A DNA stretch of 64,000 bases from positions 37,572,001 through 37,636,000 of the forward strand of contig OX485804.1 in NCBI GenBank assembly GCA_950295325.1, read 5' to 3'. This DNA is from Polytrichum commune (taxonomy: Eukaryota; Streptophyta; Polytrichopsida; Polytrichales; Polytrichaceae). This document shows positions 1 through 64,000 of this stretch, one piece after another. The notes under the pieces were generated by a model, which saw only the letters and a program-made list of their open reading frames with translations, searched no databases and was not told where the DNA came from. The position numbers and the translations under genes are program-made. The first letter of the stretch is position 1, and the number at the start of each line of letters is the position of its first letter.

Positions 1-1
1 G

Positions 2-1967
2 AACGTTGTGCGTATCATATACGGATCCGGAGACCCAAAGATACCCATGGAAGGCCGCGAGCGAACGTGTTATTTCCATTGGGCGCAATCCCTACAAAAA
101 CACACCAAACAATACATCGTGCACGAATTGCAAGATCAACACAAGAAATTGTGTATGCAGTACAAAGATGCACAGTCTGTGGCAGAGGCTGAAACACGTT
201 ATTTGGCAATCAAAGCCTGGTGGACATCTTCGGGTACCACCTCTGACGCAGGCCTCCACCATTTGAACCATTGGCTTGCGTTTTGGCATTTCCGATACAG
301 GCAGTGGGGTGGTTTCATGGAACTGGTAAGTATACACTCTTTCATTCAAATTATTCAATTCTTTAAGTTTGCATTTTTTTCTCTGCGTCTAATGTAGTAT
401 CTAACAATATTAAATCTTTTGCTTTTAAATGGCATGGCCCACCACGACTCCTCCTTGCTCACTTGAGTTTCCGAACATTTCTTAACCAGTTGCCTTCGTA
501 CAGGAGAAGAAACTTTCTCCGGATGAACTAGCTGAAATGCCCTCTTGCAACCTTGCTGAGACCGTTCACAACAAATGGTTGCAAGCATCCGGCAATAGGG
601 GTGGCGATCTCTACGTAGCAGCCGTCGACGATTACGTTAGAGCATTCCTGCAAGTGGTGGGGTACTATCAATACCTCAAAGGTGGAGCGGCAGGCTCTGG
701 ACCCTCGAGAGAAGAACTTCGACTTCGGACAGCCCAACGCCGAGCTCACCGAACCGGGGATCCGACTACCCTGAACGCAGCCGTCTTGAACATGCCCGGA
801 GCCGAAGATTTCTGTACTCGAGATGCACACCTCGAAGGAGCTGAGGTTTTTGGGTCAAGGAAACGGAAGCCGGATCTTCCCCTTGGCGCTGAAGAAGAAA
901 CTCATAGGCCAGACACTGTTAATTTTTCACGTCCTCGAGTGGGTCGGAGGGTGACACGTGCTCGTGCTCAAAATTTGAGTACCATCCAGGAGGAAGTTCA
1001 AGTGGAAGTGGAACGCCCAACACAGCCCCCTGCCTCAACTGGCATAGATATTGGACGGGTGACGGCCGTGGAGGAGACTCGTGTGAATGAGAAGCTATGG
1101 CACATTGCCCGACTTAATAAGGTTTCTGCGAAGGCTTGTTGGGCGCAGATGGCTGTCACTCGAAAGAAGTGTACATCCCGTATCGTCCAAAACGGGAAGA
1201 GCACCCCAGCTCCCACATACACTGGCCTTTGGACCCACCCTCAAAAAGGTAACCAGAAGGTGGTGGAGCAGTTTTTTTTCTGTGCTGACGATATTGAGAG
1301 GTGTGTGAAGGGGCATCGTCGACGATGGATAGAGCCATTTTCGGATTACGAGGAACGACCTCCCATCCCGTCGGTTTGGCCTGTGAAGATAGGGACCAAT
1401 CTCACACGTTCCGAGATTGAGGCGTTGGAGAATGCGGGATTTCAACTTCCCCAAAAGCAAAGCGTTCCTATGAGCCGCACGTTCAACAATGTAGCACTGC
1501 CACCGGATCTGTCACAGGTTCCAATGCCAGATAATGCGGACGTTTATCCAAAAACACGAAAGTCAAAGAACATGCGCCACTCAATCACTTGTGCCAGTTC
1601 GAAGCACATGCAGAACATTGATTCCGCTAGAGCAATGAAGGCAAGTATTCTGAAGGTAGTAATGATACCTCAACCCGGTTTTGGATGCGTTGTAACTTTC
1701 CAATCTAAACCAGCTCCCACGGAGTCAGTTTACCATCTCTCAATCAGTGCCTACCCAGACTGCAATTGCCCGGCATTCAAAGAGACAATGGCTAAGCTGG
1801 GTAGACGCGGGTGTCCATTCCGACCTTGTAAGCATCTTTACTATCTCTACGTACAAGTCTGCAAACTAGAGGCCGACCATGACCTCTTCATGCATGTGCC
1901 TACCCTCAGTTTCAAGGAGGTGAAAACAATTCTTGAAAGGGGGATCTTAGCCCATGCTACAGTTTAA
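2..1967 (+). CDS. SWIM zinc-finger transposase-like protein, 5' partial
   Basis: Two exons are visible: 2-325 (5' end missing) and 504-1967. The intron at 326-503 has a GTAAGT donor and a TACAG acceptor and is phase 0. About 108 plus 487 residues are open with no stop. Near the C terminus, after a PDCNCPAF block, there is a C-x-C...C-K-H pattern (last part FRPCKHLYY) typical of SWIM zinc fingers, which occur at the C terminus of MULE-type transposases. The gene at 26384-30167 has the same protein order, the same intron position and the same terminal SWIM motif. I infer it is the transposase of the surrounding element. A domesticated SWIM protein is the alternative, but the flanking element terminus argues against that. 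The frame is clean, unlike the second copy, so this family may include functional members. Confidence 0.65.
326..503 (+). other. Intron of the SWIM transposase, position shared with the copy at 28525-28758
   Basis: The donor is CTG|GTAAGT and the acceptor TACAG|GAG. The exons on both sides (ending MEL, then ...LAEMPSCNLAETVHNKW) match those around the intron in the second copy, so the intron is ancestral to this transposon family. Confidence 0.75.
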
Positions 1968-2421
1968 ATTCAGCAGATTCATTTATTAGTCTCATATATA
2001 TGTTCTTTTTCATAAACGTGTATGACACACGTCACTCTATGTATTTTCACAATTTAGTGAATACGTATATATAAATATATATTATTTGTTCGCTATGTTA
2101 AATTTATGAATCACTTGTACTTGTCCTTCACTTGTGTTGATCCGTGAACATGTGTCCTTTTAGTTCTATTCAATGAAGTCTTCTATTTCCTCCAAAACTC
2201 GGTCACAGATAAATTTATTCCATGTCAAGCCCATTTTGCACGGTTATGGGTACTGAATTCCACGGTCATAAGACTATAATATTCGAATATTATGAGGAAT
2301 ATACGTTTTCCAAAATAACTTTTCTATTTTTGGACAAAAGAATTACTAAAAATAATTCCTCTCCGCTCAAAATTCAGAAAATGTACGCTCTGCGCTCTAC
2401 GCTCATGCCCTAGCAACGCTC

Positions 2422-2809
2422 CCCTCAAAGACAACAACTCACAAACAAAGACATATATCTCACATACATTGATTTTTGCAAAGCATTCGTATCAATAGAC
2501 CACATCGGATTCATAGCTTTCATGGAAGACCTGGGATACCCCCAAGATGTCATAAAATTGATAGAAACATATAAAAGATGTCAAAAATCAACCTAAACAA
2601 CAACACCCAGTTTTTTGAAAAACCACCCGGATACCAAAATATTTATGCGCGGAACTCAAAGATATCCTTATTGCAATAAAAACCATCCAAACCACCCAAA
2701 CAAACACATGCATATTTACAAATAGACTTAACAACGCATCCCTTATAAACAATTGTACATGACACCCATTCACACAACAACATCACCTTGACAAACTACT
2801 AATAGCAAC
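2422..2809 (+). pseudogene. LINE A fragment 1: reverse transcriptase motif A and start of RNase H
   Basis: On the plus strand, 2427-2600 reads a degenerate RT palm with YIDFCKAFVSIDH, the motif A aspartate block of LINE reverse transcriptases. It matches YIDFKSAFGSLDH of LINE B. Further on, 2648-2809 reads a decayed RNase H start (AELKDILIAIKTI, then IFTNRLN) with one stop. The frame continues after the LINE B insertion at 11134. The 5' part is missing. This is the oldest layer of the LINE nest. Confidence 0.65.
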
Positions 2810-2823
2810 TATAATAAACCAAA

Positions 2824-4522
2824 AGAAGAAGAAGAAAGAAGAAACTTTGATCCCCAAAGGGGACCGACGTGAATGAAGTGTCTGTTCGTTCCACCCCTAG
2901 TCCTATGTCCACGGGACATAGGAATAGAAGTAAAGAACTACTTCCCCCTTTCGAGAGTAGACACTATAGTCACAAGTAACCAATAACAAATAGAAACCGG
3001 TACCAAATAGAAGCCAGTAACAAATAAAAATAGTACAAATAAGGTTTAATTAATATAGGGTTTGTTTTGTGCAGGGTTTAGATGTCAGACCATGGTCTCA
3101 TTGTTGTGTGGAGAGGGTGTTTTTCATAATACAACTTTTGAGTCATCTAGGGGGGGTCTTGTATTTGTGGTAGAGGTTGGTGATTTTCTAGTCTTCTTTT
3201 GTGGAGGAGGATGGACATGGCGTATTGTATTGCAATGGTATTGATGTTTTTAAAGGTATTTTGGATGGATGGCATAGGTAGTTTAAATTTGTCTTCAAGT
3301 AGTTTCATTGATGGAATGTGTGTTGCGGCCACGGGTAGGTCACTTAGTGCATTTTAAAAACGACGTGCGGCATAATATAGAGAGGGTTAAAATCATTTGA
3401 AATAAAAATTATAAAGGAATTCCAAATAATGAAGGGCCCATTAAATGTAGACAATCCCATTATAAGTAAGTTAGATGGACATAAAATGTGGGCCATTATT
3501 TTTTTGTAAAATTAATATAGGGGCTGAAGATAAGGATCCTAGAAGGTATGTTTAGTATGTTTGCTATGGTCTCCTATGTGTTTTCTTCATAACTTTGTTT
3601 GCAATGATATTACTGTTTGCACCTTTCTTTGTTTCCATGGTTTCCCTTAACACTCGTCAATGTGTTAGGAAGTAGATTAGCTTTTATTACTTAAAAGGAA
3701 TATAGAGTACAAAAAGTTACAGTGACTTGGACAAAATAAGTAATGGAAGGGTGCAAACAAATGGGCCATTTTTGAAATTTAAGTAATTATAGGGGGGCTT
3801 TAATTCAGCCCTTGAAGGTAAATAGCCCCAAAACAAAAAAAACCCAGCCGCACGTGGTGCACAAAAATGCCTTAGAGTGACCTACCCGTGGTTGCGGCTT
3901 TGGCACCTGCTGTAATAACAATGAGCGGATCTATTTTCCAGCCTAGAGCAGCAATGTTTTCTATCAGTGGCTTGTACTTGTTAGCTTTAGCTTCTAGTGT
4001 TTATGGTGAAAATCTATCATTACAATACGTGAATTCAATGAATTGTATGGTAAGAGTTTGGTCTATATTTGGGGGAGGTTCATTTTGATATGGTAACCCT
4101 TTAACGCAAAGAATGTCAGGTCAAAATCCGTGAGTTACAATGGCATCTTTGGGTTCCACATGTGCAGGGTAAGAGCCAATTAGGGACGGTGTTTGCTTGG
4201 GGGGTGTCATTAAAGGTACCAGCGTTCATGAGAGTGTAGCATCGGGATTTTTCGGAAGAGATTAGTAATTTTCTGATTTCCCATACTGCTTTGTTATGTC
4301 TTTTGACGTGTAGTGAGTGTATATGTTGTTGCCTACATGTGAGTAGTACATGTAGCCATGTATCAGGTTCGTATGAATTACAAATAGGACATGTAATGGT
4401 GGGGAATCTTTGTCTACCAAAGAAGGTTTGTTTTATGGCTTGTTTCATGTAAGTTCTGGTGCGAAATTTGATAAGGCATGATTTTTGCTTGTCCGTAATA
4501 GTAGGGTTATTCCAAAATTCAT
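2824..4522 (-). mobile_element. LINE C: 5'-truncated LINE 3' end with 14-bp TSD
   Basis: The minus strand encodes only the C-terminal region of the LINE ORF. It starts at NEFWNNPTITDKQK and includes the Cys/His block CPICNSYEPDTWLHVLLTC and the CTCGTQRCHCNS block (4116-4522). It continues to IPSMK...SILLHKRRLENHQ (3150-3321). A 3' untranslated region with CACTATAGTG-like words follows, ending in a (TTC)n tail seen as GAAGAAGAAG at 2824-2845. The perfect 14-bp TSD TATAATAAACCAAA lies at 2810-2823 and 4523-4536. The copy is interrupted at 3330-3890 by a hAT-like element. Several stops and frame breaks make it non-functional. Confidence 0.85.
3330..3890. mobile_element. hAT-like non-autonomous element (MITE), 561 bp, 8-bp TSD
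   Basis: The left end reads CACGGGTAGGTCACTTAG. The right end, reverse-complemented, reads CACGGGTAGGTCACTCTAAG, and the similarity extends imperfectly inward for about 45 bp. Flanks are a perfect 8-bp duplication GTTGCGGC at 3322-3329 and 3891-3898. Removing the insert and one TSD restores the LINE C reading frame across the junction (AGAKAATHIPSMK), which aligns with AGARATTHIPSMK in LINE D. An 8-bp TSD is characteristic of the hAT superfamily. There is no transposase inside, so mobility must have been supplied in trans. Confidence 0.85.
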
Positions 4523-4795
4523 TATAATAAACCAAATCTATTGGATAGATAGATTGATAGATAGAAACTCCGGTCCCTATTTAAAGGGGCCAACGTGAAT
4601 GAAGTGTCCGTTCGTATTGTCAAATGACCCGATGCCCACCAGACAAGGGGAAATTTGGACAATACTACTCTCCCCTTCCGGGGATGGACACTATAGTAAC
4701 CGTAAAACAAAATAAAGGTAACCCTCCTTAGTTGTTTAGCATGTAGTTGCGTCAATGTTATAGTATAAGTTGTAATTTGTTGTGTTTGGTGGACG

Positions 4796-5040
4796 CCAAG
4801 TCATGTTTCCTTGGTTGATTGAGGGAGGATGTTTAACTACATGTAGACGGTCTGGGTTCGATTCCCGTTGAGTCCGTATGAGCGTTTAGTGTGTTATACA
4901 TGACTTGGTGCTGCTAGTGATTTAAAGGCAGGAAAATTGTACCAACCAGCCGGTTCCTACCCATCTTCCTGAGCTATTGGAGTTTATATTGTTCAATAAA
5001 TAAAGGACTACTTTATGATCCTTCTCTTATTCTTGTTATT
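4796..5040 (+). other. tRNA-like block (candidate SINE head) inside the LINE B 3' untranslated region
   Basis: GGTTCGATTCCC at about 4856 is a perfect RNA polymerase III B-box, preceded about 40 bp upstream by an A-box-like TTGGTTGATTGAGG. LINE B carries roughly 200 bp more than LINE D between the ORF end and the shared ACTTGGCG word, so this block looks inserted. I found no clear TSD. The anticodon stem is poor, so it is not a convincing tRNA gene. The word CCAAGTCATG near its start recurs inverted at about 4905. Confidence 0.4.
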
Positions 5041-5067
5041 CTTGTTTGTTTGTTTATTCATTTATTA

Positions 5068-6003
5068 TTATGTTGGTATTGCTTGGTTATTTTCAATTCG
5101 TCTTTTATGTAGAAGGATTGAACTAGCATATTGTATGACAATGGTGTTTATTTCTTTGAATGAATGGTTTATAGAATTTTGAGATAGTTTAAATGTTTGT
5201 TCAAGTTGTTTCATTGACGGGGTGCATGTGGTTCCTCTAGCTCCAGCCGAGATGACTATAAGTGAGTCTACTTTCCAGCCTTGTTGAGTGATGTCATTAA
5301 TTAGTGGTTGATATTTTTGAATTTTATTGTCAATTGTATCTTGCGGGAATCTGTCGTTTGTGTATGTGAATTCAATAAATTGTACTGTGAGGTTGTCTGT
5401 TGGGTGTGGTGGTGGGGTGCTTTGGTGTGGGAGTTCTTTGATACATAGGAGGTCGGGTTTAAATCGTGCGTTGCAGTGACATCTTTGTTGTTCACATGTA
5501 CATGGTAGGAGCCATGTGGGGACTGTATTCTCTTGTGGGTTGTTGTCGAATGTCCCTGCATTCATGAGGATGTAGCATCTTGATTTTTGCGATGATAGGA
5601 TTAGTTTTCTTAGTTCCCATACTGTTTTGTTATGTTTTTTGGTTCTTAGGGCATGTATATGGTGTTGATTGCATTTTAACAGTACATGTAGCCATGTATC
5701 TGCATCAGAGGAGTTACAGATTGGGCATGTGATAGATGGGAATCTTTCTATGCCAAAAAATAGTTGTTTTCTGGCGTTGCCCATATATTGTCCAGTTCGG
5801 AATTTTAGTATGCATGTTTTTTGTGAGTCTGATATTATAGGGTTAGACCATAAATTATTAGATATTTCATTATCAATGTCAGAGTTCATTGTCCATTTGC
5901 TAATGTTAGGGAATTGTTCTGACATGGTTTTTAGATTGTTAACTCGGTCGTGTTTAGTTAGGTATGTTTCGAAGCATCTAACAGGGCCTTTGTCAGGTCG
6001 CAT
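5068..6003 (-). pseudogene. LINE B C-terminal Cys/His-rich domain
   Basis: An open stretch of 311 codons (start codon not meaningful) begins RPDKGPVR. It contains CPICNSSDADTWLHVLLKC with a following H-x-x-H, a zinc-ribbon-like arrangement also present in LINEs A, C and D. A second cluster, CTCEQQRCHCN, follows. The tail IQYASSILLHKRRIEN is the most conserved C terminus among the copies. Its role is unknown; template RNA or DNA binding is an inference from the Cys/His pattern. It is one frame off the upstream RNase H segment, so a frameshift separates them. Confidence 0.7.
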
Positions 6004-6005
6004 GT

Positions 6006-6500
6006 TTAGTCCAGGCCAGGTGTCATTTTGGAAGTAGTATGGTGTGGTGTGTGCAAATTCGTATGATTTGGCAACGAATCTGTATTTTTTTTGGCGCCTT
6101 GTTTTGCTAATTGGTATGCTTGCTCATTTCCATCAATGTTTGTGTGTGCTTTTACCTTATATATCGTAGTGGGTTGCGTTCGGCTTTTTAGCATTTCTAC
6201 TATAGATGTTAATATAATTTTGTCAGCAGGGTTGTTATGGTGGGTAGGGTGTTTTATTTGTGTGTTAAGTATATATAGACAATTGAGGCAGTCTGTGAAT
6301 ATGTGTGCTGGTTCATTTGTGTATTTGGTAGTAATTAATCTGAGTGTTTTGTGTATGGCCATTAAGCTCGGCCCTAAAGCTGGTTTGTAGGCCAGACAGT
6401 TTTTCTGATATACGCATTTCTGCTTTTGTTGGGTTGTAAATTCCATAGCCAACTTTTTCTTTCTTCCAATGTCTGTCATTTGCTTGTATGGGTGGGACAA
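6006..6500 (-). pseudogene. LINE B RNase H domain
   Basis: The reading includes IFTDCLNCLYIL, with the conserved RNase H aspartate, and KVKAHTNIDGNEQAYQLAK, the C-terminal RNase H block normally reading H...GNE.AD.LAK. The terminal aspartate of that motif is a tyrosine here, so catalysis would probably be lost even without the frameshifts. RNase H encoded downstream of RT is typical of several plant LINE groups. LINE A keeps GNEISSTLVDKEAQ at the same place. Confidence 0.65.
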
Positions 6501-8890
6501 ACGATCTGTCTGTATAGTAGCTGTATTGTGATGGGAATTTTAATATCGTGTTTTTTTGAAGTTTGGTAATGGTGGTGTGTTTGTGGTTGATATGGGGTGG
6601 GTAGAGTAATTTATTTCATTTAGCGTTTTTGTTTACTGGAGCATTGCGAGGTATGAGTGGGCCTTTTGTATGTGGTATTGTGTTATTTGTAGATTTACGA
6701 TTGTTGTTTTAATTGTCTCTATTTGGTTGGGTGTGTCAATGTTGTGGTTTTGGTGGTGGATATAGAAGATGTGTATTGCTAATGGTTCTATCCGAGGTTT
6801 GTTTATGTTTTGGGGGGTTGTTGGTTCGTCATATGTAATGGTGTTGGCACTGAAATAAGCTAACACATGTGTGTCCGGGAATAGTCCGGTGTGTGGTGAG
6901 TAGTTTTAGTACCAATTAATGTCTAGTGTGATGTTGTTTGGGTCATTTTTGGCTGCTAGTCTTGCCCAGTGTATTGCTTGTTGGGTTGTTTTTTCATTAT
7001 GTGGATGGGCATACCTAATTTCATTCAATTTATATTGGAATGCAGTGCCTAGTGATCCGAAGACTTTGTCTCTTGCAAATGGGGAATAAAATTTAGTAAT
7101 ATGTGTAGAACATGTTACTGATGAGGAGAAATATGAGTATGTGATGTTGAATGTTTTGGTGATGGAATCAAGGAGATTTTCAGGGAGAGTGTGTTGTGAT
7201 GCTTTTAGTGGGTATTTTTTCGGGTTTTTAGAGTTATATCTTTGGTAGAGCCATACTACTTCTGTTTCAAATGATTGTGGGGGAGGTACTAGACCGTGTG
7301 TGTTATATTTGTTTTTGTTGTATTGTTGCCATAGCCATTTTAGTCTTGTAGTTGGAATGGCAATGAGGTGTCTTCCGGTGTCTTCATATATATATGTGTT
7401 AATTCATTTTGTGTTTGTATAGTATTTTCAACAGTGACAATGTCTTTTTATGGGTTGCATTCTATTACTGATATTTGAATGTATGGTATTATCGTAGGTG
7501 GTGGTATAAATCTTGGATTTTTGGCTTGTATAGGGGCTAGGTGTGTTTGTACAATGTTTTTATAATAGTTGTGTTGATATCTTGTGTAGTATTCTTTTAG
7601 CAGTTTGATATTGTGTTCGATTACTAGGGGTTGGTTTAGTGGGAAGAGTTCGCATTGTGGCAGCTATTTGTTATATGTGGTGTTGTTTTGGAGTGACCAT
7701 TGGCATAGGTATGTGTTAAATTTTTTGGTTATTTTATACTTATATTTGGTTTCGTTTGATTTGTGGTTCAATATAATGTGGATGGGAAATCTGAGTGGGT
7801 TATTTTTTATGTTGGGGGGTGGATTGGGTTGTTGGGGTTGTTGTGGTAGTGGTGGGTGTAAGGGGTTTTCTTGCACTCTGGGTGTTAGTTCTCTATTTTC
7901 TAATATATATCTTGCTTTGAGTGTGCGGGCTTGTGGGTGTCTGGTGCATGAATTTGGACAATTTTGGTTGCAACTTTGTTGACAAAAAAATTGTTCCGCT
8001 ATACGTAGTGCAGTTTTTTCGAGTTTTGTCGGTGTTTTATAATATATTTGGAAGTCTTTTGGTGACATTAAGTTTGTGCATTGGGGAGGAAGATGTGTTT
8101 TAGTTTTTGTATGTTGTGATTTAGGAGTTTATGGAGTAGTTTTAGGGATAAGTCGGGGTTTAGTTGTGGTAGTTCGGTTGTGGCTTGTGTTCTCCATTCA
8201 TGTTCTAGTTCTGTTGTGTGGAGTTGAAAGTTTGCTTCTATGCTTTTGAGGTGACCTCCTCCTTCTTTTTTCATTAGAAATAATGTTCGTGTTGTATGTG
8301 ATCTTATACAGTTTTGGTATTTGATTCTTTGTATGTCCTCTGCGTCACCGTGTTTGGCTAGTATATGTTGTATGAGCCCTTTATATATTATTCCTAATCT
8401 TCCGGGGTCATTTAGTGCGTTTCTAAGTTGTTCACTAATACATCTTAGGTGGGCATTTTTTAATGAGAATGCTTCTAGTCCAAATAGGTCATGTGGTAGT
8501 TGGGTTATTACATTTGCTATACATTTGGGTAGACCACAGATTATTTTTTGGATTCCAATTATTTATTTGTCTAATTTTTTGATGGTTGGTAATGAGTATG
8601 GGACTGCGTTGAAGCTATAGGCTATAACAGCTCTGATGATGGTAACCACCATGCTTACTTTTTGTTTGATTGTAGCTGGGCATTTTATTAGTTCTTTACA
8701 TTGGTTTATTATTTTGGCCAACGTGATGTATGTTTGGAGCTTCCATTTTAATGAGGGTACTAGTTGTATGCCTAAATAGACATAGGGTTAGTTTTGGTGT
8801 AAGATAGGTAGTGGTTGGTGCCTGTAGTTGATGTTTTGGGCTAGGATTTTGGCTTTGAATGTTCCTGGTTTTATTTTTGATTTATTTGGG
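6501..8890 (-). pseudogene. LINE B RT thumb/linker region, broken
   Basis: Minus-strand reading frames, interrupted by stops, run between the RT and RNase H domains. They include a Pro/Asn-rich stretch at 7664-8068 with a Cys cluster (CQQSCNQNCPNSC), and a block at about 7000-7280 (SYFSSSVTCSTHITKFYSPFA) that recurs in the LINE fragment at 33716-35080. No separate gene is present. Confidence 0.6.
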
Positions 8891-9669
8891 CATCCTGTGA
8901 TGGCACATTTTGGCACTCCTAAATCCATTCCGGCCCAATCACAGTATTTGTCTAATTTGCTTAGTTGTGTTTGTATTGATTGAAGATTGCTTGTGATAGC
9001 AGCCAGATCGTCTGCGTCTGCTGCCGAGCTGATTGTTAGTTTGGACGTACCAAATGTGTATCCATGTTTTCCTCTTTGTAGCCACCTTAGTAGAGGTTCT
9101 AGGAATAGTAGAAAGAGCTATGGGCTGAGTGTGTGGCCTTGTATTGTGCCTCTTTGTATTAGTATAGGTTTTGTTTTTCCGAAGTGTTCACCGGTGAATA
9201 TGGTATTGGAGTTTGAATAAATGTTTCCTATTAGGGTCACCGCATCTTCTGGGTATCCTAAGTCTTTTGTTATTGCTAACAGCCTTGCGTGATCCAGAGA
9301 ACCGAAGGCACTTTTGAAGTCAATATATAATAGGTATATATCTTGGTTTGTAAATCTTGCATCTTCTAGTGCTGCTATGAGGAGTTGGAGTTGTCTGGAC
9401 GTGCTTCTTTTTGCTCTAAATCCTTCTTGATTGTCGTGTAGGATTTGGTGTTTTTCCCCGTATGCTGATAATATGAATGTTAGGGTACTTGTACAGAATT
9501 TGTATATTGTGTTTGCAAGTGCAATGGGTCTATGGTTTGATAATTTTGAGGGGTCTCCTTTCTTATATAAGAGTATGGTTAAGCTTATTTTCCATGATGT
9601 TGAAATTTGTTTTTGTTTGTGACAGTGGAAAAAGAATAGGAAGAGTAGTTTGTGGAAGCTTTCGGACAT
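8890..9669 (-). pseudogene. LINE B reverse transcriptase
   Basis: On the minus strand the fingers read SLTILLYKKGDPSKLSNHRPIAL. Palm motif A reads YIDFKSAFGSLDH, followed by RGTIQGHTLSP (motif B). After an in-frame stop, SSAADADDLAAI gives the catalytic double aspartate (motif C), at about 8990-9035. These are the diagnostic motifs of non-LTR reverse transcriptases. QEGFRAKRSTSRQ between fingers and palm is also typical. The stop after LSP means this copy cannot make the full enzyme. Confidence 0.85.
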
Positions 9670-10353
9670 ATTCTTAATGATTATATTGGGAATTTTATCG
9701 GGGCCTGGTATTATGTTGTTTGCTAGGTTTTTAACGCAAATGTCGTATGTTTCTCTGTCAAAGTATTCATGTAGTGGAGTTTGTGGGATTCATCTCTTGT
9801 CGATGACAAATCCATCTAGGTCATGCCAGGAGTATTGTCTTACATCGCATGTACAGTATGGTGGGTGTTCCGGTTGGTGATAACATGTTGGTACTGTGGG
9901 TCTGTTGCTAATGGATTGTTGTTTGTGAATTTCGTTGGCTATGTCTACCGGGTCTGTAAGTATGTTGTTGTGTTCATCTGTAATGCAGTCTTGGTTTTTG
10001 AAGACTCTTTTGTTAATTTTCTTTGGATTTTTTTATATAATTGTCTGTATTTGGTTATGATTTTTTTTATGCATTCTTGGATGTATTTTGTGGTAATTTT
10101 TCGGGAGTATATATTTGCAGTTTTGGCTCTTTGGGCTAGTGTTTTTATCCATTCTTGTTGGCTAGGTTCTTTATTTGGGGGGTGGAATAACGACTTGAGT
10201 ATGATTACGTAGTTCTTCTATTATTGGGTATGTTGACCAGTTTGGTGAGTTCTTTATGCGGTAGATTGCTTTCCTAATTAAATGGTAGGTGGAGAGATGT
10301 TTTTTCCATTTTGTTTGTAGTTTTCTTGGTAGAAAGCCTCTTTGTTGTGATGT

Positions 10354-11118
10354 TCAGTTTGTGAGGTCTGGGAGGGGTGGTGCGCTACACGTGTCTTGGA
10401 TTTTTTCATAAATTTGTTGAATTAGGTGGTCTAACTTAGTGCAAGATGTTTGCCATTGTACAGTTGTTATTTGGTTGTTATTTAATATGTTTGTGAGTTC
10501 GTTTATTTGGAGTGCGTTTTCTTCGAAAAATTTTGTTTTGAATATTTCGATATTTGCTTGTGGAATGGGGTTTAGTAACCTTGGTGGTTTGTTTGTGGTT
10601 GGTGGCATACAACGGGCTAGTAGTGTATTTGGTGGTATATGTAGTGTTACTGGGGAGTGGTCTGAGTTTAGATTATGGTCATTATTTGTGGTTGATGAGT
10701 ATAGAGCATTATTGGGTGTTTTAATGTAATATCCATCTATTAAGCTAGTTTGGTTGTAGTCTTGACTCCCTTGTCTAGAGTATGAGCTATTCGTGGGGAT
10801 ATATGTGAGTTGGAGGTTGTTCGTAAATGTATGCCATTCTATATCTTCAACTTGTGGTGGTGTTGTTACGTATTCATTTTGTCGTCCAATTAGGGCTATA
10901 TCTCTGTTAAAGTCTCTGCATAGGATGAGTGTGTGGTTTGGGTGGTTAGTGTTTTGTTGTGTGATGTTTTGTTGTATTATTGGTATAAGTCGTTTGTCCT
11001 CTACGTGTGATGGCATGTAGATGTGTATTATTAACCATGGTTATAGGGGTTGGTTGTTTATTTTTATTATTTGTAAATATGGTGATATTGCAGCTGGAGT
11101 GGGGATTTTCGTGATGTT
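10354..11118 (-). pseudogene. LINE B apurinic-type endonuclease domain, N-terminally truncated
   Basis: The domain starts inside the protein at NITKIPTPAAISPYLQ. It then shows IIHIYMPSHVED, a CRDFNRDI block (usually GDFN), LIDGYYI and NSDHSPVTLHI. The last is the catalytic SDH signature of the endonuclease/exonuclease/phosphatase fold used by LINEs for target-primed reverse transcription. The missing N terminus fits 5' truncation at insertion, because the TSD begins immediately beyond it. Confidence 0.8.
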
Positions 11119-11133
11119 ACCAAATCTATTGGA

Positions 11134-11784
11134 CCAATTATAAGATAACCATTTACAAAATTTGAGCACACAACGGGAATACCGGCAATGAAATATCCAG
11201 CACACTAGTAGACAAAGAAGCCCAAAAAGACCCCCCAAAAAAATCCTCATCCCATTAATACACATTGCCCAAACCATCTCATATTGGCTAGCCAAGAACC
11301 CAATTGCAACACGTGACGGGGCTATTTGCAACTTACACACATTCATTTAGAAAACACATCAAGGACATATAACTACCCTAGCAAAAAATAAATTGAATAT
11401 GTTGACAATTGGTTATCAAACAACCAAATTAATTAATCACGAACTATCTAACTACTTTTGAAAAACCCTGAGCATGTCAAATGCCCAAATAACCCACGTG
11501 TTCAAATTTAGATATGCACAATACATGGGAAACCATTGAAAAAATATCTCATGGCTTGTCCACTCCAAACCCTTTGACACATTGTGCCCACTTAACAATT
11601 GAGACACGTAGCCACACCTACTATCCAATTGCGAAAACCAACACCTAAAAGGTGTACATGTAGCATGCCACAACAGAGTTGTCCATCTAATAAGCCAACA
11701 AACATGCATGATTTTGCACTCACAAATGTCCAAACATCAACAAGCAACCACCTTACTGACACAATCTTAAAATGGCTACTACAA
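11134..11784 (+). pseudogene. LINE A fragment 2: RNase H end and Cys/His region
   Basis: Directly after the LINE B TSD the plus strand resumes the LINE A frame with YKITIYKI, a stop, then GNEISSTLVDKEAQK (RNase H C-terminal motif). Degenerate counterparts of the Cys/His domain follow: KFRYAQYMGN, then a CPLNN...DT.PHLLSNC.NQH pattern equivalent to CPICN...DTWLHVLL.C. Numerous stops mark it as the oldest LINE here. It is split again at 11785 by LINE D. Confidence 0.65.
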
Positions 11785-11796
11785 TGTGTATGCCCC

Positions 11797-13039
11797 GATA
11801 AAGGCCCCGTTAGATTCCTAGAAAAACAAATTATTAAATACGACAGGGAAAACAACTTGGAGAACATGGCCACACAAACCCCCAACACTTACAAATGGAC
11901 GGGAAATGCAGATATGGATAAAGAACTTTCGAACGAATTCTGGGAAAACCCGGAAATCACGGATAAACAAAAATCATGCCTCATCAAATTCATAACAGGA
12001 ACCTATATGGGCAATGCTCGAAAACAATTGTTCTTCGGTAGACAATCATATCCCTCTATTACATGCCCCATTTGCAACTCACATGAACCGGACACGTGGT
12101 TACATGTACTACTTACGTGTAAACAACAACATATACATTCACTTCACGTCAGAAGACACAACAAAGTTGTATGGGAAATTAGGAAATTACTAATCTCTTC
12201 TGAAAAATCTCGATGCTATATTCTCATGAACGCTTGCACCTTTAATAATACATCCCAGGAAAACACCGTTCCCAAATGGCTACTCCCTTGCACATGCGGT
12301 ACACAAAGATGCCATTGTAACTCCAGATTTAGACCCGACATCCTTTGTGTTAAAGGATTCCCGTACCAAAACGACCCCCCCACAGACATGGACCCCAACC
12401 TCACCATACAATTCATCGAATTCACATACTGTAATGATAGATTCTCTCCAGAAACAATCGAAGCAAAACATAACAAATATAAACCATTAATCGATAGTAT
12501 TGTTGCTAGAGGATGGAAAGTTGACCCCCTTATTATAATCACCGCAGGCGCTAGAGCCACTACACACATTCCTTCAATGAAATCACTCGAAAATCAATTT
12601 AATATACCTATGCCTATCATTAAAAATACTTTTTAAAACATCAATACTATCGCTATTAAATATGCCATGTCTATCCTCCTACACAAAAGAAGAATAGAAA
12701 ACCACCAACCCCTACCCCAAACACTAGACCCCCCATAGACAAAGCCATAAAACTTTGGTAATTAAGCCACTCTACTCCATCCACTAACAAATGTAATAAA
12801 GACTTGGCGACCCAAACCATGCCAACAACCCCCCCCCCCCCTAAAACTAACCATTTTGGTTCTTGTTGCTAGTAACTGGTGACTATAGTGTCTACTCTCG
12901 AAAGGGAGGAGTAGATCTTTACCTCCATACCTTTGTCCTGTGGGCATCGGATTGGAGGAGGATCGAACAGACACTTCACTCACGTCGGTCTCCTCCGGAG
13001 ACCGAAGTTTTTTTTTTTTTTTTTTTTTTTTTCTTCTTC
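11797..13039 (+). mobile_element. LINE D: 5'-truncated LINE 3' end with 12-bp TSD
   Basis: A perfect 12-bp TSD TGTGTATGCCCC lies at 11785-11796 and 13040-13051. The insert begins inside the ORF (DKGPVRFLEKQ) and reads through CPICNSHEPDTWLHVLLTC, CTCGTQRCHCNS and ILLHKRRIENHQ to a stop at about 12738. The frame is open to 12634, where a TAA replaces an expected codon. The 3' untranslated region contains a 14-C run at 12829 and the shared CTATAGTGTCTACTCTCG word. It ends in a poly-T/CTTCTTCT tail at 13010-13039. This is the least decayed LINE copy. It split LINE A, which resumes after the second TSD. Confidence 0.88.
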
Positions 13040-13051
13040 TGTGTATGCCCC

Positions 13052-13167
13052 ACTTTGCAATGCAAATGTTTATCAAAACCAAGACCCGACATACTATGCA
13101 TACTTGGAGCACCCAACCAAAGTCGAACACTGATGACCCGAACATCACTTCTCAAACTACATTCCAA
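13052..13167 (+). pseudogene. LINE A fragment 3
   Basis: Immediately after the LINE D TSD the plus strand reads TLQCKCLSKPRPDILCILGAPNQ. This is the LINE A counterpart of QRCHCNSRFRPDILCVKGFPYQ in LINE D. The similarity ends near 13167, where a different repeat begins. Confidence 0.6.
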
Positions 13168-13565
13168 CCTCCCTAATATCACACATGTGACAACCTAAGT
13201 GCACGTGCTATCAAGGAGGGTTGTAGTGTTAACATGGAAGCATGACATTAGAGTATTATTGTGGTGTGACATTATGGAATAACACAAAGCAAACATTGCA
13301 ATATTGACGATAATGACGATAATAACAATGATGACAATGTGATGTGTGCAAGGTTGTGATTTAAATTCTTTGGTGGATTATTTGTAAGTCAAAACCTGTG
13401 ATAAACGGGAGGGAAATGTGACTAGAAGGAGGAAAAATAAAACTAAGCAACATCCGTTCCCTAGGGCTTCATGATATAAGAGAGGGAGTGACATGGACGG
13501 TGACATTTTAGAGGCTAGGGTGTACAATTCATAGAGTTTATGTGCTACTACGATTGATATTTGTG
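13168..13565 (+). repeat. Dispersed repeat, copy 1 (inverted copy at 14885-15415), interrupts LINE A
   Basis: It starts CCTCCCTAATATCAC. The same sequence in reverse complement ends near 15415, and similarity continues through words such as AAGTGCAC, ATTGCAATGT and TTTGGTGGATTATTT. Fragments 3 and 4 of LINE A flank it, so it is an insertion of about 400 bp. Terminal repeats and the TSD could not be settled. A non-autonomous DNA element is likely. Confidence 0.5.
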
Positions 13566-13569
13566 TTAG

Positions 13570-13865
13570 GCCATCGACCACAAACAAAATAAGTATGACC
13601 CACTAATAGCAATGCTCAAACAAACAAGTTGGCAAGTCAGCCCCCTAATCGCTATGACGATGGTGTTAAGGGGAGCCATCCACGAACAATCCATTGAAAA
13701 CATACCGCAAGGATACCAAAAGGCCCATACTAAATGCCTTATGAAAACCATACACCAAAATGTCATAGAATATCTCACAGACCTAATACTCAATAAAATA
13801 AAATTAGATAACGAACCAACACATGTCTTTGCCCCATAACCACCACCGCCCTACAATCTTCTTCT
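13570..13865 (+). pseudogene. LINE A fragment 4: C terminus and tail
   Basis: The plus strand reads HKQNKYDPLIAMLKQTSWQV, matching AKHNKYKPLIDSIVARGWKV of LINE D. It goes on through LMKTIHQNVIEYLTDLILNKIKLDNE (compare NTFKNINTIAIQYAMSILLHKRRIEN) to a stop at 13839. A CTTCTTCTTTTTT run at 13858-13870 may be the LINE A 3' tail. Confidence 0.5.
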
Positions 13866-13870
13866 TTTTT

Positions 13871-14411
13871 GTAAAAAATGTCCCAAACCTTGTTGCTACA
13901 TCATGGGAACCATGATCAATATGAAGGCTAGGGGACTCACATTCATGCCGATGGGAGCATATGCGATATTATATATTTTAATTTCTTTCCATTTCTCTTC
14001 TTTTCTTTTGTTCCTAACCTCATGCATCCCTCCCCCCCTCCCATGGTTTTATGATGCTAGAGATTTGTGGCGTTTAAATGAACTCCTCCATATGGATGAA
14101 GGGGCTATGTTAAAAAAGATAGTAATAAAATCCCCTACATGTTGAGATGCAATTCATTCCAATTGGACCCCATTAAATTAACTTGGAGTTTCTGATGCCA
14201 TTTACGGAGTCAAATATTTTGAAACTAACTATTTGCAAGTTGTAGAATAGTTCATTGCATTGTCCCCTTCATATTAGACAAGATTACATGGACACTAAAA
14301 TCCTTTACTGTTTTATGTCCTTGTGTCACACCGGTATTGGTTAGGTATCGTCTTTTTGTATACACCATTCATGTACTACCTATAATGAGGATGCCACATT
14401 TTCTTATAGTG
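13871..14411. other. No recognisable feature
   Basis: AT-rich sequence with a CT-rich stretch near 13985-14045 and short open frames only. I see no gene or clear repeat boundary here. Confidence 0.5.
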
Positions 14412-14715
14412 TTATGGTAAGAGTATTTGATGGCATTCATGTTTTGGATATCATTTGGGTTTATATGCCATGCAAGAACCTTCATATATACCAGCTAGGT
14501 AAAATTACCTTGGTATCACTATGGTTTAGAATAGTATTGACCCAAATAATAACTTGTGTATACAAAGATTCTCTCAACTTGAGATACCCACTAAATATCA
14601 ATAATCGACTAGCATTAAAATTTTGACATTCATGGATAGGTGCTTTGATACAATTATTGATAAGCTGATTATTGATACCATGCATTCACCTATATACCAA
14701 ATCAACACTAGCTGA
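14412..14715 (+). repeat. Dispersed ~300-bp repeat, copy 1 (copy 2 at 59745-60050)
   Basis: The stretch shares an ordered series of near-identical words with SDP6 intron 2, for example GATATCATTTGGG, ATGCCATGCAAG, GTAAAATT.CC.TGGTATCA, ATTGACCCAAA and TTGATACCATGCATTCACCTATATA. Both copies are in the same orientation about 45 kb apart. It has no coding capacity. Confidence 0.75.
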
Positions 14716-14884
14716 CACAAATGCACACAACCCCATATTGGTGAAGGATGCAAAATGGGGAATACGCCAAATATTTCACAAATATGGTGAAATAATTGTG
14801 GTAAATATTTATTAAAAAAATGATAAAGGGTTCACACAATGACATTATACCTACTCTCTTCAAAATAATTCTAGACAATATCAA

Positions 14885-15415
14885 ACAATCTTTCACAATT
14901 CAAATAAAGCAAAAATCCATACACAATGGCACTCGTGACGGTGGTGGGAGTCTACGAAAGATGAACACATGTCCACAACTGGATATCTAAAATCTCATGC
15001 CTTGTTGTCACATTACCATCCCATATATCATAGATTACGACATTAAAATAATCCACCAAAGACTTCAAACCATACACTCACATGCATCATTGTCATCATT
15101 GTTGTCATTGTTGTTATTGCAATGTCAACATTGTGTTGTTCCACGATGCCACCCGCTGCACTAATAGCCCACCCACACTGACTTATGCAAGCCATTAATT
15201 AACGATTTCTACCGGCAGGGGTCACCTGCAGAGTTGGTTCAACCAATGAGAGCCACTGGATGTAACCGGTGTTCTAACTCACCGTTCACTGATGGCCTGC
15301 ACCAATAAGTGTGGGTGAGCTATAAGTCCCTATTATCATGTATCCATAAGAACACTGCAACCTCCTCGATATCATGTGCACTTTGGTTGCCATAGGCGTG
15401 ATATTAGGGAGGTTA
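14885..15415 (-). repeat. Dispersed repeat, copy 2 (inverted relative to 13168-13565)
   Basis: Read on the minus strand from 15415 it begins CCTCCCTAATATCAC and follows copy 1 through AAAGTGCAC, TTGTCATCATTGTTGT and CCACCAAAGA. Similarity weakens beyond about 14950. It may form a long stem with copy 1 in single-stranded nucleic acid. Confidence 0.5.
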
Positions 15416-15818
15416 GAGCGTACTTGAATATAGTAGGCAGGGAAATTGGGGAAGGGCCAACATGCAAGATGCATGTTGCCATGTGGACGAGAATTCAAGG
15501 GAGGCAACACCCAGGGTTAGATACCCGGGAGGCGGCAATAAAAGGTAGATACCCGGGAGGCACCTAAGATGGGGCGGGTATGGGCTAAGGCAGAGGGGGG
15601 GGGGGGTAGGATTATTTAAATGTTGAATTTTTGTCCTTTTATTACTGTGTACTTAGATTCATTCTTTTATTATTAGAACGTTTCCCACATAGTTTTCATC
15701 CCAAATATAAAGTGTGATCGTTTAATAATTAAAGTGAAGATATATATTCCTTCTTCAACGGATCCCACATGTCCTCCAAAGTGTGAATATTATCGAGCCT
15801 ACAGTAGGTAGTAGAATA

Positions 15819-16177
15819 GAAGAAGAAGAAGAAGAAGAAACGCTGACCATGTGATCAACGTGATTGAAATGCCCGTTCGACCCACCCTTGGCATTAAACC
15901 CTCAGGGCATAATACCAATGGTGGAGGACTACTAACCCCTCTCGGGGTGGGCACTATAGTGACACACTATACTAGTTCCTAACTAGCCACTAGTGCCTTG
16001 AGGGTACCTGGACATGGAATCCCCCCAAAGGTACCCATACAACAAGGCCCAATGACCCCCCACCATAATTGGGTGGACTAAGGTGGTGAGCACCACGCCG
16101 GCATGGGGAATAGTACCCACAACCTCCTCATTGGGAGCCATAAGCCCTAACCACCAAGCCAAGCCCGTGGTGCCTTA
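15819..16177 (-). mobile_element. Full-length tRNA-type SINE, 359 bp, 11-bp TSD
   Basis: The 11-bp TSD GTAGTAGAATA lies at 15808-15818 and 16178-16188. On the minus strand the head has an A-box-like GGCTTGGTGGTTAGGGC and, about 35 bp further, a B-box-like GGGTACTATTCCC. A body follows, and the 3' end is a (TTC)n tail (GAA repeats at 15819-15840 on the plus strand). The last ~150 bp align with the 3' ends of LINEs B, C and D (CACTATAGTG, then GGGTCGAAC, then TCACGTTG). This suggests a LINE of this family mobilised it. Confidence 0.85.
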
Positions 16178-16188
16178 GTAGTAGAATA

Positions 16189-16819
16189 AACAAATAAAGT
16201 GACATTTTTTTATGCTTACCACAAGGGGTTAGTGAACATATTGAGATGTATGTTAATAATAATAAAAAGGTTGAAAGCAGTTTTTAAGCAATATCAACAG
16301 TTTGTCTTCTACGTCATATAATTCATATGCATAGGTGTTTTGGGTCAGAATGACAAGGGTCCGAGTTATTGCATTACACTGAGAAAATACACCGAGAGTA
16401 GGTGTTACGTCGTTTTCCTCAATGTTTCACTCACTTTTACTTGGGATAATTAACTAAGAGAGCCATAAATTTTATTTATTTTTCCAATATGGGTTCTCAT
16501 GGGGTCGCCTCATTCAGCTACTACATCTTCTCTAATCACCATTTCAAGTAGCAAATGGTGTTTGGTCAACAACAAATCATTTTTGTGGTCAACCAATTAA
16601 AAGGTCAACCAAAAATACTCACTTGCAATGTGTAGGTTGGGGGAGGGGGGCAAACTACCACCTTATAAACCTTATGGTGCTCTTTGACTATCAAGTATTT
16701 GAAATTACCACCCAATTTATGAACTGCTAGGCCCTAACCAATCGGGATTTGCAACTAGCCGTTATCAATTGCCAATCGTGTGAGGATGGAACTTTAGTCA
16801 TTTTGGGCAATGATGGGTG
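16189..16819. other. No recognisable feature
   Basis: AT-rich DNA between the two SINEs. One G-rich stretch (TTGGGGGAGGGGGGC) lies at 16638-16651. No ORF or repeat boundary could be supported. Confidence 0.5.
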
Positions 16820-16829
16820 ACCATATTCA

Positions 16830-17100
16830 AGAAGAAAAAACGTTGACCATGTGATCAGTGTGATTGGAATGCTTGTTCGACCCACCCTTGGCATTAAACC
16901 CTCAGGGCATAATACCAGTGGTGCATGACTACTAACCCCTCTCGGGGTGGGCATTATAGTGACACACTATACTAGTTCCTAGCTAGCCACTAGTGCCTTG
17001 AGGATACCGGACATGGAATCCCCCCAAAGGGCTTTGAGGTACCCATACAACAAGGTCCAAGGACCCCCCACCATAGTTGGGTGGACTAAGGTGGTGAGCC
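16830..17100 (-). mobile_element. 5'-truncated SINE, 271 bp, 10-bp TSD
   Basis: The 10-bp TSD ACCATATTCA lies at 16820-16829 and 17101-17110. The copy is clearly the same family as the SINE at 15819-16177, in the same orientation, and differs by scattered substitutions plus a small insertion near 17025. The head with the A- and B-boxes is missing, as expected from 5' truncation during target-primed reverse transcription. Confidence 0.85.
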
Positions 17101-17110
17101 ACCATATTCA

Positions 17111-18159
17111 CAATCTATGTACACATGCAATCTTATGTCTCATATAATCCAACTCCATATCTATGATGATGACTTTGATAGCTCAAGAAGTTGTCGAGCG
17201 ACATTCAATGAGTGCTTCAAGAGCCGCCTACACCTGGAATAGTACTCGGGGTGGGTGATTTCATAGCTCATGTGGTTGGTTGAGAATATCCAGTCAACCG
17301 AATGCCCAACAACCGGTACGAACAAGTGGACCATGGGTGGCAGGTGGCATTGGAAATAAAAGTGCTAAGAAGGTCACCTATCCAAACAATATTCCACCCT
17401 TAGGCAACTTAACCTTGGACTTCAAATGCGATTCAAATTAAGGTCTTGGTTTCAACCCACCTTGGCCCTTGTGGAGAGATTATTTGCAATTTGGCTTGTT
17501 CGTGCCTATTGAAGGTGAACACCTTTGAAAGATGCAAATTTCTTAATGATGTCCGTTTTGGAATAATATATCTTAAATTATACTAGCTTCAAGATGAAGC
17601 AATAGAATATTTCACAATGGTACCAACATCGGATTTATTTTTATTTTTATTTTTATTTTTCTTGTTGGGGGGAGGGTATATTTTGTGATTGAATACAATG
17701 ATAATACTTGAATTTCTAATTTGCAATAGGCTTCAACATCGAACATGGTAGCTCCAACTAAATGTCAAACGAGTTTGACCTTTGTCCACGACGGGGATAA
17801 TACCTATTGTGTACAACTAGAAATGCCGTCCAACTATAAAATCTCAAGACATGCTAAACCATGGAAATAGCCATGGCTTTTGTTTTGTGCTACCATGATG
17901 AGGTCTTCTCGTGTATATGAGACCAATATGCACATTTTGCAACTACGACAATCATGTTCACCAAATTCACATAGTACCATGCAATACATACCCTTGAAAC
18001 CCCCAACCTCATCTAATGTTTTACATTCATCATTGACATAGTCAATTTCTTTTACTTGCGTTAGGGGTGCTAGTTGTTGTCCTACTTCCAACTATCTAGC
18101 ATTATCAGTTGGCTATTAGTTCTTTACTGCATTAATGATAATATGATTGATGGTGTTGC
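17111..18159. other. No recognisable gene; flank of the pogo-like relic
   Basis: A T/A-rich TTTTTATTTTTATTTT run lies at 17636-17660. An 85-codon minus-strand frame at 17834-18091 contains several cysteines but I do not recognise it. The N-terminal part of the pogo-like transposase would be expected here, but I could not find its DNA-binding domain. Confidence 0.4.
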
Positions 18160-18993
18160 CTTATGTCATCCCCCCAAGGTAGTAATTTCCATAATAACTT
18201 ACCAATTTCACAAGTACAACACTGACTGCATTTGGAATGTGGACGAGAGTGGTGCTCAAACCGGAAAGAATGGAGGAGTTAGGGCATTGGCATCAAAAGA
18301 ACACATCAAGTACATTGACAAGTGTTTGATGAACGCCAACATCTTTCCATGTTTTCTTGCATCAATGCCAATGGAGATTGCATCCCAAATTTTTACATAT
18401 TCAAGGGCAAACAATGTCAGGGGCACTACATCAAAGGATGTGAGACTGGAGCATGCACAGTGATGCAACCAAGTGCATGAATAATGACATTTTTGTTTGA
18501 TACGTGTTTGGACCACTTCATTGTATGTGTTAAAAAAAAAGTGGAAACATGTCTTAAAGTTTGGACAACCAATACCTTTTGGTTATGAATGGTCATGCAA
18601 GTCATGTCATGGTGATGTAGTGAACAAGGCAAAGGCAATTGGCCTTGATGTCATCACCTTGCCTTCTCACTCATGACATGCCTTACAACCTCTTGATATT
18701 TATTGCTTCAAGAACTTCAAGTCTACTTTTCGTTCATGTTGTGATTCTTGGACATCGACTCATAGAGGAGTTTGAGCCAATAAGAAAGATCTTGCAAATG
18801 CGATGGCAAGAAGGTTGAAGAATGCATTCACATCCGATAACATAAATGAAGGTTTTTAGGCTATGGGAATGTGGCCATTGGACAAAGATGCAATGGTCAA
18901 CAAGATGGCATCTTTGGAGGTATTTGTACATAATGAGAGGGAAGTTGATGTGCGGATTGAGGAGGTGGAGGACATCACTATATGAAATAATGA
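18160..18993 (+). pseudogene. Pogo-like (Tc1/mariner, DDE_1) transposase relic, left half
   Basis: IWNVDESGAQTGKNGG at about 18229-18277 corresponds to the first catalytic aspartate block of pogo/CENP-B-type transposases (usually NVDETG). After a frameshift, PNFYIFKGK and CETGA at about 18387-18450 follow, then LVMNGHASHV and LPSHS.HALQPLDIYCFKNFKSTFR at about 18580-18735. These are the second aspartate block and the LQPLD motif. Several stops and frameshifts are present. It continues at 31040 after the 12-kb transposon, which inserted with a 10-bp TSD. Confidence 0.75.
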
Positions 18994-19003
18994 AGTGAAT
19001 TAC

Positions 19004-19060
19004 CAGGGTTGCTAAAGTATGAGCAGGGAGCAATGAGCGTTGAGCGTTGAGCATTGAGAA
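19004..19060 (+). repeat. Left terminal inverted repeat of element 2
   Basis: It begins CAGGGTTGCTAAAG and continues with subterminal direct repeats of the type GAGC(A/G)TT. Element 1 shows the related end GTTGCTAGGGCATGAGC. Such clustered short repeats are commonly transposase binding sites; this role is inferred. Confidence 0.75.
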
Positions 19061-20462
19061 ATATCAAAAAAATGTGTGAAAAAAAATATTTTTTTACTAT
19101 AAGTTTCATATGTGAGTGGTTGAAAAGAAAAACCTATGGCTATAAATGCTCTCAAAGACGATGAATGGAGATGAATGGAGTTGGATGAATTGTTTGTAGT
19201 TATTTTTATGGATGAAAATGAATTTGGATGATTGTTGAAATGAAACTAAAAAAATCAATTATTTAGGATCAATTACCAAGTACTTTAGATCCAAGGTTTA
19301 AGGTGTTTTTTTGGAAACTAAGGATCTGTACATGGTGTTACGAAACAATTTGAGTGAATACACCATTTTCAATTAAATTTTATAATTACTTTTAAGCAAT
19401 ACTGAGATTCATCAAATTTATTTTTATGCTAACACAAAGTCAACGATTTTCTCATTATTAGTTGAGTCTAGGTGGACAAACAAACAACCCCTCTTAAAAA
19501 CCTTATCATTTACGAGTTTTAGTTACATGTTTCCATGTAAAAGAAATGACATGTTGTTAATTAAACAAAATTGATTCAATCTAGAAAAATTAATAAAATT
19601 TAATCTCTAAAATGAAGATGTCTTCTAAAGTGGATATCCTTTAAAATTAAAAATATGTTTACCGCCACCTCAAAGATCACAAAACTACACAATAACTCAA
19701 GAATAAATTGAGATGCAAGAATGTAGTGGCCCTTGTAGTCTCACTACATCACATTAAAAAATCAACAAACAATAAGAGTGTTTACAAAAAGATCAATTTG
19801 ATCCAATACCACACATGCTAGAAGAATGATCACTAGCTTCACTACTATCACTGTTCATAAGCCCTAGTGTCTCCACATTGGCTTCTAGATCTAAAAACTT
19901 CTTGACAACAACATTGTATGAACGTCGTTTGGTAACAAGAATGGGTGATGAAGCCTCTGCCATAACTTTCGCTTGAGTTTCGATATAACATGGCAAACTC
20001 TTGGGACTAGGAGAAGGCGAGAGCACAAAATGTTGGAGAGAGTTCCCTCTACAATATACATTGAATAAACAGTTAGAAACTTGGAATAAATTTTCAAGTC
20101 TTACACAATAAAATAAAACAAAGACATGAATAAACAACAACCAACTTACTTACAACAACGTCTCTTTCGAGGCCTTGTGGAAGGCCTCACAATGTCCTCA
20201 TCATCTGAACCATTGTCCTCTACTAGTAGAGGACACTTGGTTTGGGGGTTGGCAATAGAAGTCGGAGGAGTATTCAAAGGTTCAAGAAGGGCTTTGAAAA
20301 TATCACTATCGCTCTCCAAGGCCAACAAATGACGTCCAATGTTGCGGGTTGCATGTATAGAGGGCCCTATTCATTGAATGCAAGACAATTAGTTCAAGCA
20401 AATATATTACATACAATGTATGAAAAAAAATGGATTAGGTAATGAGAACTAATGAAAATTAC

Positions 20463-21278
20463 CTGTAGATGCAAAACAATCTAGTACCACATCGCCGGGT
20501 TTTGAAAATGCCTCAATCAATAGTTGTACAAATAATGGATCTTTCTCACGGGCACCTCTCCATGGAAGAACCCCATTCATTAGCTGAGTTTGTAGAGAGG
20601 TGAAATTGTGGAGTAGGTCAATTTCTTCAAGGTTGATGCTTGCATTGCTAAGTTGTTGGTTTACGTAGATAGAAAACTTAGACACTACAAATGTTTCCTC
20701 CCATTTTCTGCGTACAAAAAGAAAAATCCGAAAGCGTTGTGACTGTCAAGGATAAACAAGTATGTCAATTAGTATTTGAGAAGCAAAATGTTGGTACGAG
20801 TGGATTCAAACATCAATATACCAAAAACATAATTTGGTAGATAGAAAAAACTTGCTATAGTTCTTATTTACAATTTTTTTTTGGGATGCATCAAAATTCA
20901 CAAATGAAAAAACTCAATAGAACTTACCCAACATTTAGATTTCTTGTAACTAGAAAGCTTCAACTCATTCACACCCATCCAGGAATCCAGTAGACGAAAG
21001 CCATATGTATCAGCACGCTCAAGTGTGAATTCCTTCACCTTTCCGTTTTCTGGGTGGAACAACAAAATTGCTCCATCATCATGAACATACTCTAAAGCAA
21101 ACTCAAAGATGGGTTCAATTATCTCTTCTTCATTCAACAAGTTCCAAACAGGAACATGAGAAGGTGATTCCGAGACATTGGGGACTGGTAGTCCGTCTGG
21201 GATATCAGCAACAATCAAGTCAAAACATGGACCAGAGATCACGTTGCCTCCAAGAGTTCGTACCCGCTCCCCTCCAAC
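20463..21278 (-). other. Methyltransferase catalytic region of the cargo gene
   Basis: Exon 20928-21278 encodes DLIVADIPDG followed by EEIIEPIFEFALEYVHDDGAILLFHP, a Rossmann-like segment. Exon 20463-20707 encodes WRGAREKDPLFVQLLIEAFSKPGD, the usual DNA-methylase segment preceding motif I, then VVLDCFASTG. The tyrosine of DPPY is replaced by aspartate, so this copy may not have been catalytically competent even before the frame breaks. Confidence 0.65.
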
Positions 21279-22900
21279 CTTGACAATAGAAAATGCACAT
21301 TTTTAGATTTAAGAATAACTTGCAATGCCATGTAACTTTATAACTTAATGTGAAATGAAAGAAAAACATTAGAATAAGACTATAGATGATAAATTTTATT
21401 TTTTTTGCAAAATTAAGCATTTCATCCCATGCTTGTGCATTTTTCCCAGTCTTCTCTTTGACACTAAGCATTGTAGAAATTGATGATGGTAGAATTAGAG
21501 CTTGAGGCTCAATACCATGTCTATTGGGCTGAATTGTTGACCTAGCAATATACTATGATGAATCAAATGCATTTGGAGGAATAGATAGAAGAGTTGGAGG
21601 ACAATGAGAGCGAGCTGTATCAATCACTTCAAAAGGAGTGGGAGACACAAGTGAAGGAGGAGGTGCAATAATAGATGCTGGCATGGACGAAGAAGGCGTG
21701 TCATCTTTTGTGGTAGTATTTGTCGCCATCTTCTTTATAAATTTTTTCTCCCTTGGCTTCCTCCCCTTCTTCACTGGTGCAACCTCTTCAATTTCCACCT
21801 CTTCCTTTAAAAACTCCTCTTGTGTGGTTGTTTTAGGATAGTCTTTAGCAACCTCTTTCTCAGGTCCCTCAAGTGCCAGGGCAAAACTCCTTGGACACTC
21901 TAGGTACCAAGGACAAGCTTGGAGTTCTTGGGCAGAAAACCCCCGTTGTTGAGTGAAGGTGAACATACATCCCGTCAAAGACGTGTCAAGCCAACCCATG
22001 AAAAGCTTGGGCATAAATTTTCTTTCAATTCCACCTTTTGGAATCAACTCTCGTTTGAAATATATGCAATCACATAGAAAATGTTTGATTATTGCAATGA
22101 CAAATATGCATATTCAATTATTCTATGGATTTGTAAAGCAAGTCAAATGTAAATAAATAAATATAATTGAACAAAAAGATATACCTGTAGAGTAGCCTCT
22201 TTGTTGCAACATTTGTACCCTCTTGATCTTTGAAAGCTTTAGACCTCGAATATGAAGAATATTTTTTGAACAACCACCAAAAAGCATGATCCCATAACAC
22301 AATGCGCCATGTCTCCACATAATTTCCAATTGTGTCTAACTCATAGTTGGCACTCCAATGGACCTCAATATTCTCAGACTTTATGATGCTCATGAATTCT
22401 GCTTTGGCTGCTTCTTCCAACTTCAAAGAACCCGAGATATATTAGAATGATTTTTTAGAAAGCAAAGCATATCATAAAACAAACACCCATACAATATTAT
22501 TCTCCACAGTTATATACATGTCGTCCACAATGGCAATTTCATTTTTTTATAATTTCCAATTGCATTTTTTGGAGTTTAAAGGCGAATAATATACAAATGG
22601 AAAGGTATTACAAAATGTAAGTATTAAATATGTTGATGAAAAAATTGTTGATAATATACCTCAGCCCAAAAATCAGCTTTAGAGAGCCATGTCTCTAAGG
22701 TCAATGTGTTGAAACCAGGGGGTGGAAATCGAAAGCCATCTCTAGAAGTTTCACTGGAATTCCACCACCGAAGAAAACGAACCTTGTGGTGTGGTTGGAC
22801 CACACATGTAGGTATCCTTTGAAGTTTCTCCAATGACATCTCGGGTTTCTCATTGGTGCTGTAATGCAAGTTAATCTGAAAATTTGAAGGTGGACATTAT

Positions 22901-23000
22901 AGTCAAAACTAAAGACAAAACCAAAACCAAAACCAAAACCAAAACCAAAGTCAAAATCAAAATCAAAATCAAAATCAAAATCAAAACCAAAACAAAAAAT
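22901..23000. repeat. Short tandem repeat AACCAA/ATCAAA in a cargo-gene intron
   Basis: Five units of CAAAAC-type hexamer are followed by five TCAAAA-type units, lying inside the intron between exons 22660-22875 and 23044-23238. It looks like a hexanucleotide minisatellite with two sequence variants. Confidence 0.8.
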
Positions 23001-23648
23001 AAACATAGAAATTATTCATTTGCAAGTAAATAAAATTACATACCTCTTCTAGAAATCCAACGCCATTATTTGGATTTGCAACAGCTGATTGCTTATCAAA
23101 CTCTGTTCGGAAACCTTTAGTAGCTGTAGTGGCAGCTTGGGTCATGACATCATGAACTCCCTTTGAAGTGCGGTCTTTTGGTTGTGTTTTTTCATAATAC
23201 GCTTGTACTGCTGCTTCTGAAATAGTAGCAATCTCTTGCTGCAGACAAAAATAAAATTAGTAAATCAATGTAAAATGAATTGTACAAATGACAACAATGA
23301 AATGAATTCTTTTTGCAAGCACATGACTTACCCGGTGAAGGAATTGTATGAAAACTTTTGACGTCAATGGATACCAAGCACCTGGTAGTTTTCTATTTTC
23401 GCATTTCTTGTAATCATCATCGTTTAGAAGATCCTTGAACTCTTCTAATTTTAAGTTGCCATAGTTACTCATCCTATGTAATTGCTGAGCCAAGTTGCTC
23501 TTAACATGAGAATGCTCAGTAGACCTATAAAACCAATGAAAATAGAATACAAGATAAATAAATTGATAAACATAGAAAATAACAACTAATCAAAATAAAA
23601 AAAATAGTGAAGAATGAAAAATAATGTGGACCAGATTTTGAAACTCAC

Positions 23649-24232
23649 CAATTGATGTCGTTCATAGCCTCCAATAGCATGCATGTGCGACCTTCAGATA
23701 CCAAAAGCATACAATCAACTTGGAAATGCCATTTGCGATCATAACGATGCATCTTATGAATGTAGGCATACCAAGCTGCCAATCTATGGTTACCATCCCA
23801 TACGAAGAACATGTGGTTAGACAAATGCGAAAGAAAAGGCTGAGACTTCAACCAAGATTCAAATTCATCATTTTCTTGTATCCAACATTCATCCCATGTC
23901 TCCACGATCTCAGGAGTCACCAACTTGCAAACTCCCTTGTCATTTGTTGTTGATACATAAAGTATACAATCACCTGGTCGATATCCACGAGCAAAGTCTG
24001 CCTCCAATCGTTTCACTTGACTTTGAAGAAGGGGACGCACCAATGGAAGGCCAATCATCCTGCATAAAGGAATATGAAAATGAGATGAAGGCCCTCCACC
24101 ATTAAAAAACATGCTGTTGATGATGACATTGGAGTTGAATTTTTGACCAATTCGTACATCGTGCTCCACCTCTTCTATTGTTTTCCCTTCAAAAGTGGGA
24201 TTATCACTTTGATTTTGAATGGTGGTAGAAGT
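23649..24232 (-). other. ParB-like exon of the cargo gene
   Basis: This 584-nt exon starts TSTTIQNQSDNP and ends at a GTGAGT donor in phase 2. It holds the best-preserved domain. RPLLQSQVKRLEADFARGY fits the first ParB helix/strand unit, and FFVWDGNHRLAAWYAY fits the DG-x-HR-x-x-A signature of ParB/sulfiredoxin-fold proteins. The exon is completely open. Confidence 0.65.
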
Positions 24233-24328
24233 CTATAATGAACAGTACATTAAAAACAAAGTGTAGTCAATGAAATGAAAAGTAAAACTTGTAGCATATG
24301 AATAACACAGAGAACAATTGAAATATGA

Positions 24329-24826
24329 GGCCTCGTCAACGAGGCTATATTCTCCAGCACAAACCAGCAAAACCAGTAAAAACTAGCAAAACCAACGTAA
24401 ACCAGTAAAATCAACATAAACTAGCATCAACTAGCATCAACCAGCATAAACCAACAAAAACCAACACAAACCAACACACCCTAAACCCTAAACCAACACA
24501 AACCAAAAAAAAAAATGAGACAAGATGCATTTTGAACCTATACCATTCCAATAAAACAGAAAATGATCCAAAATTGACGCCTCGTCAACAAGCCCAAGTT
24601 TCAGAATGTAAACATGAAACCCCAAAAAAAAATTTAAAAATGTCCCTTCAAACTTTTGTTATTCCAATAAAACCCCAAAGAATTGAAATTTCAGGCCTCG
24701 TCAACGAGGCCATGCTCTTCAACACAAAGCAACAACAAAGATAAAATGAGAAAAGATGCATTTTGAACTTATACCATTCCAATGAAACAGAAAATGACCC
24801 AAAATTGACGCCTTGTCAACGAGCCT
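24329..24826. repeat. Four spaced copies of a GCCTCGTCAACGAGGC palindrome
   Basis: Perfect or near-perfect copies lie at 24329-24345 and 24694-24711 (GGCCTCGTCAACGAGGCC). Degenerate copies are at 24577-24594 and 24808-24826. Surrounding sequence (CCAATAAAACAGAAAATGA, AAATTGACGCC, AAGTTTCAGA) is also duplicated, so this is a diverged tandem array with alternating full and degenerate arms. It lies in intron 1 of the ParB-methyltransferase gene. A protein-binding role is conceivable but unproven. Confidence 0.7.
24357..24512. repeat. AAACCAGC/AAACCAAC degenerate tandem repeat with two telomere-type units
   Basis: A run of 9- to 11-bp units such as CCAGCAAAA, CTAGCATCAA and CCAACACAAA, including CCCTAAACCCTAAACC at about 24478. 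It is intronic. The telomere-like words are too few to imply telomere origin. Confidence 0.7.
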
Positions 24827-26383
24827 AAGTTTCAGAGTGTAAGCATGAAATCCTAAAAAATTAAAAAAATGTGCCCTTAAATTTTTGCTATTCCAATGAA
24901 ACAACTGACATTTGAGGCCTGACATTTGACATTCAAAGCAGCAATAAACCTCAATGTTAGTTTCGGTGGCTCCATTCTCCAAATCATGTGCGCCCTCGAT
25001 GTATTCGGGAACAACCTCCCCACCATCGCCACGCTCATGTCCACCCTCCCCATCATCGTCGCGTTCCTATCTATCCTTCCCCATTACAGCGTTTCCCTAG
25101 CATACCTTAGCATACCCTTGCAAACCCTAGCATACCATCTAAAGTTGGGCTTCGGTGTCTAAAAATAAAAAATAAAAAATATGGTAGATTTGGGCCAAAA
25201 GAATCTTTTAGATATATCCTATCATTTTAAATATTATAAAGCCATTTTTTCCCAAGCATACATTCTAACCTCACAAACCACCTTGATTTTTTTCAAATTT
25301 TTTGGATTCAATGCGGATTTTACAAAAATTGGCAAAGTCCTCTGAAAATAATCGGACAAGATTTCGCCCAAAAATCTTATGATTTTGAAGATTTCTCTCA
25401 CGATTCTAAGATGTTTTTTTTCATTTTTGGGCCGTAAAACATTCACAACTTCTCCGTTTTTTGCATGCAATATACCGTTGGAATCGTCTTCTCGACCTCC
25501 ACGACATGGGATTTGGTGTCAAATTTACCTCCAAGAAGAAAAAAAACATGTACACATAAATTTAAATCGTTCCAATCTAATGGTTATAGTTTTGACAACA
25601 AATACATGAACTTACCACTTCTGTGCTTGTGGAAGATATGGCATTCGTAGCTGGACTAGATTCGCCTCCGTCTTCTTCAATATCATTCATACAATCGACC
25701 TCGGCAATATCCATTGCTTCATTGTTTTGTATCGAGTTCTCCCCACATTAAAAAAATCCAACTTCATGATTCTCATAGGACAAGGTCCGAATAATGCTAC
25801 TAATCTCATCACCATTGGCCTTCTGCAAGCGTCTAACCATCCTTAATTTTTCTAACTGTTTCTTACTAGAAAATAGAAGACCAGCCTTACATCTCTTCCT
25901 ATGAAAACCCTTTGGCATCCCTGCAACTGGAAACACTACATGAAAAATAATTCTACTATTTGGTTACAACTATGCAATCTCTTCAATAAATAACGCTCAT
26001 TTAGTGTAATGAATGTATCATCATCCGATTATTTATGGCTTCTTAGAAATGAATTATATCTATTTACATACATATAAACGGTCATTTGTAAAAGAGACAT
26101 ACGGCTTCTCGTCTAGAAATGATATTTACTTACCTTAATATAAACGTTCATTTATAAAGGAGGCGCTCCCAAAAATTCATAATTCAAAACATTCTATAAT
26201 AGTCACTAAAATCATATGAAATCTTTGTATGTCAGATGTATCAATTCAAATTTTGAATCACTACGAGCTAACACCACGCAACGGAAATATTTGGTTGTCA
26301 CTACTTTATAGTCATTTCCTTTCTATTACAACAAACTTTCATATAACCCTTTCATACAATGACATTGAACGTGACTTTGTAGG

Positions 26384-29300
26384 TTGTACGCACATGCAAG
26401 TATGGATATGGCATTTGTTCGCGGTGACGCCTCTAGTATTCCAATTTTTTTTCCCTGCAGTGATAATGGTATGGCATGGGTATCTACATTGATTCTCAAT
26501 ATAAGATTCAATTTGGATTTGTCGTCCTTATGGGTGGAGGAGGAGTTTTTTTATTCAGAAGGAGTTCAAGTCGTATCTACAGTCATGTTGCTAAAGATCG
26601 AGACTGACTCAGGATGCGGTTGGAAGCTTCCTCCAAGCAAGTACCATGTTTTGGTACTCCAAGAATTACTAGGTGAATATCGACAAAAATTCTCACACCT
26701 GGGTCTGCAACCTCCACTGTTCAGATGCATTGGGGAACTCGTGTGAAGGTAGAGTCTCCAAGTCATAGTCATATTGATCTTACTGAGTCTTCCGATGATG
26801 ATGTAGTTGTTGTCAATGATGTGAATCGCAAGCTATCTCCTATACATGAGAAATGTGAAGACATTTTTCTAAGTGTACATAACATTGACCATCATAGCAC
26901 ATTGAATCCTTCTGTTCATAAAAAAACATCTAAATTTGTGAGCATCTTGGAATGCCTTAGAGATATGCAAAGTCGTCCACATGCACGGAATGAATTGAAA
27001 TTTATAAACCTCAATACAATCCGTTGTGACGCAGTCCGTCACCTTCCTCAATCATTTAATGGAGATGTGTTTTTTGAGTTACCTCCTCTTCCTTCTTCGG
27101 CATCCCCTTCTAGAAGTGGAGCCAACTCGATTTCATCGTCTTCTGTAGGTCGACAGCTAGAAGGCATGGATCGTAAGTTTGATAGCCACAATTGGACACA
27201 CACACACACCACAAACATTGCAAATGATTTCGGCCTAAAGTTCCGCTATTCATTGTGTGTGGGCCATTTGGTTTGCAAGAACACAACTTGCCCTAGACTA
27301 CGGCGAAGTGGCAACAAAAATGAGACAGAATGGGAGGGATCGTCACCTGTTGTCTTTGATGTGGGACAACAATCTCCTGTGAAGTCTAATCTCGTATGTC
27401 GGATTTGTAAAGAAGTCCCATCCTGCATAGCTCCATGCCCTTGCCGCATGTATAGGGTCTTGAACTCAATAGGTCTTCCAAGAGCTTTTATCCATGTTGG
27501 TATTCACGATCATCCAGTGGGTAAAGGGATTTGTCGTGATTATGTTCATCGAGCAACATCTTTGATTAGTCGAGAGGTATCAAAGACACCAACTGCAACA
27601 AATTCCGCCATTCGACTTGCTGCTAGCAAGGAATTTCTTGCATTTGAATTGTTTGGAGAGGAAGGACTACACAACGACCGAAAGCCCCTCTGCGGAGAGG
27701 CCCTTGAGGCTGTTATGGGCAAATTCCGGATACTCAGTTCACCTACTATTCGAAATACCATCTCTAGTTTCCGTCACAATACAAACAGGGGACCCATTGA
27801 CAACATTATCTCGTTGAAAATGAAAAGTACATATTCCTTTATTCAAGATAGTGTGTTCCCAGGCCAAGGTAAGGATAAAGTTTACCTTTTCAAGATGTCT
27901 GAGGAAGGACCGGGAAGCGGGGTGGATTTGGTAAGGCGAATGTAATCTGGTGGAGACTTGCAGAACTCTTGGTGCATGTTCGATCATGTTAAGAGGGTGA
28001 AAGGATGGACGTCAATGGCTGCCTATGTCTATGACCCTGAGTTTTGTCAAGTCCAAACTATTTGTGTTTGCGACATGATGAGTGAGGATGCTCAGTCACA
28101 ACAACAAATGTGGAGATCCCTCAATTCCGTCATGGCGCGCCATGGGATTTCATCTCCAAACTTCAAGGGTTTCATGGCTGACAATGCAATGGCCAATTGG
28201 CATGCTGTTCGTGTGGTGTATGGAAGTGGCAACAAGCAAGAGCCAATGCAAGATCGAGAGCGCTCTTGTCTACTTCATTGGACAACTTCGCTAAATAGAC
28301 ATACAGAGAAACTCATTCGACTAGAGTTCCAAGAAACTCACAAGAGGCTTTGCAAACAATACAAGGATGCAAAATCAATGGCAGAAGCAGAAAAAAGATA
28401 CCTTGGAATCAAGGGTTGGTGGCTTTCTTCAAGAGCTGCATCAGAGGATTCTTTGCGAGAACTAGATGACTGGCTGGGTTTTTGGCACTTTTGATACCGG
28501 CAGTGGGGTGGAGTTTTAGAATTGGTAAGTTATATACCTACTTGAATTTGAATTTTCCTTCTTTATTGCTCAACTGTTATTCATGGACAAGTTGCTTTAG
28601 TGTCCCTAACGTATGTGGTTTTGTTTAATTGTTTTCCTTCACATCTATAATATTTACACAAGTTTGGGTTCAACATCCACTAGTATTATTATGGAAACAT
28701 GATTTTGGAAACCAATGAAACCTTACTTTATCATTCAAAATCATTCTTATTGTTGCAGAACCTCAATTTAGAAGAGCTAGCCGAGATGCCTTCATGCAAT
28801 TTGGCAGAGACAGTTCACAACAAGTGGTTGCAAATGTCTGGGAAGAGGGGAACCTGCTTGTACGTCGCCACAACCGATGACATGATGCGGGCTATTCAAC
28901 AATCGACTAATTATTGGGCATACCTCCAAGGGTATGCATCTGGCACTGGTCCCCCTTGGATGAACTTCACCTTCGAGCTGCAAGACGAACTAGAAATCCA
29001 ACAAAATTTGCTGAGGTTGTCGCCAAACTTCCAGATGCTCACCTATTAGCCACGCGGGTTCCCCACTTGGAAGGTGAAGAAATATTTGGCTCCTCAAAGC
29101 GCAAACTGAATTTGCCTCCTGGATCAGACGGCGACTCTCATCGCCACGATACAGTGAATTTTTTTGCACCTAGAGTTCAGACTCGGTCAGTCAAAGCACG
29201 CACAGAAGGAGATGCATCGACAACAATACCAACACAAGAAGGTGAACCAAGCACATTATGTCGACACGCTACCAAAATACTTGAAGCAAACTGCAACCCT

Positions 29301-30167
29301 TCACTATGGCACATTGCTAGGTGTAAAAAAGAAGGGAAGACTTGTCACGGAGTTCAAATCGGGATGAAGAAGAGATGCGGGGCCAAGATAAACAAGTCAA
29401 GCAAGAGTGGAACGGTAGCACCTACCTACAACGGCCGCATGACAGAATATGGAACCAAGCCCATTATCAACTTTGATTTCTGGTTTTGTGCAGATGACCT
29501 ATTGCGTTGTGTTGGAGGCTCTAAGGTTAAGTGGGTTCACGATTGGCCTCCTCTTCCAAATGTCTGGCCTATTGCATGTGGGACACATCTCATAAAATCA
29601 GAGATTTTTTTTCTACATGAAGCAGGATTTCAATTGCAAACTGAAGATGTAGGCGAACCAACACTCCACCTCTTCAATGAAGACGATACAAGAAAAAATG
29701 TGTCATTCCTACACTCAAAGCAACTAGATAGTGATGTCCAACCATCTGACGGTGATATGCACCCCACAAAGCGATTGGGAAGAACCATTCGGCGTAATCC
29801 TAATGCGCCCACAGTTGACCACCGCAACAAATGGGAGACAACATGGAACTTGAACGCAGTCGTTGATTCTGTTGTCGTTATTCCATACCCTGGCTATGGT
29901 AGAGTGTTAACTTTGATCTCTGGTATCTTTCCCAACCAAAAGGTCTATCGAATCACAATTTCGGATTTTCCTGCTTGTACTTGCGAAGACTTTATCACCA
30001 TGAGTACGGCTGCACTTGGTAGTAGGAAATCTTGGGTAAACTGCAAGCATTTATATTATGTCTTTAGGTTTATTTGCAAGGCAAACTTAGAGAACGACAA
30101 ATATATACATGCACCAAGTCTGAGTTTTGATGAAGTGAAGTTACTTCTTGTAGGTAGCAATCTATAA
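26384..30167 (+). pseudogene. SWIM zinc-finger transposase-like gene of element 2, decayed
   Basis: The N-terminal part is at about 26402-26746 (KYHVLVLQELLGEYRQKF), one frame off the main ORF at 26725-27945 and joined by a probable frameshift near 26740. A Cys-rich region (GHLVCKNTTCPRL, then CRICKEV) and a GIHDH motif lie at 27240-27520. The ORF is stopped by TAA at 27943 and continues as 27946-28524 (FDHVKRVKGWTSMAAYVYD, FMADNAMANWHAV) with a TGA at 28492. An intron at 28525-28758 follows, then exon 28759 onward with a frameshift near 28960. The last stretch to 30167 ends with a SWIM-type CTC...NCKHLYYV. The first gene of the window keeps arginine where the TGA stands. The aspartates of the 27.9-28.2 kb region are candidates for a DDE core, unproven. 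Confidence 0.7.
28525..28758 (+). other. Intron of the element 2 transposase
   Basis: The donor is TTG|GTAAGT and the acceptor TTGCAG|AAC, at the same codon position as the intron at 326-503. Exons on both sides read ...WGGVLEL and NLNLEELAEMPSCN. Confidence 0.75.
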
Positions 30168-30674
30168 GATTTTTTGTATTTGTCTTGTAGTAGATAGTGA
30201 AACCATTTATGTGCAGAGGTGGATATAGAATTTTCAATTGGAATAGATGCCACATACCTTACATTCTAATTGCTTTATGCTGGAAATTGTTTATGGCACT
30301 TCAAGGACCACTCAAATCATTTGTAAAATTGTAAACATGAAATAAAGATATAAGAAAAGGCTGAATTTAGCCTCACAATATTGTAGGATGAAATGTTACT
30401 ATGCTACAAATGAATCTTGAGAGAGCTCCTCAGTTCTAAGAAATACTTAACCACATCCAAACAACATTGTAAAATTGTTTGTTACATATCTCCAAATGAA
30501 CTTTCAAGGTATTCTTTGGTTCCAAAACACATTAAACCAACCTCTGGGATAGTTAACAATGTTTTTGCAGTCAATAAAGCAAATATTTTTTGTAAATGAA
30601 TTTTTTAAATAAGCAAAAAAAATCATTCATTTTTTCAAGACATCTTTAGCAATGTCCAAAGAAAGTTCTTTTTG

Positions 30675-30738
30675 GATGAATGGTGAATGAATGATGAATG
30701 GTGAATGAATGATGAATGAATGATATGGATGAATTTCA
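30675..30738. repeat. GAATGATGAATGGT short tandem repeat
   Basis: Repeated TGAATGGTGAATGAATGA words in the 3' flank of the transposase gene inside element 2. No further function is visible. Confidence 0.75.
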
Positions 30739-30971
30739 TTTGTTTATCAAATCTCTCGTGGTGAAATCTTCTTGTTGTGGGAGATGTTGGTTTTTCAATA
30801 ATTTTGATTTATACAACAATTGATTGAAAATTTTATTATTTTTAATATAATTTTGTAATTTTTGTAATTTTGTAATTTTTGACATTACTATATTTAGGCT
30901 TGAAAATATTCTTTATTACTTTAACGTGTCTATTTTAAATATAAATCATTGCACTAAGCGCTCAAAACTAG

Positions 30972-31029
30972 TTGCTCATTGCTCAACGCTCAATGCTCAT
31001 TGCTCCCCGCTCACACTCTAGCACCGTTG
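30972..31029 (-). repeat. Right terminal inverted repeat of element 2
   Basis: On the plus strand it ends TGCTCCCCGCTCACACTCTAGCACCGTTG, immediately before TSD 31030-31039. The subterminal words GCTCATTGCTCAACGCTCAA mirror those at the left end. Confidence 0.75.
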
Positions 31030-31039
31030 AGTGAATTAC

Positions 31040-31500
31040 TACGTGAAATAATTGAGTGACGCTATGTTATTATTTTGTGCAAGAATGGGAAGTTGAATGA
31101 AAACATTGTTAATATGATGTTCAATGATAAAGACAATGACAATTTAATCACTTCATTCTCTATATTGCCGCGTCATGTACCAATAACAATATGACAGTCG
31201 ACACCCGCTACACCAACAATTAATTACTTATAATCATGGCTCATGACAAGTGATGAATATATTGGAGCATCACATCAGAAGCCTAGAAGTAGATTGGATG
31301 CAGAAAAATAATGGGCAAGGATGAAAGAAACTACAGAAAAACGAATAAAAAAGAAAGTGCAAAACGAACCCGAGAAGGAACTCCGAGCCATTATGAGAGC
31401 AACAAAGAATAAATTTGACGAGATATGAAGTGGAAAGGATTTTGTGGCAATTGGAGAGGCATTTTACATGGAGAAAAAATTGCCTATTTTGGGATATAAG
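31040..31500 (+). pseudogene. Pogo-like transposase relic, right half
   Basis: Plus-strand frames read KNGKLNENIVNMMFNDKDNDNLITSFSILPRHVP, then SRLDAEK and a Lys/Glu-rich stretch KRIKKKVQNEPEKELRAIMRATKN. This fits the charged C-terminal region of pogo-type transposases that follows the LQPLD block at 18.7 kb. Stops are frequent. Confidence 0.55.
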
Positions 31501-33715
31501 GGGAGATTTGATGAGATCACACCTCCTCTTTGCAAGCATAATATGTAAATTGCCATATGGAAGAGGCATATGAAGAAACTTGGCTTCAACACCGATGGTT
31601 ACATGTTGACATAATTGCGATGGGGCTAACAAGGTAAACCATAGGGCAAAACTAATGAATTTTCCACTTTGCAAGGTGGTTGCTAATTAATTATGATGTT
31701 CATTATCGACTGAGCTTAATTTAGTGATATGAGATAGTGCACTAGATCATTATCTATGAAAATTTGAAAAATATTGAATACTCTCATTTTGTTTATTGCA
31801 TGTTTTGCAAGCTTTGCAAAGCCCAAGATTTATCTACAATGCAATACCGCACATTACCGCCTACTGCCACAAATTGTTGCAATTGGTAGTTTTACACATA
31901 ATCAGCTGCAAACTGAAGTGGGGGGGGGGGTGGGGGGATAGGGCCCGGTTGAGGTTTTGTTTAGACTTCTTAGGCTAAGATAGGTGGCATACTTGAGTTT
32001 GGGCCGACCATATTAACCACAAGTATTGTGCCATTTTATTATCCAATGGGATTGCAATTAAGAATGCTTGTACATTATTTCATTTTAGATAAAGTTGTTG
32101 GCATTGTTCTTGATATAAACTACATTGGAGCAACCACTAGTTCAATTACAAATTAACCCACTTTGCATTGTAAGTGTCTATAAATGAGAATGAGCCACCC
32201 TACTTCACACATTAAAGAATCGCATACCTACTACTTTGATAAATCAAAATAAAATCATAAAGAATTTGATCTTCAATCTAAGAGTGCCCTTAGATTCACC
32301 TTGGATTTCTTAGTTTTTAGCAATAATATGCACTCCAATCCAATAGTTACAAATATGTGATTTTGCGAATGGAACCACTTAACACCCCCATACCTTAGGG
32401 GCACTGAAGATATCCAAGTCAAAAGTTGGAACATGGCAAGAGCACAATACATTCGCCTCCCTCTTAGCATTAAAAGATGTCTAGTGCATATAGCATTGCA
32501 ATAACAATTTTACAGTAAAATACACCTTCATTGTGGGAGGATCTTTGTGTGACTCATTTGTTGTGTATTACTCATTGTGTGTATTGATATGTGTTACAAC
32601 TCATCCACCGCATTAATCAAAGTGTTGACAATCACACTAAGTAGTCAAACCAATGGGAGTTTTGCCTTTGGATTTAATTTTATTTCTAGGCGCAACATAG
32701 GGTGGAGTACAACAACTCTATGTTGTGTAACACATTGTAAGCATATTACTCTACTTGGAGGATATTTTGCAAGGTCTCTTTGTATAATACAAATGATTCA
32801 CGTTAGGTTTAGTTCTTTACCATCACAAAGTTTCACATCTATTTTCACTTCTCAATTTCATCTTTGCATTTCTATCTCATAATGCATTTTCTTCCAGTTC
32901 TTGACATGGGTTGCACTTGGAACATTGTTATTGTTTGTCGGTGTTGTGTCACATACAAATTGAATCCCATGAGAATATTGGTAGAATATGAAGAGTCCTT
33001 GAGGAATTGGATAGGTTTGTTCTATTGTGTAATTTTTGTGCCATTGTGCCAAATGGCAGTGCATTGAAGTGGTTTGTCCTACATTTGAGCTCAATGTCGA
33101 TCTAGCTTAATAGGTTGATGAACCCTATGCATGCCCAATACCTTATCCATTATGTATGTGCCCGAACTGAATGCCCTATCCATCACATATGCCACAGTGC
33201 TAACCTCAACATTGTATAGAATACATGTAGGAAAATACTTAAAAAAAGGTGAGTACTTGGAACCATGCTCTGCATCATGTAATATAACTTCGATGAAAAG
33301 AACATATGCAAGGACATTTTTATGAAGTTATTTAGGACTTCATCGTTGTATGATGTTAATGGGCGTTTGAAAAGTCTTGAGCCATCGAACATGTCCTCAA
33401 ATTGTCAACAAACATCAAATATATAATCCATACTTTATTTGTGAATTTTGAAGAGAATATTTGACATTTTTACTACACAAGTTGAAATAATAGGTCCATA
33501 TACATGTTTCACATAGACTTTGACCTTGGATATGTAACTGACACAAAAGTCCCCTATATGATGTAAGTATTTGGTAAGACAATATCTATTTCTCCAAAAC
33601 CTTTTGTTATTAAAATAATATCATATACATGAGTCATATTTTAAATGATGTAAAGACCATTGAGCATAGGATTTATTATAACTTATCGATTGGTTGTAAA
33701 AATTGCGGTGTGACA
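31501..33715. other. No recognisable gene
   Basis: AT-rich DNA with only short open frames. One G run (TGGGGGGGGGGTGGGGGG) lies at 31919-31936. No splice-consistent coding series or repeat boundary was found. Confidence 0.5.
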
Positions 33716-35080
33716 TCAAAATAAGTACGATGTAGTTTGCTTGCACTTGGTGGTGGTGTGTTTCAGGGTGGTATGCCATAATTTGGAGTGGTTGATTTTA
33801 TATTCTAGGGGGGTGCCTTGGATTGGGGTGGTTTTGACATGAGTGTTGTATAGGGCTAGTATGTTGGTTGTGAGTGTGTGAGTGATTGGGGCATTCTTTA
33901 ATTGTGGATGCATATGAGGGAGGTGTATTGATTTTTATGTTTGTTTAGATATTTTGACCATTCCGAGGTAAGTTGGTATTGGATGGTATTTGGTGGGATA
34001 GTTATGAGATTGTGCATGTCTGCGTGCTTGATTAGGGGGAGGTCTTCTTTGTGATTGACTACAATGATGGTCATGGTGTTGTGATTTTCTTTGGCAACCA
34101 TTCATGGCCATTGGATTGCCTTCATGGTGAAATCGAGGTCGGGTGTGTGTGCTAAGTCAATCCCTAGCCATTTTGAAGATTGTGCAAGTCCAATGGAACC
34201 AAAATAATGTCTCTAGTGTGTGGGGAGTTGTAATGGATGATAATTGTTGGACATGTGAGGGGAGAGGAATGATACAACTATGTGATTTGGAAACTTTCAA
34301 TTAAGGTTTTGAGTGTAGTTGGGTGTAGCGCTCGGTGGTTGTTTATTGGATTTTGTTTCTTTGGTATTTTTCTAGGGTTGATTTTGATATATCTTTGGAT
34401 TTACTGAAGGATTTATGTGGCGAAGTCTTGTGGTGGGGAATTGAGGAAGTTAGCCATGGGGTGCGCGTCGTTATGGATATATCGTTCCCAAAGCCCCTAT
34501 AGTTGTGTGAGTGGGAGTGTGGTGATGTATGCTATTGTTAGGTCATATATGTTGGTTTATGGGCCTAATATGTGTATAGTGGGTTTGGTGGTGATTATGT
34601 CTTTATATGGGTTGCGTTATGTGGGGGCAAGGGTTAGAGTTTGGGCCATGCTTAGCAGTTAGATGAATCTACGGTCTTTGGATTGGGAGAAGTTAAGACA
34701 AGAGTTGCATGAGGTAAGGGTAGTTGTTTCATATTGGCTTTGTGTAAATTTGTGGAGGAGGAGTAAGTTGTGGTTGAGTGTAATGTTATCTAGAGTTTTG
34801 AATATTCTACCCATTTGGATTGTTGATTGGAGGCATGAGCCATTGACATAGCTAAGTGTTGCTCGACGGATTGTGCTCCCCATTTGCCTTTGCAAGTTGT
34901 GGTTTTGGTGCCAACAATGGTTTGTACTAGTTTTCCTTGTGTGGAGTCTTTTTCCTTGTGTGTACTTGAGGGGTTGGACTCGAGGGCTTGTAGTGTGCAT
35001 TGGTAGTTGTTTATTTTATTTACATTAGGACATATATTTCCTAATGTTCTTGTGGATTTTATACTTTTCAAATGTTGCAT
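33716..35080 (-). pseudogene. LINE fragment (RT-to-RNase H linker region), heavily decayed
   Basis: Minus-strand frames, broken by many stops, include TIIIHYNSPHTRDIILVPLDLHNLQN. This matches ITKFYSPFARDKVFGSLGTAFQYKL of LINE B, with preceding words resembling the same linker. SLICIHN and HTLTTNILALYNTHVKTTP at 33716-34101 may continue it. No TSD or tail was identified. It is isolated from the main LINE nest. Confidence 0.5.
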
Positions 35081-37221
35081 AAGATCTTTATTTAATTATT
35101 AAGTACATGCCTAATGATTGGTCATTGGTTGTAGTGGGAGCAAGTTCTCACGTATCTAATATATTAGTGACAATGCATGTGAGAATATCCAAAATATGGG
35201 TCATAGATTTGTCAATTGAATGATGTATTGAGTTAGCCTCTTGAATAGTGCCACTACTTCTACAATATTTGCATTCAAACTAACAAGGATTTTTTTCCAT
35301 GATCATCTCAAATTTTAGTAGAATACATATGTTAAACTTTAAATATATGTATAGCTGTCTAAAATTGAGCCTCATGGTTGTAAAATTCTTATTAAAATCT
35401 ACCTTCTATTTAATTCTACGTGCAAGGCCAACACGCCTAGTTGTTGTGATGGTGGTAGAGGGGGGAGGGGCTTTCAAATCCATGGCAAAAGTGATCTCTA
35501 GTTATTGTTTATAGGTAACATTGGCTATCTTAGGAGTGTCGATCAACCATTATTCATCCAAATATTTGTCACGTGCTCTTTATGTTTGGTGAGGTTGTGA
35601 CAAGACATCCCATGCACTTCACTATCTCATAATATATGTATATACGTGCATCAAAGCTTTTTTTGGGGTACTTATGTAACATTTTTCTTTTTCTAATACA
35701 TTTTTTTTAACCTCTACTTTGCCCCATTATATTGTACCTTTTGGTAGTTTGAACTTTGTTTTTTTGTTTTTTTTCTTCATTTAAACTTAACCCTAACCCA
35801 AAAGATGCCTCTTATGTGTTGTTTAAAATGAGCTGAACCACTTGCAATTGGTGTGGATTATATGGGAGAGTTTGTAGTAGATGACATGAGTAGCTAAATA
35901 CAAATGCTCATCCAACATCATGTACATCCTAGGCCTGACCCTCTAGAAGGTTTCTACCATCTTAAACACAGTAGCCTATATGCACTTCTAAAAAATAAAT
36001 TAATGTATGACATTACATAATACTATATGATTTTTTGATCCAATATGTGAATAGAAATGATGCTATATTATATTGCATATATTTTAGTTTCTTTGCTCAC
36101 ATAAAGAGTACTATATACATTACTAGGTCTCACCCTATTTCTATATTTTTGCTAGTGAATTTCCCATGGGAGAGATGTTTAAATGCCTAACAACCCCTAG
36201 GCTAAAGCCATAAAGGGGGAATGTCAGTATGTATTCCATCAACATACCCCGTCATCAAAGTTGTTGGTATCATATATGGGAACTAGTCAACATGGGAAGC
36301 ATCAACTTATATGACTCTAGATTATACACAAGCTTAAAATCCTCTTTCAATGTACCTCTTAATAGGTAGTCTATTTTTAGAATCTACCCACTTCTAGACA
36401 CGTTTGATTTCATCTTCTCCTCTACATACTACACCTATATTGACACTAACTACACTAAGTATGATATTTAGTGCCACTACGGTAACCTTTTCGGATGACA
36501 CTTCTTATGAAAAACTGAACAAATATTTGTCATGGATGATGGATGTGTTCATCCATTGGCCAAAACCCTACCTTCGCTTGTCAGGAACTTGTGATGAGTG
36601 ATTGAAATTTGGATGAAAAGTCACTTGGTAAGTGACAATAGTTGCTACACTATACATCTATCATCCCCCGTTTTTTTTGTTTGTTTACAAGGAATGACAA
36701 ATAATGTTGGGTTAACATTTAGTGTTGGTGACACTAAATATCATAGTTAGTGTAATTAATTAATCCAAAACACCCTCGCGCGTTCATGTATAAAATCTCG
36801 GCCACACTTCCGTAACAAACATGCATGCCAAAGGCAAGGCGGCTCTCAAGGCTCGGGTGAGCCCAAACCTACAAACTAAAAGTATAGGGGAATCTACCTA
36901 CCTACCTACCTACAAACCTACAAACCTATCAACCTACCAACCACGTGTTGGTAGGTACCAAAAAAGAGAAGAAGAAGAGCCCTTTTCTTCGGAGCCGCAG
37001 AAGCCTTCCTGGAATTAAGCACAGGCACTCTAAGATTTCTTTGCAATCCGGCGCCCGCCTCTCGCCTTCGATCGATCCATCAATCGATCGATCGCTCCTT
37101 GGCCCACTCTGCGCCATCCTGTTGGGTTGAGTGTGAGGAGTGGTCGCTTGTTTTTTCTTCTACTTGCGGTTGTGTTGCTCGAAGAAGTGTTGTTGGCTCT
37201 GTGTGTTTGGGGGAGGCGAGA
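35081..37221. other. Intergenic DNA and 5' flank of farnesyl diphosphate synthase
   Basis: No gene was found. The last 250 bp rise in GC and include ATCGATCCATCAATCGATCGATCG at 37070-37093 and CT-rich sequence typical of a plant 5' untranslated region. No TATA box could be assigned with confidence. Confidence 0.45.
36893..36944. repeat. (CCTA)n / CAAACCTA microsatellite upstream of FPS
   Basis: CTACCTACCTACCTAC followed by AAACCTACAAACCTATC units, about 280 bp upstream of the FPS start codon. Confidence 0.85.
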
Positions 37222-40200
37222 ATGAGCACTGCTGTAGCAGCGATGGCGCCGGAGGCAGCGGCCGCAGGGAGTAGGGAGGCGAAAAGCAATGCTGGAAGGG
37301 AGAAGTTTCTGGAAGTTTACCAGCAGCTGAAGAAGGAGCTTCTCACCGATTCCGAGCTCATAGAGTACACCAACGAGTCTCGCGCATGGATGGAGGAGGT
37401 CAGTTTCTCTAAATAAGGTCGATCGGGTTAAGCCTCTCGATCCGTCTGAATGTGGGGGAATGATTATAGCAACCGCCATTCTGAGCGACGATGATAGCCT
37501 GCTGCTTTTCTTGTTTGCGGGTTACTATGCTTTTATCGCAAGTTTATTTATTCATTTTTTATACGGGGGGAAGTAGTATTATGTGACAATCCATCAAGAC
37601 CTAAACTCATTGACTTTGGTTATTTCGTCATAGGCGACATTCCGAATTCGTGTGCAATCAGGAATGTATGCCGGCATTGCTACAATTTGTTTTGCTTTCT
37701 CCCATTCATGTGAAACTATAATGTGATACTGTGGTTTGCTTCGAGGGTGGACTTCGAGTAGAGTTCCAATTCGTGGTGATGCTTCCTTCTACTCATTTCT
37801 GTTAAGCAAAAACTAATGGTGTGGATGTAACGAGGGTGTTGCACCTTTGTTTGGTGTGTGTATTTTCGTTTGCTTTATCGGGTGCTCTGTTTGCAAAGGA
37901 GGTTTTCGTAGGCGTCGAGGTGTGTTGCTCGAAATACTGCAGATTTTTGTGAAGCTACTAACAATGGCCTCTCTGGTTGTGTTTTAAATTTTCCTCCTCT
38001 ACAGATGCTGGACTACACAGTTCCCGGAGGTATGTAGCTTTTTTCTTACGCACTCTGCATTCGAAGAATTATTGGAGGTTTGCTTTTGGTTAAGATTTAG
38101 AAGATCGGGTTAACCCATCGATGATGCAAATTGGAACCACTTGATTGACCTTAATCTTCTTTAGTTTGCATTCCTGCTATTGCTACTTTGATGCTATTTA
38201 AGAAACAAAAACAATACATGGGGATTGAATCTGAAAAATGGGGGAAAATGAGAGGGCCATCTTGGTTTCAATAATCTTCAACCCTTCAGCTCAAGGTTCG
38301 TCAATGTGCAGGAAAACTTAATAGGGGTCTGTCTGTCATCGACAGCTTGAGATTGCTGAAGAAGGAACCGCTCTCTGAGGAAGAGGTTTTCAGTGCTTGT
38401 GTCCTTGGTTGGTGCATTGAGTGGGTATGATTATCTTCCACATTACTTTTTAGACCTTTGGTTGGAATCTCTTGGCTTTGTCCTACTTATTATGTATTTT
38501 TTTGGTAATGCACAATCTGGTCTCTTAGTTCGAACTCAAAACACTACAAAGTCTTCAGCCAAATCTTCATCTGGCTGATGTACCTCTTAGGTTCAGTATC
38601 AGAACATTTTGACCTTACAGCAATTTATCGCATGTATATGTTGAAGTATCTGTTATCTTAGCTTGAGATCTTCAAGGATCCAGGTATGCATTTACTATGT
38701 GTTCATGTATTTTGTCACATGTTGCACAACAGTTGCAAGGCTACTTCCTGGTTCTGGATGATATCATGGACAATTCTGTCACTCGTCGTGGCCAACCTTG
38801 CTGGTACCGAGTCCCGAAGGTATATTATCTCTTTGAAGTGATGTTGCGCAACTATGATTTACATAATTGAATGCTACCTCCTGTGCGGTTTATATCTTTC
38901 CTACTGCAGGGTAAATCCTTCAATGGCATGCACTGCACATCATAATATGAAAGTCATTGGTGTGTACAGGTGGGTCTGATTGCTGTGAACGATGGTATTG
39001 TTTTGAAAACACATGTTTCTCGCATTCTGAAGACACATTTCCGACAGTCACCTATCTACACCCAGCTTCTTGAGATTTTCAATGACGTAAGTTGTTTATT
39101 TCTCAACACTTATACATGGTTTCCCTTTTACACTCTTGAGGCCTGATATGGGACTTTGCACATCGCTGTGAAACCATATCTGCTTTCAAGAACTTAGCAT
39201 GTGATGCGTGCCTCTATTTGCTATTGCTTATCCATGAGACTTCTGTAGAAAGCACTAATTTGGGATGGTCTTTTTTCTCTTGGGTTTCAGAAGAGCTTGA
39301 GGTTTTAGACTTTGCATAATGAAGTTTGCCATGTGAATTGTTGTTCCTAGTGAGAAAAAACAAGAGTAATCTTTTGGTGACATGGAGATGTTCAGCATTT
39401 CCAAAAGCTTGTCATTCAAGATGTCATAATTGCAGCTTCATTTGTGGTTTCTGAAGGTCATGTCATGTCATGTCATGTTTCCTGTCATTGTATAATGTAT
39501 CTCTTTCTATATCCCTACATTCTCAAAACTATACTCTCCCATCATGAATGGGCGGCCACCTCAAATAATTCTACTATAGCATCAACTATTATTGTTGAGT
39601 TTTTCTGTGTTGAAGAGAGCTATTTATTTCAACTTGCAGGTTGAATATCAAACAGCTTCTGGGCAGATGTTGGATCTCATCACCACCCCAGCTGGAGAAG
39701 TAGATCTTTCCTTATATGTGATGCCCACGTATGTGATGTGATCCTGATCTACTTCCTCATCAAATGTATACAGTAATGTGGATTTTAGGACTGAGGATGT
39801 ATGATAATACGTAGCTTTTGGTTCTTGAATCATATTAATATATCCTGTTGTTCTATCTCAGCTGCCTTAAATTCATTCAGGCTCTGTTGTGCTGTGTAGG
39901 TATCTGCGGATTGTGAAGTACAAAACCGCCTACTACTCATTCTACCTTCCTGTAAGATTCTCACCTGACACGTCACTGTCATGCATTTTGTTAACCCCTG
40001 GAATAAGGGGTCAATTTGTCTCAAGTGAAGACCAAGCACCAAGTGAATAATTTCTTAGGTCACCAGATGTGCAACATGTAGTCTTCAAGTGTTCCCCAAA
40101 AGGTCGAAGGTGAATCTTCTCAAAATTGCCTAAAACAGTTCAGTCGTATTCAGAAGTTTATGAAAGGAAATTGACACCTCTTATGGTAGATCTGACAGTA

Positions 40201-41797
40201 CGAATCAAAGCTTTGTACAGTTAGGATTTTTCACACAAATAATTGGAAGATTGTAATGTAAATATGCATGCTGGTAGTGTTGGGCAGAGGTGACTGCCTG
40301 CATGAAAATTTCTGCCATGGCCTTTAGGGGTTAAGGGGCCGACTATAATGATCTCTGAATAATCCTTCCCTGTTGCATTCATGGTAAAGAAAATTATGAT
40401 ATTTTATTTATCTATTTATTTATTTATTTCCTGTTTTTTGCTGTTTTGATATAAATAATGTTGATATTCACCTGCACTTCCAAATAAGTGACTTTGTTCA
40501 GAACTCACCTGTGTTGTTGATCTGCTCTGTGCAGGTGGCCTGCGCCCTGCTTTTGGCAGGAGAGAAAGATGAGGCAAAGTTCGAGGCAGCAAAGGAAATC
40601 CTTGTTCAAATGGGTACTTACTTTCAAGTCCAGGTATTTTCAAATTGAACCACTTTTGTTGGTACCAGTCATATTGATAACCCATCTGTACTGGACATTT
40701 TACTGAAACATGTTTGTTTGCAGGATGATTATCTGGACTGCTATGGTGCTCCTGAAGTGATTGGAAAGGTTAGTAGGCTCCTGCATGTATTTCTAGTTAT
40801 TGTATAGAGCTGATGTCATGTACTTCGGTCAAGCAAGACCGAAATGAAAGCTCATTCAGAAAGTCAGTGCCTCTTATTTACTTCTAGCAACATGTTGGAG
40901 TGGATGATAACGTGACATTCTCGTGAGTGCTTTTGCAGATTGGAACTGACATTGAAGACACCAAGTGCTCTTGGTTGATTGTGCAAGCACTCAAGCGGGC
41001 CAACGAGTCCCAGAAGAAGCTCCTGAAGGTAATAATCTTGTTGATTTATATTTTTAGTATAATGTGCTTTGCAAATATCCTGCACGTTCAGGAATTAAGA
41101 TGTGAAAGCACCAGGGTTTGAAATATTTATTTTCTGACAATTGTAAAACTTCATAATCTTAAGTAAAATGTAAATATGTTTTATCACATCAGGAAAAGTA
41201 TGGCAAGGCAGACCACTCTTGTGTGGCGGAAGTGAAACAGCTGTACAATGAGCTGGAACTTCAGGTAAGTAGACTTTATCTAGCTATTACTGTAGTTTGT
41301 CTCTACTAAAACTGGGTATAGAAACTCCAATCGAAGTGATGGTTAAGTGCATCAACTATCAAGGCACACAAGTGTATGAAATATCTGTGCTTCTGTTCCA
41401 ACTTTATACTGTTTCCCGGTTCAAAGATGTAATGTTTTGATTCAACAGTGATATACTTGTGCATCTTTCAGAGAGTGTTTGAGGATTTCGAACGAGATAG
41501 CTACACCAAGCTCATTGCTGACATTAAGAAACAAGATGACCCAGCCCTTCAAGTATGTGATTGTTTGCTGGTTCCTCATCCAAATTTCTGTCAAGTATTG
41601 CCAAACTTGAATTTATCCTTTGTTTCAGTCAGTCTTAATGCTATAAATCTCTTTGAAGTCTTGATATCAAGGTTTGTTGATGTAATATGGTAATATTATG
41701 TGTACACATGTGAAGAGTTCAATGCTGAACCTCTTGATTTTGTTTGCAGCTGGTGTTGAAATCATTTTTGGAAAAGATCTACAAACGCCAAAAGTAG
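37222..41797 (+). CDS. FPS: Farnesyl diphosphate synthase, 364 aa
   Basis: The enzyme condenses IPP with DMAPP and then GPP to make C15 farnesyl diphosphate for sterols, sesquiterpenes and prenylation. Exons: 37222-37398, 38005-38029, 38312-38424, 38733-38819, 38970-39086, 39640-39728, 39900-39951, 40535-40633, 40724-40768, 40939-41028, 41193-41264, 41472-41552 and 41750-41797; all introns are GT-AG and all phases agree. The first Asp-rich motif is [14 protein letters not shown] in exon 4. Tyr-Phe five and four residues before it is the aromatic pair that limits chain length to C15. The second Asp-rich motif is [12 protein letters not shown] across exons 8-9. [16 protein letters not shown] and the C-terminal KIYKRQK are hallmarks of plant FPS. 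The protein starts [16 protein letters not shown]; no organelle signal is obvious, so a cytosolic enzyme is likely. It is intact. Confidence 0.95.
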
Positions 41798-43223
41798 GAT
41801 TCTACTGTTATTTTGAAGAAGACACTGTCATCATGGTCATCGATACAAGGTAGAGGGATTTCTCTGATTCTGTTCCCCAGTGACTTGATTTTCCAATATA
41901 CAAAGTGAACCACACTAGATCCTAGTGACCATTTCCTATGAAGCTGGGGTAGTATACAGTAGGCTTTAGAAAGCTCAAGCTGAGATAAACAAGACTCTGC
42001 TTTGGTAGAACTGTGGGTTAGTTGGTATTTGGTCCTCTAGTTTGGTGAATTGTTGTTTTTACTTTTCACTGATAGTGTGAGCTGAGGACTATTTTTCATT
42101 TTCTTTTGTGTCACACGTTCCATTAGAGTGTTCGCGTTGGCTTATTACTGAATATCTCAGTGCTCTACTTCTTGGACTATTCATGAGTGGAAATTATACT
42201 AGAAGCTATTCTTTATTATGATTCTTGGTGCATACGATTCTTTATTAAGATTGTGAATTGTATCTGGCAAGGCTTGTTGCTAACCCTACTCTATTATTAC
42301 CTTGGTTGGTTTGTTGGTACAGTCCATCTTGTTCTGTTTTATGAAAAACGAATTGAAAATTGTTTGTAGAGAGTGCTGACAATAACTCAAGACAAAAGCA
42401 GTGCTTTGACTCTAATGTGGACTTAGAGGAGCTACATACACATAAATATGCACTTTAAGCGCACTGCTCTTTTGAACCCTTGGAAGATTTTACTGGAGTG
42501 GATGACCTAGGCTGTTACCACAAAGTCTTGTTGTTTGTTGGGTACGTATTGATCTCTACTTTCAACAAATTAGAACTTGGGAACGAAGTTATCACTGTCT
42601 TTAACGGTTGCAGGATTTGTACTTGAATTTATACCTTCCCAAGTGTGCAAGTATCCGTGATGTAAGGACATTGTTGGGTGTGTCACAAGTTAATCCATGT
42701 GAGAAGCTTTGAAAGGGTTGAACACTTTTAGCATGATCATTCTGATTGTGTATACCTTATACGGGATGATATGAAATCTTTATCAAACTCCTCGCAAGAT
42801 ATTTTATGCTAGGATGTCAAGAAGAATAATCTTGCAACACAAGAAGCTATCACTATCTACCAAATATACTCATTATACAATATATATACATCGCAATTTA
42901 TATTCATGTTGTACAATTTCAAAATACCATATGTACTCAGAGGCCCAAGTCGGGTTGAAAGAGTGTTTAGGGTTAACTTAATGTGAAATACACTTTTGTT
43001 GTAAACTTGTTGACCACATCAACAACTGGCATTGGGTTACTTCCTGTCAAGGTCTGGCTTGAGTAAACAAGCTACCAAGCATGTCGGGATGATATCATCA
43101 CTTCTTGAGAGCCTTGAGTTTTTAGCTTCTGGTGCAGTGTCCGGGGAGACTCTTGGGCATGATCAGTCAAGATCCTACTGTTTCCAAGTCCAACTACTTA
43201 CATCCAATGAACCAACCGCTAGT
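41798..43223. other. FPS 3' flank, no further gene
   Basis: The first few hundred bases are presumably the FPS 3' untranslated region. AT-rich sequence follows with no supported feature. Confidence 0.45.
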
Positions 43224-43557
43224 TACAGATGAACCAGTTGAATTTGACAAATAACAGGCTGAAGTTCAAGACTTCAGGAAAATTACTGATCATTTTAGAG
43301 GAATTCATAGAATGTACCTCAAATCAATAAAGAAAAACCAAAAGATCAAAACATGCAACTGGCTAGACTTGGAAACATGAGGATTTGGACTGATTAAGCT
43401 TAAAAATCTCTCCGGACATTGATTATGTGTTGACATCTTTTGGTTTTTCGTTATTGATTTGAGGTATAGTATCTGAATTCCTCTAAAATGATCGATAATT
43501 TTCCTGAAGTCCTCTAACTTCAACCAATTATTTCTCAAACTCAACTGGTTCATCTAT
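43224..43557. repeat. Inverted repeat (arms ~130 bp, loop ~80 bp)
   Basis: The left arm includes GATGAACCAGTTGAATTTGA, TTCAGGAAAATTA, GATCATTTTAGAGGAATTCA, TACCTCAAATCAATAA and GAAAAACCAAAAGAT. The right arm, reverse-complemented, has GATGAACCAGTTGAGTTTGA and the same words in the same order. The transcript of either strand would form a long, slightly mismatched hairpin. Each arm reads a short peptide (DFRKI.DHFRGI), suggesting the unit derives from a coding sequence. Confidence 0.85.
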
Positions 43558-46500
43558 AAGTATTGGTCGGTTCTCCCCATTCAATGTTCTCATGGCAACA
43601 AAGTACTTGATTCCACAATCTAATGTTATACGTATCTGCACATCAAATTTGGATTTCTTGGTCCCAAGTATAGCCTATTGAGATGTGCCCTTATGAAGCG
43701 GACATTCTCAGCTCAATACATCCCTCTCTTGCCATTGCAACTAATCGCATAAGACATGTGGTCCTATTTTGGACACTTTGAACTTCACAGACAAGTTGGT
43801 TGTTGGATTTTGGATCGGGAATGTCTCTTCTAGTTAGCAATTTGCAAAATAGGAAGATTTTCTTTCAAGTTTTGGAATTGGAATTGAGATGCAAAAGCTA
43901 TAAGAGTTTTAAGTCAAGATATCTTCACTCTTTAATGATAACACGGGCCTTACCAATTGCACGAAACATACTGAACCTAATATCATGGTCATTATATTTT
44001 GACATAGCACATATCTTTTTGATGTCCGGTTTGAACAACAAGCCTTGTCATATATCATTGAAATATATGTGTCCAATTAAGAAGAGTGACCACATATGGC
44101 CCCCATAGCCTTGCATTTTTTATTTATTTTTATTTTTTATGTCCATGATAGAATGTTTTGGAACATTTGTGATTTTCAAGAAAGAAATTTCTTGATGGGT
44201 ATTCAAGTCAAACCTTACTAAAAAAAGGCGCATTTCCCTGTGTATCATCACCCAAAAATTTGAAACAAATCATCTCCCATCGATCCTTCCAAAATTATTC
44301 GTTTGGACTACAACATCTATTTGAGCTCTTAGGAGTTACAAAATCATATCATCATGCTAAGTGGCAATTATTGGGCCCCCTTTGGAGGCTTTTAAATAAT
44401 GTTCTCTCATAGTTGACTCATGATCACTCCAGCCGTGTTCTTTTTGGAACCAACATCTCAATGGCCATGGCTTTGAGCACTCCTCTTGGCACAAGGACAA
44501 CACGCCATGCCTAGAAATATCTAACATGCCTACAATTTCAGTATGTGGAAACAATGATAAGAAAATTATCAAAGATATCCTCATAGTGTTACTTGGAAAC
44601 CAATTTCAAATAGCATGATCAAATACTAAGGTTAAAGAGAGGGAATCATCATATACGAGCGTACCTCTCATCCATCCAACATGTGAGAGTTCACCTTTCT
44701 AGATTAAAATGCAACTCTTTAACTTATTTTATTGGATATTGGCAAAATTTCATTGGTGTTCATGTCCATAAGTATCTATAAGTTCATGCAAGTCAGGATG
44801 TAGAAACGATGATTATAAAGGAATAACTATAGATGTTTCCACACTATTACTTAGAAACTGATTTCAAATTGCATGGTGATTTCCAATGACTACAACCCAA
44901 GAAGGTTACCATGTGAAAGTCAACTTTCTTGGATTAGCATGTGATTCTTTTGCCTATTTGATGTGCCCACCATGTGTTGATAATGGACACATTGTCAAGG
45001 AAGTTCCAATAAATTCATTCAATTTTAGTATATAAGAAACAAGAGAGAAACAAGAGTTATAAACAAATAATCATAGATGTCTCTCACTGCAAGCATATGA
45101 GTCCTAGGCAATTGACCTACGTACCTAGAAAGTTTGCAAATCTAACATTGTAATAGATTTTCATTGTTCTTTCAATGACGTAGGGACTCGTATGCTAGTA
45201 GTGTCTGGATACTGTTAACCGAACCTACTTACTAATTGCATGGTGAATTTAATCAGCATGGCCTACGAAGGTTAACATGTGAAAGTTGTGATTCTCATGC
45301 CTACTTGATTGACCCACCATTACCGATTTGACATTATGTATATTTGTGAACAATAAATGTTCGACAGAAGGATAGGCATCCCTATCTTTCGTGCGGATTC
45401 AAGAGAAGCTGACTCACTTATAACTGCGACATGGCTAGTGTAGAGTTGAGTATCTAAATTTGACACAACATACATGTAAAGCGATGCACAATATAAACTT
45501 ACACTAGGGACTTTGAGAAGTGCGCCTGACAAGGTCTTCTTCCACCTCCCTCAAGTGCACCCAAAGGTTTGATTGACTCGTCAAGTGAATTAAGTGTATG
45601 CAGGGGGGGCTGGATGCCTTGAGTTGGAAACACCACATTTGACCCTCCAGGGAGCCAAATCAGAAGAACCTTTTCTCCTGTTTCGACCTGTATATGCACC
45701 AAATCTGTTGGACGAATGGGAGTTGCATACTACTAAGTGAGTGAATCTTTCCACTGCCTGATCACAATACTTCGTATGCACGGCATTGACTCCGTTTGTG
45801 CGGACCGTACCACGAGCCCATGGGTGGAAATCGCACATTCCAGGAAAACACTTTAAAATTAAGTTCATTGGAACCTGCATTGGATGATGAAGAACTCCAA
45901 TTTGCAACAGCTATCTGTAGTGTCCAGAGGGGCCAGTGTATTTACAACATGGTTTGGAGCTGCTAAATTACTTACATTTTCAAAGTTAAGGTTGGTTTTG
46001 TAATATAGGAGATTCTAAGGTGAAGATACATTCTTAGATAATCTATAAATCTTGGGTACGCAACTCTCATGTTATACGCAGGGGGCATCAATATTTAAAC
46101 AATTTAGAGGGCGACTTTTGTAAAAATTATATCAAATTATACAAATATAAAAGGATCCAAAAGTATTGTGAATACCAAATTAAATAAAATGAGACGTAGA
46201 AAAGGTTGGGTTGCATGTTTATTTTACAAAAAACTCCACAATGTATATAAAGAATTGAAACACCTAGATTTTTTTACCTTGTAGAGCGTCTAATTTTAAA
46301 TGATCCACATGAATAGTTACCTCCAATTAAAATTACATTTTTGGATTCCTTGTTAGAAGGGTTAGAAGAGTTTCATACATTAAAACAAATTATATCACTT
46401 GAGATTGGACTAAATTACATTCTAAGTGATTATGATTAGGACCATATAATACAGGAGTTACGTACCCATACTATGAATTTCCTTAAAAGTGAGAAAATAA

Positions 46501-49500
46501 ATATCCAGAGGGTCTAGATGGTGATCCCTGCTCTAGACAGCACAATCGCTTGTGTATGGTTTTCAGAGTGTAAAGCTGTTCCAATCCAGACATTAGGTTT
46601 TGTAAGTGCTTGGTATGAATGGACTCCTGTCAATGCCCTCTTTCCGACAAGCAAGTTGCTCCTCTAATTTGTCCAATAACAACTTCATCCATTTGGCATT
46701 AGAAACCACATGGAGTATTGGTTTAGAATTAGCTGTTTTAAAAGGGGAGAGCTTGCACCCGGGGAGGTTGATACCTTACAGGTATATTCAAAGAGATTGG
46801 TTCCGGCCAATATTATTGAATTGTTCCTGCACCACCGGAGCTCAGTTTGCTTAGGATCTTGTATCATCTTCACGCACCTTCTCTCTCATGGTCGCAGATC
46901 GAATTAAGCAATTACAGGAGCAATATCTCACAGCCACAGATGATGTGAAGAATACTGCAGCATCGATCCATGAGTTGAAGAAACTACTCTCTGAGAAAGG
47001 TTGAGGAAATCGTGCATCACGTCTGAGGAACCCAGGAGATGTAATATAAATGCAGAGAACGATGCATATGTATGACCTCTCCTCCAGCTACTTGTGGGTG
47101 GATTGGATAACATCAAGATCATCAATAGCAGGTTAGGCATAATCAAACTTCATACTAACATGGAATTTATTTGATCAGAGTTGTCTAAATATAAATAATT
47201 AGTTTGCTATCATGTCCTGTCTGTATAGTCAGTGATCACTAAGTTATTGAAAGTTCCAGACTTCCTTGGATTCTTCTACATCGGGGGTGGTCGATTACTT
47301 GATTCACTCTACGTACGCGAAGTCGGGGTTTTGTGATGGAAGCTAGTATTTTTGGAGTTTTGGGTTGATATATAGCGAGGTCTAAATTGAATCCTTGTAT
47401 TCACGTGTGGTTGGTGCGTGCAGACTTGGGGCACATATATCAGAGGGAAGCATTATCAACTTTAGAGGACAGTACTTGCAAATTATTCTGCACCAATCGA
47501 TCAAACAAGTTCGTGTTTGGTTTGCTGTACAAGTGATTTAGAGACCAACGAAAAACTGCTGCAAATGTGTAGGTGGCGAAGCTGCCGCAAGGTGTCGAAC
47601 CTGGTTTCTTTCTAGGGGTTAACCCTGAGGTAATCACCATGTGCCTGTGAGGATTTTGCTTCGACCTACAGCTTCTCAGTATTCTTATATACCAAGCTCA
47701 CTCAATACGGACCTTTGTGTCATATTTCTTTAGAACGCTATGAGGTGAAGGAGTACCAAGCTAGCTGGCTAGGAAGGCTGAGTGATACTTGATCTCCAAG
47801 TACCTCAGGCTTCCAGTAGTACTCTGTTGCCCAAACACTCACCATCGCAACGTCAAGGAGCCTCTCGCAAGTTGGGGAGGCACCTTTTGTGCACTTGTTT
47901 TTTTTAGACCGAGAACGTTCGATGTCTGATCTCGGTGTTCCACACGGTCGTTGAATGTTTTGAAACGTTCAAGGACTGTTATCACACAATAAGACGAAAG
48001 ACGGGGTCACGTTCCCTCGTCACAAATCCTGGCTTGCGATTGGTGACAGATTTATTGGATTGTCATCCTCGTGTGTGAGTCATGACTTTCTACCGGAACC
48101 CTTTACCCGAACGTTGGACGTTTCAGAACGTTTGAGGTCTCAAAGTATTTTTTGCACTGGACCACGCTCAGCTAGTTTTTGAAACGTTGACACAAGGTCC
48201 AGGGTCCAGAGTTTGACGTGGGATTAATGCTTACTTCTCTCTCTCTCCAGCAGGATGGGTAGTGGATCACATGAGAATTGTGATGAGCCATGTTAAGTTG
48301 GCAATATGTCTCATACTCATTTCTCAGTTCTCAGTTCAGCATGAGAACCGAAAGGTTGTGTCGCCCAAGTACTACACCAGGCATGCAGATACTGGTTTTT
48401 GTGGTTTCCATACCAGTCCCCTATTAGGTGACATTAGGATATCGGAGTTTGCATATGATAGAATGTTGCACTCTAACCCTCAAAACATGTGCCACATGGA
48501 AAGGAGCAATCACACTCAAGGGTTGTTTACGCTAGGGGTGTAGTGGTTTACTTTCTTTGGTTCTATTTCCATAGAAAAGGAATAATAAATGTTAATCACC
48601 CCACCCTCAGGATCACAACCATGACCACGACCACCTTCAGTACCCATCAACCTCCCTTCTCCATGTCGGTAACCTCCTTTGAGATGGTTGTTCATGCTCA
48701 TTTCGCATCACTAGAGAGTTTCAAGGTCAAGGTCCAGGGAGAAAATTAAGGGGACCACTTCAACATTACAATCCAAAGTCATCAAGAGAAATTTCCTCTC
48801 GCCCAAGACCTAAACCAATGATGAATTGTAATTTAGAGGATTGGTCCCACTACTTACCACAACCACAAGGATTCACACAAGCCAAGTGTGAGTGAAATGT
48901 TGTTCATAACATTGTGGTTAATTGTGGTGGTTAACCAAGCGCATGACCACCTTTGTAGTGTAAACAACCTTTCATGGCGTAAGAGAGTCTCCTTGCTCCC
49001 GTCATCTCCTCTCTATGGCTCCTCCATGCCTCCAATTTATTCATAAGGAAATAAGAGGTCTAAGCCCAATAGAAATAGCCCTATCTCTAGGAAGTATGCG
49101 CAACTTGTTCACACATATGGAGTTTGCACGTTAATAACTCCCAAAGACGATGAATTTGTGCCCCTTTAATGTGTATTATGGTCACCAGATCATCCTTGTT
49201 ACTTATAGAGATTGCTTCGCCACTGAATCACCGAGTAGCATACGCTGGAAATCAATCCTCTAGACATTATAGACTCGTCCAAACATCATGATTCTTGTGG
49301 TTATCTAAATTTACAATGTAGAATTTTGCTTGGAGTCTTGATTCTTAGTGTTTGCTAATTCATTAGCGTGCATTTGGGACTCTTCAATCACAGGTCTGTG
49401 GTGAGCATTAGAACAATCCAGTAGACCTTCGTGCTTCCTGAATCACCAGTATTTGTGACCTTGCCAGATTCATGTCAAGTTTTGTCATTTTTGTCACAAC

Positions 49501-50257
49501 GGGATTCTTGGTTTCCTACCACTAGTTCTCTTCCATTGGATGGATTTGGTTTTGCAATCCATATTCATAGATTTCATACCGGGCTAGTGGAAGAGAATCA
49601 GTGGTGCGGAACCGCGACTCTTGTAGTGTCTTATTCTCTTTACATTGAAAGAAGGCATGTGCAAGCACGACAACTTGAACGACATTGAATCCAATGATCG
49701 TCACGACTGAGAAAGCCAACTAGATGCGGTGCCCCGGCTCGTGGCCTGGCATAACATGCCTTCAAGTTTCAAAGATTATATCATTAGAAGTAATGAAATG
49801 ACCGAGTGGCACGATGTCTCATTTTCCCACCGAAACCTTATACTTGCAGGTGACCAATATACAAACCAATTGCCATGGCGATTCAATTCTTTTTGAGTAA
49901 TTTCTGCGTGTTGACTTCAGGGCTCTCAAACTTATCTTTCTTGCAAGAGCATTAAATCCTACAATATAACTTCCAACCCAAAGTAGCAAGCATCAGGCGA
50001 TCTGGCCCAAACTCGAAATTCGTGAATTCAAACGCTAACTGGGACACCACTAATCTCTTTCAAGTGATGAAGTGAGCTCCACAAAAGCCTCATTGAAGTA
50101 TTAGTGCGTGCATTGAAAATGCTCAGTAAGCCACCTCCGTGCCCCCCATGCCCACGTGGATATGCGTAGAAATTAAGCGATTTTTAATTTCCACGGTTGA
50201 TGTGTTATCTTTGTAGGCGGCGTGTAATCTGAAACAGCAGCAGCACCACCAATAACA
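43558..50257. other. Long stretch without a supportable gene
   Basis: Only short frames are present. A 105-codon minus-strand frame at 45590-45907 and an overlapping one at 45499-45702 look more protein-like than their surroundings but match nothing I recognise. CT-rich CTTCTCTCTCTCTCC lies at 48234-48248. Old transposon debris is likely but not identified. Confidence 0.45.
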
Positions 50258-53200
50258 ATGGCGAGAACGGTGCATGTGAACCTGTTTTTGAACGATTGGA
50301 CGGGGACATTCATGGCAACAATGGACATAGAAGGGCGATGGATTCGAAAACTCGCGGAGGTGAGGAACCTATTCAGCTCACCGGCTGCAACCACAGAAAA
50401 AGAAGCCGACGCGAAACCACCGGAGCCTCCAATTCTCATCCTTCACGTATTTGCAGACGTGCTGATGGAAGGCTATATGCCAAAAATAGAAGTGACCTCC
50501 ACACGCGACTTCGACGCAATCCGCCTCATCTTGAAGAAAAAGGGCCGGGAAGTGACGATGGGCATGGAGTCCATCTTGCGGGAGGGTCCAAAATACAAAA
50601 TCAACACCGACTTTTTGAAAGTCGTCTCAATGTTCGCCCCCGAGTGTCGCATGTTCGAGACCGAGGGCGCGGACCACGAGGGTTCCCTACTTCTTGGCCC
50701 GTACTCCACCCTCACGACCGGCCTGCGCCACAGCAAGCCCGAAATTGTAAAACTCGCAATGCTGCTGAACCCCGGGTGGCTGATGAACGACGCGATTGAG
50801 CCCCGCGCGCTTTGGTCCGCCTTCGTGAGCTGCCAAACGATTCCCGACATCGTCAAGTTCATCTTGGAGGCTACTCCGTCGGTTTTGAACGACCACATGC
50901 TTTTGGCGCCTTTCCTGTGCATGCCAGATTTCATCCCGACGGTGCTCACCTACCAGCCGCAACGGACGTTCCAATCGTTGGACGACGTCACGTGGTGCGA
51001 GCTCGAGGAGCACATACGCGTCAGGGAGCTTTCCGAGTGCTTGATCCCCAAGATTACGCATAACCAATACGTCGAGAACGTGGGCAAGGAGTGGAGGTTG
51101 AAAGCCAACTTGCACGGTTTGAAGCTTCCCATCTCGTGGGGTAACGTCGAGAACATGCTGACGCAGAACATGCACCTCGACATCTTGATGGTGCCCAAGG
51201 TCGACGAGGCGTGCGGCATGTCGGTTGCGGTCGCCAATGTGAACGTGGTGATCGAGAATCTGTGCTCCACGAGCACAAAGTATTTGGGCTACTTCTTGTC
51301 ACACATGAGTGTGTCCATCCGCCCACTCGTGGAGGACGACGAGGTGAAGTCGATGAAGCTGGGGATGGGGTCGCCGAACGACAAGTATGACATCATCAGT
51401 CGAGCGACCAAGGGAGTGAACGGCCTCGTCACCATCACCACCCTAACTCATGGAGGTAAGCTGGATGCGGTGCTTTAGAGTCCCAAGTCCCAACATAGAG
51501 GCAATGTCTCAACTTTTGAGCCTCAATATACCATTAAAATATGGTACATTACCATTGCAGTCGGATCTTGATTATTTGATGCAAAAATATGTGTTGAACC
51601 TTTGTTGAGAGTTGGGTCTAGTTTTGTGCTCGACCAACTCTCAACATGAGTGCCAAGCCTCATCTCCAAAAAGTATTGTCATGTGGGCATCCATGTCATA
51701 CATGGGACTTGGGACCCTGTGTGAAGTGGTAAGTCCCAACTTCCATGCTCTCAATGGCTGAGATTGCATGGATTGACCTCATGTGACTTGGGACTTAGGA
51801 CTTGGGACCCCATGTGGTCTGGCCCTTAAAGTAGATGGACGATGCACGCGTAATCCAACATTGCAACAATCTAGACGCCTCTTATATTTGAATGGTATGT
51901 GGTTAGGTGTGGATCTAAGAACGGGCACCAAAATGACATCATGTGTTTATCAAAAGAGATTGGATTTTGTGTTAAAAATAAATATGCTAACCATTATTAG
52001 TGGACATGATGGGGGGGGGGGGGACCGGAGGATCTATATGATCACTTAATGAGCATGAGAATTTTGGTCGTGATAATGAATAAGATATTAATATGAGCTC
52101 TAGAAATCATGAGGCAAATGGCTATGGGCGTGATTTGGATTTGTGAACCAACTTGCGCTAATTGTGGGTTTTACATCCTACGAGAAGTGGGTGCAAAAAG
52201 GAAAGTATCCAAATAACATACATCTACTTTATATAGATACTTTTCTCTTTGCACACATCTCTTGTAGGATGTGAAACACATCGCAAGAAGTGGAAGGTGA
52301 TTAGCAAATCCAAATCGTGCTTGCAACCATTTGCATTATGATTTTCAAAGCCCATATGAAGATCTTATTCATTATCAAAGTGAAGATTCTTGTGCTCATT
52401 AAGTGGTCAAATAGGCACCCCCCAATCATGCTGACTAAATTGAACCAAGAATGGTTAGCATATTTTGAGCACATGGTCTAATCTCTTTTGAATACATTGT
52501 GCCTTTTTGGTGCCAGTTCTTAGATCCACACCTAACCACATACTGCTCAAATATAGGTGTCCAGATTATTGTTGTGTCCGAGTTCGGGGTGTCTACCTTG
52601 CATGAAAAGATCTCTAACCCGGTGGTGGCAACTCTCCCACTAGCTGCTTCCAAATCACTTCTAGTGCTATGAATATTATGCATGTCCTGTCACATCAGTA
52701 TTTAGAGGAGAGCCATGAAGCTTGGAAAGAGGTCACTGAGAGGAATCCATTGAATCTATCATTTATATATGTTTCTATGTTATTTCTTAGAATCAAATTA
52801 GAGTAAGCTTTTAGAGCTAAGGTTCATCATCCTGGGGTATTTGCTTTCTGTTACAATTAGATCTATAATTTCAAAAAAGAAGAAGATTATAATCTAAAAA
52901 ACGAAAATAACATGAAAGCAAATCCATCATAATGTTTTATGAAAGATGTATAGCTAAGCATCTCCAAGCTAGATTCTGAAGGTGTTGACCCCCACGGCCA
53001 CTGCAAATGGTTGCCACCCGGGGGTTCACTTTCCCAACCTCAAAGCTGTGTGAGTATGAGATGAGCGAGTGCTCATGTTGTGTCGGAGAGGGTTCCTTCC
53101 TCTGAGCCTCATGTCCTCCTTGGCCATAGCTCTCCCGTGTGCTACTCACTCTAGTGCACCGATAGTACTAACTCAAGGGTTTAGAGTCCCAACAATTCTT

Positions 53201-53715
53201 CGAAGTAAATAAGTAGCGAGCAATGGACTAACTCATCACATGTCTATACAGGCACGGTGGGGGCCAACGCGGGGAGGTTGTCGGGTCTGAAATTGACCAC
53301 CACGGACTGGAAGCACCAACACTTGCGTGGGAAGTTCAACACTGGGATTTACTCGTGGTTCTTGCGGGGGATGGGCGGAATACCATTTGACTTCATGAAC
53401 CCAAGGTACCCGGAGAGATACATCATGAAGCTCATCAAGAATAAGCCGCACATCGCCCAACTCGGGCTTCCATTCAACGAGGACGGGAGCGTGACCTTCA
53501 CGGACCATGACTACCCACACCCGATCTCGTGGCGCTTGTCACCGGCGCTTGAGAAAACGGAAGTCGGTTGGTCGATCTTTGCGGACGTTTATTTGACGAT
53601 CTTGTGGCGGTGTAGGCCTTCGGAAGGTAGAACTCTGAAGTTCACCTTCGGCGGGTACTTGAAGCACCTCCACTCCAAAACAAATTCGGAGCCGTTCAAA
53701 GTCACGGTGGTCTAA
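50258..53715 (+). CDS. Intact two-exon gene of unknown function, 553 aa
   Basis: Exon 1 is 50258-51455 and exon 2 is 53252-53715. The intron at 51456-53251 has a GTAAGC donor and a TATACAG acceptor in phase 1, joining ...TLTHG and GTVGANAGRLSGL. The ATG sits in a good context (AACAATGGCG). The coding sequence is distinctly GC-richer than its surroundings and has no stops, which indicates selection. The protein starts MARTVHVNLFLNDWTGTF. There is no signal peptide or membrane segment. A helical middle region (about residues 150-240, with HSKPEIVKLAMLLNPGW and IPDIVKFILEATPS) could be a repeat-type fold. The C-terminal part is Trp/Tyr-rich (TGIYSWFLRGMGGIPFDFMNP, ISWRLSPAL) and beta-like. I recognise no family. 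An orphan of this lineage or an acquired gene are both possible. Confidence 0.8.
51850..52595. repeat. ~750-bp near-palindromic element in the intron of the unknown gene
   Basis: The left arm (about 51850-52190) contains AACAATCTAGAC, TATGTGGTTAGGTGTGGATC, AAAAGAGATTGGA and TTTTACATCCTACGAGA. The right arm (about 52200-52595) carries them in reverse complement, e.g. GATCCACACCTAACCACATA and TCTTGTAGGATGTGAAA. The hairpin closes near 52205-52225. A G run of 14 at 52011-52024 is unpaired. It lies wholly inside the intron, so it would be transcribed as a long hairpin. Confidence 0.8.
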
Positions 53716-54784
53716 ACGTCAACATTCAAGTTATAACTTCCATTTAGGAAAACCATCAAACCTGTAGGATGTAGCTGAAAACAAATGTACCTAACAGTTG
53801 CAGCTCCTTTGGCAATACTGCAATCATCTACAATATGACATATGAAACCAAAGCGGCAAGGGTAGAGTGTTGTGGAGGGACTCCATCTCCCCTTACCCTT
53901 ATTTTCTTAAGACGATGCAAACCCTGAGGAGCGGAGCGAGTAGGGTTTGCTAAGGTCGAACAACCGCCAAATTGTGCAGAGTCTTGGTTTGTAGATCTTG
54001 CCAAAAAAAAAAAAAATCAGCGTTGATCCCCCTGTTTTGAGATTTTTGTAGCTAAAAATGAGCAAGTAGAAGTTGAGCAATAGGGAGGTAGTCAATTTCA
54101 AAGGTATAAGAAGCAACAATCCCAGGAAACGGCGGCCGGAGAGGGGTGGGGTCCCCCTACAATTCTTGTATCCCACTGACAGCTGAAGGCCCTTGACGAG
54201 CTAGTGGTCCTCGATTATCACCCCATTGTTACTGTATTTCTCGGAGGATTTGTGACAGGGCAATGACAGCATCCAGAGACACAATATGTTCACAAGGGCA
54301 TGTTGTGTTTTGAGACAGCTATGTACCTACCCATCAGCAGGTCCTTCGGCAACTTGGAATGAGGCTGTACAAATGACATATGAAACGAGCTGAGGACAAT
54401 TTGCAACCTCGACCTATGTATCAGATCATATTCCCATATGTGGGCGAATGACAGTGTAGATCATAGGTCGTAGAGTCGAAATCCAGAGTACTCATGTGAT
54501 TGAACATTGTGTGAATAGTCTCCCGAACTTACCGAACTTTGACACATTTTTTCGAAGTGAGCTTCACCACACGTCAACTCAAACATTAGATCATGCATCT
54601 TGTTGATTTCGGAGAGCCCGGCTTGCATCAACGCAAAGGCATTGCCGTGCACGTCATAGCATTCTTAAGCCTTGTAATGACTTGTCGTTTTCAATTCTAT
54701 CTTCAAGGATAAGTTTCCAAGATTCAAGAGCTTTGTTTGCGACCATGGATGTCAAGCATATGGTAGACGTGCTTATATAAAACA
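53716..54784. other. 3' flank of the unknown gene
   Basis: No gene was seen. It includes a GC-rich short palindrome at 53918-53951 (GCAAACCCT ... AGGGTTTGC around GAGGAGCGGAGCGAGT) and a 13-A run at 54002-54014. Confidence 0.45.
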
Positions 54785-55040
54785 ACAATAATCTGGACAT
54801 CTATATTCAAGTGGTAAGTGGTTAGGTGTGGATCTAAGAACTAGTACAAAAAACATGTTTAAAAGAGATTGGACTACGTGCTCAAATTTTTTTAACCATT
54901 CTAAGTTCAATAGTCAACATGATTCGGGGCTATATGACCACTTAATTAGCTCAAGAATCTTCACTTTGATAATCAATAAGATAATCACATGAGCTTTGGC
55001 ACATTACGAGACAAAGGCTACATGTATGATTTGGATTTGC
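54785..55040 (+). repeat. Single-arm copy of the intronic hairpin repeat
   Basis: AACAACAATAATCTGGACAT, GTGGTTAGGTGTGGATCTAAG, AAAAGAGATTGGA, TATATGACCACTTAAT and ATGATTTGGATTTGCTAAT follow the arm sequence of the repeat at 51850-52595 in the same order. It shows the repeat is a dispersed family rather than a local duplication. Confidence 0.75.
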
Positions 55041-57619
55041 TAATGGTCTTGCTCTTCCCCTGCTTCCCTCACACTTCCTGTGAGAGGCAACCGAAGGGGA
55101 GAATTGTGCACTCGATCCTTCATTTAAGTCACAAGGATCAGTATCCCAAGAAGGCATGGGATAAATGGAGATAAATCAACTATACATACTCGCTATTCAA
55201 GATCAGAGGGACATAACACTTCCAAATCTAAAGGGGGGGAGAGTTTTAATTACAAGAATAACAAAATTCACGATTATGAAGGCCAAATGAAGGGGACTTT
55301 CGTAACATCGTTAATGCCCCCTTCCCACCTAACTTTACCAAATAACCAAAGTATTTTTTTAAAACCAGGTAAAGTTCTCTTGGTTGTGGTGGAGGCATCC
55401 GGCTATCCCAATGCACCTACAAGAACTTGCTCCGGAGATTTTCGAGTAGGTTTTAGTTAAGTAGTTTTCACACATGTTTATCTACCAAGCAATGAATGTT
55501 GGATAGTTTTTGTCCCATCCCCCAATGCATTACTGCTCATCTATCCTAGCAATAGTTTTTGTTAATGAAATTCCTTGTGCCCTCATAGCTAAGATTAAAA
55601 GAAACCAATCACAAGGGTAAGAGGTGACATTTTTATAGGTCTTACATTCTTGCCTCATGTCTACGTGCCAATGGGAGGGTCGGTGCTCAAGGCTTAAAAC
55701 CTCCACTTTTAAATCATGCCACATAATTTGCCAACTAGGCTCGGCACTAGATAGTGTCGATGGTGTGAAGGCCATGTTTTTTAAACCAACTTTTAGGCTT
55801 AGCTAAAGTCAAGTGGGAAGGGGGCATAAGCTCTCTTTCCCATGTACTACGTTAGATGGGAAAATAAGTCATCTAAGGGCTAAGAATAAACATGATGTAA
55901 TCCCCCCCAAAAAAAAATGATAAATTCAATCTTAGTGTTGCAATAAGGTCCCCTTGAAACATAGAAACCTCTTTTATTTGAATGGATGAAGGACCATGAG
56001 GCTTAAGGTGGGTTTACACTAGGGTCTAAGAGCAAAGAAACTCCAAAATCAAGTGATATCACTGGTCAAGAGTTGAATTTTGGGCCCAAGGAGTTAACAC
56101 TAGGGTGTAGGTCTAAGGTATGGAAAAAAAATGAAGTGGAGCTAATGTGGCATCACTTTTCCATCAAATCTTGTCAGTCCCAACTCAAAAAAAGTACTCC
56201 TAGTTTGAGAAACCAATCTCCTTGGTTGGGTCCACTTAATCTTGAGTCCGAAAGTAAGGTCCATCAAGGAGTTAAGAGTGTCTTCATTCATTAGCCACAA
56301 CCGGCCCACTACCATTGGCATTTAGATCTTTTAATGTAAACTAGCATGGTACATCCCACCCATAAGCCCCTATATGTATCTAAAAATGATGTTGTCCATT
56401 GATCATAGCATAGAGGCCTTCTCTCGACTTGCCAAGCATGATGCATCGAAGGGCTCTTGAAAGAGGGACCTTTATGACATAATCAGTGGACAATGAGAAT
56501 TTTGGTCATTATATGGACTTTGGGGTGGGACAAAAAATGCGATCTTGTTATAAAAGAGAGAAAGAGAATAAGAAAAAGAAAAAGAGCAAAAAGAGCAAAA
56601 GAAAAAGCAAAAGAAAAAAGCCAATAGTAGTGGCCAGTTTGCGGCTCCACTATATATATGAATGGAGCTACTCTAAGGGGTGTATTGGACCCCAAGTTTC
56701 TTGGACTTGGACTCTATTAAATTTTTCCCCTTAAGGGTGCTTGAGATGGGGGTTCAAGGGGGGAAGGTCTAACAAAACAGAGCAATCTTTTGGCCGAGAG
56801 GTGTAAATTAGACCAACAACCTTTAGATGAAGGTCCAAAACCAAGAAAAGCAAAGTAAGTGTCTCCTACATAGCATCATTTTGGAGAGAAACACTAAATA
56901 ATCCAAATCAAAAAATGAAGCTTTATTAAAGTACCATTTGAAAAATAGAATCGAAGGAAGGATGCGGTTTAAGGGTTCAAATTACCTCGAATTGCTTCAA
57001 ACTGCTCCCTATGTTCTTGGACTGTGACCTCCCCCCACACACAAACAGCTGTAGTGCTCCTTCAAAGTAACGCCATTTATGTTACATTCCCATGATAAAA
57101 TTTCATCATTTAAAAATTTTATGACAAAAAGAAGTGAAAGGAAACAAAGTTGCTCAAGAGGAATAAAGTTACCAGTCCAGCCGCCACAATCAACGGCAAA
57201 GTTCACCGCACGGCGACATTACACTCTTCCTCGTCATCCAACTCAGCTTAAGATTACCTACTCACTCACTTCCCTCGACTAAAAGCAATATCATCAACAA
57301 CAAATAAACAATCCAAACAAAACAACAAACAAACAAACAAACAAACAAACAAAATTCAGGGGCAGACTCCACACGTTCGATCGCCGAGTCTCTTAGTCTA
57401 CTGACCTCCTGCCATGGTGAGATCATCGACAAACAGACACCGAAACGAATTCGCGTGCACCATCTGCTGACACACGTCCATGTCCAGGGCGATGGAATCG
57501 ACCCCGCTGCGCATAGCCAATTGCTGGTGACACAAAAGGGTTTGCAACCAACAGCAGCAACAGGGGAAGCAGGGGAATAGCAAGGGAAGAAACAGGGTGG
57601 GGAGGGGGGGAGGGGAGCG
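55041..57619. other. Intergenic DNA and 5' flank of SDP6
   Basis: No supported gene. A purine-rich run of GAAAAAGAGCAAAAAG words lies at 56555-56622. An (AAAC)n microsatellite lies at 57321-57353. The last 200 bp are GC-rich with CAGCAGCAAC and GGAGGGGGGGAGGGG just before the ATG. Many short minus-strand frames here are shadows. Confidence 0.45.
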
Positions 57620-60600
57620 ATGGCGGGGAGGAAGAGCGCGTACCGGGCAGCAGTGTTGGCATCGGCTACCGCGGTGTCAGTGGCGTGGGCGGGGGTGCAG
57701 ATCAGCAGCAGCAGCGATGCGACGAGGAACAACGATGCATCCTCCGCTGTCACGCAGCGGATGGTGGCTGCGGATTGGAAGGTGCCCAATCGGAGCGCAC
57801 AAGAGGCCGCCTTGCGGGCCAGCACCACTGTCAATCCCTTGGATGTGCTTGTCATTGGTATGTATGATATATGTGTGATCATAATTTTATGTTTTCTGAA
57901 TTTTTTTAATCTTGGGATTGCCATTTCTTCTCTTGTCATTTCTGTGGTTTCACGAGGGGATGATGGTGGTTTGGTGAGGTTTCTTAGGGTGGGCGGGCAG
58001 CAGGCTAAGCTCTGCATGTTACAAAGAGCTGAGATCAAATTGTCAAGTTGCTGTGTAGAGTGAAATTGTGTGAATCAGTGTGTGGGCAGGTTATGCTCTG
58101 CATGTTACAGAGAGCTAAAGAGAAATTGTTGAGTTGCTCTGTGCGGAGCGCGATTTTTGTCGTGTGATGCTTTTGGGGATTTCTGTGTGTTTCCAGGAGG
58201 GGATGATTGTGGGTTTTTATTATAAAAAATTAAATATTTATTCGCTTAGGTCGGGCAGCAGGCTATGCTCTGCATTTTAACAGAGATCTGAGAGAAAATT
58301 GTCAAGTTGCTGTGTAGAGTGAAATTTGTGTGGATCAGTAGGAGGGCAGGCAATGCTCTGCATGTTACAGAGAGCTGAGATAAATTGTCAAGTTGCTGTG
58401 CAGAGTGAAATTGTGTGGATCAGTATGTGGGCAGGCTATCCTCTGCATATTACAGAGAGCAAAAAGAATTGTTGAGTTGCTCTGTGTGATGCTCTTGGGG
58501 ATTTCTATGTGTTTTCAGGAGGGGATGATGGTGGATTCTTTTTTCTTAGGGTGGGGCAGCAGGCTATGCACTGCATTTTGACAGAGAGCTAAGAGAAAAT
58601 TGTCAAGTTGCTGTGTAGAGTGAAATTGTGTGGGGCATGGGGCTGTATGTATGTGGGCAGGCTATGCTCTGCATTTCACAGAGAACTGAGAGAAGTGGTT
58701 GAGTTGCTCTATGGGGAGCGTGATTATCCTCGTGGGAAGCACTTGGGACTTCTGTGTGTTTCCAGGAGGGGATGATGGTGGGTTCTCTCCTAGGGTGGGC
58801 AGGCTATGCTCTGCATTTTTAAAGACAGCTGAAATTAATTGCCAAATTGCTTTGTGGAGTGAAATTGTGTGGAGTAGTGTGTGGGCAGGTTGTGCTTTGC
58901 ATTTTACAGAGAGCTGAAAGAAATTGTCAAGTTACTCTGCGCAGAGCACAATTTTTCTTCAGTGATGTCCTTGGGATATCTGTGTGTTTTCAATAAGCGA
59001 TGATGGTGGGCAGGCTATGCTCTGCATTCTTCGACAGAGCTGAGATAAATTGTGTGGGGCATGGGACTTGTTCTGAGCTGTGTGTGGGCCAGCTATGCTC
59101 TGCACTATACAGAGCGATGAGAGAAATTGTCAAGTTGCTGTGTGCAGAGTGTGATTTTCCCTCTTGTGCACTTGAGATCTCTGTGTTTTCAGAAGGGAAT
59201 GATGGTGAGGGTGGGTAGGCTATGCTCTGCATTCTTCGACAGAGCTGAGATATATCATGAAGTTGCTGTCTGGAGTGAATTTGTGTGGGGCATGGGACTG
59301 TTCGAGGCAGTATGTGACCATTCAAGAGCTGGATGCGTTGGGTGCAGGAGGAGGTGCCACGGGTTGTGGGGTGGCTTTGGATGCAGCAACTCGAGGTTTG
59401 CATGTGGGTTTAGTTGAGCGTGACGATTTTGCGGCTGGAACATCATCACGGTCAACAAAACTCGTCCATGGAGGCAAGCCATCACTGACCCACTTGAGGT
59501 TGATGTAGAATCTGGCATTGTTTCTTATTATTTTATACATATTGAAATTCAGCAAGGAGGGTTAGGTACGTCAGATTTTATGGCTTGTACCACCTTCTCC
59601 ATCTTTTCACTACCCTTTGACTGGTTTGATGGTCTGAGCTAGCACGGAAGGGCATTCTCTCAAGGGCACAAGCCCATCATGCCCATTTAGTGTACCTATA
59701 CACAAGTGAGTGGAGACCAGCGTTGGACTGTTTCACCTTTTCTGATACTGGTAGGGTACAAGTATTTGAGGATATTGTTGTTCTTGATATCATTTGGGCC
59801 TATATACCATGCAAGCCCCTTCATACCTAGGTAAAATTGCCCTGGTATCAATATGGTATTATGATGGTATTGACCCAAACAATGACTTGGGTATGCATAG
59901 ATGCTCTCATCTTGTGATACCCACCAAGCATCAGTATATGAATGGTATTACAATATTGGTATCATTCGGGTAGGTTCTTTGATACCACTATTGATGTTGT
60001 ATATTGATACCATGCATTCACCTATATATCAGTCCAACTTTGGTGTGGACTGAGCAGGTTTGGAAGCTTTGATGATTATGGGCATCAGGATTGTGAGTTA
60101 TATGAGTGCATTATGCAGGTGTACGGTATTTGGAGAAAGCGTTTTGGCACCTTGATTATGGCCAGTTGAAGCTAGTATTTCATGCTCTAGAAGAGCGAGC
60201 TCGTATTCTGCAGAATGCTCCTCATCTCTGCAACGCGTTACCAACCATGACACCTTGCTATGCTTGGTACAAAACCTTTCTACTGAATATGTGCACCTTC
60301 ATGTAGCCAATAATAGAACAGGTAGGTGCGGGTTACTTTCAGTTGAATAAGTAGGGTGGTTGCAGTTCTGGGTTCTGTTTTAATCCACGTAATACCCAGC
60401 TACAGTTATGATACCTAGTTGCTATTTCTGTTCTTCTAAAAACGTGGCATTGACTGACTTGTCTGTAGGTGGGAGATTCCATATTATTGGGTGGGTCTTA
60501 AAATGTATGACCTCGTGGCTGGGAGCCATATGCTTCACATATCACGTTATTTTTCAAAAAAGGAGTCCATGGAGGCATTTCCAACTCTTGCTGTTGAGAA

Positions 60601-60891
60601 TGCACATCACAAAACATTGAAGGGAACAGTAGTTTATTATGATGGCCAAATGAATGACTCAAGGTTGAATGTTTCCCTTGCGTGCACGGCAGCACTGGCA
60701 GGTGCTGCAATGCTCAACCATGCCGACGCAGTTTCACTCAAGAAGGACCCCAGCACTGGGAAAGTAATAGGTATGTGTTTCCCAAAAAATAAAGAACTCC
60801 TAAATACCACCAATTCTCATACTTTAGGTTTACCTATTTCGGTGTCACTTGCATTTGGCTACTGAGCATTTATGCTGTGGAGCGAGCATAC

Positions 60892-60922
<31 letters not shown>

Positions 60923-63446
60923 GAGCTGCAAGTGATATTTCCAAATTATTTGGGGTTGAATTGGATCAGTGGCAATCATATTGCAAACATCTGAATTATG
61001 CAATTTATTACAGGTGCTCGTATTCGTAATAATTTGACTGGCAAGGAGTTTGATGTGTATGCCAATGTGGTCATCAATGCTGCGGGACCCTTTTGTGATG
61101 AAGTTCGGGGAATGGCAGACAAGAATGCAACGAAAATTATATCGCCATCCAGCGGTGTTCATGTTGTCCTTCCTGATTATTACTCCCCAGAACACATGGG
61201 CCTCATTGTTCCGAAAACAAAGGACGGGCGGGTGGTTTTTATGCTTCCATGGCTTGGTCGAACAGTGGCTGGTACTACAGACTCGGCCACTAGCCTAACA
61301 ATGCGGCCCGAGCCTCACGAAGAAGAAATACAGTTCATATTGGATGCCATAAGCGACTACCTAACTGTGAAGGTAAACATGAACACACAGCAGTCTGTAA
61401 GAGCACATTATACAGCTTAACTTGATATTGGGTAAAATATGCAACATAATATTCAACAATCTCTCAAGCTATCCTTGATTATAATGGATGTTATAATCGA
61501 CTTCCTAACATGAAGGTAAAAAGTGAAGATACAGCAGTCTATAAGAGCACACAATATAGCTTAACTTCTTATTGGATAAAATATGCAACATAATCTTGAC
61601 CAAAATTTAAAGCTTTTCTTAAGATCTGACAACCTCAATTTCAATTGGTGTAGGTCCGGAGGTCAGATGTAATGTCCGCTTGGAGTGGCATCCGGCCTTT
61701 GGCTACTGACCCAAATGTTAAAGGCACAGATACAGCTTCCATAAGCAGGGACCATGTAATATGCGTTGACTCAGCTGGTTTGGTCACTGTCACTGGTGGA
61801 AAGTGGACTACCTATAGGAGGTATGAGTATTTTTCTATCTTTATATGCCATGCGGACATCACATAAGTTCAGAAATCTGGACAAATCAAAGAGACTGCCA
61901 GGCTCTAAGTAATGATATTGCACAATAAGAAGTGCTTGTTTTATCAGTATATATTGGGGTCTCTGGATTTCTGTAGTAGAATGAACTATCGGATTCCACA
62001 TCAAGCCAGGCTGCCTTACATTCACAAGGTGCCATGTGCAGTTGGATACATGTGCAGATTTTGCAAGAGTCACTATTTTTTGTTCAATAGGATTATTAAC
62101 ATGAGTTGGGAGGATTATGTAAGAATTATGGTAGACCTAACTTAGGATGTATCTGGGAATTGGGGTTTGCAGCATGGCAGAGGACGCAGTGAATGCTGCC
62201 ATTCAGAGTGGATCTCTTCATCCTGCAAATGATTGTGTAACGCATGTTAGTACTGCTGCCCTTCTATGAATGCAAAACAATCAGCCCACTAACTTGTTGC
62301 ACATCTTTGTGCTTACAATAGAGGAATCACTCTTGGAGGCTTACAAAGTCACTTGAGATGCAAGGATGCCAATGCTGCAGGGCCTTACATGATCACAATA
62401 CACTAGAATGTACTGCATATGGGTTTTAAACTTAATTAATTTTTCCTTACTTTCTGGATGTTTCCCATTTGAATTAACATAGTTGTAGATATACAGTTAA
62501 GTATAAAGAGGTTCTAAGATAGCTCCATCTATTCTTAGCCAGTATATGTAAGAGGAAGGCATGAGGAAGGCATAGCATATTAAAAAGGCCAAGGCAGCTT
62601 AGAGACAGTTGTAATATCTTATGTTTAACAAGTCTTGTTTCATAGGCATTAAAAGTTTCATGTATCATGTATTGCTGATCAATGTGACTCATATTGGTTG
62701 TGTGTGTGTAGATGTTGCCACTCATGGGCGCAGATAGCTGGCACCCTGCATCTTTCACAGAACTTGCACAAAATTATTTGCGCATGAAACGAAGTTATGG
62801 TGGCAAGATTGTTCCAGGAGCTATGGATTCTGCTGTTGCCAAGCATTTAGTTGGTTCTTATGGGGGCCTGGCTCCACGAGTGGCAATCATAGCCCAGGTA
62901 CTACTACCTGGAACTTTTGCTCCACAGTTTATTAGAAAAAAAGAAGGTTTTAATCTGGTCCATCCATGCAATTAAAGTGAAACTTGTTGATGTTGTGACA
63001 ACTGTGCATGCTGAGTTGTAATGAATAAGCTGACCTTGAAACAATCACAATATCTTATATCTAATTTAGTGTGGGCCACACTATTCATCAACGCATGACA
63101 AGGAACATGAGACTAATTATCGTGGGATGCACAGACGGAAGGGCTAGGCAAGAGACTGGCTCATGGGTACCCGTACTTGGAGGCTGAAGTTGCGTATTGT
63201 GCGCGAAACGAGTACTGTGAATCTGCTGTGGATTTCATCGCTCGCAGGGCAAGACTTGCATTCCTTGACACAGATGCAGCCAGACGAGCTTTGCCACGGG
63301 TCATTGAGATTCTAGCGGCTGAGCATGGGTGGGACAGATACAAGAAGAAGGCGGAGATGCAAGACGCAGAGGCATTTTTGGAAACATTTAAGTCGGCTAA
63401 GAATGCACATTTTGATGATGGCAAACATTCAAAGATTCATGCGTAG
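57620..63446 (+). CDS. SDP6: Mitochondrial FAD-dependent glycerol-3-phosphate dehydrogenase, 636 aa
   Basis: It oxidises glycerol-3-phosphate to DHAP at the inner mitochondrial membrane and passes electrons to ubiquinone. In Arabidopsis SDP6 this step is needed for use of seed oil glycerol. Exons: 57620-57857, 59348-59473, 60119-60266, 60469-60770, 61014-61372, 61654-61820, 62173-62245, 62712-62897 and 63135-63446; phases all agree. The N terminus [25 protein letters not shown] is a basic, hydrophobic mitochondrial-type leader. [21 protein letters not shown] is the FAD-binding glycine motif across exons 1-2. [53 protein letters not shown] and TGGKWTTYR are family blocks. The tail ends [19 protein letters not shown]. 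Length is close to the Arabidopsis protein. Intron 2 is GC-AG. No break is seen. Confidence 0.95.
57945..59305 (+). repeat. Dimeric tandem repeat filling SDP6 intron 1
   Basis: About twelve copies of a core GGCAGGCTATGCTCTGCATT...ACAGAGAGCTGAGA occur at spacings of about 70-170 bp. Two unit types alternate. Type A ends with GTGTAGAGTGAAATTGTGTGG. Type B continues with GAGTTGCTCTGTG..GAGCG, then GGGATTTCTGTGTGTTTCCAGGAGGGGATGATGG. The higher-order period is about 210-230 bp. Unit B carries a splice-acceptor-like TTTCCAG each time. Copies are diverged, so the array is old. Confidence 0.85.
59468..59482 (+). other. GC-AG 5' splice site of SDP6 intron 2
   Basis: The exon reads ...CATGGAG and the intron starts GCAAGC. 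Only cutting between 59473 and 59474 joins HG with GVRYLEKA in exon 3 in frame. The sequence AG|GCAAG is the usual consensus of the minor GC-AG class, and no in-frame GT alternative exists nearby. Confidence 0.85.
59745..60050 (+). repeat. Dispersed ~300-bp repeat, copy 2, in SDP6 intron 2
   Basis: It aligns end to end with 14412-14715 and shares GATATCATTTGGG, ATACCATGCAAG, GGTATTGACCCAAA, GATACCCAC.AA and TTGATACCATGCATTCACCTATATA. Same orientation. Confidence 0.75.
60887..60922. repeat. (CATA)n(TA)n microsatellite in SDP6 intron 4
   Basis: CATACATACATACATACATA followed by eight TA units, 35 bp or so after a short AT-rich stretch of the intron. Confidence 0.9.
61341..61600 (+). repeat. 144-bp tandem duplication of the SDP6 exon 5 end and its donor site
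   Basis: Unit 1 starts TGGATGCCATAAGCGACTAC at 61341 and unit 2 starts TGGATGTTATAATCGACTTC at 61485. Both run through CCTAAC...TGAAG|GTAAA, ACAGCAGTCT.TAAGAGCACA, TAGCTTAACTT-type and AAAATATGCAACATAAT words. Unit 1 holds the used donor (61372/61373). Unit 2 is a decayed copy inside intron 5. Confidence 0.85.
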
Positions 63447-64000
63447 AATTATTCTCTTCATTTACTTCCTTCTGGTTACGTAAAATTTGTACATATGCAG
63501 AACTATCATTACAATAGGGATATTCCTTCTGTTACTTTATTATCCACTTTGCAAACTGGGAGTTGTAACATTTGGTCAGAGTCATGCAGCTCTTTTGGAG
63601 GCGGACTTCCTTTCCTTGAAGAGGCCTACCTGGCTATCATTTCATGAACCCATCAATCATATCAGAGTAAATTTAGCTGTCAAGCATACTCTATCCACCT
63701 CAATCCACAGTGCTGGTTTGTGGCTTGTGCTCCAGTAAATGTCCAAGTAGAACCCAGTCCAAAGGGTATAGTCCCCAGGCTGGTTCACATTCAATACCAA
63801 TAAAATTGCTACTAATGCTTGTTCCATATATTTGCCTCAAATACAGTGTGGTTGTGTTCTACTAGTTTGGGCCTATGCTGTCCTGTGCATTTGAATTAAT
63901 GTTTAGGCCATCCTGCATAATCCCCTCAACATGCCACCATTGATAGACAGCTGGTTTGGAAAGGTTGAATGGTCCCAGCCTCACTACCCATCCGCCCTTG
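63447..64000. other. SDP6 3' flank
   Basis: Presumed 3' untranslated region and start of the next intergenic stretch. AATAAA-like words occur (CAATAAAATTG at 63799-63809). No further gene is visible before the window ends. Confidence 0.4.

What the first reader, a model, noticed from the sequence alone, without database searches (positions are those of the whole stretch)
19004..31029. A 12-kb plant DNA transposon carrying a ParB-DNA methyltransferase gene as cargo
Seen directly: a perfect 10-bp TSD, matching inverted ends, and a split pogo relic as the pre-insertion site define a single 12,026-bp element. Inside, a SWIM transposase-like gene and a ParB-methyltransferase gene diverge from about 26 kb. 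ParB-methylase fusions are known from bacteria and phages. Eukaryotic transposons that pick up DNA-modifying enzymes are known in principle (for example fungal KDZ elements with TET/JBP genes), but I know of no described plant element with this cargo. Inference: the enzyme may have helped the element mark, hide or segregate its own DNA.
Basis: partly seen in the sequence, partly recalled or inferred. Interest (0 to 1): 0.92.

Follow-up and report, generated by a model that had tools for sequence, protein, structure and literature searches.

The report
Plant transposon with phage-like methyltransferase gene
This is a decayed copy of a very large plant jumping-gene family whose members carry, besides their transposase, a gene related to phage DNA-methylating enzymes and next to it a row of palindromic DNA sites peculiar to each subfamily, which looks like a private tagging system by which the element recognises its own DNA.

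Summary
Window 19004-31029 is one DNA transposon (10-bp TSD AGTGAATTAC, 52-nt ends 88% complementary) inside a pogo relic. A 97.4%-identical copy (C1:67810989-67824039) and a distant-subfamily element (C7:29552072-29569867, 17.8 kb) have their own perfect 10-bp TSDs, related ends and both genes. The 408-Mb genome holds on the order of 1,000 or more copies. In one subfamily, 57 of 76 transposase hits have the methyltransferase-like gene beside them, divergent (random mean 0.4). dN/dS near 0.1 shows selection keeps the gene, so it is a standard accessory gene, not incidental cargo.

Two labels need changing. The methyltransferase domain is real and related to phage N6/N4 enzymes, but its catalytic motif is DIP(E/D) instead of DPPY. 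"ParB" is not supported by any profile test.

New: all nine elements examined carry a non-coding tandem array of palindromes beside this gene (core TCGGNNCCGA; window variant GCCTCGTCAACGAGGC, six genome copies, all in this family). CCTCGGNNCCGAGG occurs 2,491 times against 7 for the control. Best reading: a self-recognition, probably anti-silencing, factor acting on its own array, like VANC/VANDAL. Binding and activity are untested. Host species not identified.

The parts
18994..19003 (.). left target-site duplication AGTGAATTAC
   Evidence: 10/10 identical to 31030-31039
31030..31039 (.). right target-site duplication AGTGAATTAC
19004..19061 (+). left terminal inverted repeat, CAGGGTTGCTAAAGTATGAGCAGGGAGC...
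   Evidence: 52-nt arms 88% complementary; same ends in the copy on C1 and in a distant subfamily
30972..31029 (-). right terminal inverted repeat, CAACGGTGCTAGAGTGTGAGCGGGGAGC... read inward
20146..24232 (-). methyltransferase-like accessory gene; exons 24232-23649, 23524-23332, 23238-23044, 22875-22660, 22420-22185, 22063-21403, 21278-20928, 20742-20463, 20366-20149
   Evidence: splice model supported by the open reading in the 97%-identical copy and exon-by-exon matches in distant elements
23648..24112 (-).
   Evidence: conserved across subfamilies; no ParB match by Pfam, PHROG, PDB or hhalign
20925..21279 (-). catalytic exon of the N6_N4_Mtase-type domain with motif IV ADIPDG (21209-21192)
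   Evidence: homologous to phage/bacterial N6_N4 methyltransferases; motif IV is DIP(D/E) across subfamilies
20463..20742 (-). exon with motifs X and I (PWRGAREK ... VLDCFASTG)
24285..24903 (.). non-coding tandem array (period about 115) beside the methyltransferase-like gene, with a 10-bp minisatellite at 24354-24512
   Evidence: equivalent arrays in all nine elements examined
24330..24345 (.). palindromic site GCCTCGTCAACGAGGC
   Evidence: six copies in the genome, all in this family
24579..24594 (.). decayed palindromic site, 2 mismatches
24695..24710 (.). palindromic site GCCTCGTCAACGAGGC
24810..24825 (.). decayed palindromic site, 2 mismatches
26680..28542 (+). transposase-like gene, N-terminal and core exon (D and C-x2-H motifs; TAG at 27943-27945)
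28783..28953 (+). transposase-like gene, short exon
28959..30167 (+). transposase-like gene, C-terminal exon with SWIM-like CxC-x20-CxH at about 29976-30050
   Evidence: read directly from the sequence
18300..19003 (+). pogo-type DDE_1 relic (left half) interrupted by the element; it continues from 31040
   Evidence: Pfam DDE_1 E 8e-5 on the joined flanks

Best explanation
SHOWN: the locus is one decayed member of a large family of terminal-inverted-repeat DNA transposons with 10-bp TSDs. Typical members have three linked parts: a transposase-like gene, a divergent gene whose C-terminal domain descends from prokaryotic/phage N6/N4 DNA methyltransferases, and a non-coding tandem array of palindromic sites beside that second gene (core TCGGNNCCGA, arms differing by subfamily). 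The second gene is under purifying selection. INFERRED (not shown): its product recognises the element's own palindrome array and, once there, antagonises host silencing or otherwise licenses the element's expression and transposition. The methyltransferase fold would serve mainly for DNA (and perhaps SAM) binding, because motif IV is DIPE/DIPD instead of DPPY. This would work like VANC on VANDAL elements, though by an unrelated protein. I put the structural description at 0.95 or more, 'binds its own array' at about 0.6, and 'anti-silencing is the main purpose' at about 0.4.
For: Ends, TSD and both genes together at three independent insertions in two subfamilies about 45% identical in protein. 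Transposase and methyltransferase-like genes side by side and divergent: 57/76 transposase hits against a random mean of 0.44, max 3; catalytic-exon pairs 21 divergent of 22. Three transposase hits picked without regard to the gene all have it; two of three picked methyltransferase hits have the transposase. dN/dS 0.06-0.12 between subfamily members. Palindrome arrays beside the gene in 9/9 elements. Genome counts 2,491 vs 7, 477 vs 20, 6 vs 0, with clusters lying between the two genes (for example C1:2252879-2257759 between transposase C1:2249100-2250812 and ParB-like C1:2258215). Between two subfamilies the palindrome is retained (28 bp, 96%) while the rest of the about 128-bp units no longer aligns. 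Methyltransferase homology E 1e-7 to 1e-9 with a reversed-profile control near 0.1. Precedent: VANC proteins bind short motifs in non-coding tandem arrays of their own VANDAL elements and remove silencing (PMC5735166, PMC10398659).
Against: No binding, expression, methylation or mobility data. The palindromes could be bound by the transposase or host factors, or be promoter elements. The link between arm sequence and protein similarity is weak (Mantel P 0.02, seven elements) and shared descent alone would give it. Catalysis may survive in altered form: one decayed copy reads DIPY. The window copy itself is inactive.
Confidence: 0.45

Rival explanations
1. The protein is a working methyltransferase of altered motif that modifies bases in the element (6mA, 4mC or other), marking it as self or blocking host cytosine methylation at the CpG-bearing palindromes.
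For: Strong conservation of the whole domain, including ADIP(E/D)xLPVP, HDDGAxLLFHP and WRGxREK; homology to DpnA and CcrM; bacterial-type 4mC methylation operates in bdelloid rotifers (PMC8885841).
Against: The base-stacking aromatic of DPPY is E/D in all subfamilies read, and motif I is degenerate in two of three.
Confidence: 0.2
2. The arrays are promoter or transposase-binding elements, and the methyltransferase-like protein is a transposition cofactor with no epigenetic role.
For: The arrays lie between two divergent promoters; accessory genes with non-epigenetic roles are known in other MULE-like elements (own knowledge).
Against: Arrays sit next to and inside introns of the methyltransferase-like gene, not at the element ends, and their palindromes are subfamily-specific.
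Confidence: 0.25
3. A ParB/parS-like partition or extrachromosomal-maintenance system.
For: Clustered palindromes near the gene resemble parS clusters; the nearest phage relatives of the methyltransferase domain are ParB-methyltransferase fusions.
Against: The N-terminal domain is not recognised as ParB by Pfam, PHROG, PDB or hhalign; no ParA-type partner seen in the element; the elements are chromosomal.
Confidence: 0.06
4. Passenger gene without function for the element.
For: The window copy is broken; roughly twice as many transposase as accessory-gene candidates in the genome.
Against: dN/dS about 0.1 and conserved layout across subfamilies.
Confidence: 0.03

Closest known systems
VANDAL (Mutator-like) elements of Arabidopsis with VANC anti-silencing proteins (PMC5735166, PMC10398659)
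   Same: Plant TIR transposons with an accessory gene; short motifs in non-coding tandem arrays of the same element; motif changes between families while the layout stays.
   Different: VANC motifs are short 8-9-base sequences arrayed in one orientation, here 14-30-bp palindromes; VANC is not described there as a methyltransferase; silencing effect untested here.
Phage ParB-methyltransferase fusions (e.g. phage NatCom_3357 XTK82159.1, Streptococcus phage Javan178 QBX24152.1)
   Same: Homologous N6_N4_Mtase domain (hhalign E 2e-9), N-terminal extension.
   Different: No recognisable ParB_N domain in the plant protein, a long extra middle region, motif IV DIPE/DIPD instead of DPPY, introns, located in a eukaryotic transposon.
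Mutator-like elements (MULE) in general (PMC6446971)
   Same: 10-bp TSD (8-11 in MULEs), TIRs, D and C-x2-H motifs, SWIM-like CxC-x20-CxH, accessory ORFs common.
   Different: Transposase not matched by Pfam MULE (PF10551) or SWIM; hhalign to MULEs of the same genome not significant.
Fungal KDZ elements with TET/JBP genes (own knowledge)
   Same: Eukaryotic transposon carrying a DNA-modification enzyme gene.
   Different: Oxidation versus methyltransferase fold; no palindrome arrays known to me.
Bdelloid rotifer N4CMT (PMC8885841)
   Same: Bacterial amino-methyltransferase taken up by a eukaryote.
   Different: By the paper's account an active 4mC epigenetic mark of the host; here a transposon gene with altered catalytic motif.

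Membership tests
Mutator-like elements (MULE) | TSD of 8-11 bp | tested here: met
   Perfect 10-bp TSDs at three insertions
Mutator-like elements (MULE) | terminal inverted repeats | tested here: met
   52 nt, 88%; same ends in a distant subfamily
Mutator-like elements (MULE) | transposase recognised by the MULE domain (PF10551) | tested here: not met
   No hit at E<1; PF10551 hits in the genome listed do not include the element
Mutator-like elements (MULE) | RNase H-type core with C-x2-H | tested here: inconclusive
   D and CxxH align in the expected place, but hhalign probability is 0.2% with shallow alignments
Mutator-like elements (MULE) | SWIM zinc finger | tested here: inconclusive
   CxC-x20-CxH signature present, no Pfam match
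N6/N4 amino DNA methyltransferase | N6_N4_Mtase domain homology | tested here: met
   Pfam E 3.8e-7 above cut-off; PDB DpnA/CcrM; hhalign E 2e-9 with reversed control 0.1
N6/N4 amino DNA methyltransferase | catalytic motif IV (D/N/S)PP(Y/F/W) | tested here: not met
   DIPD, DIPE in the subfamilies read, DIPY in one decayed copy
N6/N4 amino DNA methyltransferase | methyl transfer to DNA | not testable with these tools
   needs biochemistry or modified-base sequencing
ParB / ParB-methyltransferase fusion | ParB_N domain | tested here: not met
   Pfam, PHROG, PDB and hhalign all negative; the single-sequence AlphaFold model is unusable, pLDDT 35
ParB/parS-type system | cluster of palindromic sites near the gene | tested here: met
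   binding not tested
VANC/VANDAL-type anti-silencing system | element-specific motif arrays in non-coding regions of the element | tested here: met
VANC/VANDAL-type anti-silencing system | accessory protein homologous to VANC | not tested
   no VANC sequence was compared; the accessory protein is a methyltransferase relative
VANC/VANDAL-type anti-silencing system | loss of DNA methylation at targets when the protein is expressed | not testable with these tools
   needs an experiment

The most novel reading that the evidence does not exclude
A eukaryotic transposon family built its own sequence-specific self-recognition system from a phage-type DNA methyltransferase scaffold that lost its canonical catalytic motif, and protein and palindromic target arrays diversify together between subfamilies, as VANC and its motifs do but from an unrelated origin.
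Probability: 0.4. Interest if true: 0.9.

Novelty: new variant of a known kind. Interest (0 to 1): 0.82.

Why it matters
It would be a second, independent origin of element-specific self-recognition (possibly anti-silencing) in plant transposons, outside the Arabidopsis system, and with targets that can be read directly from sequence. Many subfamilies in one genome, each with its own palindrome, give a natural set for testing how a DNA-binding protein and its site change together. It is also a case of a phage-type methyltransferase fold retained by selection after its catalytic motif changed. I found no description in the held literature, which omits most subscription journals and repeat databases.

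Tried and rejected
ParB identity: every profile comparison was negative, including 83 phage ParB-methyltransferases against a 14-member plant alignment; kept as a motif-level lead only. Structure of the N-terminal exon: single-sequence AlphaFold, pLDDT 35, not used. Prokaryotic or viral close relatives: none by the search for related loci with either domain; best phage match 24% identity. MULE filing: TSD and ends fit, transposase profile does not. PDB hit of the transposase profile to bitiscetin: judged chance, a short stretch of a snake-venom lectin. Co-variation of palindrome arms with protein similarity: weak, seven elements only. Host identification: SAM_LFY present points to a land plant; seven large contigs suggested a Polytrichum-type moss, but no supporting paper was found, so left open. 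Inverted repeats at both ends of the C7:30.92 Mb element were not found; its methyltransferase end appears broken.
Full report
Observation. The 12,026-bp element is real. Its TSD is AGTGAATTAC on both sides, its ends form a 52-nt inverted repeat of 88% complementarity, and it interrupts a pogo relic recognised as DDE_1. A splice model gives a minus-strand gene of about 970 codons ending at 20146, and a divergent plus-strand transposase-like gene. The window copy is decayed (premature TAGs, one lost splice acceptor). The 97.4%-identical copy at C1:67810989-67824039 has its own perfect TSD CTTCCTGTGT and an open methyltransferase-like reading frame, though its transposase is broken.

Family. The genome is 408 Mb with seven large contigs, and LEAFY-type SAM domains point to a land plant. 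First-look candidates number about 1,185-1,279 for the N-terminal exon, 1,026 for the catalytic exon and 2,164-2,382 for the transposase; these counts are rough. The two genes travel together. In the L010-type subfamily, 57 of 76 transposase hits have the accessory gene beside them in divergent orientation within 30 kb, against 0.44 expected and at most 3 in 1,000 random placements. With the window's catalytic exon as query, 21 of 22 pairs are divergent. Three transposase hits chosen without regard to the accessory gene all have it, one seen only through its catalytic exon 15.6 kb away; of three accessory-gene hits, two have the transposase and one had none within 8.5 kb.

Ends in a distant subfamily. 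Near-identical transposase copies of that subfamily all lose similarity at the same point; the sequence there is GCTCACACGGTAG(C/T)GT(C/T)(G/A)TTG, the counterpart of the window's GCTCACACTCTAGCACCGTTG. For C7:29552072-29569867 both ends were read. The left end is CAGGAATGCTACGATGTGAGCGG, the right end CAATGACGCTACCGTGTGAGCGG, and the TSD ACAGTGTCGG is perfect; the element is 17,796 bp. It sits inside another family member's transposase remains.

Accessory protein. The C-terminal domain matches Pfam N6_N4_Mtase above its cut-off, DpnA and CcrM in the PDB, and phage ParB-methyltransferases by profile comparison (E 4.8e-9 and 2.1e-9; reversed control 0.1). Motif IV is DIPD in the window family and DIPE in two other subfamilies, and motif I varies (LDCFASTG, LDCTAATG, VDVNAGVG). 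The canonical stacking aromatic is thus missing, so catalysis is doubtful, not excluded. dN/dS between subfamily members is 0.06-0.12 for the N-terminal exon and 0.125 for a catalytic pair; recent copies of the window family show relaxed values of about 0.4 and above, as expected for decaying copies. The N-terminal domain carries FV(W)DGNHRL.AW, reminiscent of ParB, but all profile tests are negative. No close prokaryotic or viral relative was found; the best phage match to the methyltransferase domain is a 24%-identical protein annotated 'ParB-like partition protein'.

Transposase. A D, a C-x2-H and a SWIM-like CxC-x20-CxH are present, with TSD and ends fitting MULEs (8-11 bp TSD, PMC6446971). 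Pfam MULE and SWIM do not match, and comparison with MULEs of the same genome is not significant. I therefore call it MULE-like, not a MULE.

Palindrome arrays. Every element examined (nine, from several divergent lineages) has a non-coding tandem array beside the accessory gene, with units of about 85-257 bp; in several, more copies lie in its introns. The arrays contain palindromes: AATTAGTGTTTCGGGCCCGAAACACTAATT, GTTTCGGCACCGAAAC, CTGTCGGATCCGACAG, GGTTTCGGGACCGAAACC, CCTCGGATCCGAGG, GACCCTCTCGGAACCGAGAGGGTC, GAGGCCTCGGATCCGAGGCCTC; in the window family GCCTCGTCAACGAGGC. Seven elements share TCGGNNCCGA, and the window family's two copies have TCGN4CGA. In the three arrays whose consensus unit holds a long perfect palindrome it exceeds all 300 shuffles; in the others a two-base centre breaks perfection or the palindrome is outside the consensus unit, and there the single-unit shuffle test is not significant, so the claim rests on recurrence and genome counts. 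Genome counts against the reversed pattern: CCTCGGNNCCGAGG 2,491 vs 7; TTTCGGNNCCGAAA 477 vs 20; TCGGNNCCGA 11,555 vs 6,046; GCCTCGTNNACGAGGC 6 vs 0, all six inside the three copies of the window family. Of 50 listed TTTCGGNNCCGAAA sites on C1, 36 lie within 20 kb of a listed family gene, against 3% for random points. Because tandem copies inflate raw counts, the number of independent clusters is smaller. Two subfamilies keep a 28-bp palindrome stretch at 96% while the remainder of the units does not align, which points to constraint on the site.

Mechanism. Shown: linkage, layout, selection on the gene, site specificity by subfamily. Inferred: the accessory protein binds the array; the effect is anti-silencing or another licensing of the element. 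The nearest working model is VANC/VANDAL, where the accessory protein binds motif arrays in non-coding parts of its own element and removes silent marks, and where motifs turn over by tandem repeat formation (PMC5735166, PMC10398659). The protein here is unrelated in kind as far as I can tell, so this is resemblance of working, not membership.

Limits. Species unknown; counts rough; only nine elements read, some in part; no functional data; literature coverage limited to open-access papers.

Noticed in passing
window 1-2425: Right-hand part of a second, different family member: transposase exons at 2-331 and 528-1958 (47-63% identical), a probable end near 2425 (CGCTCATGCCCTAGCAACGCTC), and its methyltransferase-like gene at C2:37559634-37560173, just left of the window.
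   Followed up: partly
L070, L071 (C4:30.50 Mb, C2:65.85 Mb): A third subfamily has the exon encoding the basic linker fused with the catalytic exons in one open frame of over 400 codons (motif DIPENLP), so intron content differs between subfamilies.
   Followed up: partly
L161 / C7:29551000-29552071: The distant-subfamily element is inserted into transposase coding remains of another subfamily, so family members nest in one another.
   Followed up: no
C1:28232323-28262224: Third copy of the window family, about 30 kb long, probably because other elements are inserted in it; it holds three of the six genome copies of GCCTCGTCAACGAGGC and reads DIPY in motif IV.
   Followed up: partly
C1:20134-21263 and C1:50710-53241: Near a contig end, arrays of TCGGAGCCGA spaced about 85 bp or multiples lie beside a ParB-like exon (C1:49660-50202), another subfamily-specific site.
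   Followed up: no
L049 1604, L032, L056, L057: Other long palindromes (GGGCGCTGTCCCGGGACAGCGCCC, TGGACTTCCATGGATGGAAGTCCA, GCCATGAGCTATGCGTAGCTCATGGC) recur in similar order about 500 bp apart in several distant elements, probably a further inserted repeat.
   Followed up: no
window 4001-10000: Strong strand asymmetry (GC skew up to 0.46, AT skew to -0.37) without a detected tandem array.
   Followed up: no
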